From assembly GCA_020726285.1 (NCBI GenBank), contig DYSW01000001.1, forward strand, positions 62,001-126,000: a DNA stretch of 64,000 nt. Reading direction: 5' to 3'. The DNA is from Melioribacter roseus. GTDB taxonomy: Bacteria > Bacteroidota > Ignavibacteria > Ignavibacteriales > Melioribacteraceae. Made by a program: the position numbers and the translations under genes. The notes below the pieces were generated by a model. That model was not told the origin of the DNA, searched no databases, and was given only the letters and a program-made list of their open reading frames with translations. Shown here piece after piece: positions 1 to 64,000 of this stretch (within the stretch, counting starts at the first letter, position 1; every line of letters starts with the position of its first letter).

Positions 1-225
1 GAAGATTTCTATTATAAAGCATTCGATACTCTTTACGAAAAAGATAAAAAAACCCTTTTCCCAGCTGTTGCTATGGGGAAAATATACTTCGAATTGTATA
101 AAAAGATGAAAGAAGATAATTTCAATGTAATTGAAAATAGATATAGTTTAACTAAAAATGAAAAATTAAAAATCGTTATGTGGGAGATTGTAAAAGGAAA
201 ATTAGGACTTTGGAAATTGCAATAA
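1..225 (+). CDS. Squalene/phytoene synthase family protein, C-terminal part (cut by window start)
   Basis: An open frame runs from the first base to a TAA at 223-225 and encodes the last 74 residues of a protein. It contains PAVAMGKIYFELYKKM, then a DNFNVIENRY segment and a basic helix ending WEIVKGK. This arrangement is typical of the C-terminal helices of head-to-head prenyl synthases (presqualene diphosphate, squalene or phytoene synthases; HpnC/HpnD/CrtB type). The catalytic Asp-rich motifs lie upstream of the window and cannot be checked. The next gene, an HpnE-like FAD oxidoreductase, overlaps its end, which supports a squalene/hopanoid or carotenoid operon. Family assignment rests on weak C-terminal similarity plus context. 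Confidence 0.6.
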   Translation, partial: EDFYYKAFDTLYEKDKKTLFPAVAMGKIYFELYKKMKEDNFNVIENRYSLTKNEKLKIVMWEIVKGKLGLWKLQ

Positions 226-1499
226 TTGGTGGCGGTTTATCTGCTTTATCAGCCGCAATGGAAATTAGCACAAACGCAACAAATCCTGTAAAAATTCATA
301 TTTTCGAAAAGAAATCGCAACTTGGCGGAAGAATTATGGAAATAAATTCGGCTAAAATAGGAAAAGTTGATTTTGGACAACATTTAATTTCCGGAGCTTA
401 CCATAACACATTTTCGTACCTTAAAAAAGTTCAACCAAATTTTTCTATTAATGATTTAGTTGAACAAAAGATGTATTTTATTCGCGATAATGAAATATTT
501 CCATTCAAAAATCCACAATTCATTTTCCCAATTAATTCCATTTTAGGGTTAATATCAAATAAATTCTTTACTTTCGCTGAAAAATTAAAGTTCTTAGAAC
601 AAATTATTTATATTAAAAAGACTAAACATTCGCAAAAAACAATATCAGAATTATTGATACTTGAAGAAACAAAGTTCAAAAATTTAAACAATTTCTGGAA
701 GAAATTTCTTTTATCAGTTTTTAACACAGAAATTGAGAATATTGAAAAAAATCAACTTCAGTATGTAATAAAAAATATATTTTGTTCAAGTTCACGGAAT
801 TCAAGATTCTATCTTCCAAAATCTACTTTAGCAAAACTTTTCGTTCATCCTTTTTGGGAAAAATCAAAACAGCTTGGAATTGAAATATTTTTGAAAAGTA
901 AAATTAGTAGAATATCATTTTTAGAAAATGACAAAGTAGAAATTGATGTAAATAATGGGAATACAATTAGTTATGATTATGTAATTTCAACAATTCAACC
1001 AAATGAAATTGAGAAATTACTTCATCCAAAAATTAATTTTCCAAACAAGTGGAAAGGGAATACCATTCTCACAATCAATTTTAAATTAAAGAAAATATCA
1101 CTTAAAAATGGATTATTTGCAATTACAGATTCATTCATTGATTGGATTTTTATAGATAAATTGAGAGCAACTATTGTAATTAGCAATAGTCAAGACATAC
1201 AAAATTTTCAGAATAATGACTTGATAGAAATTATTTTGCAAGAAATTAATAAAAAATGTTATTCGTTTTCAATTGGGAATGTTGTAAGTTTAGAAGTATT
1301 AAAAATAATAAAAGCTACAATGTCATCCGATAATCTGATTATAAATTTACAAGAAATAACTTCCTTTCCTTACAATCGACTTCTTTTTGCCGGCGATTGG
1401 ACAATTCTAGAAATTCCTCAAACAATCGAAAGTGCAATTTTAAGTGGAAAAATTGTTAGCGAAAGAATTATCAAAATACAACAAAACCCAAAGAGGTAA
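180..1499 (+). CDS. hpnE: FAD-dependent amine oxidase/desaturase, HpnE-like (squalene/hopanoid or carotenoid pathway)
   Basis: A 439-residue flavoprotein opening with a dinucleotide-binding strand and GGGLSA loop (residues 17-22), then a LGGR motif near 49. It ends with a FAD-contacting LLFAGDW segment followed by a helix (ESAILSGK). This is the layout of the amine-oxidase/phytoene-desaturase family. Beside a squalene/phytoene synthase it fits HpnE, which works with HpnC/HpnD to turn hydroxysqualene into squalene; a carotenoid desaturase or isomerase is possible. The longest frame begins with GTG at 180 inside the upstream gene. TTG at 210 is an alternative start that still keeps the FAD motif. 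Either way the genes overlap (46 or 16 bp), suggesting translational coupling. Confidence 0.68.
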   Translation: MGDCKRKIRTLEIAIIGGGLSALSAAMEISTNATNPVKIHIFEKKSQLGGRIMEINSAKIGKVDFGQHLISGAYHNTFSYLKKVQPNFSINDLVEQKMYFIRDNEIFPFKNPQFIFPINSILGLISNKFFTFAEKLKFLEQIIYIKKTKHSQKTISELLILEETKFKNLNNFWKKFLLSVFNTEIENIEKNQLQYVIKNIFCSSSRNSRFYLPKSTLAKLFVHPFWEKSKQLGIEIFLKSKISRISFLENDKVEIDVNNGNTISYDYVISTIQPNEIEKLLHPKINFPNKWKGNTILTINFKLKKISLKNGLFAITDSFIDWIFIDKLRATIVISNSQDIQNFQNNDLIEIILQEINKKCYSFSIGNVVSLEVLKIIKATMSSDNLIINLQEITSFPYNRLLFAGDWTILEIPQTIESAILSGKIVSERIIKIQQNPKR

Positions 1500-1502
1500 C
1501 AA

Positions 1503-2813
1503 ATGGCTAGTTTAAAAGAAAAATTAGAAGAAAAAATCGTTGGCTGGCGTCCACGTACAACAAGATTATTAAAAGAGTATGGGAACGTTAAAGTTGGCGA
1601 AGTAACAATGGAACAACTAATCGGAGGAATGAGAAGTGTAAAATCTTTAGTTACTGATATTTCATATCTCGATCCAATGGAAGGAATACGTTTTCGTGGT
1701 TACACAATTCCAGAAACGCTGGAAAAATTACCTAAAGTACCTGGTGGAAAAATGCCTTATGTTGAGGGATTCTTTTACTTGTTATTAACAGGCGAAATTC
1801 CAACCGAAGAAGATGTAAAATTAGTTGTTGAAGAATTCAAAAAACGCAAAGAAGTTCCACAGTACGTTTTTGATGTTTTAAGAGCAATGCCAAAAGATTC
1901 ACATCCAATGGCTATGCTTTCTGCTGCAGTTGTTAGCATGCAAAAAGAATCCATTTTTGTAAAGGAATATAATGCTGGTTTGAATAAAATGGATTATTGG
2001 AAACCAACTTTTGAAGATGCAATGAATCTTATGGCAAGAATTCCAGAAGTTGCTGCTTTTATCTATAGATGGAAATACAAAGATGGTAACATTATTCCAT
2101 CTGACCCAACATTAGATTTGGGCGGTGATTTTGCTCATATGATGGGAATTGATACTCCTTATGATGATGTTGCAAGATTGTATTTCATTTTGCATTCAGA
2201 TCATGAAAGCGGAAATGTTAGTGCACATACAGGGCATTTAGTTGCGTCTGCACTTTCAGATATTTATTACTCAATTTCTGCAATGCTTGATGGTTTAGCT
2301 GGTCCTTTACATGGTTTAGCAAATCAAGAAGTTTTATCTTGGATGCAAGGTGTAATGGATAAAATGGGCGGTGAAAACAAAATTCCAACAGAAGAAGAAA
2401 TGTCTCAATTTGTTTGGGATACTTTAAACTCTGGACAAGTAATCCCAGGTTACGGACATGCGGTTTTACGTAAAACTGATCCAAGATATACTGCACAACG
2501 TGAATTTTGTCTCGAAAATCTTCCTGATTATCCTTTATTTAAATATGTCGATATTCTTTACCGTGTAACTCCAGACATTCTTCTTAAACATGGAAAAGCA
2601 AAAAATCCATGGCCAAATGTTGATGCACAATCTGGTGTTATTCAATGGTATTATGGATTAAAAGAATATGATTATTATACAGTTCTATTTGGCGTTGGCA
2701 GAGCATTTGGTGTTCTTGCAAATATTATTTGGGATAGAGGTTTAGGTTATCCTTTGGAAAGACCAAAATCTTTAACTACAGATATGCTTGAAGTAATAGC
2801 TGGAATCAAATAA
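1503..2813 (+). CDS. gltA: Citrate synthase, eukaryotic/mitochondrial type
   Basis: A 436-residue citrate synthase condensing oxaloacetate and acetyl-CoA at the entry of the TCA cycle. The catalytic triad is visible: H270 in PLHGLANQEV, H319 in PGYGHAVLRKTDPRY and D374 in WPNVDAQSG. The numbering is almost that of the pig mitochondrial enzyme (H274, H320, D375). Long stretches resemble the animal mitochondrial protein (GIRFRGYTIPE, SDHESGNVSAHT, TVLFGVGRA, LERPKS), unlike the hexameric E. coli GltA type. The ATG is preceded by AGAGG and lies 3 bp after hpnE. A strong hairpin terminator follows. Housekeeping role; the notable point is the mitochondrial-type subfamily. Confidence 0.96.
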   Translation: MASLKEKLEEKIVGWRPRTTRLLKEYGNVKVGEVTMEQLIGGMRSVKSLVTDISYLDPMEGIRFRGYTIPETLEKLPKVPGGKMPYVEGFFYLLLTGEIPTEEDVKLVVEEFKKRKEVPQYVFDVLRAMPKDSHPMAMLSAAVVSMQKESIFVKEYNAGLNKMDYWKPTFEDAMNLMARIPEVAAFIYRWKYKDGNIIPSDPTLDLGGDFAHMMGIDTPYDDVARLYFILHSDHESGNVSAHTGHLVASALSDIYYSISAMLDGLAGPLHGLANQEVLSWMQGVMDKMGGENKIPTEEEMSQFVWDTLNSGQVIPGYGHAVLRKTDPRYTAQREFCLENLPDYPLFKYVDILYRVTPDILLKHGKAKNPWPNVDAQSGVIQWYYGLKEYDYYTVLFGVGRAFGVLANIIWDRGLGYPLERPKSLTTDMLEVIAGIK

Positions 2814-2835
2814 ATAATTAAAAATTTATTTTATT

Positions 2836-2866
2836 AAAACCTCCGTTTTTACGGAGGTTTTTTTAT
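2836..2866. terminator. Bidirectional rho-independent terminator between convergent genes
   Basis: AAAACCTCCG (2836-2845) and CGGAGGTTTT (2852-2861) form a perfect 10-bp stem around a 6-nt loop, with T-rich sequence downstream and A-rich sequence upstream. It lies between the rightward citrate synthase and the leftward HhH-protein gene and can serve both. Confidence 0.92.
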
Positions 2867-4815
2867 AGCATTAATTCAATTTGAAAAGTAATCTTTTCGT
2901 CAGAATTACTTTGAATTTCAGATAAACCACTTCCTAATGTTTTTTCAAATGGCTTGTTGTATTGTGAATATTTTAGATTAAATTTTACAAAATCTAAAGG
3001 TTGATATTTTATAAGGCAATAAAATTGGAAACCGTTTCCGTATAACAATTTATTTGTGAACATCCCATCAATTTCATTCTCATATAAATATATTCGTGTT
3101 TCGTAATTTTCTGTTTGAAAATATGCTAATTGTAGATAGGTTTTTAGAAAATCATTTAGATTAAACTGAAAATCCTGAGAAATAGCATACCCTGTTTGAA
3201 TATCATTTAATTCTGTAAATTGGACGAAATCAAATTGTGTTTTCGTTTGGACTACTTTTTTTTTGAATTTCAGCCAAAAACGCAATTTTTCTGTATGCTC
3301 ATCTTCCAATTCTTGCAAATTATCAGTTACATTATCTGTTAAAACTTGCTTGGTTTCTCGTTTATACTTTATATATAACTGAAGATTTTTGAAAGTATTG
3401 GAAGTAAAATCAATCAAAATATCCTTTCCAGATGAAGAAAATGTAGATGTTTCAGGAATAGTAGGAAAAGTGAAAAAATCATAGTAGAAACAAATTTTTC
3501 CCAAAAAGAATGAGTAAGCAAATCCGTTATAAAATCCAATTTCATTATTGGTGTTGGAATTTTCTCCAAAACCCTGTGCAAAAAGTAGATAATAATCCGA
3601 AGAATAATTTCTAAATGTTGAAATTAATGACAAACTATTCTCAATCTGAAATTTGATTGAGTGAATTTGTGCGAAATTAGTAAAATCTGTAGCAATTTCA
3701 GATGAATAATACAATTTTCCAAACATAATTTTATTTGTAACTGAAGCATATTGAGCGGAATTTCCTATAAAATTACTTGTTGTCTTGTTAAGTAAATCAG
3801 AAGAAAAATGCTGTTGAAAATAGATTCCAGCCAAATAAAAATTCTCAGATTTAAATTCAAGGACAGCACTTTTTGTGATAATTTTCAAATTATCGTGTTT
3901 CGCAATTTCGTTATTTGTTCGGTGGTAACCTGATGTTGAGATTGACGAAAATTGGTTGTTATCAATTGAGGCATCGTAATTATTTGATGAAATTATGCCT
4001 GAAAGTGAAGTTTTTTCCCAATTTAATGTTGTGGCAAAACCACGAAAAAAGGAATTTTCATCAGAACTTGAATATGATGATAAAATCTCTGATTTTTTAT
4101 TTACCGAGAGAACATTGCTACTTTTTGCAGATGAAAACGAAGACGAAATAAGCAAACCTTCTCCAAAATTGATTGAAAAATCACCAATTATTATTTTTTG
4201 AAGTAAATTTTCGCCCAAATAGCAAACATTTCCACTTACAAAATCCGAATAATTCTTCTCGCCAACATCTTTTTCAGACAAAAAATTAATAAAATAAATG
4301 CTGTTTAGATTTCCTTTTATTCGGGAATAAGTTTTTAGTTTATTTCCCAAAAAGATATTTGAATCTATTCCAACTTGATTTTCATTCTGGAATACAATTC
4401 TATTTCTCATTTGAGCTGAAAATTGAATTTCTTCCATCTCGTCCTTCGGCATTTTTGCAACAATTCTGAAAAATGGAATTAACATTTTCAATTTTGTTGG
4501 TGAAACCGAAGTTTGATAAAGAAAATCGAAATTCACAATCTTTTGTTCATTTTTGATAGAAATTATTATTTCTGAAATGTCTTGAATTGTTAAAAATGGA
4601 AAGAGAGATAGTTCTTCGAATGAAACATTGGAAATATTAATCTTATTTTCGTAAATATTTTCAAAATATTCGTACAATTTTGTGTTGTCAATTTCATCGC
4701 TTGCGGAATTTTCAACCAAATATCTTATCAATTCATCTTTCGAGATTATATTTTCATTTTGTGCAAAAATTTGCGAAATGATGAGAAAAACAATCATAAA
4801 TGATAAATATTTCAT
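2863..4815 (-). CDS. Secreted helix-hairpin-helix (ComEA-like) protein with probable C-terminal outer-membrane beta-barrel
   Basis: A 650-residue protein with a signal peptide (about residues 1-18, ending IFAQ). A region near 55-115 has the ComEA-like helix-hairpin-helix pattern: NISNVSFEELSLFPFL, a helix, then VNFDFLYQ. The remaining ~530 residues are rich in short alternating hydrophobic/polar strands with Phe, Tyr, Ser and Asn, as in outer-membrane beta-barrels, and the C-terminus ends in a strand (ITFQIELML). HhH domains usually bind DNA; in secreted Bacteroidota proteins of this layout the function is not established to my knowledge. The start overlaps the stop of the PorV/Q-like gene by 4 bp (ATGA), so the two are translationally coupled. 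Confidence 0.75.
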   Translation of the reverse strand: MKYLSFMIVFLIISQIFAQNENIISKDELIRYLVENSASDEIDNTKLYEYFENIYENKINISNVSFEELSLFPFLTIQDISEIIISIKNEQKIVNFDFLYQTSVSPTKLKMLIPFFRIVAKMPKDEMEEIQFSAQMRNRIVFQNENQVGIDSNIFLGNKLKTYSRIKGNLNSIYFINFLSEKDVGEKNYSDFVSGNVCYLGENLLQKIIIGDFSINFGEGLLISSSFSSAKSSNVLSVNKKSEILSSYSSSDENSFFRGFATTLNWEKTSLSGIISSNNYDASIDNNQFSSISTSGYHRTNNEIAKHDNLKIITKSAVLEFKSENFYLAGIYFQQHFSSDLLNKTTSNFIGNSAQYASVTNKIMFGKLYYSSEIATDFTNFAQIHSIKFQIENSLSLISTFRNYSSDYYLLFAQGFGENSNTNNEIGFYNGFAYSFFLGKICFYYDFFTFPTIPETSTFSSSGKDILIDFTSNTFKNLQLYIKYKRETKQVLTDNVTDNLQELEDEHTEKLRFWLKFKKKVVQTKTQFDFVQFTELNDIQTGYAISQDFQFNLNDFLKTYLQLAYFQTENYETRIYLYENEIDGMFTNKLLYGNGFQFYCLIKYQPLDFVKFNLKYSQYNKPFEKTLGSGLSEIQSNSDEKITFQIELML

Positions 4816-5633
4816 TTTATTAACAAATTTTCAATTTCAATTGAGATTGCGAATTGATGTGTTTCAGATAAATATAGGTTTGTAAAAATTGCATAATCTA
4901 ATCGAATATGTAAATAATTTATTCCAATTCCAGCCGAGTATGAATTCGGTTCAGTTTTTGCCCCGATTCTTAAATTTAAGAAGGTAAGTGGCGAATAATC
5001 AACTCCGAATTTTGCAGAAATTGGAAAATCAAACTCCTTTTCTAATGACGTAGAAATGAAAATTTGTTCAAATGGTTTGTAAGCAAAACCTAAATTATAA
5101 ATTACAGGAACTTGATTATCAGTGTTTTTGTAAGAGGAATTGGTTAAGTTCTCAAGATTAAAACCAAAACTTAAGTTCTTTACAATATTTGTTAAAAACC
5201 CAAAATTCAAGAGAAAAACTGCGGAATTACCGTAATTTTTGATATTTACGAAACGAATTACAGGTGAAATGCCAAGAAAAATATCTTCGGAAATTTCCTT
5301 TGAAATTGAAATATTAAAAGAATTTTCACGATATAAATCGTAGCCGTAGGTTGAAATTCCAAAACCAACTTGTGAAAATCCAAAATCATAATTTGTGGAA
5401 AAATTTCCATTAGCCATTTCGCGAATTCCAAACGGTGATGGAGAATAAAAAAAGGAAATTTCAGAATTCTTCAGAAGTGAAATTCCTGCAGAGTTGTAAA
5501 AAATTGCGTTAGAATTATTGGGAATTGCGACAGTGGAATTTGCAAGTGAAATTTCTCTTGCAGAGGGTTTTACTTGTGAAAAATTATTTTGGTAAATTAT
5601 GAAAATCAATATAAAAAGTGCTTTAGCCCGCAT
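4812..5633 (-). CDS. PorV/PorQ-like outer-membrane barrel protein
   Basis: A 273-residue protein with a signal peptide (cleavage near NNFSQ, residue 19). Its N-terminus (SAREISLANSTVAIPNN, then NAIFYNSAGIS) matches the start of FadL-fold PorV/PorQ proteins, where a small-residue helix is followed by an Asn-rich plug and an NPAG-like turn. The rest is beta-strand rich. In T9SS, PorV shuttles cargo from SprA and PorQ is part of the attachment complex; with its position next to porD-sprA-porX, a T9SS accessory role is a reasonable inference. It is shorter than typical PorV (about 390 aa) or PorQ (about 340 aa). First gene of a leftward two-gene operon, divergent from porD. Confidence 0.6.
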   Translation of the reverse strand: MRAKALFILIFIIYQNNFSQVKPSAREISLANSTVAIPNNSNAIFYNSAGISLLKNSEISFFYSPSPFGIREMANGNFSTNYDFGFSQVGFGISTYGYDLYRENSFNISISKEISEDIFLGISPVIRFVNIKNYGNSAVFLLNFGFLTNIVKNLSFGFNLENLTNSSYKNTDNQVPVIYNLGFAYKPFEQIFISTSLEKEFDFPISAKFGVDYSPLTFLNLRIGAKTEPNSYSAGIGINYLHIRLDYAIFTNLYLSETHQFAISIEIENLLIK

Positions 5634-5759
5634 TTTTTTCTCGAATTATTGAAAAAAATCTTATTATTATTATGATAGTTAAATAAACATTAAAAGAAGA
5701 ACTAATGAAATTTATAAAAAATTTTGAAAATCAATAAAAATTTCTTTCTAAGGAAAAAA

Positions 5760-6662
5760 ATGAAAAAATATCTTTTTATTGTTTTACTGATTTTGAATGC
5801 AAGTTTTGTGTTTTCCCAAGAACTTAATGCTCGCGTTTCTGTTAATGCCGACCAAATTTCCACAAAGTACAAAGAAAAATTAGTTAATTTTCAACGTGAA
5901 GTAGAGGCATATCTAAATACAACAAAATTTACTTCTGAAAATTGGGAAGGTGAAAAGATAAATTGTGCTTTCGATATTTTTATTACTTCAGCAGGAAATG
6001 AAATTAGTTATGCTGCACAAGTAGTTGTTACAAGTAATAGACCTATTTATAAAAGTCCCGTAAGTTCTTTGATGTTAAAATTGATGGACAAGGAATGGAA
6101 ATTTGATTACGAACCAAATCAACCTTTTATTTTCGATTTTTATAATTTTAACGGATTAACAAGTTTTATGGATTTTTATGCACTTGTAATAATTGGTGTT
6201 GATGCAGATTCGTTTGAACCGTTTGGCGGAAATACACATTTTTCTAAAGCAATTGAATTAGCAGTTTTAGGCTCAAATTCGGCTTATTCAGCTTCAGGTT
6301 GGCAAATCAGAAGTTCAAGCTACAACAGAAGAGTATTTGTAAACGAATATATGGAAACGAAATTGCAGCAATTCCGTGATGATTTCTATAATTATCATTA
6401 TAATGGTTTGGATTTATTGAATAGCGGAGAAAAGTATAAATTGCAAGGACAAGCACAGATTGTAAAATTGGTTGAAAATATTAGCAAAAGCCAATTATTA
6501 TCAGTTTCGGGCAATTCTGTTTTACGTACTTTTTTTGAAAGCAAAGCTGGAGAAATAATAAATTCTCTTTCAGATTATCCAGATAAAAATATTTTTAGAC
6601 TTTTACTTAAATTAGACCCAAGCAATACTGATAAATATATCAAGGTAATTGAAGAATTATAA
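5760..6662 (+). CDS. porD: T9SS-associated protein PorD (DUF4835 family)
   Basis: A 300-residue secreted protein with a clear signal peptide (MKKYLFIVLLILNASFVFSQ) starting at an ATG preceded by AAGGA; a longer TTG-initiated frame exists at 5724 but lacks these signals. Sequence features match DUF4835: a QELNARVSVN start, WEGEKINCAF, a central PFGGNTHFSKAI segment and a C-terminal helical region. The family is often annotated PorD and co-occurs with type IX secretion; its biochemical role is unclear. It lies directly upstream of sprA, in the same direction. Confidence 0.8.
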   Translation: MKKYLFIVLLILNASFVFSQELNARVSVNADQISTKYKEKLVNFQREVEAYLNTTKFTSENWEGEKINCAFDIFITSAGNEISYAAQVVVTSNRPIYKSPVSSLMLKLMDKEWKFDYEPNQPFIFDFYNFNGLTSFMDFYALVIIGVDADSFEPFGGNTHFSKAIELAVLGSNSAYSASGWQIRSSSYNRRVFVNEYMETKLQQFRDDFYNYHYNGLDLLNSGEKYKLQGQAQIVKLVENISKSQLLSVSGNSVLRTFFESKAGEIINSLSDYPDKNIFRLLLKLDPSNTDKYIKVIEEL

Positions 6663-6692
6663 TTTGATAATTAAAAATTTTCAATAGTTTTA
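6663..6692 (+). promoter_or_regulatory. Candidate Bacteroidota-type promoter upstream of sprA
   Basis: TTTG (6663-6666), 18-nt spacer, TAGTTTTA (6685-6692), one mismatch from TAnnTTTG. It lies just after the porD stop and about 20 nt before a strong GGAGG (6713-6717). If used, sprA has its own transcript with translation signals near 6713-6732, upstream of the annotated GTG. Confidence 0.35.
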
Positions 6693-6824
6693 CAACAAAA
6701 AACAATACAGTTGGAGGATTATAGAGTAATTTGTACAATATTTTAACAACCAAGGCTAGTTATTACTCTATTTTTTAAAAATATTTCTATTCTCAAGAAA
6801 ATTATTCTATTTGCTTTTGTTTTA

Positions 6825-9800
6825 GTGTTTATTGCTAAATCAGAGGAAATGAATTTTTTTGGGAAAAAATTCCTAGAAGTTGATTCTTCTCCCAAATTGG
6901 TTAATTTATTTCCAATTGGAGATTCAACAGTTCAAGCTACTGACTCGATCGGAAACAAAAAGATTGTATTTACAGATTCTACAGCAAGAATTCATTACTT
7001 TCGATACAAACCGACCACCACTTTTTCTACAGATATTTACGAACCTCACCAAACAAGTTTTTTCGCAAAGCCATCTCAAAGATTTTTCCAACGTATTATT
7101 GAAATTGATTCGGTTGGGAATATTGTAACCATTCGAGAATTATTGAATGGAAAGAATTTCAAAGAACCACTAATTTTAACTTTTGATGAATATTTGGAAC
7201 GAATAGTTCAAGCAAATAGAAGAAAAATTATTGAAAATGAAGCTTATAAATATTCAATTAAAACTGAAGGAGATGGTTTAAGTTCACTACTTACAGATAT
7301 TACAAATATTTCAATTCCTTTACCAAGTGCTGGATTTTTATCCATCTTCGGACCGCCGAAAATTAGTTTGCGAATTAATGGTTCTGTTGATATCCATGGT
7401 GGTTGGGTTAATGAAACAACCGAAGGTTTAACAGCATCGCTCTTGGGCAACACAAAAAATGAACCCGATTTTAAACAGCAAGTTCAAGTTAATGTAAATG
7501 GTACTATTGGTGATAAACTAAATATTTCTGCGGATTGGAATACACAAAACACGTTTGAATATCAGAATACACTTAAAATAAAATATACTGGTTATGATAA
7601 TGAAATCATAAAAAGTATTGAAGCTGGAAACGTAAGTTTGCAAACTACTTCGTTGATTGGTGGTAGTGAAGCACTTTTTGGTATTAAAGCCGAATTACAA
7701 TTAGGACCATTTTCGCTAACTACAATTGCTTCACAAAAAAAAGGTGAAGTTCAGGAAATGAACGTGAAAAGTGGTGCAAGTTCGAAAGACTTTACTATTC
7801 ACGCTTGGGATTATGTTGAAAATCACTTTTTCCTTGATAAAATTTACGCTGACACAACTGAAGAATTTAATTTTTTTAATAAGTATTATAACTCAACAGA
7901 ATTCCAACCTAATTACAATCAATCCTTTTATAAAGTTAAAGATGTAGAACTTTGGAGAAAAGCACAAGGGTCAGTTGATCAATCGAAAGACAGAAAAGCT
8001 AATCTAATTATCGATTTACCACAACTTCAAGCTGGTGGTGTTTATCCTGAATCGTATAGAGATATTACCCAAAATGGAACACCAGGAAGAAATGAAATTG
8101 GTAATAGATACGAACAATTAGTAGAAAGAATTGATTTTATCTTTGAAGAATATACAGGACATGTAACAATTCTTTCGACAGTTAATAATAATGATATTTA
8201 CGGTGCTGCTTTTAGAATTGAAGGACCAACAACTTCGCCAGATGATGATATTTTATTTGGCGAATTTTTAGAACAAATTGCAGCAGATACAAGTAAAGTA
8301 ATTTTGTTAAAATTAATTAAACCAAGTAATTTGCAACCAACAGGAAATTACCTTGAAGCTTGGAATCTGATGTTGAAGAACATTTATTCACTCGGTGGAA
8401 TGGAAATTCAGTCTGGAAATTTTGAACTTGATATTTTATACGAAACTCCAGGTAAAGATCCGCAAAATGAACTAAACGGCGTAAAATTACTTAATGCATT
8501 TAATTTAGATAATTATAGTGGAGAAGCAAATGAAATTCTAAAACCTGATGGTAAATTTGACTTTTTCCCAGGGAGAACAATTATTTCAAGTCGTGGAGAA
8601 ATTGTATTCCCAGTTTTGCAGCCGTTCGGTGCAGATTTCCCCAAAAAATTATCAAGTGAATTAAAATATCAAGCCGTTTACGATACAACGCGGAGTGTAG
8701 CTCAAAATGATCAAGAAAAAAACCGTTTCAGAATAAATGGTAATTATTCAGCATCATTATCTTCAACTTTTTCTATCGGTTTTAATGCAATCGAAAATTC
8801 GGTAAAAGTATATTTAGGAAATAGAGAATTATCTGAAGGAAAAGATTATCAAGTAGATTATAATGTTGGACAAGTTACAATCAGAAATGATGCGGCTTTA
8901 GTGCCTGGAGCCGATTTACGAATTACATTTGAACAAAATGATTTACTTTCGCTCGCATCCAAAACATTAGTTGGAGCACGCGGAGTTTACGAGTTTAATA
9001 AAAATGTAAATCTCGGGTTTACGTTTATGAATATGACGCAAGAATCGCTAAATGACAAAGTTCGGTTGGGTGAAGAACCAATTAGTAATTCAATAATGGG
9101 TGTCGATTTCAATTCAACTTTCGATATGCCATTTGTTACAAAAATGTTGGATAATGTAATGTCCACAAGCACTCCATCAAGTTTTGCTCTAAAAGGAGAA
9201 TTTGCGTATATCGACCCCGACCCAAACACAAGGAAAAGTACAATTGTTGGAGATGGTTCGCAAAGTATTGCTTATTTAGATGATTTTGAAGGTACGAAAA
9301 AAACAATTCCACTTGGGATTTCATACACAGTTTGGAAAGATGCTTCATTTCCAGAAAGTATGATTTATCACCAAAATCGTAAAAAAATGGAAATTATGAA
9401 TTATAAATCCAAATTATTACGGTTTAACAAAATTCCAACAGATGTTAATGTAACTGATATTTGGCCCGAACGAGATGTTGCGAAAGAAAACAGCCAAGTT
9501 ACTGTTATGGATATAGTTTTTGAGCCATCAACAAAAGGAAGTTATAATTATAATGAAGATTGGTCGGAAACAGATTCATTAAATAAAAATTGGGGAGCAA
9601 TGTCATATTTGCTTTCAAGTTCCTCAAATAATCTTGAAAAGGAAAAGATTGAATATTTGGAATTTTGGGCACAAATAAATTCAGCACCAGCAAATGCAAA
9701 AATGTATCTTGATTTGGGTTTAATTTCAGAAGATGTAATTCCAAATAACTATTTTGATACTGAAGATGAAAACGATAATGATAGATTAGATAACGGTGAA

Positions 9801-12800
9801 GATTTAGGAATTGACAGACTTGCAAGTGTTGCTGAACCAGGTTATGATGCTACATTAAATAAAGATCCTTCAAACGACAATTTTTCGTTAAATACAAATG
9901 CTGGCGATTATTCAAACATTAATAATACTGAAGGAAATTCAGTTTTAACCGATTTGGGAATAATTCCAGATACTGAAGATTTAAACAGAAGTTTTAACTT
10001 GGAAGTTGTAAATAGTTATTTCAGATATGAAATTTCATTGGACACTAATCGTTTAACAAATCAGTTTATTACTGGTGGTGGAAATAATGGTTGGTATCAA
10101 TTTAAAATTCCACTAAAAGATCACACTTCGATAGTTGGTTCCCCTACATTTACAAATGTTGAAGCAATGAGGATTTGGTTCCAAGATGTAGAATCTACTG
10201 TTGCAATGAGAATTACAGAATTTAATTTTGTGGGAAATCAATGGGAAGAATTGAAACTACAGACTCAAACTATTCCAGATGAAGTACTTTCTATTACTAC
10301 TGTAAGTATTGAAGAAAATCCAGAATATTATTTGCCCGATGGCGTTATTAGAGAAAAAGATAGAAGCCAAACCGACACAGAAGTAATGAAAAATGAACAA
10401 TCACTTTCACTAATTGTTGAAGATTTACCTGACGGTGAATATCGACAAGCTGTAAAATATTTACTTTCAAATCAGAAATTGGATATTTTTTCTTACAAAC
10501 AAATGAAGTTATTTTTTCACGGTGATGTAAATCCAACCAGCGACCAACTATCTTATGTTGACACTTTGGACGGAAATGAATACAATTCTTTAATTTATTT
10601 TCGTTTCGGAGCAGATACAGCCAACTATTACGAATATTCATTTCCATTAATTGAAGATTGGCAATCAATAACAATAAATCTTTCGGAACTTCCTCCGTTA
10701 AAAGAATTACGAACTAATTCCAACGAGATTTTCAGAATTCCAGTTGCTGGCAGAAATAATCATTTTTACGGTGTAAAAGGAAATCCTTCTTTAACCAAAA
10801 TATCATTTTTCTTAATTCGAATAGAAAATCCATCCGGAGTTGGTTCTGTATTTCCTACTTCTGGAAAAATTTGGGTTAATGAATTACGCGTTCTTGGCGC
10901 CGATGATACACCAGGTTGGGCATATACTGCTTCCTCTTCTGTGAAATTGGCTGATTTTATTACTGTTAGCGGAAACATCCGTCAGCAAGATCCATATTTC
11001 CATAAAGTAGCTGATAGATTTGGAACAAGAGAAAATAGAATTGGGTGGGGAATGGCAGTTGATATTAACTTTTTGAAATTAATGCCGTTCAATACCGAAG
11101 GAAGTAATTTATCAATGAATTACAATAGAACGGAAAATGTTACAAATCCGCTTTATATGCCTTCGAGTGATATTTCAGTCGAAAAAGTTGTACAACGCAC
11201 TCGAGAAAGTATTCTTGCAAATGGCGGTACAATTGACGATGCCGACAAAGCTGAAGATGCAATCAGAAAAGAAGTTCAATCGTTAAGTGTTAGTGAAGCC
11301 ATTACTTTCTCGAATATAAAAATTAAAATACCAGCAAGAGATTGGTATTTCGAGAAAACAATTAATTCATTATCATTCAACTACAATTATAGTCGCTCGA
11401 TGGGAAGAAATCCAACCACATTGTTCAACGAAATGTGGACTTGGAAAAGTGGAGGAAATTACCAAGCAAGTTTTTCCGAATATTTTGATTTCAAATTTGC
11501 TGATATTCCTTTACTTGGCGATGTTTTTACATATTTTGAAGATTATAAAAATGCTGGTTTTAGATTATTCCCTAATAATTTGAGTGCTGGCATTACGATG
11601 AATAGAAAATATAGTTATTCCCGTTCAAGAAATTCTGAAACTGAACCAACAATTTCTTCAGAATTTGTTTCATCGCGAACAGCCGGTTTTGATTGGACTT
11701 TTACTCAAAATGCTTTACTAAACCTGAGTTTAAAATATAATCTTACATTAAATTCTTCGTTAAATCATCTTTTATATGATAAAAATGAAAACCTAACGAA
11801 TGAGCAATGGATTTGGCAACAAATCTTTGCTGGTGATTATTTTGGTAAAACGAATAGTTACCAACAATCTTTTGGATTTCAAACAAAACCAAAATTACCT
11901 TCACTTTGGGGATTAAATCGATATTTTACAATTTCTGCAGGTTACAATGTTAGTTATTCTTGGCGAAACGATTTCAATAAAGAATTGCTTGGAAGAAGTG
12001 CAGGTTATAATTCTGGTTTAAGTACTAAACTAACTCTTAAATGGAAATCACTCACAGAACCACTATTTCCAAAAGAAACTGAAAAAAACACAAAAAGTGT
12101 TAAATCAAACACTATCAATAATCAAACAAAAACGCGTGGTAGAGAACGAAATTTAGACAGAGAGATGAACCAAACTGCTGCTGATTCTGCCAAAATTATT
12201 GCAGAAGCAAACGGTTTAATTGAAGTAACGGAAGAAGAAAAAACTTCAACCGCTATGAAATCGCTTTATTTAATGAGAGATATTGTAAAATGGACATTTT
12301 TTGATTATGAACAATTTTCATTTTCGTTTAATCAGAAAAATTCAATGGCAGCTGGGGGAATTTTAAGCAGTGGAACAGGATTTGTTAACTTTTGGGGAAT
12401 AAATGATCCAAGTTACGGACCAAGCAGATTGTTTATGTTAGGACTTTCAAACGATATTGGTCCGCGAGCACCAAACGCAAGTTTGGGTGAAAAATTTTCG
12501 CATTCGAATGATATAAGCATTTCTACACAGCGACCACTTGCTGAAGGTGTTGATATTACAATAGATTGGAATGTAAATTGGGATGTGAACAAAAGTTATA
12601 CTGTAAACACTGATGAAAATGGTGATATTACAATTGCATCACCAAGTATTAATGGAGCTACAAACCGTTCTTTCTTTACATTACCATACGGTTTATTAGG
12701 CGGAAGTGTAAAAACTGTGCATGAAAAATATGATCCAAATTCATCTGATCCAGCGGGAAGTTTATCAAATTCCTTTTTGACGGGAATGGAAGCACTTCCC

Positions 12801-13487
12801 TTTATGTCGAAATTACCATTTTTTCAGGATATCGCTAAATATATTCCCCAACCAAATTGGCGATTAACGTGGAATGGAATTGAAAAATATGGAATTTTTA
12901 AGGATTTAATAAAAAGAGCTAGCATTACCCACGGTTATACTTCATCTTATATTGAAGGATGGAAAATTAATTCTGACGGAAAAAATGTAATTCAAACACA
13001 AAAAGTAAACTATTCATTAGCTCCGCTTGTAGGTCTTTCGCTTACTTTCAACGAACTTTGGGGTGGAAATTTACGTGGTGATTTTAAGTTCAATATGAAA
13101 AACAATTACGATTTGGGAATTTCAACACGCACAATTACTGAAGGCGTTGCTAACGATATAAATCTACAGTTTGCATTCCAAAAATCTGGTTTTTCTATTC
13201 CGCTTTTTGGTTTAAATTTAAAAAATGATTTGGAATTTTCTTTTTCCTATACCAATGGAAGAAGTGCAGCAATTATTTATAAAATGGATGAATTTACTGA
13301 AGAAGGTGAACCGCAAGATGGCACAACGCGTGTTACAATGGAGCCGAGAGTAAAATATGTAATGAGTTCAAGAATTACAATCGAGATTTTCTACAAACGC
13401 TCGACAGTAGAACCGGAAGGTGCCTCAAAAATTCCACCGACAACCAGAAACGAAGCTGGTTTGGACGTTCACATTTCAATACAATAG
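6825..13487 (+). CDS. sprA: T9SS outer-membrane translocon protein SprA (Sov)
   Basis: A giant protein of at least 2220 residues matching SprA, the very large single-chain barrel through which T9SS cargo crosses the outer membrane. SprA-type features include a long N-terminal region, repeated short beta-strands, conserved patches such as YLDDFEGTKKTIPLG and GKIWVNELRVLG, and size close to the usual 2,300-2,500 residues. The only standard start giving the long frame is GTG at 6825, which falls inside the hydrophobic core of a signal peptide whose n-region (SILKKIILFAFVLVFIA) is encoded in frame upstream, back to a stop at 6744. The true start is therefore upstream: either a non-canonical ATT (6762, 6783 or 6789) or TTG 6731 plus a 1-nt shift in the T6 run at 6771-6776. 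PorX follows 8 bp downstream. Confidence 0.93.
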   Translation: MFIAKSEEMNFFGKKFLEVDSSPKLVNLFPIGDSTVQATDSIGNKKIVFTDSTARIHYFRYKPTTTFSTDIYEPHQTSFFAKPSQRFFQRIIEIDSVGNIVTIRELLNGKNFKEPLILTFDEYLERIVQANRRKIIENEAYKYSIKTEGDGLSSLLTDITNISIPLPSAGFLSIFGPPKISLRINGSVDIHGGWVNETTEGLTASLLGNTKNEPDFKQQVQVNVNGTIGDKLNISADWNTQNTFEYQNTLKIKYTGYDNEIIKSIEAGNVSLQTTSLIGGSEALFGIKAELQLGPFSLTTIASQKKGEVQEMNVKSGASSKDFTIHAWDYVENHFFLDKIYADTTEEFNFFNKYYNSTEFQPNYNQSFYKVKDVELWRKAQGSVDQSKDRKANLIIDLPQLQAGGVYPESYRDITQNGTPGRNEIGNRYEQLVERIDFIFEEYTGHVTILSTVNNNDIYGAAFRIEGPTTSPDDDILFGEFLEQIAADTSKVILLKLIKPSNLQPTGNYLEAWNLMLKNIYSLGGMEIQSGNFELDILYETPGKDPQNELNGVKLLNAFNLDNYSGEANEILKPDGKFDFFPGRTIISSRGEIVFPVLQPFGADFPKKLSSELKYQAVYDTTRSVAQNDQEKNRFRINGNYSASLSSTFSIGFNAIENSVKVYLGNRELSEGKDYQVDYNVGQVTIRNDAALVPGADLRITFEQNDLLSLASKTLVGARGVYEFNKNVNLGFTFMNMTQESLNDKVRLGEEPISNSIMGVDFNSTFDMPFVTKMLDNVMSTSTPSSFALKGEFAYIDPDPNTRKSTIVGDGSQSIAYLDDFEGTKKTIPLGISYTVWKDASFPESMIYHQNRKKMEIMNYKSKLLRFNKIPTDVNVTDIWPERDVAKENSQVTVMDIVFEPSTKGSYNYNEDWSETDSLNKNWGAMSYLLSSSSNNLEKEKIEYLEFWAQINSAPANAKMYLDLGLISEDVIPNNYFDTEDENDNDRLDNGEDLGIDRLASVAEPGYDATLNKDPSNDNFSLNTNAGDYSNINNTEGNSVLTDLGIIPDTEDLNRSFNLEVVNSYFRYEISLDTNRLTNQFITGGGNNGWYQFKIPLKDHTSIVGSPTFTNVEAMRIWFQDVESTVAMRITEFNFVGNQWEELKLQTQTIPDEVLSITTVSIEENPEYYLPDGVIREKDRSQTDTEVMKNEQSLSLIVEDLPDGEYRQAVKYLLSNQKLDIFSYKQMKLFFHGDVNPTSDQLSYVDTLDGNEYNSLIYFRFGADTANYYEYSFPLIEDWQSITINLSELPPLKELRTNSNEIFRIPVAGRNNHFYGVKGNPSLTKISFFLIRIENPSGVGSVFPTSGKIWVNELRVLGADDTPGWAYTASSSVKLADFITVSGNIRQQDPYFHKVADRFGTRENRIGWGMAVDINFLKLMPFNTEGSNLSMNYNRTENVTNPLYMPSSDISVEKVVQRTRESILANGGTIDDADKAEDAIRKEVQSLSVSEAITFSNIKIKIPARDWYFEKTINSLSFNYNYSRSMGRNPTTLFNEMWTWKSGGNYQASFSEYFDFKFADIPLLGDVFTYFEDYKNAGFRLFPNNLSAGITMNRKYSYSRSRNSETEPTISSEFVSSRTAGFDWTFTQNALLNLSLKYNLTLNSSLNHLLYDKNENLTNEQWIWQQIFAGDYFGKTNSYQQSFGFQTKPKLPSLWGLNRYFTISAGYNVSYSWRNDFNKELLGRSAGYNSGLSTKLTLKWKSLTEPLFPKETEKNTKSVKSNTINNQTKTRGRERNLDREMNQTAADSAKIIAEANGLIEVTEEEKTSTAMKSLYLMRDIVKWTFFDYEQFSFSFNQKNSMAAGGILSSGTGFVNFWGINDPSYGPSRLFMLGLSNDIGPRAPNASLGEKFSHSNDISISTQRPLAEGVDITIDWNVNWDVNKSYTVNTDENGDITIASPSINGATNRSFFTLPYGLLGGSVKTVHEKYDPNSSDPAGSLSNSFLTGMEALPFMSKLPFFQDIAKYIPQPNWRLTWNGIEKYGIFKDLIKRASITHGYTSSYIEGWKINSDGKNVIQTQKVNYSLAPLVGLSLTFNELWGGNLRGDFKFNMKNNYDLGISTRTITEGVANDINLQFAFQKSGFSIPLFGLNLKNDLEFSFSYTNGRSAAIIYKMDEFTEEGEPQDGTTRVTMEPRVKYVMSSRITIEIFYKRSTVEPEGASKIPPTTRNEAGLDVHISIQ

Positions 13488-13495
13488 AGAAAAAA

Positions 13496-15061
13496 ATGGA
13501 AAAACAAAGAATTCTTTGGATAGATGACGAGATCGAATTACTAAAATCGCACGTAATATTTTTAACAGAAAAAGGTTACGAAGTTGAAACAGTTACAAAC
13601 GGAGAAGATGGAATATTTAAAGTACGAGAAAAGGAATTTGACATAATTTTTCTTGATGAAATGATGCCGGGACTTGGCGGTTTGGCAACACTTTCGCAAA
13701 TCAAAGAAATCAAACCAAATATTCCAATCGTAATGGTTACAAAAAATGAAGAAGAATCGTTAATGAATGACGCAATTGGAAGCAAAATAAACGATTATCT
13801 TATTAAACCCGTCGTTCCATCTCAAATGTTAATGGCTTGTAAAAAGATATTAGACATAAAAGCAATCTCAAAGGAATACATTAAAAAAGATTATATGTCG
13901 GAATTCAACCGAATTACAATGAAATTAATGTCGGATAATGATTGGTTAGATTGGATTTCAATTTATAAAAGTTTAGTTAGTTGGGATTTGGAATTGGATG
14001 AACACCCAGAAATTGGTTTACGACAAACTTTGCAGGAACAATTTCGTGAAGCGAATAAAGAATTTTCAAAATACGTTGAAAAGAATTACTTAAAATGGAT
14101 CGAAAATCCCAGAAATGCACCGATTTTAAGTCCATTTGTTTTCCAAAACTTTGTGCTACCTGAACTCGAAAATCCTGAGGGTCCCATTTTTTATTTTGTG
14201 CTTGATTGTATGCGATTAGATCAATGGCATATTATTGAAAGAAATATTTTTGATTTGTTCAATATTCATAAAGATTACTACTTTTCTATGTTGCCAACTG
14301 CTACACCATATTCAAGAAATGCCCTTTTTTCAGGTCTTTATCCTTCAGAAATCGAGAAAAAATATCCAGAATATTGGGTAACGAGGAGTGAAAATGAAAA
14401 TCAGCTGAATAAATTTGAAAAAGAATTGCTCGATTTAATGCTGAATCGACATAAAGTTACTTTGAAAAATGAGTTAAAATATCTAAAAATCATTGATCCA
14501 GCAGTCGGAAGAGCCTTTGCACAAAACGTAAATTCGCATTCTAAAACAAGTTTTATGGCGGTTGTGTTAAATTTTTTAGATATGATTGTTCATAGCCGTT
14601 CTGATTCTGTAGTGCTAAAAGAAATTGCTCCGGATGAGGCTGCCTTTCGTTCATTAACTGAAAGCTGGTTTAAACATTCTTCTTTGCTCACAATTTTTCA
14701 AGTAATTTCAAAAATGCCAAATGCTAAAATAATTCTCACAACTGATCACGGAAGTATTCTTACAAAACGCGGTGCAAAAGTTTTAGGTGACAAAGAAGCA
14801 GCTAAAAATCTTCGATTTAAGTACGGAAGAAACCTTAAAACTGACGATAAAAATGCGATGTACATTAAAAATCCTTTAGAATATAAATTGCCTGAATTAA
14901 GTGTAACAACAAGCTATATTATTGCAAAAGAAGATTATTTTTTTGTTTATCCTACCGATTATCACAAATTTTTGAATTACTACAAAGATACTTTTCAACA
15001 CGGTGGAATTTCGATGGAAGAAATGATTTTGCCAATTGTAATTTTAGAGAGTAAAGTATAG
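13496..15061 (+). CDS. porX: T9SS response regulator PorX (receiver plus PglZ phosphodiesterase domain)
   Basis: A 521-residue protein with an N-terminal receiver domain: acidic D10/D11, phospho-acceptor D54 in FLDEMMPG, T82 and K104 in YLIKP. A helical linker follows, then a C-terminal PglZ/alkaline-phosphatase-fold domain (VLDCMRLDQW from about 235, LPTAT at 266-270, TTDHGS, a late HGG motif). This is the PorX architecture. In Porphyromonas and Flavobacterium PorX works with the sensor PorY and an ECF sigma factor to control T9SS genes, and its PglZ domain has phosphodiesterase activity. It follows sprA by 8 bp. No porY or sigP is in the window. Confidence 0.92.
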   Translation: MEKQRILWIDDEIELLKSHVIFLTEKGYEVETVTNGEDGIFKVREKEFDIIFLDEMMPGLGGLATLSQIKEIKPNIPIVMVTKNEEESLMNDAIGSKINDYLIKPVVPSQMLMACKKILDIKAISKEYIKKDYMSEFNRITMKLMSDNDWLDWISIYKSLVSWDLELDEHPEIGLRQTLQEQFREANKEFSKYVEKNYLKWIENPRNAPILSPFVFQNFVLPELENPEGPIFYFVLDCMRLDQWHIIERNIFDLFNIHKDYYFSMLPTATPYSRNALFSGLYPSEIEKKYPEYWVTRSENENQLNKFEKELLDLMLNRHKVTLKNELKYLKIIDPAVGRAFAQNVNSHSKTSFMAVVLNFLDMIVHSRSDSVVLKEIAPDEAAFRSLTESWFKHSSLLTIFQVISKMPNAKIILTTDHGSILTKRGAKVLGDKEAAKNLRFKYGRNLKTDDKNAMYIKNPLEYKLPELSVTTSYIIAKEDYFFVYPTDYHKFLNYYKDTFQHGGISMEEMILPIVILESKV

Positions 15062-15483
15062 TGCACGAGTTTATTTTTGAAATATCTTCAGAAGATGATA
15101 CTCGAAAAGCTGCTCAGTTTTTTGCTAAAAATCTAAAATCTGGTGATATTGTTCTATTAAATGGAAATCTTGGTTCAGGAAAAACATTTTTTGTTAGAGA
15201 AATTCTTAAATATTTTAATTATAGTGATGTAACTTCACCCACATTTTCAATTGTTAATGAATATAACGCTGATATTAAATGTTATCATTTTGATTTTTAT
15301 CGAATTAAAAATGAAATGGAATTACATGATATTGGAATCTCGGATTATTTATCAGATTCTGAAGCAATTTCTTTCATTGAATGGGCAGAAATGTTTCCTT
15401 CAATTGTTTATAATTACAATTATCTTGTGCAAATTCAATTAAATAATGAACAAAGAACGATAATTATAAGAAAATACAAGTAA
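15061..15483 (+). CDS. tsaE: tRNA threonylcarbamoyladenosine biosynthesis ATPase TsaE
   Basis: A 140-residue P-loop protein: Walker A GNLGSGKT near residues 35-42, VTSPTFSIVNEY switch-like motif, YHFDFYRI Walker B-like strand and FIEWAE. These are the signature elements of TsaE, which with TsaB and TsaD makes t6A37 in ANN-decoding tRNAs. It starts with GTG whose G is the last base of the porX TAG (TAGTG), a coupled junction. Standard length. In many Bacteroidota tsaE also sits next to porX, so this is conserved context. Confidence 0.95.
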   Translation: MHEFIFEISSEDDTRKAAQFFAKNLKSGDIVLLNGNLGSGKTFFVREILKYFNYSDVTSPTFSIVNEYNADIKCYHFDFYRIKNEMELHDIGISDYLSDSEAISFIEWAEMFPSIVYNYNYLVQIQLNNEQRTIIIRKYK

Positions 15484-15522
15484 AACAAATAAGAAAAATA
15501 TTTCTCTTTTAGTAAAAATGAT

Positions 15523-15551
15523 TTGTATGTCGAATTAATTTATTATATTTA
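15523..15551 (+). promoter_or_regulatory. Candidate promoter of the porin-like gene
   Basis: TTG (15523-15525), 18-nt gap, TATATTTA (15544-15551), one mismatch from TAnnTTTG. A start site about 6 nt downstream would place the strong stem-loop at 15556-15580 at the very 5' end of the mRNA. Confidence 0.4.
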
Positions 15552-15555
15552 ACAC

Positions 15556-15580
15556 ATAACTCGAAAAGATTTCGGGTTAT
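15556..15580 (+). promoter_or_regulatory. 5' UTR stem-loop upstream of the porin-like gene
   Basis: ATAACTCGAAA (15556-15566) pairs with TTTCGGGTTAT (15570-15580): 11 bp including one G-T pair, with a 3-nt loop. No U-tract follows, so it is not a terminator. It lies about 60 nt before the ATG and 73 nt after the end of tsaE. A role as an mRNA-stabilising 5' hairpin, as known for the E. coli ompA 5' UTR, is inferred. Confidence 0.5.
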
Positions 15581-15638
15581 AGTTTTGTTCATTATTTATT
15601 TACTAACAAACAATCCAAAAATTCTTATAGGAGGATTT

Positions 15639-16727
15639 ATGAAAAAACTATTTTCCATCCTTGCAGTTGTAGTTATGATGGGATTTATGAGTAACTTATT
15701 TGCACAAATTTCGTATTCAGGTGGAGTTGAATTTGGTCCAAGATACGATATGAAAAATTTTGGTGATTACTCCGGAACAAACTCCAAAGATGTTTATTAC
15801 ATGTTAAAATCGTCATTCAATATTGACGCAAATATTGGTGATGGTTGGTATGGTAAAGTACAACTCGGACATTATGGTTATGCAGGTGCTACATGGACAA
15901 ATGACGCTACTGCAAATACTGGAAGTTCAGTTTTTAAAAATGATCTTATAGTACGCCCAACAGTTAACTTTAACCAAATGTTTTTAGGTTATAAAACTGA
16001 AAATTGGGGATTTGAAGCTGGTATTATTCCAGTAAATGCTATAGCAAATCCAATGTTTGATATTCATTATTTACCAAGTGATATGGTTGACATTCCTTTT
16101 GCCGTTTTCAGATTGAACAGTTTAACTGGAGCAAAAGCTTGGGTTAATGCTGGTCCTGGCAAATTAAATGTGTTAGTTTCAAAAGATGATAATGAAACTT
16201 ATTTAGAATCAAATCCTTCAGGAGATGTAACTTCAGATTTGCATGATATTTACACATTCAATTTTGATTATGATTTCAACCTAATGGGTTTCGGTATTCA
16301 ACCTGCATTATTTTATACTTATGCAAGTGAATCTATCGCTGCTCCTATGACTTATGGTGTTAATTTAACTACTCCTAAATTTGCTGGTTTTGGTTTTGGT
16401 TTTAGCTATGCTATGACTTCAAATACAGTAGACGGAACATCACAATATGATGGTAATTTGATGAGAGTTAAAGCAATGGGAAAAATTGGTCCTGGGTCTT
16501 TAACTGCTTGGTATGATATGGCAAACAGAGCAGATGATCCTGATGGTTCAAACGTTGAACATGCTTATAGCTATATACACGTTCAATATGCTGTAGAACT
16601 CTATAAAGGCGATAATGGTTCAGTTTCAATTATGCCACGTTGGAGATATACTACAGACGTTGTTGATGAAGCAAAAGATTATTCACGTCATAAATTTGAA
16701 TTATTTGTAATGTCTTCGTTCAAATAA
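15639..16727 (+). CDS. Outer-membrane porin-like beta-barrel protein
   Basis: A 362-residue protein starting at an ATG with a perfect AGGAGG 4 nt upstream; a longer upstream frame (15585) lacks these signals. It has a signal peptide (MKKLFSILAVVVMMGFMSNL, cleaved near FAQ) and a mature part of alternating strands with aromatic girdles, Gly/Asn/Asp-rich turns and no recognisable enzyme motif, as expected for a monomeric or trimeric porin. Substrate unknown. The strong ribosome site, own promoter, 5' stem-loop and own terminator suggest a highly expressed monocistronic envelope protein. Confidence 0.75.
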   Translation: MKKLFSILAVVVMMGFMSNLFAQISYSGGVEFGPRYDMKNFGDYSGTNSKDVYYMLKSSFNIDANIGDGWYGKVQLGHYGYAGATWTNDATANTGSSVFKNDLIVRPTVNFNQMFLGYKTENWGFEAGIIPVNAIANPMFDIHYLPSDMVDIPFAVFRLNSLTGAKAWVNAGPGKLNVLVSKDDNETYLESNPSGDVTSDLHDIYTFNFDYDFNLMGFGIQPALFYTYASESIAAPMTYGVNLTTPKFAGFGFGFSYAMTSNTVDGTSQYDGNLMRVKAMGKIGPGSLTAWYDMANRADDPDGSNVEHAYSYIHVQYAVELYKGDNGSVSIMPRWRYTTDVVDEAKDYSRHKFELFVMSSFK

Positions 16728-16749
16728 GAAAAAATATTTCAAATTTTTC

Positions 16750-16783
16750 AAAAAAGGGAGATTGATTAATCTCCCTTTTTTAT
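16750..16783 (+). terminator. Rho-independent terminator of the porin-like gene
   Basis: AAAAAAGGGAGATT (16750-16763) pairs perfectly with AATCTCCCTTTTTT (16768-16781) around a GATT loop; the T-tract continues. It lies 23 bp after the porin stop and may also end leftward transcripts from the tRNA. Confidence 0.92.
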
Positions 16784-16826
16784 TTTAAATATTTAATATT
16801 CTGTGGGGAAATTGAAGAGTTTTATG

Positions 16827-16897
16827 CTGCCCCGTCAAGATTTGAACTCGAACGAACAGATCCAGAGTCTGTTGTGCTACCATTACACCACGGGGCA
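16827..16897 (-). tRNA. tRNA-Gln (anticodon CTG)
   Basis: Read on the minus strand from 16897, the acceptor TGCCCCG pairs with CGGGGCA. D-arm GTG/CAC encloses a TAATGGTAG loop. The anticodon stem ACAGA/TCTGT encloses CTCTGGA, giving anticodon CTG at 16863-16865. A 4-nt variable loop and T-arm TCGAG/CTTGA with TTCAAAT loop follow. The discriminator is G and no CCA is encoded. U1 and this D-loop are typical of tRNA-Gln. CTG reads CAG; a TTG-anticodon tRNA-Gln would be expected elsewhere. Confidence 0.93.
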
Positions 16898-16907
16898 AAA
16901 AGGACTG

Positions 16908-16939
16908 CAAATATATTTAAGTAGCTAGCTAAAATCAAA
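16908..16939 (-). promoter_or_regulatory. Bacteroidota-type promoter of tRNA-Gln
   Basis: On the minus strand TTTG (16939-16936), a 20-nt spacer and TATATTTG (16915-16908) match the Bacteroidota vegetative consensus exactly. The -7 box ends 10 nt before the mature tRNA 5' end at 16897, so the start site would fall a few nucleotides upstream of the tRNA. Confidence 0.7.
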
Positions 16940-17007
16940 TTTGGCTATTTCTTTTTTTGATTTGCAGCACAATTTCAGTAAATTATGCACTCAATTTTTG
17001 AGGATTT

Positions 17008-17883
17008 ATGATTCGAAGTATGACTGGTTACGGAAAGGCATCAAGAGAAATATCAAATTTTGTTTTGGAAATAGAAATTAAAAGTTTGAATAATCGTTTT
17101 CTTGAGATTGTTACTCGGATACCAAAAGAATTTTCAGCTAAAGAGTATGAAATTCGCAATTTGATTAGAAATAATATTCAACGTGGAAAAATTTCCTTTT
17201 CTATGAATATCGCTTACTTAAATACAGAAGATAATTCTTCCAATCTGAATGATAAAGCTGTTGAAAAAGCAATCGAATTACTAAATCGAATTAAAAATCT
17301 AACTGGAAATGACGAAAAAATAACATTAAATCATATTCTCCAACTACAAAATCTATTTATTGAAGAAAATGGAGATGCTGATGAAAACTTGTTCAAACAA
17401 GTTGAAGAAACTATTCTTTCTGCAGTAAATTGTATGAATTTAATGCGTGAAAAGGAAGGTTCGGAATTAATTTCAGATTTGAATGAGAGAATTAGCATAA
17501 TTGAAAATAAAGTAATTGAAATAGAAAATTTGTTGAAATCGCAAGTAACTTCATATTTTGAAAGACTAAAAGAAAGAACAAATCAGTTAATTGCCGATTT
17601 TTCACAATTTGATGATAGATTAAATTTAGAATTAGCTTTACTTTCTGAAAAATATGATACTTCTGAAGAAATTGTTAGACTTAAAAGCCACATAAAACAA
17701 TTCAGAGAAATAATTTCGAAAGAACAAGAAGTTGGAAAAAGATTAAACTTTTTACTTCAGGAAATGAATCGCGAAGCAAATACAATAAACAGCAAATCGA
17801 TTTCGACAGAAATATCGTACAGTGGATTAACAATTAAAGAAGAACTTGAAAAAATCCGCGAACAAGTACAAAATATTGAATAA
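17008..17883 (+). CDS. yicC: YicC family endoribonuclease
   Basis: A 291-residue YicC/YloC protein with the invariant N-terminal RSMTGYG motif, KSLNNRFLE, and the C-terminal LNFLLQEMNREANTI signature. YicC proteins are endoribonucleases involved in stress and small-RNA turnover in E. coli. It sits immediately before gmk and rpoZ, a gene order very common in bacteria. ATG start follows TTTTTGAGG. Length is typical. Confidence 0.95.
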   Translation: MIRSMTGYGKASREISNFVLEIEIKSLNNRFLEIVTRIPKEFSAKEYEIRNLIRNNIQRGKISFSMNIAYLNTEDNSSNLNDKAVEKAIELLNRIKNLTGNDEKITLNHILQLQNLFIEENGDADENLFKQVEETILSAVNCMNLMREKEGSELISDLNERISIIENKVIEIENLLKSQVTSYFERLKERTNQLIADFSQFDDRLNLELALLSEKYDTSEEIVRLKSHIKQFREIISKEQEVGKRLNFLLQEMNREANTINSKSISTEISYSGLTIKEELEKIREQVQNIE

Positions 17884-17926
17884 GTTAAATTAAGTTTACA
17901 GAAGTAATTAGTGAGTTTTCGGACAG

Positions 17927-18484
17927 ATGGAAAATAAATTATTTGTTTTTTCGGCACCTAGCGGAACTGGAAAAACTACAATCGTTAAATATTTACTTGC
18001 CCAAATGTCAAATGTTGTATTTTCGATTTCGGCAACTACTAGAAAAGCCAGACAAGGCGAAGTTGAAGGACGTGATTATTTTTTTATATCTGAAGAAGAA
18101 TTCATAAAAAAAATAAAAGAAAATTCTTTCCTTGAATGGGAAAAATTTTACGATTATTACTACGGAACATTAAAATCGTTTGTAGATGAAAATATCTCAA
18201 AAGGGTTTAATGTTTTTCTTGAAGTTGACGTTAAAGGTGCAATCGAAATTAAAAGAAAATGTCCCGAAGCAGTTACAATATTTTTTGCTCCACCAAGTTT
18301 AGAAGAATTAGAAAAAAGACTTAGAAAAAGAAATACAGATTCACCAGAAGATTTGATTAAAAGAATAGAACGAGCTTCGCTTGAAATGAGTTACCAAGAT
18401 AAATTTGATTTTTGCATAATAAATGATGATTTAATACTCGCAAAAAACCAAGCCTTTGAAATTGTAAATAATAATATGAAATAA
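17927..18484 (+). CDS. gmk: Guanylate kinase
   Basis: A 185-residue GMP kinase converting GMP to GDP with ATP. The P-loop SAPSGTGKTT lies at about residues 9-18. GMP-binding elements follow (SATTRKARQGEVEGRDYFF) and EVDVKGAIEIK carries the Walker B region. The length is in the normal range. It lies between yicC and rpoZ, as in many bacteria. Confidence 0.97.
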   Translation: MENKLFVFSAPSGTGKTTIVKYLLAQMSNVVFSISATTRKARQGEVEGRDYFFISEEEFIKKIKENSFLEWEKFYDYYYGTLKSFVDENISKGFNVFLEVDVKGAIEIKRKCPEAVTIFFAPPSLEELEKRLRKRNTDSPEDLIKRIERASLEMSYQDKFDFCIINDDLILAKNQAFEIVNNNMK

Positions 18485-18494
18485 AGAGGATTAT

Positions 18495-18791
18495 ATGGGA
18501 ATACAACCTATTGACCAAAAAAAACTAACAGAGAACACTGCAAATGTTTATGAAGCAGTAATTATTGCTTCAAAGAAAGCAAAAATTATTAATAACGAAA
18601 GAAAAAAAGAATACGATGAATTAAAATCTACTGTCGTTTCTTATGATGATGAATTTGACGAAAGAGTGAGCCCAGAATTAAAACAACACGCACTTGAAGT
18701 TGAAAAAAAAATGAAACCACACGTTCAGGCTTTACACGAGCTAATAAATGGAGAAATTTCTTTTAGATATAAGACTGAAGCAATCGAATAA
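18495..18791 (+). CDS. rpoZ: DNA-directed RNA polymerase omega subunit (Rpb6 family)
   Basis: A 98-residue protein with the omega/Rpb6 core: NVYEAVIIASKKAKIIN followed by a short charged helix, and a C-terminal extension of about 50 residues. Omega supports assembly and stability of the beta' subunit. Placement 10 bp after gmk with an AGAGGA ribosome site is the classical gmk-rpoZ pair. Sequence is diverged from E. coli RpoZ, as in other Bacteroidota. Confidence 0.85.
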   Translation: MGIQPIDQKKLTENTANVYEAVIIASKKAKIINNERKKEYDELKSTVVSYDDEFDERVSPELKQHALEVEKKMKPHVQALHELINGEISFRYKTEAIE

Positions 18792-18793
18792 TT

Positions 18794-19588
18794 ATGTCGG
18801 ATTCAGTTAAAAATATTATCATAAACTCCTTAAAAGTACAAAGTGAAATATTTGGTGATGATATTTTTGATTCTGAAATACAAATTGAAATCCACAAAAA
18901 TCCATCGAAAAGAATTTTGAAAACAGAAGTTGAAGATTTGCCAAAAGCAGAAATGGAAAACTTGGAATTGGTTAAAAAAGAAGAAAATGTGATTTTACCT
19001 CAAAATACGTACGATTTTAATCACGTAAAAAGTTTGTCTGATTTTGAGCGGGAAATAAACGTTTGCCAAAATTGTGCATTAGGAAAAACACGAACCAATT
19101 TCGTGTTCGGCAAAGGAAATCCCAAAGCTGAAATAATGTTGATTGGTGAAGCGCCTGGTTCTGAAGAAGATAAATTAGGTGAACCATTTGTTGGAAAAGC
19201 TGGTAAATTGTTAACGGATATTCTAAAAGCAATAAATTTATCGCGTGAAGAAGTATTTATTGCAAATATTCTAAAATGTCGCCCGCCAAATAACCGTGAT
19301 CCACTACCTAATGAAGCTGAAACTTGTATGCCATATTTGTTGAAACAAATTGATTTAATTCAACCTAAAATGATTTTATGTCTTGGGCGAATTGCCGCTA
19401 CAACTTTACTTTCCACTACCGATTCCCTAACCAAAATGCGGGAAAAAGTGTACAAATTTCAAGGAATAACGATGATGGTAACTTATCATCCAGCCGCACT
19501 TTTGCGAAATCCTAGTTGGAAAAAATACGTTTGGGAAGATGTTCAAAAATTTATGGAAATTTACAGAAAAGAGAAAGCAAATGCCTAA
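18794..19588 (+). CDS. Uracil-DNA glycosylase, family 4 (iron-sulfur type)
   Basis: A 264-residue glycosylase that would remove uracil from DNA. The core begins near residue 88 with the iron-sulfur motif C-x2-C (CQNC), continues with GEAPG and GKAGKLL, then a second cysteine pair spaced C-x15-C starting at CRPPNNRDP, and ends with HPAALLRNP. This is the family-4 layout known from Thermotoga/Archaeoglobus-type enzymes. The first ~80 residues are a low-similarity charged extension. It starts 2 bp after rpoZ and overlaps dnaB by 8 bp. Confidence 0.9.
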   Translation: MSDSVKNIIINSLKVQSEIFGDDIFDSEIQIEIHKNPSKRILKTEVEDLPKAEMENLELVKKEENVILPQNTYDFNHVKSLSDFEREINVCQNCALGKTRTNFVFGKGNPKAEIMLIGEAPGSEEDKLGEPFVGKAGKLLTDILKAINLSREEVFIANILKCRPPNNRDPLPNEAETCMPYLLKQIDLIQPKMILCLGRIAATTLLSTTDSLTKMREKVYKFQGITMMVTYHPAALLRNPSWKKYVWEDVQKFMEIYRKEKANA

Positions 19589-21011
19589 ATCAAAGTTACA
19601 AAACACAAATGTAGCAAATATATTGCAAGGTAAAGAAACTCCGAATGCTGTAAATGCCGAAAAAGAACTTCTTGCAGCAATGTTAATGGATGAAAGTGCG
19701 GTTCCAAAAGTTTTTGAAATATTAAAAGCTAAACATTTTTATGATCCTAAAAATCAGACAATTTTTGAAGCGATGACAATTCTTTTTGAAGGTTCTGACC
19801 CAATTAATATTACTACGGTTTACCATAGACTTGAAAAAATGAACAAATTGAACGAAAGTTTAAATGTTTCTTATTTAACAGAATTATCAATTTCAATAGC
19901 TTCAGCCGTAAATGCTGAAATAAACGCACGAATTGTTCTCGAAAAATGGATTTTACGGCAAATAATTGAGTCTTCATTAAATATGGCTCAGCAAGCGTAT
20001 TCATCTCAAAAAGATGTTTTTGATATTTTGGACGAAGCCGAAAGTCGCATTTTTGCAATTGCCGAAGAAGGTTTAACTGAACCGTATGTTGGAATGGATG
20101 TTGCTATTCCACGAGCTTTGGAATATATCGAATCAATTCATTCAAAAGATTTATCATCGTTCTCCGTAAAAAGTGGAATACACGATTTGGATACTTTACT
20201 CGGAGGTTTTCATAAATCTGATTTAATAATTGTAGCGGCACGTCCTTCGATGGGAAAAACTGCATTTGCTATGTCTGTTGCAAGAAATGCCGCTGTTGAT
20301 TACAATGTCCCAGTCGCAATTTTTAGTTTAGAAATGTCCACAATTCAGTTAATAACTCGATTAATTTCATCTGAAGCAAGAATTAATGTACATAATATCA
20401 GAACAGGAAAATTCAAAGCAGAAGAAGGTCCAAGAATCAGCAGAACAGTTCACAAATTACAACAAGCAAAAATATTTATTGATGATACTCCCGGGCAAAC
20501 CGTTCTTGAAATTAGAGCAAAAGCCAGAAGAATGAAAAGGGAACACAAACTTGGTTTAGTTGTAATTGATTATTTGCAATTAATGGGATCTTCAGCTCGA
20601 ATGGAAAGTAGAGAAAGGGAAATTTCAACAATTTCTCGTTCATTAAAAGGTTTAGCAAAGGAACTCGATATTCCAATAATTGCTTTGGCACAGCTAAATA
20701 GATTGGTAGATTCGCGACAAGATAAACGTCCAATGCTTTCCGATTTACGTGAATCTGGCTCAATTGAACAAGATGCTGACGTGGTAATGTTTCTAACGCG
20801 ACCTGAAGCATATGGAATTACTACTCTACCAAATGGAGAAACTTCAGAAGGTTATGCCGAAGTAATTATCGGTAAGCAAAGAAATGGTCCGATTGGAACG
20901 ATTCCAGTACAATTTTTTAAAGAATACGCACGTTTTGACAATAAATTAACAAATTATCAAATGCCAAACCAAATAGAAAGTTCAACCAATGAATTACAAG
21001 ACCCATTTTAA
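19581..21011 (+). CDS. dnaB: Replicative DNA helicase DnaB
   Basis: A 476-residue hexameric replicative helicase. The N-terminal DnaB domain (EKELLAAMLMDESAVPKVFE) is followed by a RecA-like core with Walker A ARPSMGKTAF, IFSLEMS, Walker B LVVIDYLQLM and SDLRESGSIEQDADVV. No intein is present. The ATG at 19581 lies inside the end of the glycosylase gene, preceded by AGAAAG; a longer frame starting at 19539 has weaker support. It overlaps the next gene by 23 bp. Confidence 0.97.
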   Translation: MPKSKLQNTNVANILQGKETPNAVNAEKELLAAMLMDESAVPKVFEILKAKHFYDPKNQTIFEAMTILFEGSDPINITTVYHRLEKMNKLNESLNVSYLTELSISIASAVNAEINARIVLEKWILRQIIESSLNMAQQAYSSQKDVFDILDEAESRIFAIAEEGLTEPYVGMDVAIPRALEYIESIHSKDLSSFSVKSGIHDLDTLLGGFHKSDLIIVAARPSMGKTAFAMSVARNAAVDYNVPVAIFSLEMSTIQLITRLISSEARINVHNIRTGKFKAEEGPRISRTVHKLQQAKIFIDDTPGQTVLEIRAKARRMKREHKLGLVVIDYLQLMGSSARMESREREISTISRSLKGLAKELDIPIIALAQLNRLVDSRQDKRPMLSDLRESGSIEQDADVVMFLTRPEAYGITTLPNGETSEGYAEVIIGKQRNGPIGTIPVQFFKEYARFDNKLTNYQMPNQIESSTNELQDPF

Positions 21012-21864
21012 TAAATTTCTCAAATATTTTGTTTTCTTAATTCTATTCAGTAGTGAATTTTCAGCACAAACATTTCTTTATCCCCCAAAAGATTCTGTTT
21101 ACCTAAAAGAGTTTTTTGATGTTGCAAAAAAAGAAAATTGGAAAGAAAAATCTAAATCTGAAATTTTTACACTTTTTGCAAAATCTGTAATTGGTTTTGA
21201 TTACTATGCAAAAACTCTAGATTCTCTTGATGAAAACAAACTTGTAACCACTTTATCTGGTTACGATTGCTATACTTTGCTTGAAAACGGACTCGCACTT
21301 GCAATGACGGTTAAAGATGAAAATCCTACTCAAAATAAGTTTTTTGAGAATATCAAAACCATTCGTTATCGTAATGGTATTTTAGAAGATTTTTCATCAC
21401 GATTGCATTATTTTTCCGATTGGATGTGGGATTTATCTCAACGTGGAATAATTAATGATATAACAAAAGAAATTGGCGGAATTAAATATGAAAAGAGTAT
21501 TTATTTGATGTCAAAAAATCCGAAATTATATAAACAATTGGAAATCGATTCTATTTTAATAAAGAAAATTATGTTTTTCGAAAAAATTATCTCTGAACGA
21601 GAAAAATTTTATATTCCAGAAGATTCACTTTTTACTTATGAATCCAAAATTAATTCAGGCGATATAATTGGAATAACTTCAGTTTATAATGGACTAGATA
21701 TAACTCACGTTGGACTTGCAATCCGCCAAGAAGATGGTAGAATTTATTTTTTACACGCTCCAAAAGTTGGCGAAAAAGTGCAAATTTCGAAAAATACACT
21801 ACCAGAATACATTAAACTTCATAAAACGCAAACCGGTGTTATGGTTGCTCGAATTTTAGATTAA
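20989..21864 (+). CDS. DUF1460 family N-acetylmuramoyl-L-alanine amidase-like protein, secreted
   Basis: A 291-residue protein with a signal peptide (hydrophobic stretch YFVFLILFSS, cleavage near SAQ). The mature part matches DUF1460: a Cys in LSGYDCYTLLEN, a late His in DITHVGLAI, and GDIIGI between them. These would be the Cys/His of an NlpC/P60-like hydrolase fold; Bacteroidota homologues cleave peptidoglycan. Acts in the periplasm. The start lies inside the end of dnaB (23-bp overlap). Confidence 0.82.
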   Translation: MNYKTHFNKFLKYFVFLILFSSEFSAQTFLYPPKDSVYLKEFFDVAKKENWKEKSKSEIFTLFAKSVIGFDYYAKTLDSLDENKLVTTLSGYDCYTLLENGLALAMTVKDENPTQNKFFENIKTIRYRNGILEDFSSRLHYFSDWMWDLSQRGIINDITKEIGGIKYEKSIYLMSKNPKLYKQLEIDSILIKKIMFFEKIISEREKFYIPEDSLFTYESKINSGDIIGITSVYNGLDITHVGLAIRQEDGRIYFLHAPKVGEKVQISKNTLPEYIKLHKTQTGVMVARILD

Positions 21865-21890
21865 TATTTTTTCCCAAATTAGTGTTGTAA

Positions 21891-23438
21891 ATGCTTAATT
21901 ATATTTGGTTTTTACTTATTTCAGTTGGAATTATCTTTGCAATAGCAACAGATTCTTCTGATATTGCAAATAATAAATATGGAAGTCAGCAAGTTGTAGC
22001 TTGCAATTATCTTGATTCATCAAAAACTCACATCAAATTTATAAAATCCAAGAATTCATTCATTACCAAAATACCATCAGATTCATTGGAATATCAAATA
22101 AATTCAATCTCCAAATTGAATTTATCAATTAAAATTGATGAAAACTCCTCACATTTATTTAAGGAAATTGCTAAGTCAAATGGAACAAGTGCATTACTAA
22201 ATCTTGAAATAGTAAAAATAAAGTCAAATAACACAATCTTGGTAAAATTTCCTAAAACTTCATTTTTAGCAACAAAAGATGTTACAAATTCAGTGGTTGA
22301 ATCTTCAAAATCGGCAGTAAATATTGCACTTGGTTTAATTGGAATTATGACTTTGTGGCTTGGAATTATGAAAATTGCAGAAAAATCTGGCTTGATTTTA
22401 ACAATTTCAAAAGGAATTAAGCCGATTACAGATTTTCTTTTTCCCGAAGTTCCACAAGGTCATCCAGCACTTGCATCTATGATAATGAATATTTCTGCAA
22501 ATATGTTAGGTTTAGGAAATGCAGCAACTCCTTTTGGATTAAAAGCAATGGAAGAACTTCAAAAACTAAATCCAGAAAAGGAAACAGCTTCAAATTCAAT
22601 GTGTACTTTTCTCGCAATCAACACATCGGGACTTACATTAATTCCTGCAACAGCAATTGCAATTCGGGCAGCTCAAGGCAGTGCAAACCCAACAATTATT
22701 ATCGGAACTTCATTTATTGCCGCATTTGCCGCGACTTTTGTCGGTGTTTTTGTAGCGAAAATTTTCGAGTATTTCTCGACTAAAAAATCCAAACAAAAAA
22801 TATCATTTCCCGTTGCTTCAGTAATTAAAATATCAATGATAATTGCAATATTAATTTCAATTACCGTGTTTACAATTCAATTTATTGGCAATTATCTTTC
22901 TTCATTTTTTATAGATTTTGTTTCCATTATTTCACTTTTGGCCATCCCAATATTAATTCTATTCTTTGTAACATTTGGAATGATTAAAAATGTAAAGATT
23001 TATGAAGAATTTGTTGATGGAGCCAAAGAAGGATTTAATGTAGCAATTAGAATTATTCCTTATTTGGTTGGTATGATTGTGGCAATTTCAATTTTTAGAG
23101 CGGGCGGTGGAATGGATTTATTTGTTACAATATTTTCACCAATTACGAATTTAGTTGGATTTCCTGCCGAAGTTTTACCGATGGCGTTAATGCGTCCACT
23201 TTCAGGAAGTGGTTCTCTAGCTTTAATGTCGGAAATGATGGCGAAATATGGCGTTGATTCCTTTTTTGGTGTTCTTTCTTCAACAATAATGGGAAGTACA
23301 GAAACAACTTTTTATGTTTTAGCTGTTTATTTTGGGTCAGTTGGAATTAGAAAAACTCGTCACGCAGTTATTGCAGGAATTTCAGCAGACATTACAGGAA
23401 TTTTAACTGCTCTTTTAGTAGTAAAAATGCTGTTTTAA
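21891..23438 (+). CDS. Nucleoside-recognition (Gate) membrane protein, SpmA-SpmB fusion
   Basis: A 515-residue polytopic membrane protein. The first helix (LNYIWFLLISVGIIFAIAT) and the block starting near residue 136 (IALGLIGIMTLWLGIMKIAEKSG) match spore maturation protein A; the second half (residues ~330-515, ending ADITGILTALLVVKML) matches SpmB. Gate motifs include NISANMLGLGNAATPFG and MRPLSGSGS. Between helix 1 and the SpmA body there is an extra ~100-residue polar segment (about 30-130), probably periplasmic. SpmA/B fusions occur in non-sporulating bacteria; their transport substrate is unknown. No RBS of note. Converges with comF with a 4-bp overlap. Confidence 0.88.
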   Translation: MLNYIWFLLISVGIIFAIATDSSDIANNKYGSQQVVACNYLDSSKTHIKFIKSKNSFITKIPSDSLEYQINSISKLNLSIKIDENSSHLFKEIAKSNGTSALLNLEIVKIKSNNTILVKFPKTSFLATKDVTNSVVESSKSAVNIALGLIGIMTLWLGIMKIAEKSGLILTISKGIKPITDFLFPEVPQGHPALASMIMNISANMLGLGNAATPFGLKAMEELQKLNPEKETASNSMCTFLAINTSGLTLIPATAIAIRAAQGSANPTIIIGTSFIAAFAATFVGVFVAKIFEYFSTKKSKQKISFPVASVIKISMIIAILISITVFTIQFIGNYLSSFFIDFVSIISLLAIPILILFFVTFGMIKNVKIYEEFVDGAKEGFNVAIRIIPYLVGMIVAISIFRAGGGMDLFVTIFSPITNLVGFPAEVLPMALMRPLSGSGSLALMSEMMAKYGVDSFFGVLSSTIMGSTETTFYVLAVYFGSVGIRKTRHAVIAGISADITGILTALLVVKMLF

Positions 23439-24151
23439 TCACTTTTGTTTGCCAACAACGGAATTGCGATTGAAATCAAATAAACTGCTTTCACTTCATT
23501 TTCAAATAATTTCTTCGCAATTTCACTTGTGGTCGACCCAGTTGTTACAACATCATCCACTATTGCAAAAATTTTCCCTTTAATTTGATTATGATTTTTA
23601 ATTTTAAATGCGTTTTCCACATTCAGTTTTCTGTCGTGCAAATTTAAATGTGTTTGCGTTTCAGTGTATTTTATTCTTTTTACAAAATTATTTTTGATTT
23701 TAATTCCAGAAATTTTGCTAATCCCTTTTGAAATCCAATATGATTGATTGTAACCTCTTTCTGCTTGCTTAATTGGATGAAGCGGAACTGGAATTAGGAA
23801 ATCAATTTTGGCATCTATTAACTGCTTTCTATATTTCTCTGCAATTATTTCACCAAAAAACTCTCCTATTCTGATTTTATTTGAGTATTTCAATTTATGA
23901 ATCAGATCTTTAATTTCTTGGGATTCGTAAAAATTAAAAAGGGAATAGAAATTTGTGAAATTTAGAAAAAGTGATTTTGTGTGGAATTTGTTTTCGAGAA
24001 GTGTAGAATCAATAAATTGGAATTTAGAAAGGCAATTATTACAAATAACATTTTCAGTGGAAGAGAGTGGAATTTCGCAAACTTCACATTCTCTTCCAAT
24101 AAAAAAATCAGAAAAATCTGACCAAAATTTATTTAATCTTTTAAGCAACAC
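23435..24151 (-). CDS. comF: ComF family phosphoribosyltransferase-like protein
   Basis: A 238-residue ComF protein: an N-terminal zinc-ribbon-like CEVC...CNNC region (residues ~19-38), a central GYNQSYWISKGIS segment and the PRPP-binding loop IVDDVVTTGSTT near residue 198. ComF is required for natural DNA uptake in Bacillus and Haemophilus, probably on the cytoplasmic side; many bacteria keep it without known competence. Last gene of the leftward surE run; its start overlaps the hemerythrin stop by 11 bp. Confidence 0.92.
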   Translation of the reverse strand: MLLKRLNKFWSDFSDFFIGRECEVCEIPLSSTENVICNNCLSKFQFIDSTLLENKFHTKSLFLNFTNFYSLFNFYESQEIKDLIHKLKYSNKIRIGEFFGEIIAEKYRKQLIDAKIDFLIPVPLHPIKQAERGYNQSYWISKGISKISGIKIKNNFVKRIKYTETQTHLNLHDRKLNVENAFKIKNHNQIKGKIFAIVDDVVTTGSTTSEIAKKLFENEVKAVYLISIAIPLLANKSD

Positions 24152-24548
24152 CTTTTGACTTCAAATCATCTGCCATTGGTTTATCATGAAATTTTAAGTG
24201 ATTTATTGTCCAATCTCTGAGTAAAATTAAATATTGTGGCGTTAAATCCTTTTCCTTCTGAATAATATCATCAAGATTATCGTCAAGTATGCGGGAAAGT
24301 CTGTCGTGTTGGGCTTTGTGAGAAAAATAATTAAAAACTTTATGCTCTTTCATCAAAGCATTTTCAGTTGAAAAATGCTCATCCATCAATTTATTCAATT
24401 CTTTAAGAACTTCAACTATTTGCGAATGTTCATTTGTGCCGATTAATTTGTAAAGTTGGTTAATTTTTTCGGCAATTTGATCGTGTTGTTTGTCAACAAT
24501 CGAAATCCCCGTTGCATGCGATGTGTTCCAATGAAGAAATGTCATCAT
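24141..24548 (-). CDS. Bacteriohemerythrin
   Basis: A 135-residue four-helix di-iron protein. The ligand pattern is complete: W-x-x-x-H in the first turn, VDKQHD, HFSTENA, HKAQHDR and the final HLKFHDKPMAD. Single-domain bacteriohemerythrins bind oxygen and are thought to buffer, sense or deliver it. It begins 10 bp downstream of the vWA-like gene and overlaps comF, so it belongs to the leftward operon, although a functional link to its neighbours is not apparent. Confidence 0.93.
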   Translation of the reverse strand: MMTFLHWNTSHATGISIVDKQHDQIAEKINQLYKLIGTNEHSQIVEVLKELNKLMDEHFSTENALMKEHKVFNYFSHKAQHDRLSRILDDNLDDIIQKEKDLTPQYLILLRDWTINHLKFHDKPMADDLKSKGVA

Positions 24549-24558
24549 AAATCCTTTT

Positions 24559-26652
24559 TTATAGTAAATTCTTTCGTTTTCTTAAAAACCATTCAAAAGA
24601 AAAAGCAAAAATAACAAAAATCAGTAGAAATTCATTTGGAAAAATCCGAATGTTATTTTCAAGAATCACCAATTTCGGCTTTTGCTTTTCCGACAGATAA
24701 TCATTTATATTGAATTGGTTTAATGTTGTAAATTTTCCATTAGTTAATTGAGCTATAAGTTGTAAATAGTTGTAATTGATTGTTAAATTCTGCATCTCAA
24801 TATTTTCTTGCAAAACCAAAATTTCTAACGATTTATTTAACGAGTCATTTTCAGAAATTGCTTGAAAATTGATTGTATGTTTGCCTGGAGTTACATTTTC
24901 CAATTCAATTTGAAAATTGCCCTTTTGCTTTTCAATAATCCTGAAATTAGTTACTAAGTTATTGTCAATCAACAATTTAATTCGGTGGTTATCACTCGGT
25001 TGTTGCAATTGGTTTATCACAGAAAGATTGAAAATTACGGTTTCATTTTGTGAAATTATAGGTTTTTGAGAATTCACCATCAAACGATTTTTTTTACTAT
25101 CTGTAATTAACCATTTTGCTAGGTTACCAAAAAAAGTATCAAAATAAATCCCATTTTCTAGGGAAGATTGCATTTTCCAACGCCAAATTTCCGAAGCATA
25201 AAAATATGCTCTGTTATTTAAGTTATTTTGGGATATTTCTAAAATTGGGAATGTATTTTGTCCATTTTGCGAGTAAATCAGAATGTTTGGATTTACATTT
25301 TGCGAAAATGAATTCAAATTTACTGGCGGAAAACTTGAAAGAAAATTTTTGTTTTGTAGGTTAATTCCATCAAAAATTGGGTGATTTTGAACCGAAGTAA
25401 TTTGGACATTGGGAAAGTCTATCAATTTCTGTTTAGATGGAAAATCGTTAACGAGAGTTTGCAATTTCTGTAAATCTGTAAAATTTGTAAATTGAATAAA
25501 AGCAGATTTGTTTGCAGCAAGTTCGCTAACTTGTTTTACAATTTGATTTGAAACTTCTTTTGTTGGAAAATTTACAAAAAACATAGCGTTTGCTTCAGAA
25601 ATCAGCTTATTCTGTTCGGGAGTTAGTTGAGTTTGGTTGAATTTCACAAAAATTGAGTTTACACTTAATGTGGAATCTTTTTGCAAACTTTGTTTAATGA
25701 AAGACAAATCAAAATTTGGCGAAGATGTAATTAGCAAAATTTGTCGTTTACTTTTTTCAATTTCAATCGGTGCAAAATACAAATTGTCAGTGTAAGTTAA
25801 TTCTTCTGGAATTTTACTTATTTCGATGCTTAAATTTGAAATTCCAGCATTCTTTGGGCGAACATCAAAATTAAATTCACCAATTTCATTTGCTTGTAAG
25901 TTTACATTTTTATTGAATAATTTTTCTTTTCCTAAATTCACAAAAATTAAAAATGATTGATTTTGGTTGGAATTGTTAAAAATTCGAGCATTTATTGGGT
26001 TATTTTTATTTTGCAAAAAAGTGTGATTATGAGTTACAGAAACAATTTCGAGGTTAGTTTTTAATTTTTCATTTCCAGAAGCAATTACATTAATTTTAAT
26101 TGGAATTTCTGCAAATTCAGATTTTGGGATTTTCCCATCATTTGCAATTCCATCAGAAAAAATGAAAATATTCTCGATTTCAGTTCCATTATTTCTGAGA
26201 AATTCATAGATATTCCAAAAATTTGTACTTTTTGAACTAAAATTTGGTAAGAGATTATTTCCATTTATCGCAGATAAAGTATCGCCAAAAAAGATGAACT
26301 GATTTTCATAATTATTAAAATTTTGAAATTCAGAGATGATTTGATTTATTTTTTTTGAGATACGAGAACTATCAGAATTTACAATTGAAGCTGAATTATC
26401 AATAAAAATTAGGTTTTTTGGTTTTTGCTCAAACTGAGAAAGAAAAACAATTCTTGCATTTGCCAAAAGAATAACAATTGACGAAATTGCGATAAATCTA
26501 ATAAAAACAAGAAGATATCGTAAATTATTTGAGATTTTTGGAATTGTAAAACGATAATAATAAATCGAAAATCCTAACGAAAGCAAAATCCCAATTATTA
26601 CCCAAATTGCGTGAAAATCGAATTCAATCCAAATTTTAGAAAAATTAAACAT
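24559..26652 (-). CDS. Membrane-anchored protein with vWA-like domain
   Basis: A 697-residue membrane protein. Two N-terminal helices (about 15-33 and 44-70) are followed by a von Willebrand factor A-like domain starting NLIFIDNSAS, a D-x-S-x-S MIDAS motif, and later FIFSDGIAND. A long extracytoplasmic Ig-like/beta-rich stretch follows (Asn and Phe rich), and a single helix closes the protein (FLLIFVIFAFSFEWFLRKR). The layout resembles BatA-like or glutamine-amidotransferase-like membrane proteins common in Bacteroidota; no precise function can be given. It lies 2 bp after surE. Confidence 0.72.
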   Translation of the reverse strand: MFNFSKIWIEFDFHAIWVIIGILLSLGFSIYYYRFTIPKISNNLRYLLVFIRFIAISSIVILLANARIVFLSQFEQKPKNLIFIDNSASIVNSDSSRISKKINQIISEFQNFNNYENQFIFFGDTLSAINGNNLLPNFSSKSTNFWNIYEFLRNNGTEIENIFIFSDGIANDGKIPKSEFAEIPIKINVIASGNEKLKTNLEIVSVTHNHTFLQNKNNPINARIFNNSNQNQSFLIFVNLGKEKLFNKNVNLQANEIGEFNFDVRPKNAGISNLSIEISKIPEELTYTDNLYFAPIEIEKSKRQILLITSSPNFDLSFIKQSLQKDSTLSVNSIFVKFNQTQLTPEQNKLISEANAMFFVNFPTKEVSNQIVKQVSELAANKSAFIQFTNFTDLQKLQTLVNDFPSKQKLIDFPNVQITSVQNHPIFDGINLQNKNFLSSFPPVNLNSFSQNVNPNILIYSQNGQNTFPILEISQNNLNNRAYFYASEIWRWKMQSSLENGIYFDTFFGNLAKWLITDSKKNRLMVNSQKPIISQNETVIFNLSVINQLQQPSDNHRIKLLIDNNLVTNFRIIEKQKGNFQIELENVTPGKHTINFQAISENDSLNKSLEILVLQENIEMQNLTINYNYLQLIAQLTNGKFTTLNQFNINDYLSEKQKPKLVILENNIRIFPNEFLLIFVIFAFSFEWFLRKRKNLL

Positions 26653-26654
26653 TG

Positions 26655-27410
26655 TTAGAATTCAAAATTCTGATATTTCTCAAAAGTGGAATAATCAGTT
26701 AAATCAAAGTGAATTGGAGTTACTGAAATATATCCATTCAAATTTGCAAAATAATCGAAAGAATCGTTTTCATTTGGATGTTCAATCATCGAACCAGTTA
26801 GCCAATAATAATCTTTTCCGTAAGGGTCAATTCTTTTTTCGTAAACATCATCCCAACGCGACATACTTTGACGAGTAACTTTTATTCCTTTAATTTCATC
26901 TTTTGGCAAATTTGGGATGTTAATATTTAGCAAAGTTCCATTTGGCAAACCAATTTCTTTAACTAAATATGCAAATTTGTTTGCAATTTCAGCGGCAAAT
27001 GAAAAATCCTTTACATCATGCGAAGCAACAGAAACTGCAATTGAAGGAATGTTCATTATCGCTGCTTCACGAGCGCCAGAAACAGTTCCAGAATAAATAA
27101 CATTTATTGCGGCGTTTGAACCGTTATTAATTCCGCTAATTACTAAATCTGGTGTAATGTTAAGAATATTTCTTATCCCAATTTTCACACAATCAGCGGG
27201 AGTTCCATCAACTGCAAATCCAAAAAATGAACCTTCTCGTTCAATTTTGAAAATTCTCAATGGAATCTTCATTGTAATTGCGTGACCAACTGCACTTTGC
27301 TCGGTTAGTGGTGCAACAACATAAATATCGTGCTCCAATTGTAGTCTTTTTGCAAGTGCCATTATTCCTTTGGAATTTATTCCATCGTCGTTTATTATTA
27401 AAATTTTCAA
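26655..27410 (-). CDS. surE: 5'/3'-nucleotidase SurE
   Basis: A 251-residue metal-dependent nucleotidase. The signature N-terminal ILIINDDGINSKGI provides the paired Asp metal ligands (residues 8-9), and SGINNGSNAAINVIYSGTV carries the conserved Asn and the GT-S substrate loop. SurE dephosphorylates nucleoside monophosphates and contributes to stationary-phase survival in E. coli. First gene of the leftward run, divergent from the methyltransferase whose likely start is only 22 bp away. Confidence 0.96.
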   Translation of the reverse strand: MKILIINDDGINSKGIMALAKRLQLEHDIYVVAPLTEQSAVGHAITMKIPLRIFKIEREGSFFGFAVDGTPADCVKIGIRNILNITPDLVISGINNGSNAAINVIYSGTVSGAREAAIMNIPSIAVSVASHDVKDFSFAAEIANKFAYLVKEIGLPNGTLLNINIPNLPKDEIKGIKVTRQSMSRWDDVYEKRIDPYGKDYYWLTGSMIEHPNENDSFDYFANLNGYISVTPIHFDLTDYSTFEKYQNFEF

Positions 27411-27432
27411 AATTTCCTCAAAGAATTATAAA

Positions 27433-28407
27433 ATGAAAGGCATAATATACAAAAGTGATATTTTCAATCTTGCATATTTGTTCATCTTTTATTTCATAAA
27501 AATTGAGAATTCGGTTATCTTGCAACTCAAAAAACAAAGTAGTAGGTATTTGAAATCTGAAGAAAAATATATTGAAATACCAGAACGTGGTAAATTAAGT
27601 AAAAAAAATAAGCTTAATGATTTAACGGGTAAAGAATGGATAAAATTCACAAAAACTTGGTTTTTACATCAACCAAAAAGAAGAAAAGATGATGAGATTT
27701 TACATCCAGCAAAATTCCCAGAATCTCTTGTTGAAGAATTCATTAAGTTTTTTACTAAAAAGGATGATTTTGTTTTCGACCCATTTCTTGGAACTGGAAG
27801 TACTCTAATTGCTAGTGGAAATTTAGAAAGAAATGCAATTGGTATTGAACTTATGCCAAAATATTTTGAAATTGCTCAAAAGCGAATTGAGGAAAATAAT
27901 TTTACTTATAATTTGCTTCCAATTAACGGAAATTCTAATAATTTAATAGAGTTGGTTAGAAATCGCACTGGAAAGGAAATGGATTTTGTAATAACATCGC
28001 CACCATATTGGAATCAACTTGAAAGAAATTCTATTCGTCAGAAAAATAGAACTGAAAAAGGTTTAGACACAAAATATTCTAAGGAATCAGACGATATTGG
28101 AAACACAGACAATTATGATGAATTCCTTGAAAAGCAAGCCTTAATTTTTGATAAAGTGTTTGATATTACAAAAAATGGAGCGTATTTGGTTGTAATTACA
28201 AACAATGTTTTTGTTGATGGAAGACTTTTTCCGCTTGCTTTCGATACAGCAATTTCATTATCAAAAAGAGGAAGCAAAAGTTGGGTAATGAAAGATGAAA
28301 AAATTTGGCTTCAAAATGATAAAAGATTACTTCCACTTGGATTAAATTCGGCTTGGGTCGGAAATCGTCATCACCAATATTGCTTGATTTTCAGAAAGGA
28401 AGCTTAA
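27433..28407 (+). CDS. DNA (cytosine-N4/adenine-N6) methyltransferase, apparently orphan
   Basis: A ~324-residue Type II-like amino-methyltransferase (N6_N4_Mtase family). The AdoMet-binding motif I is DPFLGTGST at 116-124, and catalytic motif IV is SPPYW at 189-193; SPPY is more common in N4-cytosine enzymes. The order, motif I before motif IV, is visible. No restriction endonuclease or specificity subunit lies nearby. The start is uncertain: ATG 27433 gives an odd hydrophobic N-terminus (LAYLFIFYFIKIEN), so initiation may be later, for example a TTG near 27520; an extension to 27370 would overlap surE. It could act in an epigenetic or lone-methylase role. Confidence 0.82.
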   Translation: MKGIIYKSDIFNLAYLFIFYFIKIENSVILQLKKQSSRYLKSEEKYIEIPERGKLSKKNKLNDLTGKEWIKFTKTWFLHQPKRRKDDEILHPAKFPESLVEEFIKFFTKKDDFVFDPFLGTGSTLIASGNLERNAIGIELMPKYFEIAQKRIEENNFTYNLLPINGNSNNLIELVRNRTGKEMDFVITSPPYWNQLERNSIRQKNRTEKGLDTKYSKESDDIGNTDNYDEFLEKQALIFDKVFDITKNGAYLVVITNNVFVDGRLFPLAFDTAISLSKRGSKSWVMKDEKIWLQNDKRLLPLGLNSAWVGNRHHQYCLIFRKEA

Positions 28408-28411
28408 CAAA

Positions 28412-29605
28412 ATGATGAAATTACAGACGGTTTCTGAAATTACATCAGATATTAAATTAATTATTGAAAACAAATTTGATGAAGTTCAAGTTCAAGGAGA
28501 AATTTCCAATCTCAAAAAGCACTTTTCTGGTCATTGGTATTTTACATTAAAAGATTCCAATGCACAGATAAATTGTACGATGTGGAAAACATACAATTCC
28601 CGCGTATTTTTTTCGCCAGAAAATGGCATAAAAGTAATTATTCACGGAAGTGTAACTGTTTATCCGCCAAGTGGAAATTATCAAATATCAGTTAAAGAAA
28701 TGTCGCCAGATGGCGAAGGAGAATTGCAAGCAGCTTTTGAAAAATTAAAACGAAAACTTGCTTCCGAAGGTTTGTTTGATCAATCGAATAAGAAAGTAAT
28801 TCCAAAATATCCTAAAACAATTGCAATTGTAACAGCCGAAGGCGCAGCAGCCTTAAAAGATATGTTAAGTGTTGCTGAAAGAAAATTTCCGCTAATAAAG
28901 TTAATTCACTTTCCTGTTAAAGTTCAAGGTGATGGTTCGGCACGACAAATTGCCAGCGCAATCGAATTATTAAATCAAACAAAAAATCGAGTTGATATTA
29001 TAATTATTGGAAGAGGTGGCGGTTCGCTCGAAGATTTATGGGCATTTAACGAAGAAGTTGTTGCTCGAGCAATTTTTAATTCAGAAATACCAATCATTAG
29101 TGGAGTAGGACACGAGATTGATTTTACAATTTCGGATTTTGTAGCAGATTATAGAGCCGCAACGCCAACAGCTGCAATGGAATACGCTTTGCCGGATTTA
29201 AGTGAAATTCTTGGATTTATTGATGAATTTTCATATAATTCCAAACTAAAAATGTATAACTACTTCGAAAAAAATCGAAAAAACATTTCGAGTAGAATAA
29301 ATTCTCACGGTTTTCGAAAATTATCGGATTTAATGTATATCAAATATCAATATGTTGATAACCTTGCAAGTAATTTAAAAAGTGAAATTGAAAAGAAAAT
29401 TATAGTTTTTAAACACAAAATTGAAATATCAAAAAGATTAATTTCAAATTCAGATGTTCAACAAACATTAAAACGAGGATTTCTGATTGCAGAAAGTAAT
29501 CTTGGCGAACCCAAGTTACTTGATGAATTAGCCTCCGATGAACAATTTATTTTACGTTCGATAAAGAAAAAAATTCTGGTAACAAAATGGCAAAAGAAAA
29601 ATTAA
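28412..29605 (+). CDS. xseA: Exodeoxyribonuclease VII large subunit
   Basis: A 397-residue XseA. It has an N-terminal OB fold (VQVQGEISNLKKHFSGHWYF) and the catalytic domain with TAEGAAALKD, IIIGRGGGSLEDLWAFN and PIISGVGHEIDFTISDFVAD...RAATPTAAME, then a coiled-coil C-terminus ending in the LKRGF segment. With XseB it degrades single-stranded DNA to oligonucleotides. Start at ATG 28412 or the adjacent ATG 28415, 10-15 nt after AAAGGA. Overlaps xseB by 19 bp. Confidence 0.96.
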   Translation: MMKLQTVSEITSDIKLIIENKFDEVQVQGEISNLKKHFSGHWYFTLKDSNAQINCTMWKTYNSRVFFSPENGIKVIIHGSVTVYPPSGNYQISVKEMSPDGEGELQAAFEKLKRKLASEGLFDQSNKKVIPKYPKTIAIVTAEGAAALKDMLSVAERKFPLIKLIHFPVKVQGDGSARQIASAIELLNQTKNRVDIIIIGRGGGSLEDLWAFNEEVVARAIFNSEIPIISGVGHEIDFTISDFVADYRAATPTAAMEYALPDLSEILGFIDEFSYNSKLKMYNYFEKNRKNISSRINSHGFRKLSDLMYIKYQYVDNLASNLKSEIEKKIIVFKHKIEISKRLISNSDVQQTLKRGFLIAESNLGEPKLLDELASDEQFILRSIKKKILVTKWQKKN

Positions 29606-29793
29606 ATTTTGAGGATTCATTAAATCGTTTAGAAGAAATATCAAAGCTACTTGAAAGCGAAGAAATTGCTCTAAAAGATATGATAAATCTTTACGAAGAA
29701 GGTATGAAATTAGCTAATTTCTGCTCTACTGAACTTAAAAATGCAGAATTACAAATTGAAAGAATTAACAGCACGTTCTTAAATGCTGAATAA
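29587..29793 (+). CDS. xseB: Exodeoxyribonuclease VII small subunit
   Basis: A 68-residue XseB with the family signature FEDSLNRLEEISKLLESEE and ALKDMINLYEEGMKL, forming two helices that wrap the XseA coiled coil. It starts within the last codons of xseA, which helps set subunit ratio by coupled translation. Normal length. Confidence 0.95.
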   Translation: MAKEKLNFEDSLNRLEEISKLLESEEIALKDMINLYEEGMKLANFCSTELKNAELQIERINSTFLNAE

Positions 29794-29804
29794 GAAAGGT
29801 TAAA

Positions 29805-31700
29805 ATGCAAGTAAATAAGAATTATAAATATTTATTAAATGTAAACGACCCAACGGATATTAGAAATCTCGAAGCAAATGAACTTACAGAATTAGCTCAA
29901 GAAATCCGAGAATTTTTAATAGACACAATAAGCGTAACTGGTGGACATTTTGGCGGTTCACTTGGAGTTGTTGAACTTACTCTGGCTTTACACAAAGTTT
30001 TCAATACTCCACGCGATTTAATTGTGTGGGACACAGGGCATCAAGGTTATCCTCATAAAATTATTACTGGTAGAAGAGACAAGTTCAACACAATTCGGCA
30101 ATTAAATGGAATAAGTGGATTTCTGAAACGTTCTGAAAGTATATATGATACTTTTGGAGCTGGACATGCAGCAACTTCAATTTCAGCAGCATTAGGAATG
30201 GCTGCAGCAAATTCACTAAACAATGAAGAAGATAGAAAAGTAATTGCAATTATTGGTGATGGTTCAATGACAAACGGAATGGCATACGAGGCGATGAATA
30301 ACTCAGGAATTCTGAAGAAAAATTTGATTGTAATTCTAAACGACAACCAAATGTCAATTGCTCCGAATGTTTGGCAAATTTCAAACTACTTTACTAATAT
30401 TGCCGCAAAACCAGAATACAACAAAGTAAAAGGTGCAATTTGGGATTTAACAGGAAAACTTGATAGTTTTGGCGACCGATTACGAAAAGTAGCTTCAAGA
30501 TTAGAAACGGGAATAAAATCAGTTATAACTCCTGGAATGTTATTCGAATCACTCGGATTCCGTTATTTTGGACCTTTTAACGGACACAATCTTCCAAAAC
30601 TTGTAGAAACTTTTAGTTATATAAAAAATTATAATGGACCGATTCTTGTCCATATTAATACCCAAAAAGGTAAAGGTTATAAACCAGCCGAAGATAATGC
30701 TGTTGATTTTCATGGAATATCACCATTTGACAAAGTAACCGGAAAAGCAATACAAGGTAGTTCAGACAAACCATCTTATACATCAGTTTTTGGAAAAACT
30801 ATGGTAGAATTGATGAAAAGAGATGAAAAAATTGTTGGAATTACAGCCGCCATGCCAGATGGGACAGGCTTAAATTTTATGCAAGAAGCATTCCCAAATA
30901 GATATTTTGATGTTGGAATTGCAGAAGAACATGCCGTAACTTTTGCGGCGGGTTTAGCTACACAAGGAATTAAACCCGTTGTTGCAATTTATTCAACTTT
31001 TCTGCAGAGAGCTTTCGACCAAGTAATTCATGATGTAGCTTTGCAAAAACTGCAAGTTATTTTTGCAATTGATAGGGGTGGACTTGTTGGATCTGATGGA
31101 CCAACACATCACGGAGTATTTGATTTATCTTATTTGAGAATGATTCCAAATTTAATTTTAATGGCTCCAAAAGATGAGAATGAACTAAGAAATATGTTAT
31201 TTACTGCTACAAAATATGAAAAAGGACCAACCGCAATTCGATATCCACGTGGTAACGGATTGGGTGTTCAATTCGACTCAGATTTCAAAGAAATTGAAAT
31301 TGGAAAAGCAGAAATTATTAAAAAAGGATCACATGTTGCGATGCTTGCAATAGGAATTATGGTTGAATATGCTAATCAATCTCTCCAAATGCTTTCTGAA
31401 AAAGGAATTAATCCAGAAATTGTAAATATGCGATTCGTACGTCCGATCGATACAGAAATGCTTGATCAAATAGCAAGTGAGTTTGAATATATTGTTACAC
31501 TTGAGGAAAATTCCCCAATAGGTGGTTTCGGAAGTGCCGTATTAGAATATTATAATTCGCAAAACATCCATAAAAATGTTCTACGTATTTCACTTCCTGA
31601 TGAATTTGTGGAACAAGGAACTCAAAAAGAATTACATCAAAATTTAGAAATAGATGCTAATGGTATCGCAAAACGAATAATTGAATTTATTAAGAAATAA
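29805..31700 (+). CDS. dxs: 1-deoxy-D-xylulose-5-phosphate synthase
   Basis: A 631-residue thiamine-diphosphate enzyme making DXP from pyruvate and glyceraldehyde 3-phosphate, first step of the MEP isoprenoid pathway. Visible features: TGGHFGGSLGVVELT near residue 48, the ThDP-binding IGDGSMTNGMAYEA, the HGISPFDK and the C-terminal DVGIAEEHAVTFAAG and DRGGLVGSDGPTHHG. It follows xseB by 11 bp in the common xseA-xseB-dxs order. It would feed the prenyl chains used by the squalene genes at the window start. Confidence 0.97.
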   Translation: MQVNKNYKYLLNVNDPTDIRNLEANELTELAQEIREFLIDTISVTGGHFGGSLGVVELTLALHKVFNTPRDLIVWDTGHQGYPHKIITGRRDKFNTIRQLNGISGFLKRSESIYDTFGAGHAATSISAALGMAAANSLNNEEDRKVIAIIGDGSMTNGMAYEAMNNSGILKKNLIVILNDNQMSIAPNVWQISNYFTNIAAKPEYNKVKGAIWDLTGKLDSFGDRLRKVASRLETGIKSVITPGMLFESLGFRYFGPFNGHNLPKLVETFSYIKNYNGPILVHINTQKGKGYKPAEDNAVDFHGISPFDKVTGKAIQGSSDKPSYTSVFGKTMVELMKRDEKIVGITAAMPDGTGLNFMQEAFPNRYFDVGIAEEHAVTFAAGLATQGIKPVVAIYSTFLQRAFDQVIHDVALQKLQVIFAIDRGGLVGSDGPTHHGVFDLSYLRMIPNLILMAPKDENELRNMLFTATKYEKGPTAIRYPRGNGLGVQFDSDFKEIEIGKAEIIKKGSHVAMLAIGIMVEYANQSLQMLSEKGINPEIVNMRFVRPIDTEMLDQIASEFEYIVTLEENSPIGGFGSAVLEYYNSQNIHKNVLRISLPDEFVEQGTQKELHQNLEIDANGIAKRIIEFIKK

Positions 31701-31702
31701 TT

Positions 31703-32722
31703 ATGACACAAACAAAAATTGGTATAATCGGACTTGGTTCAATAGCTCAACTTAGATATTTCCCTCTTCTGAAGAATATGAAAAATATTGAAATTGTAGC
31801 AGTCTCCGAACTAAGAAAAAATCAACTTAAAATGGTAGCAGATAAATTTAATATTGTTAATCGTTTTCAAGATTATAAAGAAATGATACAAAATCCTGAA
31901 ATAGAAGCAGTAATTATCACAACTCCGACAGACACACATTTCCAAATAGCAATAAATTGCCTTAAAGCAGGTAAACATATTTTGATTGAAAAACCTGCAA
32001 CAAAAAGTTTGAGAGAAGCTGTTGAAATAAAGAAAATAGCTGATGAAAACAAACGAATAGCAATGGTTGGAATGAATTTGAGATTCAGACCAGATACAAT
32101 GCTTCTGAAAAGTTTTGTAAATAGTAAAGATTTGGGAGAAATATTTTATATAAAAGCAAGTTGGATAAAAAGCAGAAGTTCGCAAGCAAATTGGGTTCTT
32201 GAACAAGAAAAAAGCGGTGGTGGAGTTTTAATGGATTTAGGAATTTTGCTTCTCGATTTAGCCGTTTGGAGTTTAAATTATCCTGACTTGGAAACCGTTT
32301 CTATAAAAAATTTCAAGCATCGTACTAAAACAGTTGAAGATTCTTCAATCGGGTTATTGAGATTTAAAAATAATATAGTTTTAGCATATGAAGTAAGTTG
32401 GTCGTTAAATAGTGATAAAGAACAGATGCAATTAGAATTTTTCGGAGAAAACGGAGTAGCCCGACTTTCGCCGCTTACAGCATATAAAACAATCGGTAAC
32501 GATAGAATAGATATTTCTCCATTGATGAGAAAAATATCTAATAATGAACTCTATTTGAAATCGTTTGAAAATGAACTCAAACATTTTCTTGCTTCAATTT
32601 CAAATAATGTTGGTGTAGTTTCATCAATTGAAGGAGCTATGCACAGGATGAAAATGATTGATTCAATGTATAAATCTGCAGAACTTGGGCGAGAGATTGA
32701 AGTTCCTTTTGGATTTGAATAA
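31703..32722 (+). CDS. Gfo/Idh/MocA family oxidoreductase
   Basis: A 339-residue NAD(P)-dependent dehydrogenase. The Rossmann motif is GIIGLGSIAQLR at residues 7-18, followed by TTPTDTHFQIAINCLKAGKHILIEKP, a signature of the family, with the catalytic-type lysine in EKP. The C-terminal GFO/IDH domain includes GGGVLMDLG and an internal VEDSSIGLL. Substrate is probably a sugar or cyclitol but cannot be named. It lies 2 bp after dxs. Confidence 0.9.
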   Translation: MTQTKIGIIGLGSIAQLRYFPLLKNMKNIEIVAVSELRKNQLKMVADKFNIVNRFQDYKEMIQNPEIEAVIITTPTDTHFQIAINCLKAGKHILIEKPATKSLREAVEIKKIADENKRIAMVGMNLRFRPDTMLLKSFVNSKDLGEIFYIKASWIKSRSSQANWVLEQEKSGGGVLMDLGILLLDLAVWSLNYPDLETVSIKNFKHRTKTVEDSSIGLLRFKNNIVLAYEVSWSLNSDKEQMQLEFFGENGVARLSPLTAYKTIGNDRIDISPLMRKISNNELYLKSFENELKHFLASISNNVGVVSSIEGAMHRMKMIDSMYKSAELGREIEVPFGFE

Positions 32723-32738
32723 AAAAGTATTTCATTTT

Positions 32739-32769
32739 TTTGCAAAACAAAAAAAAACCTTTATCTTTG
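32739..32769 (+). promoter_or_regulatory. Bacteroidota-type promoter of rplU-rpmA
   Basis: TTTG (32739-32742), a 19-nt spacer and TATCTTTG (32762-32769) match the Bacteroidota consensus exactly. It lies 29 nt before the rplU ATG, giving a short leader containing the TGGAGG ribosome site. Confidence 0.75.
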
Positions 32770-32798
32770 CAAGCTAAGATAATTTTTTGGAGGATTCG

Positions 32799-33107
32799 AT
32801 GTACGCAATTGTAGATATACTCGGACAACAATTCAAAGTATGCGAAAACGAAAAGCATTATGTACCAAAATTAAGTGCAGATGCTGATTCAGTTATAACA
32901 TTTGACAAGGTTTTACTTTTCTCAAATGGAGAAGAAATTAAAGTTGGTGCACCTCACATAGAAGGCTTAAAAGTTGAAGCCAGAGTTTTGGGACACCTTA
33001 AAGATGAAAAAGTGATTGTTTTTAAGAAAATAAGACGAAAATCTTATCAAAAAAGAAATGGTCACAGACAACAATTAACCAGAATTGAAATAACAAAAAT
33101 TGGATAA
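32799..33107 (+). CDS. rplU: 50S ribosomal protein L21
   Basis: A 102-residue L21: MYAIVDILGQQFKV start, VLLFSNGEEIKVGAPHIEG middle and KKIRRKSYQKRNGHRQQLT, the classic RNA-binding basic motif. ATG 32799 is chosen over TTG 32787 because GGAGG lies at 32789-32793 and L21 proteins begin MYA. Followed 16 bp later by rpmA. Confidence 0.97.
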   Translation: MYAIVDILGQQFKVCENEKHYVPKLSADADSVITFDKVLLFSNGEEIKVGAPHIEGLKVEARVLGHLKDEKVIVFKKIRRKSYQKRNGHRQQLTRIEITKIG

Positions 33108-33123
33108 TTAAAGAGGTATATAG

Positions 33124-33378
33124 ATGGCACATAAAAAAGGTCAAGGTTCATCAAGAAACGGTCGTGATAGTAATCCACAATACCTTGGAGTTAAAAGATT
33201 TGGTGGTGAAAAAGTTACCGCTGGTTCTATTTTAGTTAGACAACGTGGGACAAAATTTCATCCCGGAGTTAATGTTCAAAAAGGTGGAGATGATTCACTT
33301 TTTGCAACTTCTGATGGTGTTGTTAAATTTGAAGTTAAACAAAACAATAGAAAGTTTATTTCAGTTTACGAAGCATAG
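33124..33378 (+). CDS. rpmA: 50S ribosomal protein L27
   Basis: An 84-residue L27 with the canonical [15 protein letters not shown] start, [11 protein letters not shown] and [15 protein letters not shown]. The N-terminus reaches the peptidyl-transferase centre; there is no Firmicutes-type cleavable extension. Preceded by AGAGG and followed by a strong terminator. Confidence 0.98.
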
Positions 33379-33392
33379 TTCATTTTTTTTAT

Positions 33393-33426
33393 AACTAAAA
33401 AACCCTCTTTAGAGGGTTTTTTAGTT
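33393..33426. terminator. Bidirectional rho-independent terminator
   Basis: AACTAAAAAACCCTCT (33393-33408) and AGAGGGTTTTTTAGTT (33411-33426) form a perfect 16-bp inverted repeat with a 2-base loop. It separates rpmA from the convergent carboxyltransferase gene and has U-tracts in both directions. Confidence 0.93.
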
Positions 33427-33447
33427 TATTAAGTAATTTTTAAAATC

Positions 33448-35103
33448 TTAGGTTTGTAATATCCCTACATTAAATTTTTCCCAATTTGGATTGTTATTTG
33501 CAACATCAAGAGCCATTGAAACGTATTCTCGAGTCAAAAGCGGGTCGATAATTTCATCAATCCAAATTTTTGATGCAGCATAAAGTGGTTCGCTTTTCTC
33601 TTCATAAGATTTTTTTATATCTGACAGTAATTTTGCTTTTTCTTCATCTGAGAAGTGTTTTCCACCTTTTTCCATTTGCTTGATTTTAATATCCAATAAA
33701 ACACTACTAGCTTGATTGCCTCCCATTACAGAAATTTTTGAATTTGGATATGCAAAAATAAATCTTGGGTCGTAGGCTTTTCCGCACATTGCATAATTTC
33801 CAGCGCCAAAACTATTTCCGACAATAATTGTTATTTTGGGAACAACTGAGTTCGCAACTGCATTCACCATTTTTGCACCATCTTTTATGATACCACCATG
33901 CTCAGCTTTGCTGCCGACCATAAATCCTGTAACATCTTGCAGAAATAACAATGGAATTCGTTTCTGATTACAATTCATTATAAATCTGGTAGCTTTGTCA
34001 GCAGAATCAGAATAAATTACACCTCCAATCTGCATTTCACCTTTTTCATTTTTTACTACAGTTCGCTGATTTGCAACAATTCCAACTGCCCAACCATCAA
34101 TTCTTGCATATGCAGTAATTATTGTTTTACCGTAACCAGCTTTGTATTCATCTATTTCTGAATTGTCAGTAATTCTTGCAATTAGCTCATACATATCATA
34201 TTGTTTGAGGTTATCTTCAGGTAGAATTCCATAAATTTCATTTTCTGTAAATCTGGGTTTTGTACTTTCTATTCGATTTAATCCCGCATTTTCAAATTGA
34301 CCGTTCATCCCAGAAATATTTCTGATTGTATTTATGGCATCTTCATCATCGATAGAAATATAATCAGTTACACCTGAAATGTTTGATTGAACTTTTGCAC
34401 CACCTAATCTTTCATTTTCAATATCTTCCCCAATCGCGGCTTTTACTAAATGCGAACCAGCAAGAAAAACTGAACCTTCTCCTTCAACTATCAATGCTTC
34501 GTCAGACATTATTGGAAGATAAGCACCGCCAGCTACACATGGTCCCATAATTGCAGATATTTGCGGAATTCCCATAGCCGAGATTTTTGCATTATTTCGA
34601 AAAATTCTACCAAAATGTTCTTTATCAGGAAAAATCTCATCTTGTAATGGAAGAAAGACTCCAGCACTATCAACCAAATAAATTATTGGAATATGATTTT
34701 GAATTACAATTTCTTGTGCTCGTAAATTCTTTTTTGCTGTTAGTGGAAACCAAGCTCCAGCTTTTACAGTTGCATCGTTGGCAACAATAAAATGTAATTT
34801 ATTGTGAATTTTTCCAATTCCCATTACAGTTCCAGCTGAGGCAGCTTCTCCATATTCTTTATAATCACCAAAAGCAGCAAATGAATTAATTTCGTAGAAT
34901 TTAGAATTTGCATCAATCAATTTATCTATTCTTTCGCGAGCAGTTAATTTACCTTTTTTGTGTTGATGTTCAATAGCTTTTTCCCCACCACCGAGTTTAA
35001 TTTTATTGTGGATGGCGTTAATTTTTCTGATTAAATTTTTGTGATAATCTTCTCTTTGTAGAAAAACTGAATTTTCAATAATTGGTTTACCAATTTTTCC
35101 CAT
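33448..35103 (-). CDS. Acyl-CoA carboxylase carboxyltransferase subunit (MccB/PccB-like)
   Basis: A 551-residue carboxyltransferase. N- and C-terminal crotonase-like halves are marked by GGGEKAIEHQHKKGKLTARERID, ANDATVKAGAWFPLT, IYLVDSAGVFLP and MGIPQISAIMGPCVAGGAYLP, then GGVIYSDSADKATRFIMNC and FGAGNYAMCGKAYDPRF. The pattern is closest to 3-methylcrotonyl-CoA carboxylase beta, though propionyl- or geranyl-CoA carboxylase cannot be excluded. The upstream meaB, a chaperone of methylmalonyl-CoA mutase, hints at propionyl-CoA metabolism. Its start overlaps the meaB stop by 1 bp (TAATG). The biotin carboxylase and carrier genes lie near 47.6-49.6 kb. Confidence 0.88.
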   Translation of the reverse strand: MGKIGKPIIENSVFLQREDYHKNLIRKINAIHNKIKLGGGEKAIEHQHKKGKLTARERIDKLIDANSKFYEINSFAAFGDYKEYGEAASAGTVMGIGKIHNKLHFIVANDATVKAGAWFPLTAKKNLRAQEIVIQNHIPIIYLVDSAGVFLPLQDEIFPDKEHFGRIFRNNAKISAMGIPQISAIMGPCVAGGAYLPIMSDEALIVEGEGSVFLAGSHLVKAAIGEDIENERLGGAKVQSNISGVTDYISIDDEDAINTIRNISGMNGQFENAGLNRIESTKPRFTENEIYGILPEDNLKQYDMYELIARITDNSEIDEYKAGYGKTIITAYARIDGWAVGIVANQRTVVKNEKGEMQIGGVIYSDSADKATRFIMNCNQKRIPLLFLQDVTGFMVGSKAEHGGIIKDGAKMVNAVANSVVPKITIIVGNSFGAGNYAMCGKAYDPRFIFAYPNSKISVMGGNQASSVLLDIKIKQMEKGGKHFSDEEKAKLLSDIKKSYEEKSEPLYAASKIWIDEIIDPLLTREYVSMALDVANNNPNWEKFNVGILQT

Positions 35104-36053
35104 TATTCATCCATTTTATAATTATTAATCAATTCTGCTGCTAATTCGAGTGGTGTTTTTTCTCTTTTTACTACATCATTTACGGTATCTTGTAAAAAAA
35201 ATTCGCGTTTATTGCTCCACATTTCAATTCTTAAAGCATTTTCTACAATATTTTTAATTCTAATGATGTTATTTCTCTTTCTTCTTTTTTCTATAGATTC
35301 AGAAATTTCAAGGAATTTACGATGTTCTTCAATTTTCTGATAAATTTCTTCGATTCCGATATTTTGAGAAGCAACTGCTTTAATTATATCAATTTGCCAT
35401 TCAATGTCTTGATGATGACTAAGTTGTAGGATTGTTCGAATTGAAACAACAGCATTATCAGCACCTGGACGGTCACTTTTATTTAATACAAAAAAATCTG
35501 CAATTTCCATTAAACCAGCTTTCATCGCTTGAATTGAATCGCCAGATTCTGGTACAAGTACAACAAGTGTGGAATCAGCTGTTTGTGCTATGTCGAGTTC
35601 TGATTGACCAACGCCGACAGTTTCAAAAATAATGAAATCGAATCCTGCAGCGTCCAAAACATCACTTGCATCAATTGCTTTTTTACTCAAACCGCCAAGA
35701 CTTCCACGAGTTGCCATACTTCTTATATAAACATTTGGGTGAAGTCCAATTTCATTCATTCGGACGCGATCGCCAAGCAAAGCTCCGCCTGAAAATGGAC
35801 TTGTTGGGTCAATTGCTATAATTCCGACGAAAAATCCTTTTTCAACTAATAATTTTGTTAATTGGTTAGTAAGCGTAGATTTTCCGGCACCAGGAGGTCC
35901 TGTAATTCCAATTTTGTAAGATTTTCCACCAATTTTGAATAATTGATTTAATAATTCAGAAGAAACCTCATCATCTTCAACTTGCGAAATTAATCGGGAA
36001 ATTGTTCTTTTATCTTTTGCTAATAATTTTGTTAATTTAACTTCAGATAGCAT
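35103..36053 (-). CDS. meaB: MeaB/ArgK family GTPase, methylmalonyl-CoA mutase chaperone
   Basis: A 316-residue G3E-type P-loop GTPase: Walker A GPPGAGKST near residue 55, DPTSPFSGGALLGDR, RSMATRGSLGGLS, FETVGVGQSE and NKSD. MeaB/MMAA protects and loads the adenosylcobalamin-dependent methylmalonyl-CoA mutase; the family was earlier named LAO/AO transport ATPase (ArgK). No mutase gene is in the window. Operon: nadD 1 bp upstream, carboxyltransferase directly downstream. Confidence 0.93.
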   Translation of the reverse strand: MLSEVKLTKLLAKDKRTISRLISQVEDDEVSSELLNQLFKIGGKSYKIGITGPPGAGKSTLTNQLTKLLVEKGFFVGIIAIDPTSPFSGGALLGDRVRMNEIGLHPNVYIRSMATRGSLGGLSKKAIDASDVLDAAGFDFIIFETVGVGQSELDIAQTADSTLVVLVPESGDSIQAMKAGLMEIADFFVLNKSDRPGADNAVVSIRTILQLSHHQDIEWQIDIIKAVASQNIGIEEIYQKIEEHRKFLEISESIEKRRKRNNIIRIKNIVENALRIEMWSNKREFFLQDTVNDVVKREKTPLELAAELINNYKMDE

Positions 36054-36054
36054 T

Positions 36055-36633
36055 TTACCTCATATAAAGTTTATTATCCATAATATATTGGTAAACTTTA
36101 TTATGAACGAAATATTTGAATGATAATCCGTTTTTAATTCTATCTCGAATTAATGTAGAGGAAACTTCGATTATTGGTGAATCAACGAAAATAGCTTTTT
36201 CAAAAAAATTGTGAAGTGAATAGTAACTTGCAAAGTTATTTCTTTTTAGAACCACAAGATTTGCAAGTTCGGTGATTGTCTCTGGCTCTTTCCAGTTATC
36301 GAATGAAATTAAATTATCAAAACCTATAATTAGATCAATTGAAGGATTATCTTTTTTGAAATGTTTGAGTGTATCGACAGTAAATGAAATGTCGTGCTTG
36401 CTAATTTCAAAATCAGAAACTTCAAATTGAGGAAAATCTTCAGTTGCCAGACGCACCATTTCCAATCTTTGAAAAGCATCGGTAATATTGTAACCAACTT
36501 TATGCGGCGAAATAAAACAAGGCATAAAAATTAATTTGGTAAGTTTTCTTTTTTCAAAGACTGATAAAGCAGTTATTAAATGTCCGATATGAATTGGGTC
36601 GAACGAACCGCCAAGAATACCAATATGTTCCAT
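36055..36633 (-). CDS. nadD: Nicotinate-nucleotide adenylyltransferase
   Basis: A 192-residue NadD making deamido-NAD from nicotinate mononucleotide and ATP. Motifs: GGSFDPIHIGHL at residues 8-19 (nucleotidyltransferase H-x-G-H), PHK near 44, IGFDNLISF, and the C-terminal VSSTLIRDRIKNG. Overlaps the stop of the PrsW-like gene by 1 bp (TAATG). Confidence 0.96.
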   Translation of the reverse strand: MEHIGILGGSFDPIHIGHLITALSVFEKRKLTKLIFMPCFISPHKVGYNITDAFQRLEMVRLATEDFPQFEVSDFEISKHDISFTVDTLKHFKKDNPSIDLIIGFDNLISFDNWKEPETITELANLVVLKRNNFASYYSLHNFFEKAIFVDSPIIEVSSTLIRDRIKNGLSFKYFVHNKVYQYIMDNKLYMR

Positions 36634-37187
36634 TAATTATGTCGAATTAATTTAAATAATAAGTAAATAATCAAAATTAGGGCGAAAAAATAACTTAAAA
36701 TTACCTCAACTTCAAAATAAATAAGTGAATTCCAAATTAAGTGAGTAAAAAATGGAATTATTACAAGCCAAGTCGAAATTCTTTCTTCATTTTTTAGAAA
36801 AATTAATAATGGTGCAATTGTGTGCAATATCTGAGATGTAATTATTCTTGAAAATTCATAAAATCCAATTTCAGAATTTGCAACAAAAAATGTTAAATTT
36901 TCGGCTGCTCCAAATGAAAATCCAATAACAAAAAGCAAGAAAATGGAATTCTTACCTAAAAAAGTATTTCCATTTATTCGTTTAAATAGTGTAAATTTTA
37001 ATGATTCTTCGACAAAAGGAGCAAACACAATTAATTGGAAAGCATAATTATTTTTAATCTGCAAAGAAAAAAAGGTCATTTTTAGCATGAATTCCATCAT
37101 AATTGCTAATATAGGCAAGCAAAAAAATCCACAAATAAATGAAAGAAAGAACTGGATGTACAACTTATTTTTAAAATTAATTTGCAT
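36633..37187 (-). CDS. PrsW-like intramembrane protease
   Basis: A 184-residue membrane protein with about six hydrophobic helices. Conserved glutamate and histidine motifs of the PrsW/CPBP superfamily are visible: VEESLKF (E-E-x-x-K) near residue 57, FGAAENLTFF near 92, a SQILHT histidine and a late THLIWN histidine. PrsW cleaves anti-sigma factors in Bacillus; the substrate here is unknown. First gene of the leftward set with nadD, meaB and the carboxyltransferase. Confidence 0.8.
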   Translation of the reverse strand: MQINFKNKLYIQFFLSFICGFFCLPILAIMMEFMLKMTFFSLQIKNNYAFQLIVFAPFVEESLKFTLFKRINGNTFLGKNSIFLLFVIGFSFGAAENLTFFVANSEIGFYEFSRIITSQILHTIAPLLIFLKNEERISTWLVIIPFFTHLIWNSLIYFEVEVILSYFFALILIIYLLFKLIRHN

Positions 37188-37224
37188 TGAATGTTATTTT
37201 TTATTAAAATTTTTATAAATTCAG

Positions 37225-37259
37225 TTTGTTGCTTATAAAAATATCAATTTTTATATTTG
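37225..37259 (+). promoter_or_regulatory. Bacteroidota-type promoter of the DUF177-rpmF-fab operon
   Basis: TATATTTG (37252-37259) matches the -7 consensus exactly, with TTG at 37229-37231 giving a 20-nt spacer (an overlapping TTTG at 37225-37228 gives 23). The -7 box ends 25 nt before the DUF177 ATG at 37285. Confidence 0.65.
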
Positions 37260-37284
37260 TAAGCTAAATTTTGACCAAAACCTA

Positions 37285-37794
37285 ATGAAGATAAAAATTA
37301 GTAATTTGTCTGATGGATTTCATGATTTTGAGCAAGAAGAGATTGTTCAGAAGTATGGCTTAACAGAACCATTTACAGATAAAATAAATCTAAAAGTAAA
37401 TGTTGATAAATCTGATAGTCAGATAGTTTTTAATTGTTCTTTTTTTGTAAAACTTCATTTTACATGCGATAGATGTTTAGATGAATTTGAAAGTGAAATA
37501 CAAGATAACTTCAAAATAATTTACTTGTCAAATGCAGAAGATGAAATTTTAGATTCTGATAATGTCTATTCGCTAAAATATGAACAAGTTGAAATTGATT
37601 TAACACAAGATTTCCTTGATTACATTAATCTTTCAATTCCAAAGAAAAATTTATGTGACGAAGAGTGTAAAGGTTTGTGTTCGCATTGCGGAGCAAATTT
37701 GAATTACGAATCTTGTAAATGTGAAAGTCAAGAAGTAAATCCAATATGGAAAGACTTATTGAAAATAAAATTTGATGATAATAAAGAAAATTAG
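37285..37794 (+). CDS. YceD/DUF177 family protein
   Basis: A 169-residue DUF177 (YceD) protein. The family core is present: CDRCLDEFESEI with its Cys pair, and a C-terminal Cys-rich tail CDEECKGLCSHCGANLNYESCKC that looks like a metal-binding site. DUF177 proteins nearly always precede rpmF and act in 23S rRNA accumulation in some bacteria (established for YceD in plants and E. coli). Here rpmF follows 29 bp downstream. Confidence 0.88.
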   Translation: MKIKISNLSDGFHDFEQEEIVQKYGLTEPFTDKINLKVNVDKSDSQIVFNCSFFVKLHFTCDRCLDEFESEIQDNFKIIYLSNAEDEILDSDNVYSLKYEQVEIDLTQDFLDYINLSIPKKNLCDEECKGLCSHCGANLNYESCKCESQEVNPIWKDLLKIKFDDNKEN

Positions 37795-37823
37795 ATAAAA
37801 AATAAAGTAATCAAGGTGATAAA

Positions 37824-38003
37824 ATGGCACATCCTAAGAGAAAGATTTCGAAAAGTAGAAGAGATAAAAGAAGAACTCATTACAAAGCTACTGCTTCAAC
37901 ACTAACAACATGTTCAAATTGCGGTGAAATTAAACTTTCGCACAGAGCATGTCCGAGTTGCGGATATTATTCAGGTAAATCTGTTTTCGTTCCAGAATCA
38001 TAA
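37824..38003 (+). CDS. rpmF: 50S ribosomal protein L32
   Basis: A 59-residue L32: [20 protein letters not shown] followed by a zinc ribbon with CSNCGE and CPSCGYY. All four zinc ligands are kept. AAGGTGATAAA before the ATG supplies the ribosome site. Located between DUF177 and plsX, the standard arrangement. Confidence 0.97.
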
Positions 38004-38008
38004 CCAAA

Positions 38009-39016
38009 ATGTCTGAAAAGATTATTTCAATTGCGCTTGATGCCATGGGCGGAGATTTTGCTCCTCAAAATGAAGTAGCTGGTGCAATTGAAGCATTAAA
38101 AGTAGAATCTGATTTTAATATAATTCTTGTCGGGAATTCAAACCTGCTTGAGAATGAATTATCAAATTACCAGTATGATAAAACTCGGATAAGTGTTGTA
38201 AATTCTACCGAAGTAATTACAATGAAAGATTCACCTGCAAAAGCTGTGAAAGAAAAAGTAAATTCTTCTTTGGTAATTGCCACTAAAATGATACATTCAA
38301 AAGAAGCTACTGCACTTGTAAGTGCGGGAAATACTGGCGCTGTAACTATTTCTTCAATTTTAAATATTGGTAGAATAAAAGGTGTAAATCGACCAACAAT
38401 AGCAGCTCCAATACCAAATGAAAAAGGTAGTCATACCAGACTTTCAGATGCAGGAGCATTTGTTGATTCAAAAGCTGAACATCTTTTCCAATTTGCAAAA
38501 TTAACAACAATCTATTTAGAAACTGTTTTTAACAAGAAAAACCCAACCGTTGGTTTGCTAAATGTGGGCGAAGAAGAATCAAAAGGCTACCAACTTACTT
38601 TAGATACAAGAGAATTATTGGAAAATTCTAATCTCAATTTCATTGGTAACGTAGAAGGAAAAGACATTATGAAAGGTAAAGCTGACATTGTTATTTGCGA
38701 TGGCTTTGTTGGCAATATTGTACTTAAATTTGCCGAGTCTATTTTACCTTTCCTCAAAACAAAATTGAAAGACTATGCTTCAACCGGTTTAGTTCCTAAA
38801 ATCCAAATTGGACTTGCAAAATCGGGATTATCAAAATCGCTAAAAGTTACTGACCCAAATTTATATGGTGGAGTCCCACTTTTAGGAATTAATGGTGTTA
38901 CAATCATTGGGCATGGTTCAAGCTCACCGATTGGCATTAAAAATATGATTTTAGAAGCAGTCAATTCAAGCAAAGTAAATTTGGTCGAAAAACTATCAGA
39001 GGTTTTAAATAAGTGA
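38009..39016 (+). CDS. plsX: Phosphate acyltransferase PlsX
   Basis: A 335-residue PlsX converting acyl-ACP to acyl phosphate for phospholipid synthesis. N-terminal ALDAMGGDFAPQNEV, ALVSAGNTGAV, RPTIAAPIPNEKG and IVICDGFVGNIVLKF are family landmarks. Its TGA overlaps the fabH GTG by 4 bp (GTGA). Acts at the membrane with PlsY. Confidence 0.97.
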   Translation: MSEKIISIALDAMGGDFAPQNEVAGAIEALKVESDFNIILVGNSNLLENELSNYQYDKTRISVVNSTEVITMKDSPAKAVKEKVNSSLVIATKMIHSKEATALVSAGNTGAVTISSILNIGRIKGVNRPTIAAPIPNEKGSHTRLSDAGAFVDSKAEHLFQFAKLTTIYLETVFNKKNPTVGLLNVGEEESKGYQLTLDTRELLENSNLNFIGNVEGKDIMKGKADIVICDGFVGNIVLKFAESILPFLKTKLKDYASTGLVPKIQIGLAKSGLSKSLKVTDPNLYGGVPLLGINGVTIIGHGSSSPIGIKNMILEAVNSSKVNLVEKLSEVLNK

Positions 39017-40023
39017 AAAAACGCGAAAGAGCCATTTTAAATGCTCATATAACAGGTATTGGTAAATATCTGCCAGAAAAGGTATTAGATAATAAGTATT
39101 TTGAATCGATTGTTGAGACAAACGATGAGTGGATTAGATCACGAACTGGAATTGTTGAACGAAGAAAATTAGAAGAAGGTGGAACAAGTATTCTTGCAAC
39201 ACGTGCAATTGAAAGTCTAATGCAAAATACAGGATTGAAAGCAGAAGAAATTGACGTAATTATAGTTGCAACTATTACGCCAGATATGTTATTTCCTTCT
39301 ACAGCTTGCTTGGTACAAGATAATTTAGGTGCAATTAATGCTTGGGGTTTTGATCTTTCAGGTGCTTGCTCGGGGTTTTTGTTTGCATTACAAACAGGTG
39401 CTAATTTAGTTGAATCTGGGTTGTATAAGAAAGTTGTAGTTGTTGGTGCTGATAAAATGAGTTCAATTATTGATTATTCTGATAGAACAACTTGTATAAT
39501 TTTTGGAGATGGTGCTGGTGCAGTTTTGCTTGAACCAACTACAGATTTATCATTAGGAATTCAAGATTCAATTTTGCATTGTGATGGTTCTGGTAGAGAT
39601 GCTTTGAACATGAAAGCTGGTGGAAGTTTAATTCCAGCTTCACACGAAACAATTGATAAAAGATGGCATTATATTTATCAGGATGGTCAAAAAGTTTTTA
39701 AAGTTGCTGTTAAAGGAATGGCGGATGTTTCTATTGAAATTATGCAAAGAAATGATCTAACCTCTAACGATATTGCATATCTTGTTCCTCATCAAGCTAA
39801 TTTAAGAATAATTGACGCAACTGCTCGCAGAATGGGAATTTCAGACAAACAAGTTATGATTAATATTGATAAATACGGAAACACAACTGCCGCTACAATT
39901 CCGCTTTGTATTGCTGATTATCATGAAGATAAAAAACTTAAAAAAGGTGATAAACTGATTCTTGCAGCATTTGGAGCCGGTTACACTTGGGGCTCGTTAT
40001 ATCTAAATTGGAGTTTGGATTAA
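39013..40023 (+). CDS. fabH: 3-oxoacyl-ACP synthase III
   Basis: A 336-residue KAS III starting fatty-acid synthesis by condensing acetyl-CoA with malonyl-ACP. The catalytic triad is C119 in LSGACSGF, H260 in VPHQANLRI and N290 in YGNTTAAT; the glycine-rich AFGAGYTWG closes the active site. GTG start, coupled to plsX. The TAA shares its last base with the fabD ATG. Confidence 0.97.
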   Translation: MKKRERAILNAHITGIGKYLPEKVLDNKYFESIVETNDEWIRSRTGIVERRKLEEGGTSILATRAIESLMQNTGLKAEEIDVIIVATITPDMLFPSTACLVQDNLGAINAWGFDLSGACSGFLFALQTGANLVESGLYKKVVVVGADKMSSIIDYSDRTTCIIFGDGAGAVLLEPTTDLSLGIQDSILHCDGSGRDALNMKAGGSLIPASHETIDKRWHYIYQDGQKVFKVAVKGMADVSIEIMQRNDLTSNDIAYLVPHQANLRIIDATARRMGISDKQVMINIDKYGNTTAATIPLCIADYHEDKKLKKGDKLILAAFGAGYTWGSLYLNWSLD

Positions 40024-40928
40024 TGAGCAAAGTCGCTTTTGTTTTTCCAGGACAAGGTTCTCAATATGTTGGAATGGGAAAAGATTTATACGAAAACAGT
40101 TCAATCGCAAAAGAAATGTTTGAAAAAGCAAATACTATTCTTGGTTTTGATATTCAGAGAATAATGTTTGAAGGTCCCAATGATGAATTAAAATCGACTG
40201 ATGTTACTCAACCAGCAATTTTGCTCCATAGTGCTATTTTAACATATTTGATAAATCCATCCAATTTTTCGGCTGCGGCTGGTCATTCTCTCGGGGAATT
40301 TTCTGCTTTATTTGCAACCGGAAGTTTAACATTAGAAAATGCACTGCAACTTGTTCAACTACGTGGTAGAGAAATGCTTAAAACAAGCGACATCAAAAAA
40401 GGGACAATGGCTGCAATTATTGGAATTGAAAGAAATAAACTTGAGCTATTGTGTTCACAATCCAAACACTTCGGAATTGTTCAGTGTGCAAATTTTAATT
40501 CTCCTGATCAAATTGTTATTTCTGGAGAACCACAATCTATTTATGAAGTTATGAATTTAGCAAAACAAAATGGTGCAAAACTTGCGAAAGAACTTCTTGT
40601 AAGTGGTGCATTTCATTCAGAATTAATGCGTCCGGCTGAACAATCGCTTAATCAAAAATTGGAATTAACAGAAATAAAAGATTCAAAAATTCCGGTTTAT
40701 GCAAATGTTACGGCTCAAAAAGTTTATCATCAAACTGAAATCAAACAATTACTAATAAAACAACTTACTTCACCAGTTCGTTGGGTTGAAACAATTGAAA
40801 ATATGATTTCTGATGGAATTGATGAATTCGTTGAAATTGGACCAGGAAAAGTTCTTCAAGGTTTGATAAAAAAAATAAATCCCGATGTAAAAATCTCGGG
40901 AATAGATAAATTTTTGGATATAAATTGA
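40023..40928 (+). CDS. fabD: Malonyl-CoA:ACP transacylase
   Basis: A 301-residue FabD. PGQGSQYVGMG at residues 9-19 forms the oxyanion region, and the nucleophile S89 sits in GHSLGE; the histidine partner is in SGAFHSELM. ATG 40023 (TAATG with fabH) is preferred over the longer upstream frame from 39987. Confidence 0.97.
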   Translation: MSKVAFVFPGQGSQYVGMGKDLYENSSIAKEMFEKANTILGFDIQRIMFEGPNDELKSTDVTQPAILLHSAILTYLINPSNFSAAAGHSLGEFSALFATGSLTLENALQLVQLRGREMLKTSDIKKGTMAAIIGIERNKLELLCSQSKHFGIVQCANFNSPDQIVISGEPQSIYEVMNLAKQNGAKLAKELLVSGAFHSELMRPAEQSLNQKLELTEIKDSKIPVYANVTAQKVYHQTEIKQLLIKQLTSPVRWVETIENMISDGIDEFVEIGPGKVLQGLIKKINPDVKISGIDKFLDIN

Positions 40929-40987
40929 TTTTGTAAAATTGGAAAAATCAATTATTATATAATCATAATTTTTAAAAGGATTCAAAT

Positions 40988-41743
40988 TTGTCAAAATATA
41001 AAGCAATTATTACTGGTGGTTCAAGAGGAATTGGGAAAGCAATTCTTGATGAATTTGCAACACACACAATAAATGGTGAAATTTTTAGTGATGTTGCATT
41101 TATCTATAATAATTGTGATGACTGCGCCAAGCAAATTGAATTACAATACGCAAATTCCGATGTAAAAGTAAAAGGTTACAAAGTTGATGTTTCATCGTTT
41201 GAAGATGTGCAAAAAGCCGTTGATGAAATAATAAAAGAATTTGGCAGAATAGATATTTTGGTTAATAATGCAGGAATTACCAAAGATAATTTATTGATGC
41301 GTATGAGTGAAGAAGAATTTGACCGAGTTTACGAAGTAAATCTTAAAAGCGTTTTCAATTTTACAAAAGCAATTTCAAGACAAATCTTAAAACAGCGTTA
41401 CGGAAAAATTATAAATGTTTCATCCGTAGTCGGTTTAATTGGCAATGCTGGACAAGCAAATTACGCTGCATCGAAAGCTGGAATAATTGGATTCACAAAA
41501 TCTGTAGCAAAAGAATTTGCTTCACGCGGAATAAATGTTAATGCAATTGCACCTGGTTATATTGAAACAGAAATGACAGATTCCTTATCCGAAGAACAGA
41601 AAAAAAGTTTATTTGACTTTATTCCCATGAAAAAATTGGGAAAAACTCAAGACATATCTAAAGTTGTACTTTTTTTAGCTAGTGAAGATTCCTCATATAT
41701 AACCGGACAAGTTATTACGGTTGATGGCGGAATGGTAATGTAA
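40988..41743 (+). CDS. fabG: 3-oxoacyl-ACP reductase
   Basis: A 251-residue SDR enzyme. GGSRGIGKA near residues 10-18 binds NADPH, LVNNAGIT is the N-A-G motif, and the catalytic S...YAASK is in SSVVGLIG and NYAASKAG. It begins with TTG, supported by AAAGGA 8 nt upstream; no ATG lies near. The C-terminus ITVDGGMVM is typical. Confidence 0.96.
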   Translation: MSKYKAIITGGSRGIGKAILDEFATHTINGEIFSDVAFIYNNCDDCAKQIELQYANSDVKVKGYKVDVSSFEDVQKAVDEIIKEFGRIDILVNNAGITKDNLLMRMSEEEFDRVYEVNLKSVFNFTKAISRQILKQRYGKIINVSSVVGLIGNAGQANYAASKAGIIGFTKSVAKEFASRGINVNAIAPGYIETEMTDSLSEEQKKSLFDFIPMKKLGKTQDISKVVLFLASEDSSYITGQVITVDGGMVM

Positions 41744-41774
41744 ATTTTTATTAAACTAATTATAAGGAGAAAAA

Positions 41775-42002
41775 ATGGAAGAAAAAGTAAAAGAAATTAT
41801 CGTTGATAAGTTAGGTGTAGATGCCTCACAAGTTGTTCCAAGTGCATCATTTACAAACGACTTAGGTGCAGATTCTCTTGATACAGTTGAATTAATAATG
41901 GCTTTAGAAGAAGCCTTTGATGTTCAAATTCCAGACGAAGATGCTGAAAAAATTGCTACCGTTGGCGATGCTATTAATTATCTAAAATCAAAATTAGGAT
42001 AA
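41775..42002 (+). CDS. acpP: Acyl carrier protein
   Basis: A 75-residue ACP; the phosphopantetheine serine is S34 in [11 protein letters not shown]. Strong AAGGAG ribosome site 4-9 nt before ATG suggests high expression. A terminator follows before fabF. Confidence 0.98.
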
Positions 42003-42024
42003 TTTTTACAGAATTTACTGAATT

Positions 42025-42062
42025 AATAGCAAAGGATTTCGATTCTTTGCTATTTTTTTTTA
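42025..42062 (+). terminator. Rho-independent terminator inside the fab operon, between acpP and fabF
   Basis: AATAGCAAAG (42025-42034) pairs perfectly with CTTTGCTATT (42045-42054), extended by GA/TT pairs, and a run of eight T follows. It lies 23 bp after acpP and 21 bp before fabF. Confidence 0.85.
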
Positions 42063-42082
42063 TTCATAATAAAAGGAATTCT

Positions 42083-43327
42083 ATGAACAAAAAAAGAGTT
42101 GTAATCACCGGCTTAGGAGCATTAACTCCTATCGGGAATAATGTTGAAGAATTTTGGAATGGCTTAATAAATGGTAAAAATGGTGCTGGATTAATTACAA
42201 AATTTGACACTACAGACCACACTACAAAATTTGCTTGCGAAGTCAAAAATTTTAATGTTGACGAGTATCTTGATAAAAAAGAAGCCCGAAGAATGGACCC
42301 ATTTACTCATTACGCATTAGTAACTGCAGAAGAAGCAATTAAAGATGCTGCTTTTGAGCTTGAAAAAGAGGATTTGGAACGATTCGGTGTAATTTATGGC
42401 AGTGGAATTGGGGGAATGCTCACTTTTGAAGAACAACATACAGCATTGTTAAATGGCGGACCTCGTCGTGTTTCCCCATTTTTTATTCCAATGATGATTT
42501 CAGATATTGCAGCTGGACAAATTTCAATTAGATATGGATTAAAAGGAATAAATTACGCTGTAACTTCAGCTTGCGCAACTTCAACACACGCAATTTCAGA
42601 TGGTTTTGTTATGATTCAAACAGGAAGAGCCGATGTTATGATTTGTGGAGGAGCAGAATCATCAATTACTCCAATTTCAGTTGCTGGATTTAATTCTGCA
42701 AGAGCTATTTCAACTTGGAATGAACGATATTCTGAAGCGTCTCGACCATTTGACAAAGACAGAAATGGATTTGTTATGGGTGAAGGTTCTGGAACACTCG
42801 TTCTTGAAGAATTAGAACATGCAAAAAAACGCGGAGCTAAAATTTATGCTGAAGTTGCTGGAATGGGAGCTTCTGCCGATGCTTACCACGTAACTGCACC
42901 AGCTCCAGAAGGAGAAGGAGCATTTCGTTCAATGAGAGAAGCACTTCGAGATGGTGGAATAAATCCTGAAGACGTTGATTATATAAACGCACACGGTACT
43001 TCTACTTCATTAAATGATATTAATGAAACTAAAGCGATAAAAAAACTATTTGGTGAACATGCTTATAAAGTGAGTATAAGTTCAACTAAATCTATGACTG
43101 GACATTTGCTCGGAGCTGCTGGAGCAATTGAAGCAATAGCAACTACTTTAGCAATTACAAATGGAATAGTTCCCCCGACAATCAATTTAGAAAATCCAGA
43201 TGATGAATGCGATTTGAACTATACACCAAAAGTTGCTATAAAAAGAGAAATTAATTATGCAATATCAAATACTTTTGGATTTGGTGGACATAACGCTACT
43301 TTACTTATTAAAAAATTTACTGAGTAA
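42083..43327 (+). CDS. fabF: 3-oxoacyl-ACP synthase II
   Basis: A 414-residue KAS II. Catalytic C164 in TSACATSTH, the histidines in NAHGTST and KSMTGHLLGAAG, and the terminal NTFGFGGHNATLL are visible. ATG 42083 follows AAAGGA; the frame extends upstream to 42047 without a ribosome site. Stop and rnc start share one base. Confidence 0.97.
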   Translation: MNKKRVVITGLGALTPIGNNVEEFWNGLINGKNGAGLITKFDTTDHTTKFACEVKNFNVDEYLDKKEARRMDPFTHYALVTAEEAIKDAAFELEKEDLERFGVIYGSGIGGMLTFEEQHTALLNGGPRRVSPFFIPMMISDIAAGQISIRYGLKGINYAVTSACATSTHAISDGFVMIQTGRADVMICGGAESSITPISVAGFNSARAISTWNERYSEASRPFDKDRNGFVMGEGSGTLVLEELEHAKKRGAKIYAEVAGMGASADAYHVTAPAPEGEGAFRSMREALRDGGINPEDVDYINAHGTSTSLNDINETKAIKKLFGEHAYKVSISSTKSMTGHLLGAAGAIEAIATTLAITNGIVPPTINLENPDDECDLNYTPKVAIKREINYAISNTFGFGGHNATLLIKKFTE

Positions 43328-44076
43328 TGTCTTTTTTCTCTCTATTACGCAAACTATTTAATTTATTTAATTTTAGGAGCAAAACTCAACAAACAATTGA
43401 AGAACGTGTTTTGCTTCTGGGAAAATTCCTTCCTGCAAAAATTACAAACACACAATTATTTGTTGAAGCTATTACACATCAATCATCATTAAATAACCAC
43501 AAATTGAAAGCCTCCAACCAACGACTTGAATTTTTAGGCGATGCAGTTTTAGGAATGATTGTTGCTAACTATCTTTACGAAGAATATCCTGATCTAAATG
43601 AAGGTGAACTTACAAAAATGCGAGTTCGTTTAGTTGATAAAAATGCATTATTTGAAATGGCAATTAATCTTGATTTAGAGAAAATTGTTCTTTTTGAGAA
43701 AAAGTTTTTGCAGAGTAATTCAAGTGGAATAAATTCAATTTTAGCCGATGCAATGGAAGCAATTATTGGAGCATGCTATTTGGATTTAGGTATTGAAAAT
43801 ACAATAGAATTTGTTCACAATTGGTTGATTGACGTTATCGATTATAGCAAAGATTCCAACTTTAAGGGACAATTGCTTGAACTTGCTCATAAAATGGGAA
43901 AAACTAATCCAGAATATGAAATTGTAAATGTTGATGGACCCGAACACAAAAAAATCTTTATAGTAGCAGTTTTGTTGGATGGAGCAAAATTGGCAGTTGG
44001 TAGAGGAAAAAATAAGAAAAGTGCTGAACAAGAAGCCTCCAAACGTGCTTTGGAAATTCTCTCAGAAAATTTATAA
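43327..44076 (+). CDS. rnc: Ribonuclease III
   Basis: A 249-residue RNase III. The catalytic signature is NQRLEFLGDAVLGMIVA; a second acidic cluster is ADAMEAIIGA. The C-terminal double-stranded RNA-binding domain (GQLLELAHKMGK ... GRGKNKKSAEQEASKRALE) is complete. TAATG junction with fabF. Processes rRNA and double-stranded mRNAs. The ~137 bp after it hold only the yqeY promoter box and no clear terminator. Confidence 0.96.
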   Translation: MSFFSLLRKLFNLFNFRSKTQQTIEERVLLLGKFLPAKITNTQLFVEAITHQSSLNNHKLKASNQRLEFLGDAVLGMIVANYLYEEYPDLNEGELTKMRVRLVDKNALFEMAINLDLEKIVLFEKKFLQSNSSGINSILADAMEAIIGACYLDLGIENTIEFVHNWLIDVIDYSKDSNFKGQLLELAHKMGKTNPEYEIVNVDGPEHKKIFIVAVLLDGAKLAVGRGKNKKSAEQEASKRALEILSENL

Positions 44077-44185
44077 AAAAATATTTCTACAATTTTCCCT
44101 TTTTTTGACATTCTTATGAATTATCGTTAATCTTCTTTCCATAAATTTTGAAATATTTTAACAAAAATCCCATTATGAACAATCT

Positions 44186-44193
44186 TATATTTG
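44186..44193 (+). promoter_or_regulatory. Candidate -7 box upstream of yqeY
   Basis: TATATTTG at 44186-44193 matches the Bacteroidota -7 consensus exactly and lies 20 nt before the ATG. No good TTG/TTTG is at the expected distance, so support is partial. Confidence 0.4.
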
Positions 44194-44213
44194 CTAAAAA
44201 ATTAAGGTAAACA

Positions 44214-44660
44214 ATGAATTTAACAGAAAAAATAAATGAAGAAATGAAATCTGCTTTAAAGAGCGGACAAAAAGAACGTTTATTAACAATCCGCTCGATT
44301 AGAGCATTGATTTTGGAATTTGAAAAAAGTGGTTCAGGTAAAATAATGACCGAAGAAGATGAAATTAGAATATTATCTTCTGCCGCAAAAAAGAGAAAAG
44401 ATTCGATTGAGCAATATGAAAATGCGGGAAGAATGGATTTGGCACAAAATGAAAAGAATGAATTGGAAATAATTTCTGAATTTTTACCTAAACAACTTTC
44501 TGAAGATGAAATTTTAGAAACTGTGAGAAGAATTGCATTGGAAATTGGAGCCGAAGGGAAAAAAGACTTTGGAAAGTTAATGCAAAATGCCGCAAAAGAA
44601 TTAAAAGGTAAAGCTGACGGAAGTTTAATAAAATCCATTGTTGAAAAAGTTTTAGGTTAA
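44214..44660 (+). CDS. GatB/YqeY domain protein
   Basis: A 148-residue YqeY-type protein: MKSALKSGQKERLLTIRSIRA start, AAKKRKDSIEQYENAGR middle and the GatB-like C-terminus GKLMQNAAKELKGKADGSL. Free-standing YqeY proteins resemble the tRNA-interacting tail of the GatB amidotransferase subunit; exact role unknown. Confidence 0.93.
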   Translation: MNLTEKINEEMKSALKSGQKERLLTIRSIRALILEFEKSGSGKIMTEEDEIRILSSAAKKRKDSIEQYENAGRMDLAQNEKNELEIISEFLPKQLSEDEILETVRRIALEIGAEGKKDFGKLMQNAAKELKGKADGSLIKSIVEKVLG

Positions 44661-44662
44661 TT

Positions 44663-45205
44663 TTGAATTACATCGATATTATACTTTTAGTTGTTTTGGT
44701 TGTTGGTTTTATTCTTGGATTTAAAGATGGAATTATAAGAAAATTGATTGGAATGCTTGGGTTGGTAGTTGCAATTGTGTTGGCTTTTGTTCTTTCAGAT
44801 TATGTTGGCGGATTTCTTGTACAATTTTTTAATGACGAACGAAGTCTTGCAAATGCTGTGGCTGGATTGTTAATTTTCTTTTCAATTTTGTCGATTACGG
44901 CGCTAATAAAAAGATTACTTCAACCAGCAGATAAAGTTAACAATATGATAAATCAACTACTTGGTGGATTTTTCGGTACAATTCAAATTGCAATCTTTTT
45001 AAGTGGATTTTTGCTTTTCTTTCGAATTTTTGATTTTCCAGACGAAAATATTCGGAATAAATCGTTTATGTACGGAAAAGTTTACGGTATTATTCCAACA
45101 GTAATTGATCTTTTTATAGATGAAAATAAATCTGCAGGAGAATATTTCAAAGAATTTAATTTATTGTCCGAAAACAATAAAAAAGAAGAGAAAATCGGTG
45201 ACTAA
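44663..45205 (+). CDS. CvpA family membrane protein
   Basis: A 180-residue inner-membrane protein with about four helices, beginning NYIDIILLVVLVVGFILGFKDG, the CvpA (colicin V production) signature including GFKDGIIRKL. It starts with TTG at 44663, 2 bp after yqeY. CvpA homologues influence envelope integrity and biofilm; mechanism is unknown. Its stop overlaps a 14-codon ORF. Confidence 0.85.
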   Translation: MNYIDIILLVVLVVGFILGFKDGIIRKLIGMLGLVVAIVLAFVLSDYVGGFLVQFFNDERSLANAVAGLLIFFSILSITALIKRLLQPADKVNNMINQLLGGFFGTIQIAIFLSGFLLFFRIFDFPDENIRNKSFMYGKVYGIIPTVIDLFIDENKSAGEYFKEFNLLSENNKKEEKIGD

Positions 45206-45249
45206 TGAATTTTTACGAAAAATCTGACGAAACAAAACAAATTATCTAA
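45205..45249 (+). CDS. Possible 14-residue coupling ORF between cvpA-like gene and mutS2
   Basis: ATG 45205 shares its A with the last base of the cvpA-like stop, and the ORF encodes MNFYEKSDETKQII before TAA 45247-45249, whose last A starts the mutS2 ATG. Both junctions are TAATG. Too short for family assignment; it may simply carry ribosomes from cvpA to mutS2, or be chance. Confidence 0.3.
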   Translation: MNFYEKSDETKQII

Positions 45250-47600
45250 TGTTTACAAATTCAACTTTAGAGAAATTAGAATATTTTAAGGTTTTAGAAC
45301 AAATAACAAGATTTGCACATTCTGAATTAGCAAAAGAAAAAATCCTATCTATTCGTCCACTGCAAGAAATTGGAAATATCCAAAAAAGTGGAAATCTGAT
45401 TAACGAAGCAAAATCTTTGTTAATAATTAATATTTATCCTCCCGAAGAATTTGAAGTAAATTTATTAGAAAGTTTAGCACATTCACGAATTTCTGGGAAT
45501 ATTTTATCAGTACGAAGAATCAGAGAAATTGGCAACTTGTTGATAACATCTCGCCGTTATTTGAATTATTTATCCCAAAATCAGAATAATGCTCCAAATC
45601 TAAAAAATCAGTTCTGGGAATTTCTATTTGTCGATAAAAATCTTGAAAATCGAATTGACAGTATTATTGATGTAACAAACGAAGTAAAATCAAGTGCTTC
45701 TCCCAAATTACGTGAAATAAGAAAATCAATAACAGATAAAGAAATTGCATTAAAGAAAGTAGTCGAAAGAAAACTGAAAGCATTAAATTCAGAATCTATG
45801 TTGCAAGAAGATTTTCTTACAATTTACGATGGACGTTATGTTTTTCCTGTAAAAGCGGAATATAAGCGTCAAATTAATGGTTTAATTCATTCAGAATCTT
45901 CCACTGGGCAAACAGTTTATATTGAACCAACTGAAATTTTAGAATCAAACAACGAACTGATTTCATTAAGATTTGAAGAAAAGAGAGAAATTGATAGAAT
46001 TTTACGCCAACTAACTGAACAAATTGGGCAATCGAGTAAATATTTACAAATGTCGCTGGAAACTTTAGTTGAAATTGAATCAATATTTGCTTCTGCTAAA
46101 TATTCACTTGAAATTGACGGATGTTTCCCGCAAATTGATAAAGACAAACCGCTAAAACTTATTCGTAGTTTCCATCCAATATTGTTGCGAAGGCTGAAAG
46201 AAAACACAATTCCACTTAATTTAGATTTCAAGAAAAATAACATTCTTCTGATAACAGGTCCAAATGCTGGTGGAAAAACAGTTGTTCTAAAAACAGTGGC
46301 GTTGTTATCTTTGCTTGTTCAAAGTGGTTTGCACGTACCAACTTCATCTGATTCACATTTTTATCTTTTTGATAATATTATGGTTGATATTGGAGATGAA
46401 CAATCAATTGAAGATAATTTAAGCACTTTCAGTTCGCATCTTGCAAATATTAAGAAAATTCTTGAGCAAGCTGATTCACAAAGTTTGATTTTACTTGATG
46501 AAATTGGAACTGGAACTGACCCAAATGAAGGTTCGGCTTTGGCTTCAGCAATTTTGTTGGAATTATCAAGAAAAAATTCAAAGGTAATTGCATCAACACA
46601 TCAAAGTAATCTTAAAATATTAGCAAATTATTCTGAAAAATTTGAAAACGCATCGTTGGAATTTGATGTTGAGAAGATTGAGCCAACTTTTATTCTAAAA
46701 CAAGGTGAACCTGGTGCAAGTTATGCTTTTGAAGTTGCTAAAAGAATTGGTTTATCAAATCATATTATTGAAGAAGCAAAAGAATATGTTTCAGAAAATA
46801 AAAAGCAAGTTGAGGAATTGCTTGTTAAACTTCAGAAACAATCGAACGAACTGAAAGAAAAATTGCAATCTGCCGAAAAAGAAAATTCCCGTTTGCTCGG
46901 ATTAACTTCACTTTATGAAAAGCAATCGAATGAAATAAAAAAGAAGAAGACGGATATTTTTGCTCAAGCAAGAAAAGAAGCTCAGAATCTGGTTTTTGAA
47001 GCAAATAAAAAAATTGAAAATGCAATAAAGCAAATTCGAGAAAGCAATGGCGATAAAGATGTCATTTCTCAATCTCGAAAAATTGTTACTGAAATTAAGG
47101 AAAGCATAACAAAAATTGAAAAAGCGGAAGTTGGAAAAGAGAGTAATTTTAAATCAAATAAACTTTCCGTAGGTGATTTTGTTAAGCTAATTGAAGGAAA
47201 CACAATTGGAAAAATTTCTGAAATTGATGAAAAGAAAAGGAAATTGTCAATAATTTCTGGAAATTTTAAAATTTCTGTTAAAATAGATGAAGTTGAAAAG
47301 GTAAATCATAAAGAAGAAAAAAATCTGTATCATAAAAATGATTACCATTCAACATTAAACTCGCTTGTGCTTGATATTCGTGGAAAAAAACCGGAAGAAG
47401 TGGAATTTGAAATTATTCGTTTTTTGGACGACGCTTTTGCTTCGAACATAAAACAAGTTGAAATACTTCACGGAAAAGGCGCGGGTGTTTTAAAAGCAAC
47501 AGTTCATCAATTGCTAAAAAATCACGAATTTGTTGAATCTTTTCAATTCGCCAAAATTGAATTTGGTGGCGAAGGAATTACAGTTGTAAACTTAGGATAG
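45249..47600 (+). CDS. mutS2: Endonuclease MutS2
   Basis: A 783-residue MutS2. The ABC-type ATPase core shows ITGPNAGGKTVVLKT near 335, DIGDEQSIEDNLSTFSSH and LILLDEIGTGTDPNEGSAL. A long coiled coil (~515-635) precedes a KOW-like linker and the C-terminal Smr domain, which begins LDIRGKKPEEVE and has HGKGAGVLK. MutS2 acts on recombination intermediates and collided ribosomes depending on species. It lies 3 bp before the carboxylase genes. Confidence 0.95.
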   Translation: MFTNSTLEKLEYFKVLEQITRFAHSELAKEKILSIRPLQEIGNIQKSGNLINEAKSLLIINIYPPEEFEVNLLESLAHSRISGNILSVRRIREIGNLLITSRRYLNYLSQNQNNAPNLKNQFWEFLFVDKNLENRIDSIIDVTNEVKSSASPKLREIRKSITDKEIALKKVVERKLKALNSESMLQEDFLTIYDGRYVFPVKAEYKRQINGLIHSESSTGQTVYIEPTEILESNNELISLRFEEKREIDRILRQLTEQIGQSSKYLQMSLETLVEIESIFASAKYSLEIDGCFPQIDKDKPLKLIRSFHPILLRRLKENTIPLNLDFKKNNILLITGPNAGGKTVVLKTVALLSLLVQSGLHVPTSSDSHFYLFDNIMVDIGDEQSIEDNLSTFSSHLANIKKILEQADSQSLILLDEIGTGTDPNEGSALASAILLELSRKNSKVIASTHQSNLKILANYSEKFENASLEFDVEKIEPTFILKQGEPGASYAFEVAKRIGLSNHIIEEAKEYVSENKKQVEELLVKLQKQSNELKEKLQSAEKENSRLLGLTSLYEKQSNEIKKKKTDIFAQARKEAQNLVFEANKKIENAIKQIRESNGDKDVISQSRKIVTEIKESITKIEKAEVGKESNFKSNKLSVGDFVKLIEGNTIGKISEIDEKKRKLSIISGNFKISVKIDEVEKVNHKEEKNLYHKNDYHSTLNSLVLDIRGKKPEEVEFEIIRFLDDAFASNIKQVEILHGKGAGVLKATVHQLLKNHEFVESFQFAKIEFGGEGITVVNLG

Positions 47601-47603
47601 AAA

Positions 47604-49094
47604 ATGAAAATCAAGAAAATTTTAATTGCAAATCGCGGTGAAATTGCTGTAAGAATTATTAGAGCCGCAAAAGAAATGGGAATAACAGCGGTTGCTATTT
47701 ATTCCGAAGCCGACCAAAATGCACTACATGTTAAAATGGCAGATGAAGCATATTTAATTGGAAAATCTCCCGCTTCTGAATCTTATCTTCTTGGTGATAA
47801 AATTATTGAATTAGCCAAAAGAATTAACGCTGAGGCTATTCATCCTGGATATGGGTTTTTATCAGAAAATGCAAATTTCATTCAAAAATGCGAAGAAAAC
47901 GGAATAAATTTTATCGGACCAAGTTCTGATTCTGTTGTAAAAATGGGTGAAAAGACAGCGGCTCGAAGTTTAATGAAATCGCATAACGTTCCAATTGTTC
48001 CCGGAACAATTTCTCCAATCTCGGATAATGATGAGTTAAAAAAAGTAGCAAGTGAAATAGGTTATCCGATAATGCTAAAAGCCGCAGCGGGTGGCGGAGG
48101 AAAAGGAATGCGAAGAATTGATGAAGAAAGTAAATTAATTGAAAATTTTGAACGTGCTAAAAGTGAAGCAATTAAATCTTTTGGAAATGGGGCTGTTTAT
48201 ATTGAAAAATTTATTGAAAATCCTAAACACATTGAAGTACAAATCATTGCAGATAAGCATGGAAATTATCGGCACGTTTTCGAGCGGGAATGTTCTGTGC
48301 AACGTCGTCATCAAAAAGTTGTAGAAGAATCACCTTCGCCAAGTGTTTCACAAGAAGTTCGTGCAAAATTAACTCAAGCCGCAATTGATGCAGCAAAAGC
48401 ATGCGGATATTATAATGCAGGCACAATAGAATTCTTAATTGACGCAAACAAAAATTTCTATTTTCTTGAAATGAATACACGTTTGCAAGTTGAACATCCA
48501 GTTACAGAAATGATTTCAGGAATTGATTTAGTAAAAGAACAAATAAAAATTGCAGAAGGTGAAAAAATTTCATTCAAGCAAGAAGATATTTCAATTCACG
48601 GAAGTGCAATTGAATGCAGAATTTATGCTGAAGATGTGTCGAATAATTATGCTCCTTCAATCGGAAAGATTGAATTACATCGTTTGCCAGGTGGACCAGG
48701 GATTAGAATTGATTCAGGAATTGAAACAAGCTCTGAAGTTTCTGTGTATTACGATCCCATGCTTTCCAAAGTAATTTCTTGGGGAATTAATAGAAATGAA
48801 GCAATCAGTAGAATGTTGAATCTATTAAATGAATACAAAATAATTGGTGTTAAAACCAATATAGATTTATTCAAGTGGATTTTAACCCATCCAAAATTTG
48901 TTGATTCTACATTCGACATAAACTTTCTAGATAATTACCTAAATCCACTTTTACCAGATAATTGGAAAAATGAATTTGAAGATTTAACGGAAATAGTAGC
49001 TATTATAAGCACAATTCTAAAAAATAATGACCTAAAACTAAAACCGCATGAAAATAAAATAGGCATCAATAATAACTGGAGCGGAAATGAATAA
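47604..49094 (+). CDS. accC: Biotin carboxylase subunit of an acyl-CoA carboxylase
   Basis: A 496-residue biotin carboxylase: KKILIANRGEIAVRIIRAAKE start, ATP-grasp loop AAAGGGGKGMR, HIEVQIIADKHGNYRHVFERECSVQRRHQKVVEE, EMNTRLQVEHPVTE. Longer than E. coli AccC by about 50 residues at the C-terminus, as in propionyl/methylcrotonyl-CoA carboxylase alpha chains. Overlaps the biotin carrier gene by 8 bp. Could serve acetyl- or other acyl-CoA substrates; the MccB-like carboxyltransferase at 33-35 kb is a likely partner. Confidence 0.92.
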   Translation: MKIKKILIANRGEIAVRIIRAAKEMGITAVAIYSEADQNALHVKMADEAYLIGKSPASESYLLGDKIIELAKRINAEAIHPGYGFLSENANFIQKCEENGINFIGPSSDSVVKMGEKTAARSLMKSHNVPIVPGTISPISDNDELKKVASEIGYPIMLKAAAGGGGKGMRRIDEESKLIENFERAKSEAIKSFGNGAVYIEKFIENPKHIEVQIIADKHGNYRHVFERECSVQRRHQKVVEESPSPSVSQEVRAKLTQAAIDAAKACGYYNAGTIEFLIDANKNFYFLEMNTRLQVEHPVTEMISGIDLVKEQIKIAEGEKISFKQEDISIHGSAIECRIYAEDVSNNYAPSIGKIELHRLPGGPGIRIDSGIETSSEVSVYYDPMLSKVISWGINRNEAISRMLNLLNEYKIIGVKTNIDLFKWILTHPKFVDSTFDINFLDNYLNPLLPDNWKNEFEDLTEIVAIISTILKNNDLKLKPHENKIGINNNWSGNE

Positions 49095-49587
49095 ATTTGT
49101 TGTAACAATAATTGGCAAAAAAGTTCAAGAAACAAAAGTTGCTCAATCAGAAATTTTCCTTTCAGAATCAAAAGTTGATTATAAAATTTTATCTTCTCAT
49201 AAAAATCATCTAATTGTTGAAATATTTGGGAAAATTTACAACTTGGTTTATTCAAAAAAGGGAAATGATAATTTTCAAATTTTGATAAATGGACAAACCT
49301 TCGAGACTGAAATTCTTACAAATTTGCAATATCAAGCAAAACAAATTATTGCAGAAAAGAAGAGAAATTCCGGAGAAGAAGTAATTCTTGCACCAATGCC
49401 TGGACTTATCTTAAAAATCACAAAAAATGTTGGTGATTTTGTTCAAGAAGAAGATGCATTATTTGTACTTGAAGCAATGAAAATGGAAAACGAAATTAAA
49501 GCTCCAAAATCTGGTAAAATAAAAGAAATTAAGGTCAAATCTGGTGATTCTGTAGAAAAAGGAACCGAGATTTTGATAATTGAATAA
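49087..49587 (+). CDS. Biotin carboxyl carrier protein (acyl-CoA carboxylase)
   Basis: A 166-residue protein. The C-terminal biotinyl domain has EAMKMENEIKAPKSG with biotin-accepting K132. The N-terminal ~90 residues resemble the BT (BC-CT interaction) region of methylcrotonyl/propionyl-CoA carboxylase alpha subunits rather than the Pro/Ala-rich linker of AccB. With the preceding gene this looks like a split alpha subunit. Confidence 0.88.
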   Translation: MNKFVVTIIGKKVQETKVAQSEIFLSESKVDYKILSSHKNHLIVEIFGKIYNLVYSKKGNDNFQILINGQTFETEILTNLQYQAKQIIAEKKRNSGEEVILAPMPGLILKITKNVGDFVQEEDALFVLEAMKMENEIKAPKSGKIKEIKVKSGDSVEKGTEILIIE

Positions 49588-49648
49588 TTTGGATAATCGG
49601 ATTTATTGTAATATATTCTATTGTTAACTCAAAAATCATGGAGTGAAA

Positions 49649-50893
49649 ATGGTGAAAAAATCACTAACTATCATCGTTTCTGCTATAATTATTAGCGGAA
49701 ACATTTTTGCAAGCGGTTTTCAGATAAATGAACACGCTGCAAGAGCAATGGCAATGGGAGGTGCATTTACAGCAGTAGCAAACGATGCTTCAGCTGCAAT
49801 GTTTAACCCCGCTGCAGTAACGCAACTTAAGGGAACACATATTTCTGCTGGCGTTACATTAATTAAACCTTATGCTACATTCCGAGGCGTTACGCCTGAT
49901 GTCGATGAATACAGCGTTCACGATGCTCTTTTTACCCCAATCAACCTTCACGTTACTCACCAGATTTCTGAAGATTTGTATTCTAGTTTTAGTCTTACAA
50001 ATCCATTTGGTCTTGGTACAACTTGGGATGATGATTGGATAGGGAAATATCTTGCTGTTGAAACTGAAGTTAGAACATTCTTCTTCGGTGGAAATCTTGC
50101 GTATAAACTAACTGAAAATTTTTCTGTCGCAGCAGGCGTTAATGTTGCATACGGAGATGTTATCATTAGAAAATTCGCACCACTTCCTGACCCATTAACT
50201 GGTGATATTGAACTTACTTTGGAAGGAGATGCAGTCTCTTATGGTTATAATCTTTCAATGTTTTATATTCATCCTAAAAATGATTATACAGTTGGTGTGT
50301 CTTTTAGAAGTAACTCAACATTCGATTTTGAAGGCGAAGCCACAAGTGTTGGCCCAGCCCAATTAGATGGTCGACTTCCTGCTGGAAACATTACAGCTAC
50401 TTTGGTAACACCATACAATTTGCAAATGGGAATGAGCTTCTTCCCAATTGAAAATCTTAGAACAGCTTTCGATTTTCAATGGGTTGGTTGGTCAAGTTAC
50501 GATAAATTGGCAGTTGATTTTGAAGACGAAGCACAAGAAGATGTTAGTGCCGCAAGAGATTATCAAGATTCTTGGATAATGAGAACAGGTTTTGAATATA
50601 TATGCAACGAATCTTTGGATTTAAGATGGGGAATTTTCCTTGATAGAAATCCAGTGAAAAATGAAATGGTTGAACCTTCATTACCAGATTCAGATAGATT
50701 AGGTTTTAATGCTGGATTTGGGTATAAATTCTTTGGAAATCAAAGCATTGATCTTGCCTATATGTATATACGATTTTTTGAAAGAACTGTTACCGGAGCA
50801 GAAAGCTATTATACAAGCGGTAATTCATCATTTGATGGAACTTACAATTCTTATGCTCATCTTTTGGCAATTAACTATTCATATAAATTCTAA
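49649..50893 (+). CDS. OmpP1/FadL family outer-membrane transport protein
   Basis: A 414-residue FadL-type barrel: signal peptide, then SGFQINEHAARAMAMGGAFTA and NDASAAMFNPAAVTQL, the N-terminal plug and NPA motif of the FadL/toluene-transporter family. The rest is a beta-barrel ending in an aromatic YSYKF strand. It imports hydrophobic molecules such as fatty acids. ATG 49649 is preceded by GGAG. The next gene is an SGNH hydrolase lipoprotein, a recurrent pairing in Bacteroidota. Upstream lies only a weak promoter-like TTTG-N20-TATATTCT (49588-49619). Confidence 0.93.
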   Translation: MVKKSLTIIVSAIIISGNIFASGFQINEHAARAMAMGGAFTAVANDASAAMFNPAAVTQLKGTHISAGVTLIKPYATFRGVTPDVDEYSVHDALFTPINLHVTHQISEDLYSSFSLTNPFGLGTTWDDDWIGKYLAVETEVRTFFFGGNLAYKLTENFSVAAGVNVAYGDVIIRKFAPLPDPLTGDIELTLEGDAVSYGYNLSMFYIHPKNDYTVGVSFRSNSTFDFEGEATSVGPAQLDGRLPAGNITATLVTPYNLQMGMSFFPIENLRTAFDFQWVGWSSYDKLAVDFEDEAQEDVSAARDYQDSWIMRTGFEYICNESLDLRWGIFLDRNPVKNEMVEPSLPDSDRLGFNAGFGYKFFGNQSIDLAYMYIRFFERTVTGAESYYTSGNSSFDGTYNSYAHLLAINYSYKF

Positions 50894-50910
50894 AAGGGAG
50901 AAATAGCTCA

Positions 50911-52323
50911 ATGAAATATTTAAATAAAATTTTTATAATGATAGTAGTTTTTATCTCTCTTTCCTTTGTTGGTTGTGAAGATAGAACAGAATTAACAGCC
51001 CCTGAAGTTTCAGTTGGCGAAGCAGATTTTTCACGATTTGTTGTTGTTGGTAATAGTTTGACTGCTGGTTACCAAAATGGTTCATTATATGAATCATCTC
51101 AAAATTATACTTATAGTAAAATGATTGCTGACCAAGTTGGTGCAACTTTTGAACAACCAATTTATAGCAACCCTGGTACTGGTCGTAGAATGGAAATTGC
51201 TGGGTTTAATCCTGATGGAACTCCAATTATTGTTTATAATTCTGCAACTGGTGCCCCACAAAATTTAAATTATGCTGCACCTTATAACAACCTTGGCGTA
51301 CCGGGTGCTTGGTTAGGTGATGCTTTGTATTGCACAAGCTCAACTACAACAGTAACAGGACAACCAAACCCAATGTTCGATTTAGTATTACGTGGTTTAG
51401 GTACTCAACTTCAGCAAGCAATGGCACAGAATCCAACATTTATGATTTTTTGGTTAGGAAATAACGATATTCTTGGTCATGCAGTTTATGGTGGAACAGT
51501 TCCATATAATCCTTCTGCAACTTTTACAGCGTTATATTCTGTAATTTTGGATTCATTAGCAACAACAGGTGCTGATGTTTTAGTTGGAAACATTCCTTAT
51601 GTTACATCTACTCCGTATTTCACGACAATAGGTCCAAAAGTTGGTTATTCTTTGCAACCAGCAATTGAAGCTGGATTAGCTTATGGACTTTTCTATCAAA
51701 AGAATGGAGAGACTTCTGCTGTACCATTTACACAATTTGTAACGCATAATGGGCTTTATAACGAAGAAATTATGTTAACACTATCTTCTTCTGGTTATGC
51801 TGCTTACATTGGCGTTCCAAGTGGAAAATTCTATCGCGATAATTTACCTGGAGTTGATCCTGCTTTATTGGGAATTGATACAACTCAAGCATTTGGTTTA
51901 CATCCATTAAATCCTTTCCCAGATGCATTAGTTTTAGATGCAGATGAATTGGCTAATATTAAAAGTGTAATAGATCAATACAACACTTCAATTACTACTT
52001 TAGCAGAAGCAAAAGGTTTTCACGTTGTTGATATTAATTCCTTCTTAAGCTCACTTGCTCGTCAGGGATTAACACAAAATGGAATTACTTTTACTGCAGA
52101 TTATATTACAGGCAATACATTCAGTCTTGATGGTGTTCACCCAACTAGTAGAGGTTATGCAGTTATTTCTAACTTTTTTATTGATAAAATAAATGAAGTT
52201 TTTAATGCGAACATTCCTCATGTTGATGTTTCAACAGTTCCAAATAGTATTAATTTTTCTGGATATGAATCAGTAAAAACTCCAACAATTACTACTGAGA
52301 TTCTAAAAAACATTCTTTACTAA
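50911..52323 (+). CDS. SGNH/GDSL hydrolase lipoprotein
   Basis: A 470-residue lipoprotein: LSFVGC lipobox with the modified Cys at residue 22. The SGNH blocks are VVVGNSLTAGY (Ser nucleophile), a following Gly-rich block, LGNNDIL (Asn) and SLDGVHPTSRGY (Asp/His). It likely hydrolyses an ester or lipid in the outer membrane or cell surface and may supply fatty acids to the FadL-type channel 17 bp upstream. Followed by a terminator. Confidence 0.9.
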   Translation: MKYLNKIFIMIVVFISLSFVGCEDRTELTAPEVSVGEADFSRFVVVGNSLTAGYQNGSLYESSQNYTYSKMIADQVGATFEQPIYSNPGTGRRMEIAGFNPDGTPIIVYNSATGAPQNLNYAAPYNNLGVPGAWLGDALYCTSSTTTVTGQPNPMFDLVLRGLGTQLQQAMAQNPTFMIFWLGNNDILGHAVYGGTVPYNPSATFTALYSVILDSLATTGADVLVGNIPYVTSTPYFTTIGPKVGYSLQPAIEAGLAYGLFYQKNGETSAVPFTQFVTHNGLYNEEIMLTLSSSGYAAYIGVPSGKFYRDNLPGVDPALLGIDTTQAFGLHPLNPFPDALVLDADELANIKSVIDQYNTSITTLAEAKGFHVVDINSFLSSLARQGLTQNGITFTADYITGNTFSLDGVHPTSRGYAVISNFFIDKINEVFNANIPHVDVSTVPNSINFSGYESVKTPTITTEILKNILY

Positions 52324-52342
52324 AAAAACACAAAAAATTAAT

Positions 52343-52378
52343 AATCTTACCTTGTGAAAACAAGGTGAGATTTTTTAT
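52343..52378 (+). terminator. Rho-independent terminator after the FadL/SGNH pair
   Basis: AATCTTACCTTG (52343-52354) pairs with CAAGGTGAGATT (52361-52372, one G-T pair) across a TGAAAA loop, followed by TTTTATTTTT. It ends the FadL/SGNH operon 20 bp after the stop. Confidence 0.88.
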
Positions 52379-52404
52379 TTTTAGTAAACAAATATTTGGG
52401 AAAA

Positions 52405-52881
52405 ATGAAAAAAATATTTTATATAACAATATTTTTTGTGCTTTGGGGATGTGCCACTTCTGAAAAAAGTACAATTGATAATACAAATACAAAAGATGAA
52501 GTATATGTTTTCGATTCTATCGGTTTGGGTGATGTAAATGCGATTAAAGAAAAACCACAACTCGATAAAAACCCTACCGAACAACCAATTGAAAAACCAT
52601 CAGAACTTAATGCAGAAGAAGTTCCATCTGCTGTTGAACCAACAAGTGAAATGCTTTATTATGTTCAAATTGGGGCTTTTTCAACAAAGGAAAGAGCAAA
52701 AGAATTTGTAAACGAAGTAAATCCAATAATTCAGAAAGATCTGAAAATAATGTTCAATACAGAAAAGAATCTTCATGTTGTTCAACTACCTCCTTTCAAA
52801 ACAAGATTGGATGCTGAAAATGAAAGAAATCGCCTTTGGAAGTATGAACTTCTGAAAGGTGCTTTTATTATAACTAAATAA
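52405..52881 (+). CDS. SPOR-domain lipoprotein
   Basis: A 158-residue lipoprotein: short signal with FVLWGCATS lipobox, a charged, Pro/Glu-rich linker (residues ~20-80) and a C-terminal SPOR domain (YYVQIGAFSTKERAKEF ... VVQLPPFKTRLDAENER). SPOR domains bind denuded septal glycan and place proteins at division sites. ATG 52405 is preferred over TTG 52396. Confidence 0.85.
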   Translation: MKKIFYITIFFVLWGCATSEKSTIDNTNTKDEVYVFDSIGLGDVNAIKEKPQLDKNPTEQPIEKPSELNAEEVPSAVEPTSEMLYYVQIGAFSTKERAKEFVNEVNPIIQKDLKIMFNTEKNLHVVQLPPFKTRLDAENERNRLWKYELLKGAFIITK

Positions 52882-52909
52882 CTTAAATCACAATTACCCA
52901 GAGGGGAAT

Positions 52910-53329
52910 ATGGCATTCTCATTAAACAAAGTAATGTTAATTGGTAACTTAGGCGGCGACGCTGAAACAAGATTTTCGAATGAAACTTTTTCAGTTACTA
53001 ATTTCACTTTAGCTACAACAAGAAGCTACAAAAAAAACGAAGAATGGGTTAACGAAACAACCTGGCATAATGTTGTAAGCTACAATTTATCTGATTTTTA
53101 TAAAGAACAACTTAAAAAAGGTAAAAAGGTTTTTGTTGAAGGTAGAATTAGTAAAAGAAGCTACCAAGATAAAAATAACGAAACCAAATATGTTTTTGAA
53201 GTTATTGCAGAATCACTAATTCCTTTAGATAAATCCGAAGGATTTTCGGGTGAATCTTCAGGAAATGTAGTAAAAGATAATAATGATGATTATTCGACAT
53301 CAAAAACTGATGATGATTTGCCTTTCTAA
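52910..53329 (+). CDS. ssb: Single-stranded DNA-binding protein
   Basis: A 139-residue SSB with the OB fold: NKVMLIGNLGGDAETRF, WHNVVSYN, LKKGKKVFVEGRI. The acidic tail ends DDLPF, the protein-interaction tip. AGAGGGG ribosome site upstream. Followed by a GldE-like gene, the order known from Flavobacterium. Confidence 0.97.
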   Translation: MAFSLNKVMLIGNLGGDAETRFSNETFSVTNFTLATTRSYKKNEEWVNETTWHNVVSYNLSDFYKEQLKKGKKVFVEGRISKRSYQDKNNETKYVFEVIAESLIPLDKSEGFSGESSGNVVKDNNDDYSTSKTDDDLPF

Positions 53330-53366
53330 ATGAATTATTTTGCAACAATATGGAGCTTGATTATTT

Positions 53367-54659
53367 TTGGAGAATGATAGTTTTTACCAAATAATAGTTT
53401 TAATTGGGTTACTAATTCTTTCTGCATTCTTTTCCGGTTCTGAAGTTGCAATTTTTTCGCTTGATGAAAAAAGTTTAAGAAAATCTTACGAGAAGGAAGG
53501 TAGCTTTATACAACGCTATCTTCTTTCTATGATTGAAAATCCACACCGAATTCTTGTAACTATTCTACTCTTAAATACATTAGTTAATGTTGCCGCATCA
53601 ATTTTGGGTGTAATAATTGCAATCGATATTGCACACAAAACTAACATTTCGGTTGAACTAATTTTGGCATTTCAAATACCGATTTTAATAGTTATAATTT
53701 TATTGTTTTCTGAAATTATTCCAAAGGTTTTAGCTAACAAAAATCCGCTTGTTTTTGCTAGATGGGCAGCTTTTCCACTCTATTGGCTTTCCGTTTTAAT
53801 TTATCCAATTTCAAAATTAATTGTCGAAATTTTTGATTATTTAAAGAAGAAAATATCATTGTCCAAAAAACACAATGCTTTAATTGATTTGGAAATTACG
53901 GAATTAGCAAGTATTTCACGGGAACGCGGAACAATTGAACAAAATGAACAAGAATTAATTCACGATATAGTTTCGTTTCAAAAAATAACAGTAAAAGAAA
54001 TTATGACTCCGCGAGTTGATATTGACGCACTTTCAATTTCTGATAATTTTGAAGATATTATTCAAGTTATAACAGAAAGTGGAAAAAGTAGATTACCACT
54101 TTACAGCGAAAGTTTAGATTCAATTATTGGAATAATTTATGCAAAAGATTTACTTAGATTCTTAAAAGTCAACAATCCAAATGAAATCATAAATATTAAA
54201 AATATTTCGAGAGTACCATATTTTGTTCCAGCAAACAAATTAATTAGCGATCTACTATCTGAATTTCAAGAGAAAAATCTGCACATGGGAATTGTGGTTG
54301 ATGAATATGGTGGTACCTTGGGTTTAATTACATTGGAAGATATTTTAGAGGAAATTGTCGGAGAAATTAATGATGAATTTGATGACAACGAAGTTGAATT
54401 TAAGCGACTCAACAATCACACTTTTCTAGCACTTGGCAAAATATCAATAAGTGATTTAAACTCAGAATTAGAAAGCGATTTTTCATCATCTGAAGATGAA
54501 TATGAAACTCTTGGTGGTTTTATCTTTTATTTTGCCGAGAAAATTCCAGATGTTGGATTTTCTATCGAACAGAATGGGTTTATTTTTACAGTAAAATCTG
54601 TAGAAGATAAAAGAATTAACGAAGTCCAAATAGAAAAAATTCTCAAACCGAATGATTAA
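53367..54659 (+). CDS. gldE: GldE-like CNNM/CBS/CorC membrane protein
   Basis: A 430-residue protein: CNNM (DUF21) transmembrane domain (about 5-190, with SAFFSGSEVAIFSL and SEIIPKVLANKNPL), paired CBS domains (MTPRVDIDAL ~205 to 330, including VVDEYGGTLGLITLEDILEEIVGEI) and a CorC_HlyC domain (~345-425). The family transports Mg2+ or other cations. Position after ssb matches gliding protein GldE, whose role in T9SS/gliding is accessory. gldD, which follows gldE in Flavobacterium, is absent here. TTG start at 53367 with GGAG about 11 nt upstream; no better start. Confidence 0.8.
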   Translation: MENDSFYQIIVLIGLLILSAFFSGSEVAIFSLDEKSLRKSYEKEGSFIQRYLLSMIENPHRILVTILLLNTLVNVAASILGVIIAIDIAHKTNISVELILAFQIPILIVIILLFSEIIPKVLANKNPLVFARWAAFPLYWLSVLIYPISKLIVEIFDYLKKKISLSKKHNALIDLEITELASISRERGTIEQNEQELIHDIVSFQKITVKEIMTPRVDIDALSISDNFEDIIQVITESGKSRLPLYSESLDSIIGIIYAKDLLRFLKVNNPNEIINIKNISRVPYFVPANKLISDLLSEFQEKNLHMGIVVDEYGGTLGLITLEDILEEIVGEINDEFDDNEVEFKRLNNHTFLALGKISISDLNSELESDFSSSEDEYETLGGFIFYFAEKIPDVGFSIEQNGFIFTVKSVEDKRINEVQIEKILKPND

Positions 54660-55008
54660 AAAAGGATGCTTTTTTTTACTTTTTTTACTAATTCTTGTAA
54701 TTGGTATTGGCTACTACATTTTCCAAAAGTATGAAAAGCAAATAATTTCTTCCATTGAAAATAAAACAGAAGAACTTTTACAAGAACAAATTCCTGTTGA
54801 AATTCATAGAATTGTAAAAAATAAATGGGCGGATTCCCTCGAAATTATTTTCGAAGAAAAAATGGAAAATCTAAAGAAAAATGGAACTATATTCTCAAAA
54901 GACAAGTTAGAAAGCATTAAGTTAGAATATCAGAAACTCAAAGATTTGCAAATCTCGGATTCTTTGGCATTTATTAAAATTAAAAATATGTTTGAAAATG
55001 AAAAATAA
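54652..55008 (+). CDS. Small single-pass membrane protein of unknown function
   Basis: A 118-residue protein: basic N-terminus, one helix (CFFLLFLLILVIGIGYYIF), then a ~90-residue charged, helical, coiled-coil-like region. No family recognised. It overlaps gldE by 8 bp and the MlaD-like gene by 11 bp, so it is translated as part of that run. A link to MCE lipid transport is only suggested by position. Confidence 0.6.
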   Translation: MIKKGCFFLLFLLILVIGIGYYIFQKYEKQIISSIENKTEELLQEQIPVEIHRIVKNKWADSLEIIFEEKMENLKKNGTIFSKDKLESIKLEYQKLKDLQISDSLAFIKIKNMFENEK

Positions 55009-55903
55009 AATAAATGAAGTTAAAGTTGGATTTACCGTTTTTTCAGCATTTTTAATTATTGTAATTTTAATGGTTTGGGTTAATAATATCACATTCTCGG
55101 ACGATAATTTCATCCTAAATGTACAATTTGACAATGTTTCAGGACTTTACAAAAAGGATAAAGTTACGGTAAATGGCTTAGAAAAAGGTTTTGTAGATGA
55201 TCTAATTTTGAATTCAAATGGAGTTACTGCAAGATTGATTTTAAAAAACGATGTAGATTTACGCTCTGATGCTAAATTCTCGATTGTTATGCTCGATTTG
55301 ATGGGCGGAAAAAAGATTGAAATTATACCTGGTGTTTCATCAGAAAAAATTGATATAAATATTATTCAAAAAGGTAATTTTGCTGGTGATTTTGCTACAA
55401 CAATGGCAATTCTTACATCTGTTCAAGATGATTTACTTTTAACAATAAAGCAAACTAAGGAAATAACCACAAGTCTTAATTCGTTTATGAAAGACGAAAA
55501 TGTTCTTGGTGAATTGAAACAAACTCTTGTTAAAACTAACAAAACAATTGATGTCTTTTCAGCGATTTTAAGTGAAAATAGAACCGAAATAAATAAATTC
55601 GTAGAAAATGGAACAATTTTAACTGATTCACTAAATCAGTTTTGGGGAAGAAATCAAGCTAATTTTACTGACTTTGTTTCTCAAACAAAATCAACTTTAC
55701 GTGAGACTGAAAATTTAATATCAAACCTTTCTGGCATAATAAACGAAACCAAAAAACAAGAAAACAATCTTGGTAAAGTAATTTATGATGAATCGTATAT
55801 AAAAAAAATAGATTCAACATTGCAAAAATTGGAAAAACTGACAAATCTATTGATTGAACAACTTCAATCAGAAGGTATTAATGTTAAAACAAATATTTTT
55901 TAG
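54998..55903 (+). CDS. MlaD family (MCE domain) lipid-transport protein
   Basis: A 301-residue protein with an N-terminal membrane anchor (VGFTVFSAFLIIVILMVWV) and an MCE domain (~30-115: FDNVSGLYKKDKVTVNGLEKG ... LDLMGGKKIEIIPG), then a long helical tail (~140-300). MCE proteins form hexameric rings that carry phospholipids across the envelope with MlaE/MlaF. No mlaE/mlaF is adjacent. ATG 54998 is chosen over TTG 54992. The gene end overlaps the ggt start by 23 bp. Confidence 0.88.
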   Translation: MKNKINEVKVGFTVFSAFLIIVILMVWVNNITFSDDNFILNVQFDNVSGLYKKDKVTVNGLEKGFVDDLILNSNGVTARLILKNDVDLRSDAKFSIVMLDLMGGKKIEIIPGVSSEKIDINIIQKGNFAGDFATTMAILTSVQDDLLLTIKQTKEITTSLNSFMKDENVLGELKQTLVKTNKTIDVFSAILSENRTEINKFVENGTILTDSLNQFWGRNQANFTDFVSQTKSTLRETENLISNLSGIINETKKQENNLGKVIYDESYIKKIDSTLQKLEKLTNLLIEQLQSEGINVKTNIF

Positions 55904-57563
55904 TTTACTCGTTATAGTTGGTTTATCATCTTATTCGCAAACTCATCGTCCAGTCAAATCGAAAAATGGAATGGTTGTTTCTTCAAGCGATTTGGCGACT
56001 AAAATCGGAACAAAAATTCTCCAAAAAGGTGGTAATGCTATTGATGCAGCAGTTGCTGTCGGATTTGCTCTATCGGTTACTTATCCCGAAGCCGGAAATT
56101 TGGGCGGTGGCGGATTTATGGTAATTCATTTTAGTAACGGAGAAAATACTACAATTGATTTTCGTGAAATTGCACCGTTTTTGGCACATCAAAATATGTA
56201 TTTAGATTCCTTAGGAAATTATATACCAGAATTAAGCAAAACGGGATGGAGTTCTTCAGCAGTCCCGGGAAGTGTAGCTGGAATGCTTTACGCACTTGAA
56301 AAATATGGTACTTTAAGTCTAGAAGAAGTAATATCGCCAGCAATTACACTTGCAGGAAGTGGTTTTGCATTAAAGTGGGAAATGGTTGATGATATAAATA
56401 TTTTTTATAATGATTTTTTTCAAATTGAAAGTTCAAAGAAAGTATTTACAAACAACGGAAATCAGTTTATTGAAGGTGATTTGTTTGTTCAGAAGGATTT
56501 ATATAAAACTTTGAACCAGATTTTGGAAAAAGGAAAAAACGGCTTTTACGATGGTTGGGTTGCAGATTCAATAGTGGCACAATCAATTAAAAATGGTGGG
56601 ATAATTACAAAAGATGATTTGAAAAATTATCAACCAATTGAAAGAAAACCAATTTATGGAAATTACAAAGGATTTGAAATTATCTCAATGGCTCCACCTT
56701 CTTCCGGTGGAATTGCATTAATTCAAGCATTAAATGTCCTTGAAAATTTCCCTATTTCTGAATTTGGTTGGCATAGTTCGAAGCACATTTTTACTCAGAC
56801 TGAAGTTCTCAAATATGTATATTCTGATCGCTCAAAACACTTGGGTGATCCTCAATTCTTTCCCGTTCCAATAGATACTTTGATTTCAAAATACTACGCC
56901 AAAACGATTGCTCAAAAAATTGGAGAAAACGCAACCAAGTCTATAGAAATATTTCCTTCTGATTTTAACATTCCCGAAAATGAACAAACTACACATTATT
57001 CAGTAACAGATATTTTTGGAAATGCCGTAAGCGTTACAACTACAATTAACGCAGCATTTGGGAATAAAATTGTAGTTGAAGGTTGTGGATTTTTAATGAA
57101 TAACGAAATGGATGATTTTAGCGCCAAACCTGGTGAACCAAATCAATTTGGTTTGGTAGGAAACGCCGCCAATTCCATTCAACCTAAAAAGCGAATGTTA
57201 AGTTCGATGACACCAACTATAATTCTTAAAAATGGCGAATTATTTATAGTTATTGGCTCACCAGGCGGCTCAACAATAATTACATCTGTTTTACAAGTAA
57301 TTCAAAATGTTATCGATTTTGAAATGAATATTGCTGATGCAATTGCTGCACCCAGATTTCATCATCAGTGGTTGCCAGATAAAATTGATTTCGAAAAATT
57401 TTCAATTTTAGAAGATCAAAAAGAAAATTTATCTAAAAGAAGTGTAATTTTTGGGAATGAAAGAAGTCTTGGTAGAACTGAAGGAATTCTTTTTGATATT
57501 TCAACAAAAACATTTTGGGGAAGTACAGATCCGCGTGGATATGGTCTCGCTTCGGGATTCTAG
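55881..57563 (+). CDS. ggt: Gamma-glutamyltranspeptidase
   Basis: A 560-residue secreted GGT with a signal peptide (QIFFSLLVIVGLSSYSQ). The autocleavage/catalytic threonine motif is TTHYS at 370-374; upstream GGNAIDAAVAVGFALSVTYPEAG and GGGGFM, downstream NEMDDFSAKPG and SPGGSTI complete the active site. It breaks gamma-glutamyl bonds such as in glutathione in the periplasm. ATG 55881 with AAGG is preferred over the longer upstream frame. Confidence 0.95.
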   Translation: MLKQIFFSLLVIVGLSSYSQTHRPVKSKNGMVVSSSDLATKIGTKILQKGGNAIDAAVAVGFALSVTYPEAGNLGGGGFMVIHFSNGENTTIDFREIAPFLAHQNMYLDSLGNYIPELSKTGWSSSAVPGSVAGMLYALEKYGTLSLEEVISPAITLAGSGFALKWEMVDDINIFYNDFFQIESSKKVFTNNGNQFIEGDLFVQKDLYKTLNQILEKGKNGFYDGWVADSIVAQSIKNGGIITKDDLKNYQPIERKPIYGNYKGFEIISMAPPSSGGIALIQALNVLENFPISEFGWHSSKHIFTQTEVLKYVYSDRSKHLGDPQFFPVPIDTLISKYYAKTIAQKIGENATKSIEIFPSDFNIPENEQTTHYSVTDIFGNAVSVTTTINAAFGNKIVVEGCGFLMNNEMDDFSAKPGEPNQFGLVGNAANSIQPKKRMLSSMTPTIILKNGELFIVIGSPGGSTIITSVLQVIQNVIDFEMNIADAIAAPRFHHQWLPDKIDFEKFSILEDQKENLSKRSVIFGNERSLGRTEGILFDISTKTFWGSTDPRGYGLASGF

Positions 57564-57571
57564 GTGAAAAA

Positions 57572-57949
57572 ATGATAATTGGAGTTGGAATAGATATTGT
57601 TGAAGTAGAAAGAATTTCTAAAAGTATTAAAAAATTTGAAAATCGCTTTTTGAACAAAATCTTTACAGAATCAGAAATTGAATATTGTAATTCCAAAAAG
57701 AATAAATTTTTGCATTATGCAGGAAGATTTGCTGCAAAGGAAGCAATTGTAAAATCACTTTCCAGTTGTTGCAAAGATGGATTTAATTGGCTTGATATGG
57801 AAATTCAAAATGTTGCAAATGGAGAACCAACCATAAAGTTGTTTGGAAAATTTTATGAATTTATGGGAAATGATAAGAAAATTCAGATTTCAATAAGCCA
57901 CGCTGATAAATATGCAACCGCAGTCGCAATTCTTTCAAAAGATTGCTAA
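57572..57949 (+). CDS. acpS: Holo-[acyl-carrier-protein] synthase
   Basis: A 125-residue AcpS transferring phosphopantetheine from CoA to the ACP serine. GVGIDIVEVERI start and FAAKEAIVKSL are the family signatures; ISISHADKYATAVAIL ends it. ATG 57572 gives the standard size; a longer frame from 57515 lies inside ggt. It would modify the AcpP encoded at 41.8 kb. Confidence 0.95.
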   Translation: MIIGVGIDIVEVERISKSIKKFENRFLNKIFTESEIEYCNSKKNKFLHYAGRFAAKEAIVKSLSSCCKDGFNWLDMEIQNVANGEPTIKLFGKFYEFMGNDKKIQISISHADKYATAVAILSKDC

Positions 57950-57960
57950 GAAAGTATAAA

Positions 57961-59100
57961 ATGAACTCAAATAGTAATTCTATATTAAATACAAAAAATC
58001 CCCTTGATCCAAATAAAGTTATTGTTGCAATGAGTGGCGGAGTTGATTCCTCAGTTGTTGCTATTTTGCTAAAACAAAAAGGTTATGATGTAATTGGCGT
58101 AACTATGAAAACTTGGGGAAATAGACAAGATTCTACTGGAGCACCAAAGAAAATTAATGCTTGTTGCTCGCTCGATGCAATTTTCGATTGTAAATCAGTA
58201 GCCAAACAATTTGGTTTTCAGCACTTTGTCGCCGATTTTTCAGATAGATTTGAAGAATTGATTATTGATAATTTCGTTGATGAATATCTACAAGGGCGTA
58301 CGCCAAATCCTTGTGTTTTGTGTAATCGTAAAATAAAATGGGAAGAATTGCTAATTGAAGCGGATAAATATGGTGCAAAATACATTGCAACTGGGCATTA
58401 TGCTCAAATAGGATTTTCCGAAATTGAGCAAAGATTTTTTCTAAAAAATGCAATAGATTCATCAAAAGACCAAACTTATGCTCTTTGGGGTTTAACACAA
58501 CAATCATTAAGCAGAACAATACTTCCACTTGGTGAGTTCAAGAAAGAAGAAGTACGTAAGATTGCCGAAAAATTCAATCTTTCTGTTGCAAAGAAGCCCG
58601 ATAGTATGGAAATCTGTTTTGTGAACGACAATAATTATGAAAGATTTATTCGTGAACGCGTACCAGAAAAAGTTACAAAAGTTACTGCTGGAAAAATATT
58701 CTACAATGGAGAAATTGTAGGAAAACACAAGGGAATTCCATTCTACACAGTCGGTCAAAGAAAAGGAATTGGAGTAACTTATCCTCATCCTGTATTTGTA
58801 AAAAAAATAGATGCTGAAAATAATTCCATCGAAATTGGAGATAAAGAGGCACTTTATTCAAAATCTGTAAAAATCTCAAAATTAAATTTTATGAGCGTTA
58901 ACAAATTGGAAATTGGTGAGAAAATCTTTGCGAAAATTCGATATTCCGATATAGTTGCTCCAGCAATTGTTACTTCGGTTCGAACTGATTTTCTCAAGAT
59001 TGATTTTGCCGAGCCAAAATTTGCAATTACTCCAGGACAATCAGCCGTAATTTACAATGAATTTGGTCTACTTCTTGTCGGTGGAATAATTACAAATTAA
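57961..59100 (+). CDS. mnmA: tRNA-specific 2-thiouridylase MnmA
   Basis: A 379-residue enzyme making s2U34 in Lys, Glu and Gln tRNAs. PP-loop VAMSGGVDSSV near residue 25; catalytic NPCVLCNRKIKW and the second Cys in SMEICFV; tRNA-binding GQRKGIGV. The ATG at 57961 overlaps nothing and follows acpS by 11 bp. Ends exactly against the convergent ABC permease gene. Confidence 0.96.
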   Translation: MNSNSNSILNTKNPLDPNKVIVAMSGGVDSSVVAILLKQKGYDVIGVTMKTWGNRQDSTGAPKKINACCSLDAIFDCKSVAKQFGFQHFVADFSDRFEELIIDNFVDEYLQGRTPNPCVLCNRKIKWEELLIEADKYGAKYIATGHYAQIGFSEIEQRFFLKNAIDSSKDQTYALWGLTQQSLSRTILPLGEFKKEEVRKIAEKFNLSVAKKPDSMEICFVNDNNYERFIRERVPEKVTKVTAGKIFYNGEIVGKHKGIPFYTVGQRKGIGVTYPHPVFVKKIDAENNSIEIGDKEALYSKSVKISKLNFMSVNKLEIGEKIFAKIRYSDIVAPAIVTSVRTDFLKIDFAEPKFAITPGQSAVIYNEFGLLLVGGIITN

Positions 59101-60366
59101 TCAAAGATTTTTCATCTTTATCCAAGTCAAAACTTCCTTAAAATTTGGTTTTTTACCTGTTTGAAGAATTCCAATTCTATAAATTTTGCCTGTAATAGGA
59201 AAAATTAAGATTAATGTAATAAAATTTACAGTAAGCGAAATTAAAAATTGATGCAAAGGAACGTCTATTAATCCCATTCTTGCTGGCATAACCATTATTG
59301 AAGTGAATGGAATCATAGAAGTTGAAACAGCAATTGAATTATTTGGATTGTTATGAACTGAAATAGCAATAAAAAATGGAATCATAACTAACATCATAAG
59401 TGGCCACATTCCAGATTGTGCATCTTGTTCATTATCGAAAATTGAGCCAACAGCTGCAAAAAGTCCTAAATAAGTTACAAGCCCAATTAAAAAGTTAACG
59501 AAATAATAAAGCCATTGCCATGCGGAAACAGAAACAATCAATTCAGGTGGAAGAAGATACCAACTTGAAGAAAGAATAAAAATTAATGGCAAAAGCCAAA
59601 TTAACATCTGTGCAAGCGAAGTAATTGCCGAACCAAGAATTTTTCCAACAATTAATTCGTTGCTGCTTACCGAAGAAAGTAAAATTTCTACTATCCTGTT
59701 ATTTTTTTCCTCGACAACTGCACGTAAAACCATTTGTCCAGAAAATAAAATACTGAGATAAAGCAGAAAAATGAATAAAAAACTAAGAACTTCAGCACCA
59801 ATTCCAGATTCTACAATTGAATCTTCGCTAACTTTAAGTTCGTCGTATCTAACATTTTCTTTTGCAAATTGAATATCGTTTTCACTAAGATTTTTTCCTT
59901 CAAAATAGAAAGAAATGATTGCTTGATTTATTATCCCAGAAAATCGATTGTGAATTTGTGAATTTTTAGGATTTCTTGAATAATAACTTACGTGTTTATC
60001 ACTAATTGCTTTTTTTGGAATAAAGATGAGTGCAGAGATTGAATTATTTAATAAAAGAGGTTTTAACGAATTAAATTCCTTGTTGAACTGAGTTCCCGGA
60101 ATTTCACGAACATCAACAACATACTGAAAATCGTTTTTTAATTCAGAGTTTATAGATTTTTGCAAATGCTTTTCTAATCCAGCAACTTCAGAAAAAATTA
60201 CAATCTGATGTTTATCCGTATCTTCTGATGAATAAATTAATACTTGAATTCCAATTGAAATCACGAAAATTCCTGGAATTAATAAAGTCATAAAAATGAA
60301 AGATTTTGCGAATAATTTATCTTTAAGTTCACGTTTTAGAATTCCAATTATTTTATTACTTAACAT
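59101..60366 (-). CDS. ABC-2 type (NatB-like) exporter permease
   Basis: A 421-residue permease from the ATG at 60366; a longer frame to 60438 lies inside the ATPase gene. One N-terminal helix (SFIFMTLLIPGIFVISIGI), a ~150-residue extracytoplasmic domain and five or six C-terminal helices with VVEEKNNRIVEILLSSVSS, the NatB/CcmB-like signature. Works with the adjacent ATPase; substrate (Na+, drug or lipid) unknown. Start overlaps the ATPase stop by 11 bp. Confidence 0.88.
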   Translation of the reverse strand: MLSNKIIGILKRELKDKLFAKSFIFMTLLIPGIFVISIGIQVLIYSSEDTDKHQIVIFSEVAGLEKHLQKSINSELKNDFQYVVDVREIPGTQFNKEFNSLKPLLLNNSISALIFIPKKAISDKHVSYYSRNPKNSQIHNRFSGIINQAIISFYFEGKNLSENDIQFAKENVRYDELKVSEDSIVESGIGAEVLSFLFIFLLYLSILFSGQMVLRAVVEEKNNRIVEILLSSVSSNELIVGKILGSAITSLAQMLIWLLPLIFILSSSWYLLPPELIVSVSAWQWLYYFVNFLIGLVTYLGLFAAVGSIFDNEQDAQSGMWPLMMLVMIPFFIAISVHNNPNNSIAVSTSMIPFTSIMVMPARMGLIDVPLHQFLISLTVNFITLILIFPITGKIYRIGILQTGKKPNFKEVLTWIKMKNL

Positions 60367-61279
60367 TTTTAACCTCATCAGTTTCATTTTCGGCGAGTTG
60401 GATAAATATTTCGTGTAATGAAATTTCATTTGCTGCAAATTTTGTAATATTCACTTTGTTGTTCAATAATTCCAACAAAAATTGTTGATGTTCTGATTCA
60501 TTTTTTAGTTTAATTGAAAATTGATTACCAAAATTTTCAATTTTTTCTACAAATCGCGAAGTTTTAAGAAAATCTAAATCAGAATCAGTATCAAGTAAAA
60601 TTCTTCCTTTGGCAAAATTCTGCTTAATTTCTTTCAAATTTCCGTTAAGAATTATTTTACCTTCGTTTATCATTGCAATATTATCACAAAGTTTTTCTGC
60701 ATAATCCATCAAATGAGTAGAAAGTATGATAATTTTTCCTTCCTTTTTCATTTCGATGATAATATCTTTTAGCAAATCAGTGTTAATTGGGTCAAGTCCA
60801 GAAAATGGTTCATCAAGAATTATGAATTCAGGATTATGCAAAATTGTTGAAATAAACTGAATTTTTTGCTGATTTCCTTTTGATAAATCTTCAATTTTGG
60901 AATTAGCTCTATCAGTTAAAGCAAATCGTTCAAGATATTCAAAAGCTTTCCTTTTTACTTTTTGGTTAATAATACCTTTAATTTCTGCAAAAAATAGAAG
61001 TGTATCAATTACCTTCATTTTCTTGTATAAACCTCGTTCTTCGGGTAAATAACCAACTTTATCCTTAAAAGTACTGTCAATTTTTTCCCCTTGGAACAAT
61101 ATTTCGCCTTCATCAGGCAAATAGATATTCATCAACATTCTAATTGTTGTGGTTTTACCCGCACCGTTTCTTCCTATTAATCCAAATACAGAATTTTCTG
61201 GAACAGTGAAATTAATATTTTTAACGGCTTGAATTTTGCCGAAATTTTTACTGAGATTTTGAATTTTTAAGACGCTCAT
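60356..61279 (-). CDS. ABC transporter ATP-binding protein (NatA-like)
   Basis: A 307-residue ATPase: Walker A LIGRNGAGKTTT near 38, Q-loop YLPEERGLYKKM, signature LSKGNQQKIQF, Walker B FIILDEPFSGLDP and switch STHLM. The ~80-residue C-terminal tail (DUF4162-like) is typical of NatA-type exporters. Pairs with the permease just downstream. Divergent from the histidine-kinase remnant. Confidence 0.93.
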   Translation of the reverse strand: MSVLKIQNLSKNFGKIQAVKNINFTVPENSVFGLIGRNGAGKTTTIRMLMNIYLPDEGEILFQGEKIDSTFKDKVGYLPEERGLYKKMKVIDTLLFFAEIKGIINQKVKRKAFEYLERFALTDRANSKIEDLSKGNQQKIQFISTILHNPEFIILDEPFSGLDPINTDLLKDIIIEMKKEGKIIILSTHLMDYAEKLCDNIAMINEGKIILNGNLKEIKQNFAKGRILLDTDSDLDFLKTSRFVEKIENFGNQFSIKLKNESEHQQFLLELLNNKVNITKFAANEISLHEIFIQLAENETDEVKNVK

Positions 61280-61340
61280 ATATTATCTTATTTTATTTTT
61301 GAAATGGTTGAAACAATTTTAATAAAATAGAATCAAATAA

Positions 61341-61903
61341 GACAAAAAATACAATGAAGTACAAGATTTAGGATATTGTATTTCTTATTACAATATTAAA
61401 AGAAAAGAAGTTGAAAATTCTTATAGAATTAAAAAGTCGAATGGTGAAATTATTTACTTATTAGATAATTATGTACTTATTTTTGATAGTAAAGGCAAAC
61501 CAGTTGAAAAGTTGGAAGCAATACGAGATATTACGAAACAAAAGGAAATTGAACACGAATTAGTGAAGTATCAGTATTATCTCGAAGAGTTGGCGCAAGA
61601 ACGGATTTCAAAGTTGAATGAATTAACTATAGATCTTGAAATTGAACTCGAAGAAAAACGTGAACGTGAAGAAGAGTTAATTAAAGCCAAAGAAATTGCG
61701 GAAAAAGCCGATAAGTTGAAATCTGAGTTTTTAGCCCAAATGTCCCACGAAATTCGAACTCCAATTAATACACTTGTTAATTTTAGCGGAATGGTTTTGG
61801 GATGGCACTTGTAAAACGGTATTGTGATATAAACAACATCAAAATTAATTTAGAAACTGAAGTTGGAAAAGGCACAAAATTCACTTTTCTTTTTAATGCT
61901 TAG
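61341..61903 (+). pseudogene. Histidine-kinase remnant (PAS/PAC, H-box, then end of ATPase domain; N-terminus and most of the kinase lost)
   Basis: From a stop at 61338 the frame encodes a PAS/PAC end ([39 protein letters not shown]), a coiled coil and the HisKA H-box [15 protein letters not shown], and stops at TAA 61812-61814 as GMVLGWHL. In the +1 frame, from ~61802 to TAG 61901-61903, comes [11 protein letters not shown] ... VGKGTKFTFLFNA, the G2-box end of a HATPase domain. About 150-200 codons (phospho-helix to N, G1 boxes) are missing, and so is any start codon. Its end overlaps the convergent SPOR gene by 11 bp. Decayed rather than a short gene. Confidence 0.85.
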
Positions 61904-62552
61904 TAGTTTCAATCTTTTCTATTTTGGAATTTATTTTTAATTCATAATCAACTTTTTTCTTCGCATTTATTGCCTCAATCTTATCACTAAAATTTCCAAT
62001 TATTACAACATAAAAAATTTTTCCGTCAACATTTTTTCTTTCAAGTCTGGATTTGTAACCCGATTTTATTGCTTTTTGAGATAAATTATCAGCATTTGCT
62101 TCTGTTAAATAAGCCGCAAGTTGAACTAAATATTCACTTTTGGCTTGATTTTCTAGTTGATTCGGCTTTTCAGTAATTTCACTTTTAGCAGAAAGATAGT
62201 TTGATGAAGGAAATCGATTTTTGAGTTCTGAATAGTACTTTTCTGCAGTTGTGTAATTTCCAATTGCGTAATTGAATGAATAAAGACGGAAATAAACAAT
62301 TTCGTTGTACTTAAAATTGGAAAATTGCTCAAGAATTTGGATATATTTCATCTCAGCGTCTTTTCCGTTTTCAGTTAAAAGTGCATCAAGTAAAAAATAT
62401 TCGGCAGAACCACCATCTTGAACTTTCATTTTTTGTAGAACTTGGTTAGCTTCCGATATTTTGCCTTGCTCAATTAATTTGAGAACGTAAGAAAAATCAC
62501 TTGCAACTGTAAGATTTGTAATAAAAAAGAGAAATAAAATTAGAGATTTCAT
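61893..62552 (-). CDS. Secreted TPR-like protein with C-terminal SPOR domain
   Basis: A 219-residue protein with a signal peptide (SLILFLFFITNLTVAS). Two or three TPR-like helices (YVLKLIEQGKISEANQVLQ; IVYFRLYSFNYAIGNYTTAEKYY) precede a SPOR-like domain (EYLVQLAAYLTEANADNL ... FYVVIIGNFSDKIEA). It probably acts in the periplasm near peptidoglycan. It starts directly after the miaB stop, so the two are co-transcribed. Confidence 0.78.
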   Translation of the reverse strand: MKSLILFLFFITNLTVASDFSYVLKLIEQGKISEANQVLQKMKVQDGGSAEYFLLDALLTENGKDAEMKYIQILEQFSNFKYNEIVYFRLYSFNYAIGNYTTAEKYYSELKNRFPSSNYLSAKSEITEKPNQLENQAKSEYLVQLAAYLTEANADNLSQKAIKSGYKSRLERKNVDGKIFYVVIIGNFSDKIEAINAKKKVDYELKINSKIEKIETTKH

Positions 62553-63854
62553 CTATATAATTTCTCCGATTAAAGTTGATGAAGTTGCTTTTGAAATCTT
62601 AATTTGAACGTAATTCCCAATCGAGATATGCTCTTTAATCGGAAAAACAACAGTTTTATTCGTATCTGTCCTTCCTGAATACTCGCGAACAGATTTTCTA
62701 CTATAATTTTCCACTAAAACTTCAACTACTTTTCCAATTAATTTTTGATTTTCTTCACTCGAAATTTTTTGTTGTAAATCAATAATTTCTGTTAATCGCC
62801 GAGATTTTGTAGCTTCATCAACATCATCTTCCATTTTATATGCTTTTGTTCCTTCACGTGGAGAATATTTGAACATAAAAGCACTATCATAACGGATTAT
62901 TTTCATTATTTCCAAAGTAGAAAGGTGATCTTCTTCAGTTTCAGTCGGAAATCCTGAAATTATATCAGTAGAAAAACTTACTCCTGGAATAATTTGTTTA
63001 GCTTTTTTAATAATATTGAGATAATGATCAATTGTGTAAGTTCTGTTCATTAGTTCAAGAATTTTATTTGAACCAGATTGAATGGGGAGATGAATGTAAT
63101 TGCAAATATTTGCATTTTCTGCCATCACATTAAGCAATTTTTCTGATAAATCTTGTGGGTGGGAAGTTGTGTAACGTATTCGAATTGTATGATCCACATT
63201 TGCAACAGCAGAAAGCAAATCAGCAAAATCATGTTCATTATCAAGATATGAATTTACATTCTGACCAAGTAAAGTAATTTCCTTAAAGCCTCGTTTTGAA
63301 AGTTCTTTAACTTCTTCAACTATCGATATTAAACTTCTGCTTCTTTCTCTTCCTCGCGTGAAAGGAACTACACAAAATGTGCAAAATTTATCGCAACCAC
63401 GCATTACTGAAATCCAAGCCGAAAGTCCATCTTCTCTATATGGGACAATATCATCATAAGTTTCTGTCCGCGAAAGTTGAACACCAATTCCTTTCTTTCC
63501 TTTTTCAGCTATAGAAATTAATTCTGGTAACCTTCTATATTCGTCTGGTCCAACAATTAAGTCAATTGCTTTGTTTTGCTCAGTTAAATTATCTTTTAAT
63601 CTTTCAGCCATACAACCAATTATGCCAAGCAAAGCTGTTGGCTTTTCACGCTTAACTGTTTTCAAATTTCCTAATCTACCATAAATACGTTGTTCGGCAT
63701 TATCGCGAACACTACAAGTGTTAAGAAGAATTACATCAGCTTCGTGCTCATTTTCTGCAACAATAAAACCATTTTCTTTAAGTATAGAAAGTACAACTTC
63801 AGTATCAGCAAGATTCATCTGACAACCGTAAGTTTCAATATATATTTTTTTCAT
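62553..63854 (-). CDS. miaB: tRNA-2-methylthio-N6-isopentenyladenosine-37 synthase MiaB
   Basis: A 433-residue radical-SAM methylthiotransferase. The auxiliary cluster Cys residues are C11 in YGCQMN, the Cys of NTCSVRDNAEQR and of IGCMAER. The radical-SAM triad is CDKFCTFCVVPFTRG. A C-terminal TRAM domain (YSRKSVREYSGRTD) binds tRNA. It modifies i6A37 to ms2i6A. The 146 bp to the window end hold no gene I can support, only AT-rich DNA. Confidence 0.96.
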   Translation of the reverse strand: MKKIYIETYGCQMNLADTEVVLSILKENGFIVAENEHEADVILLNTCSVRDNAEQRIYGRLGNLKTVKREKPTALLGIIGCMAERLKDNLTEQNKAIDLIVGPDEYRRLPELISIAEKGKKGIGVQLSRTETYDDIVPYREDGLSAWISVMRGCDKFCTFCVVPFTRGRERSRSLISIVEEVKELSKRGFKEITLLGQNVNSYLDNEHDFADLLSAVANVDHTIRIRYTTSHPQDLSEKLLNVMAENANICNYIHLPIQSGSNKILELMNRTYTIDHYLNIIKKAKQIIPGVSFSTDIISGFPTETEEDHLSTLEIMKIIRYDSAFMFKYSPREGTKAYKMEDDVDEATKSRRLTEIIDLQQKISSEENQKLIGKVVEVLVENYSRKSVREYSGRTDTNKTVVFPIKEHISIGNYVQIKISKATSSTLIGEII

Positions 63855-64000
63855 TTTTCCCTTTCAAGAAAGCATAAAATAAAGATAGATTATCTATTTT
63901 ATATTAATGAATTAAATCTTTGTTTAACAATAATTTATTTACGGTTAAAATTTAATAAAATTCCATTATTGAGCATAATATTTCGTTGAATTGTTGAATT

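Follow-up and report, generated by a model that had tools for sequence, protein, structure and literature searches.

Two described outer-membrane machines join a large β-barrel to a partner of the FadL family. SprA is a 36-strand barrel accompanied by PorV (PMC10994853), and in the BamA-BamG complex a FadL-family barrel is bound to the core barrel (PMC12578637, PMC12611786). In this report we analyse a pair of genes from a 64,000-nucleotide stretch of Melioribacter roseus DNA (contig DYSW01000001.1), hereafter the window. One gene codes for a large barrel carrying an N-terminal helix-hairpin-helix (HhH) domain, the other for a small PorV/PorQ-like barrel, and both diverge from the T9SS genes porD and sprA (Table 1). 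We consider it about an even bet (roughly 0.5) that the two barrels form a dedicated outer-membrane complex similar to SprA-PorV and BamA-BamG, in which the HhH domain serves as a periplasmic protein-docking module.

Table 1. Features of the locus in the window (positions counted from the first letter of the stretch).
Feature	Position	Strand	Remarks
HhH-barrel gene	2863..4815	-	650 aa; predicted exported outer-membrane protein; single match in own genome
Predicted outer-membrane barrel of HhH-barrel protein	2869..4428	-	residues 130-649, ~24 strands
ComEA-type helix-hairpin-helix region	4468..4647	-	residues 57-116
Predicted Sec signal peptide	4759..4815	-	residues 1-19 (...ISQIFAQ); predicted helix 3-15; probable cleavage site
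PorV/PorQ-like gene, FadL-fold 14-strand barrel	4812..5633	-	273 aa; 4 bp overlap with HhH-barrel gene
Short divergent intergenic region, PorV-like pair/porD	5634..5723	none
porD (DUF4835), T9SS component	5724..6662	+	NF052317 220.8 bits, cut-off 170
sprA/sov, T9SS translocon	6825..13487	+	2220 aa; TIGR04189 958 bits, cut-off 200
comF	23435-24151	-	VDDVVTTGST motif

Both open reading frames and their overlap lie where an earlier note on this DNA had placed them. The window also contains comF, as that note had said; it is recognized by its motif and has no Pfam match at 1e-5. The same note had described the large protein as a signal peptide followed by an HhH domain and a strand-rich part, an architecture upheld by the open reading frame, the AlphaFold2 model and the comparison of the family profile with ComEA. 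The model, built from a 40-sequence alignment (mean pLDDT 85, pTM 0.81), has helices at residues 26-115 and about 24 long strands over residues 132-649, as counted manually from its DSSP line, so that some 115 residues (helix and HhH) precede the barrel. No lipobox was seen by eye in the signal peptide. Among the 50 Foldseek matches listed for the large barrel, the TM score (query) does not exceed 0.39, and among the 50 VIA matches listed Z ranges from 12.7 to 15.4, with many unrelated barrel families tied. The best matches (OprD-type porins, the ushers FimD/PapC, MtrB and TonB receptors) are generic and name no function, and the lack of a named family is therefore not evidence of a new fold. 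A sequence comparison of the barrel-part profile with solved chains gave no match at E 0.1. The window protein has no NCBIfam match, and its sole Pfam match, to a phage tail terminator model (residues 31-84, 21.5 bits, cut-off 27), is taken as chance. Our literature searches found no description of the HhH-barrel protein and nothing relevant on HhH together with SprA. A search on HhH with PorV returned one report, which lists an HhH protein, BT3167.

The small barrel is more readily placed. The 273-residue protein matches NF033709 below its cut-off (E 1e-15, 58.2 bits, cut-off 90), and 37 of 39 aligned family members match the same model at 0.001. Its structure model has the FadL fold with 14 strands (pLDDT 88.8), and the closest folds are PorV and FadL at Z ~30 (8gl6_F: Z 30.4, 2.2 Å over 248 residues). 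Compared by sequence with solved chains, the family profile has a single, weak match at 0.1 (7.3e-5), to the PorV chain that accompanies SprA. By fold, FadL-type chains in BAM entries also match (9n2d_B, Z 27.1; 9hjm_F; 9hiv_F), and these chains are probably BamG.

The GhG hairpin glycines of HhH domains contact the DNA backbone. PsbU and GspK exemplify an HhH-like fold engaged in protein contacts and are not known for DNA binding. Judged by sequence, the HhH joined to the large barrel is truly related to ComEA: comparison of the family profile with ComEA structures gives 2.9e-10 (profile positions 58-118) and 5.7e-10, and 36 of 40 aligned members match Pfam HHH_3 (PF12836) at E<=1, the best at 7e-16. 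The ComEA-type assignment of the earlier note thus stands for the family, whereas the window protein alone yields no HHH_3 match at E<=1. The best score of six relatives against the ComEA model TIGR01259 is 48.1 bits (cut-off 152).

DNA contact by this domain, also proposed in the earlier note, is not supported. In the window protein PFLT and SVSP stand where GIG is expected. Among 61 sequences the first glycine is kept in 10 (hairpin 1) and 32 (hairpin 2), the second in just 2 and 5, respectively. GIG persists in the second hairpin of some relatives (e.g., L101 and L108), and in at least one member (L068) the HhH is unrecognizable. The N-terminal region of the family is acidic, and the window genome encodes a separate ComEA-like protein with a charge of +7 and both GIG motifs. 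Free ComEA-like proteins also occur in other genomes with the HhH-barrel; the charge of eight free loci caught by the motif pattern spans -3 to +7, and charge alone is therefore not decisive. Hairpin glycine loss, the acidic N-terminus and the separate ComEA-like protein together make DNA binding by the HhH of the large barrel unlikely, and a DNA-binding HhH was set aside on account of hairpin loss and acidity.

The coupling of the two barrel genes suggested in the earlier note proved real by both synteny and co-evolution. The order porD <- -> PorV-like -> HhH-barrel is kept in 39 of 40 loci of close relatives, and among 20 loci at greater distance, 10 have the small gene within 0.8 kb of the large one, so the pairing is not due to chance. 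All of these loci were found via the barrel match; those of close relatives stand for 40 of the 50 positive genomes, and the distant ones were hand-picked for diversity. Barrel and PorV-like gene were also seen together at L195 and L196, relatives of Chitinophaga or Sphingobacterium. The two genes overlap or are separated by no more than 20 bp in 42 of 49 pairs, and wherever a fetched locus holds both the PorV-like gene and porD (45 loci), these two point away from each other. porD is found near the HhH-barrel in 8 of the 20 distant loci, and a strongly diverged barrel still lies beside porD in 4 of 6 genomes of one family (f38) and both genomes of another (f27). Ten representative wider neighbours scanned in the window's order (metabolic enzymes, GNAT, cyclophilin, an HD-domain protein, DUF123) give no hint of function, nor do those near Chlorobiaceae barrels (hisH, hisA, scpB, rluB and Sua5, named by reading sequences).

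Co-evolution was assessed by simple log-identity distances in the 33 of 60 loci that contain all six genes. With three neighbouring genes controlled, the distances of HhH-barrel and PorV-like correlate at r=0.84 (0/2000 permutations), whereas neither co-evolves with the adjacent PorD (0.02 for the HhH-barrel, -0.01 for PorV-like). The correlation is 0.81 within 17 loci of the window's family and 0.60 without six diverged loci (n=27), with 0/1000 permutations in either case. The signal is mainly in the barrel part of the large protein: barrel and PorV-like correlate at 0.76 given the N-terminus, N-terminus and PorV-like at 0.26 given the barrel. Such co-evolution could also arise without contact, if the two-gene unit was exchanged jointly or changed its rate as a whole. 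The large and the small barrel seem to have co-evolved and are possibly parts of a single machine.

The distribution of the pair was surveyed in 296 genomes, with tallies compiled by hand from result tables and anonymous family labels. Thresholds chosen in this analysis were 1e-20 for a strong HhH-barrel match and 1e-18 for the partner. Matches of the full-length profile between ~1e-6 and 1e-16 may rest on the HhH alone, and hence a barrel-only profile was run over 80 genomes: the 68 in which the match was weak or absent, 7 with an intermediate match and 5 serving as positive controls. It was positive in 19 (7 weak, 7 intermediate, 5 controls). Inspection of the region beside porD in 20 of the 68 weak or absent genomes revealed 4 more barrels. 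With these two steps 11 of the 68 were reclassified, and the large barrel was detected in 239/296 genomes, leaving 57/296 without a detectable barrel. Some of the 57 may hold a diverged barrel; in one (G228), for example, the open reading frames beside porD are unrecognized. Of the 228 genomes with a strong HhH-barrel match, 152 also match the partner below 1e-18; among the 68 with a weak or no match just one does, a genome (G148) later shown to be barrel-positive.

The large barrel spans most of the Bacteroidota-Chlorobi group, including species without T9SS. SprA is absent from 67/296 genomes, and PorD (228/296) tracks SprA (229/296) with one exception. The large barrel is retained in 66 of the 67 SprA-less genomes, which fall under three family labels: f24 (all 64 but one), apparently the Chlorobiaceae as judged from named loci found by profile A3 and shared neighbours, f46 (both genomes) and a single genome of f20 (G059). 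Conversely, 56 of the 229 SprA genomes have no detectable barrel, one of them (G307) with a marginal SprA match. Dependence on T9SS is thus unsupported, and a dedicated T9SS component was set aside owing to the survey. A spread unrelated to T9SS, which the earlier note had named as speaking against its proposal, has largely been found; the porD neighbourhood is nonetheless widely conserved. The other outcome that the note had named, a predicted structure lacking the barrel or the HhH fold, did not arise. We regard it as unlikely that the large barrel is an accessory of the T9SS, i.e., another barrel at the translocon, served by a separate PorV-type shuttle and acting with PorD, SprE and SprA. 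The porD neighbourhood over wide distances speaks for such a role, as do sprA near the pair in 2 of 40 loci, both from the window's genus, and the PorV of the SprA complex as the partner's only solved sequence match. The partner, moreover, is mostly absent where SprA and PorD are (seen in 11/66 genomes that keep the barrel, compared to 141/162 strong-match genomes with SprA). It was not found in 47 genomes of the f24 genus g93, in f46 or in G059. The pairing is therefore not obligate, and the partner tracks T9SS more than the barrel does. Against an accessory role stand the barrel's persistence where PorD and SprA vanish together, the SprA genomes that lack it and the missing co-evolution of either barrel with PorD; nor does “helix-hairpin” occur in the examined papers on T9SS of F. 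johnsoniae and of P. gingivalis.

Still less probable is a DNA-uptake channel, in which the barrel would pass DNA to the periplasmic HhH and replace the secretin of type IV pili. The kinship with ComEA and the GIG of L101 and L108 would fit, and so would the natural transformability of Chlorobaculum tepidum (a literature search on Chlorobaculum competence yielded nothing useful), but the mostly lost hairpin glycines, the acidic N-terminus and the coexisting free ComEA-like proteins argue against it. In favour of uptake, secretins were found in just 138/296 genomes and not in the window's own; no relation between barrel and secretin was visible by eye over the 296 genomes. Since ComEC is almost universal (288/296), its survey has little power on a competence link. 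The one family without ComEC (f41, 7/7) also lacks a detectable barrel yet has SprA, which would fit uptake but constitutes a single lineage; an HHH_3 scan of 2 of its 7 genomes gave no match in one and a borderline 27.1 bits (cut-off 27) in the other. On the opposite side, all 29 genomes of f28, perhaps the Flavobacteriaceae, have ComEC and no barrel, and the eighth ComEC-less genome (G300 of f24, a fragmented assembly of 290 contigs) has the barrel. R. anatipestifer transforms using other genes (PMC8459023). In its RA0C_RS02645 the HhH occupies residues 236-301, and this protein appears distinct from the HhH-barrel. Equally improbable is a large barrel that works as general transporter or porin, in which the HhH is just a structural plug or linker and the PorV-like gene an incidental neighbour. 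The generic fold matches, the unrecognizable HhH of L068 and the missing partner in 53 of 64 f24 genomes (one of which, G322, also lacks a detectable barrel) are compatible with such a protein. Yet the tight co-evolution, the conserved order and spacing, the single copy (50 of 51 positive genomes have just one match, and the remaining one has two pieces on one contig) and charged residues of the barrel part that hardly vary suggest a specific role.

The dedicated two-barrel complex, which we favour, draws on the computed folds, synteny, pair co-evolution and retention without SprA and PorD. Its core would be the large barrel, which probably serves as a conduit or as a platform for assembly. 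The small PorV/FadL-fold barrel would sit in the membrane against the flank of the large one, in the manner of PorV with SprA and BamG with BamA, and the N-terminal HhH domain would hang in the periplasm and dock a protein partner instead of DNA. The genes of the complex lie in a T9SS neighbourhood, but its core does not depend on T9SS: genomes without this system retain the large barrel, in most cases unaccompanied by the small one. More tentatively, and with some doubt, the pair may represent a third large-barrel and FadL-family outer-membrane machine, ancestral to the Bacteroidota-Chlorobi group and T9SS-independent, in which a periplasmic HhH was reused for protein docking and whose client might be a protein, a surface lipoprotein, a polymer or DNA.

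A barrel found in 239 of 296 genomes, and in single copy in nearly all close relatives, is described by no Pfam or NCBIfam model among the family proteins scanned. Should the pair turn out to be of the SprA-PorV/BamA-BamG type, it would point to a general building plan for outer-membrane machines in this group. Annotations such as “ComEA-like”, with DNA binding implied, or “T9SS”, by neighbourhood, should not be taken at face value. Green sulfur bacteria keep the barrel without SprA and PorD in this sample, and a T9SS-free function is directly testable there.

The pair shares with SprA-PorV the combination of a large outer-membrane barrel with a 14-strand FadL-fold partner, here of the PorV fold, and adjoining genes that include porD and, in the window's genus, sprA. 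Unlike SprA, with 36 strands, the large barrel has about 24 strands and an N-terminal HhH domain, persists without SprA or PorD, and its profile matches no solved chain at 0.1. The small barrel resembles BamG in matching the FadL-fold chains of BAM entries, but its sequence matches among solved chains at 0.1 are PorV alone, and the HhH-barrel protein has no POTRA domains, unlike BamA. With ComEA it shares an exported, homologous tandem HhH domain; it differs in the mostly lost second GhG glycines, the acidic N-terminus and the fusion to a barrel of ~520 residues. Some of the 40 members weakly match the PsbU (4/40) and T2SSK_1st (6/40) models at E<=1, a likeness to PsbU and GspK, neither of which, to our knowledge, is joined to a barrel.

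The HhH-barrel gene and its PorV-like neighbour are a real and widespread pair, uncharacterised as far as our searches reach; no description of the HhH-barrel was found in the literature searched (open-licence papers only). The two products most likely form a two-barrel outer-membrane complex, tied to the T9SS by its locus yet independent of the T9SS in its core. Melioribacter roseus bears a T9SS: the model of the type IX sorting domain matches its genome 44 times, with 41 matches above the cut-off. The HhH-barrel has a single match there. In the window, porD and sprA are divergent from the pair, and directly 3' of sprA comes a gene with the domain architecture of PorX, a regulator of the T9SS; these three genes make up a compact locus for this system. 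The FadL/Toluene_X protein could be the BamG-type subunit of the M. roseus BAM complex.

Features of the M. roseus window
Feature	Positions	Strand	Description
HhH-barrel gene	2863-4815	-	650 aa ORF
PorV-like gene	4812-5633	-	273 aa ORF; 4-bp overlap with HhH-barrel gene
porD	5724-6662	+	NF052317, 220.8 bits (cut-off 170)
sprA	6825-13487	+	TIGR04189, 958 bits (cut-off 200)
Gene 3' of sprA	13496-15061	+	Response-regulator and PglZ-domain protein
ORF	15585-16727	+	380 aa; no Pfam match at 1e-5
ComF-like gene	23435-24151	-	Phosphoribosyltransferase by motif VDDVVTTGST; no Pfam match at 1e-5
ORF	24559-26652	-	697 aa; no Pfam match at 1e-5
FadL/Toluene_X gene	49643-50893	+	416 aa, 222 bits

Loci from the window's order were fetched for 40 of the 50 other genomes with an HhH-barrel match, and 39 of these 40 retain the arrangement of porD divergent from PorV-like, which the HhH-barrel follows (exception, locus L062); sprA adjoins in only two, both from the window's genus. 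PorV-like and porD are divergent in 45/45 loci. Among 20 chosen more distant loci, the PorV-like gene lies within 0.8 kb of the barrel in ten and porD is near in eight, and a diverged barrel, barely visible to sequence search, sits beside porD in the anonymous families f38 (4/6 genomes) and f27 (2/2). Pair spacing, based on mechanical longest-ORF starts, is an overlap or a gap of at most 20 bp in 42 of 49 pairs (a 4-bp overlap in ten).

The AlphaFold2 model of the HhH-barrel, built on 40 aligned members (mean pLDDT 85, pTM 0.81), has helices at residues 26-115, followed by about 24 long strands at 132-649, as counted on the DSSP line. In fold libraries the barrel matched the usher pore 9fw9_D (371 residues at 3.8 Å, Z 14.0), MtrB (382 residues at 4.7 Å, Z 12.9), OprD-type porins (Z up to 15.4 over 271) and TonB receptors; since no single kind stands out, the model supports a “large barrel” only. 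At E 0.1, no solved sequence matched a profile of the barrel part. In the window protein and the relatives scanned, this part is covered by neither a Pfam nor an NCBIfam model: the former's sole Pfam match is sub-threshold and N-terminal to the barrel, and the other matches of the latter are HhH models or single weak ones. The window protein alone did not match HHH_3 at E≤1. HHH_3 was matched at this threshold by 36 of 40 aligned members (best 7e-16), and the family profile matched solved ComEA (8dss, 2.9e-10; 8dfk, 5.7e-10), Tex (3.6e-7) and, weakly, PsbU. The HHH_3 and ComEA matches make the HhH homology real, and the earlier note's proposal of an HhH region joined to a long strand-rich barrel is borne out.

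The distances of HhH-barrel and PorV-like correlate across the 45 loci with all three genes (r=0.78; 0.74 after removing PorD). Against a background of three neighbours (aminotransferase, GNAT, epimerase) in 33 loci, the partial correlation is 0.84, reached by 0/2000 permutations, and with PorD it is 0.02 for HhH-barrel and -0.01 for PorV-like. For HhH-barrel and PorV-like, dropping six diverged loci leaves the value at 0.60 and restriction to the window's family (17 loci) leaves it at 0.81 (0/1000 permutations each). Most of the signal comes from the barrel (0.76 when conditioned on the N-terminus), less from the N-terminus (0.26 when conditioned on the barrel). Two touching barrels would give such co-evolution; the main alternative is that the two-gene unit was exchanged, or changed in rate, as one. 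Together with the conserved order and spacing, the correlation upholds the coupling to a PorV/Q-like gene suggested earlier.

Profiles for HhH-barrel, SprA, PorV-like, ComEC, PorD and secretin were run against 296 genomes, a single draw from the phylum. SprA occurs in 229 genomes (228 over cut-off) and PorD in 228, the same ones except G307, whose SprA match is marginal. The full HhH-barrel profile matched 228 genomes at E<1e-20 and 63 weakly, leaving five without a match. A barrel-only profile, applied to 80 genomes, was positive in 19 (5/5 positive controls, 7/7 intermediate, 7/68 weak or absent), and reading 20 porD regions added four more, which gives 239/296 genomes with and 57 without a detectable barrel. 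The barrel is present in 66 of 67 SprA-less genomes (exception, G322, 88% complete) and undetectable in 56 of 229 with SprA, including all 29 of family f28. The SprA-less genomes are all 64 of family f24, two of f46 (G271, G278) and G059 of f20, whose other members all carry SprA. A profile built on four members, two of them from f24, pulled out 70 named loci, most of which belong to Chlorobium, Chlorobaculum and further Chlorobiaceae and show the same neighbouring genes; f24 is inferred from this to be Chlorobiaceae. The distribution of PorD fits a T9SS part, whereas that of the HhH-barrel does not; of the proposed T9SS tie, the porD/sprA neighbourhood stands and the co-occurrence largely fails.

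At E<1e-18, PorV-like is found in 152/228 genomes with a strong barrel match and in 1/68 with a weak or no match; in this one (G148) the barrel-only profile found the barrel. It accompanies 141/162 strong barrels with SprA versus 11/66 barrels without; its link to the T9SS is thus closer than that of the barrel. These 11 belong to the 17 genomes of genus g98 in f24 (2e-19 to 4e-33); no match below 1e-18 came from the 47 genomes of g93 (also f24), from f46 or from G059. With no partner seen in 55/66 SprA-less barrel genomes, the large barrel can do without PorV-like, which speaks more strongly than any other result against an obligate pair.

HhH domains touch DNA through the hairpin motif GhG. 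In 61 sequences, the first and second glycines are present in 10 and 2 (hairpin 1) or 32 and 5 (hairpin 2), and the median net charge is -2 at residues 60-116 (range -8 to +5) and -10 at 24-116 (-16 to -1). The window's genome has a separate free ComEA-like open frame of 171 residues with both GIG motifs and charge +7; eight such loci caught by motif pattern span -3 to +7, and the acidity is therefore supporting, not decisive. With decayed hairpins, acidity and a separate ComEA-like frame, the domain no longer looks fit for DNA, contrary to the earlier note, and most likely serves protein contact, as HhH-type domains do in PsbU and GspK. At L068:8399-10150 (-) (genome G007) the N-terminal region lacks a recognisable HhH pattern, yet the gene triad is kept. 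Besides HhH-barrel and Tex-like frames, HhH-containing open frames of 657 aa (G101 C33:227206-227382) and 704 aa (G159 C1:1376986-1377165) occur, possibly paralogues.

A role in DNA uptake is possible, though not favoured. ComEC, present in 288/296 genomes, is missing from G300 and all seven genomes of family f41, which also lack a detectable barrel and carry SprA and PorD; this joint absence, consistent with such a role, is one lineage. However, f28 has ComEC in 29/29 genomes without a detectable barrel, and G300 (f24, 290 contigs) has the barrel without a ComEC match. HHH_3 scans gave one borderline and one negative result in two f41 genomes, and free HhH proteins of ~280-315 aa in three f28 genomes. 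The f41 porD regions (L226-L232) hold no HhH-barrel pair, and porD lies near an unrecognised 936-1001-aa ORF in 6/7. Among the matches listed, ComEC frames measure ~800 aa in some families and ~500-720 aa in others (f25, f28 and f35, for example), perhaps reflecting presence or absence of an extra domain. Transformation of R. anatipestifer needs other envelope genes (PMC8459023).

P. gingivalis PorD binds PorW, and secretion does not reach full efficiency without it (PMC8754138); F. johnsoniae PorD associates with SprE as part of the Extended Translocon (PMC10994853). The term “helix-hairpin” is absent from both texts. The PorV-like model (14 strands, pLDDT 88.8) matches FadL and PorV structures with Z ~30 at 2.2-2.4 Å, PorV of the SprA complex being among them, and FadL-fold chains of Bacteroidota BAM entries somewhat lower. 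Its profile matched PorV only among solved sequences (7.3e-5); the NCBIfam PorV-family model was matched at 0.001 by 37/39 aligned members, the window protein and four relatives scanned staying below its cut-off. FadL-family partners are known for SprA (PorV) and for BamA (BamG) (PMC10994853, PMC12578637, PMC12611786), and the HhH-barrel and PorV-like protein most likely form a complex of this SprA-PorV and BamA-BamG kind.
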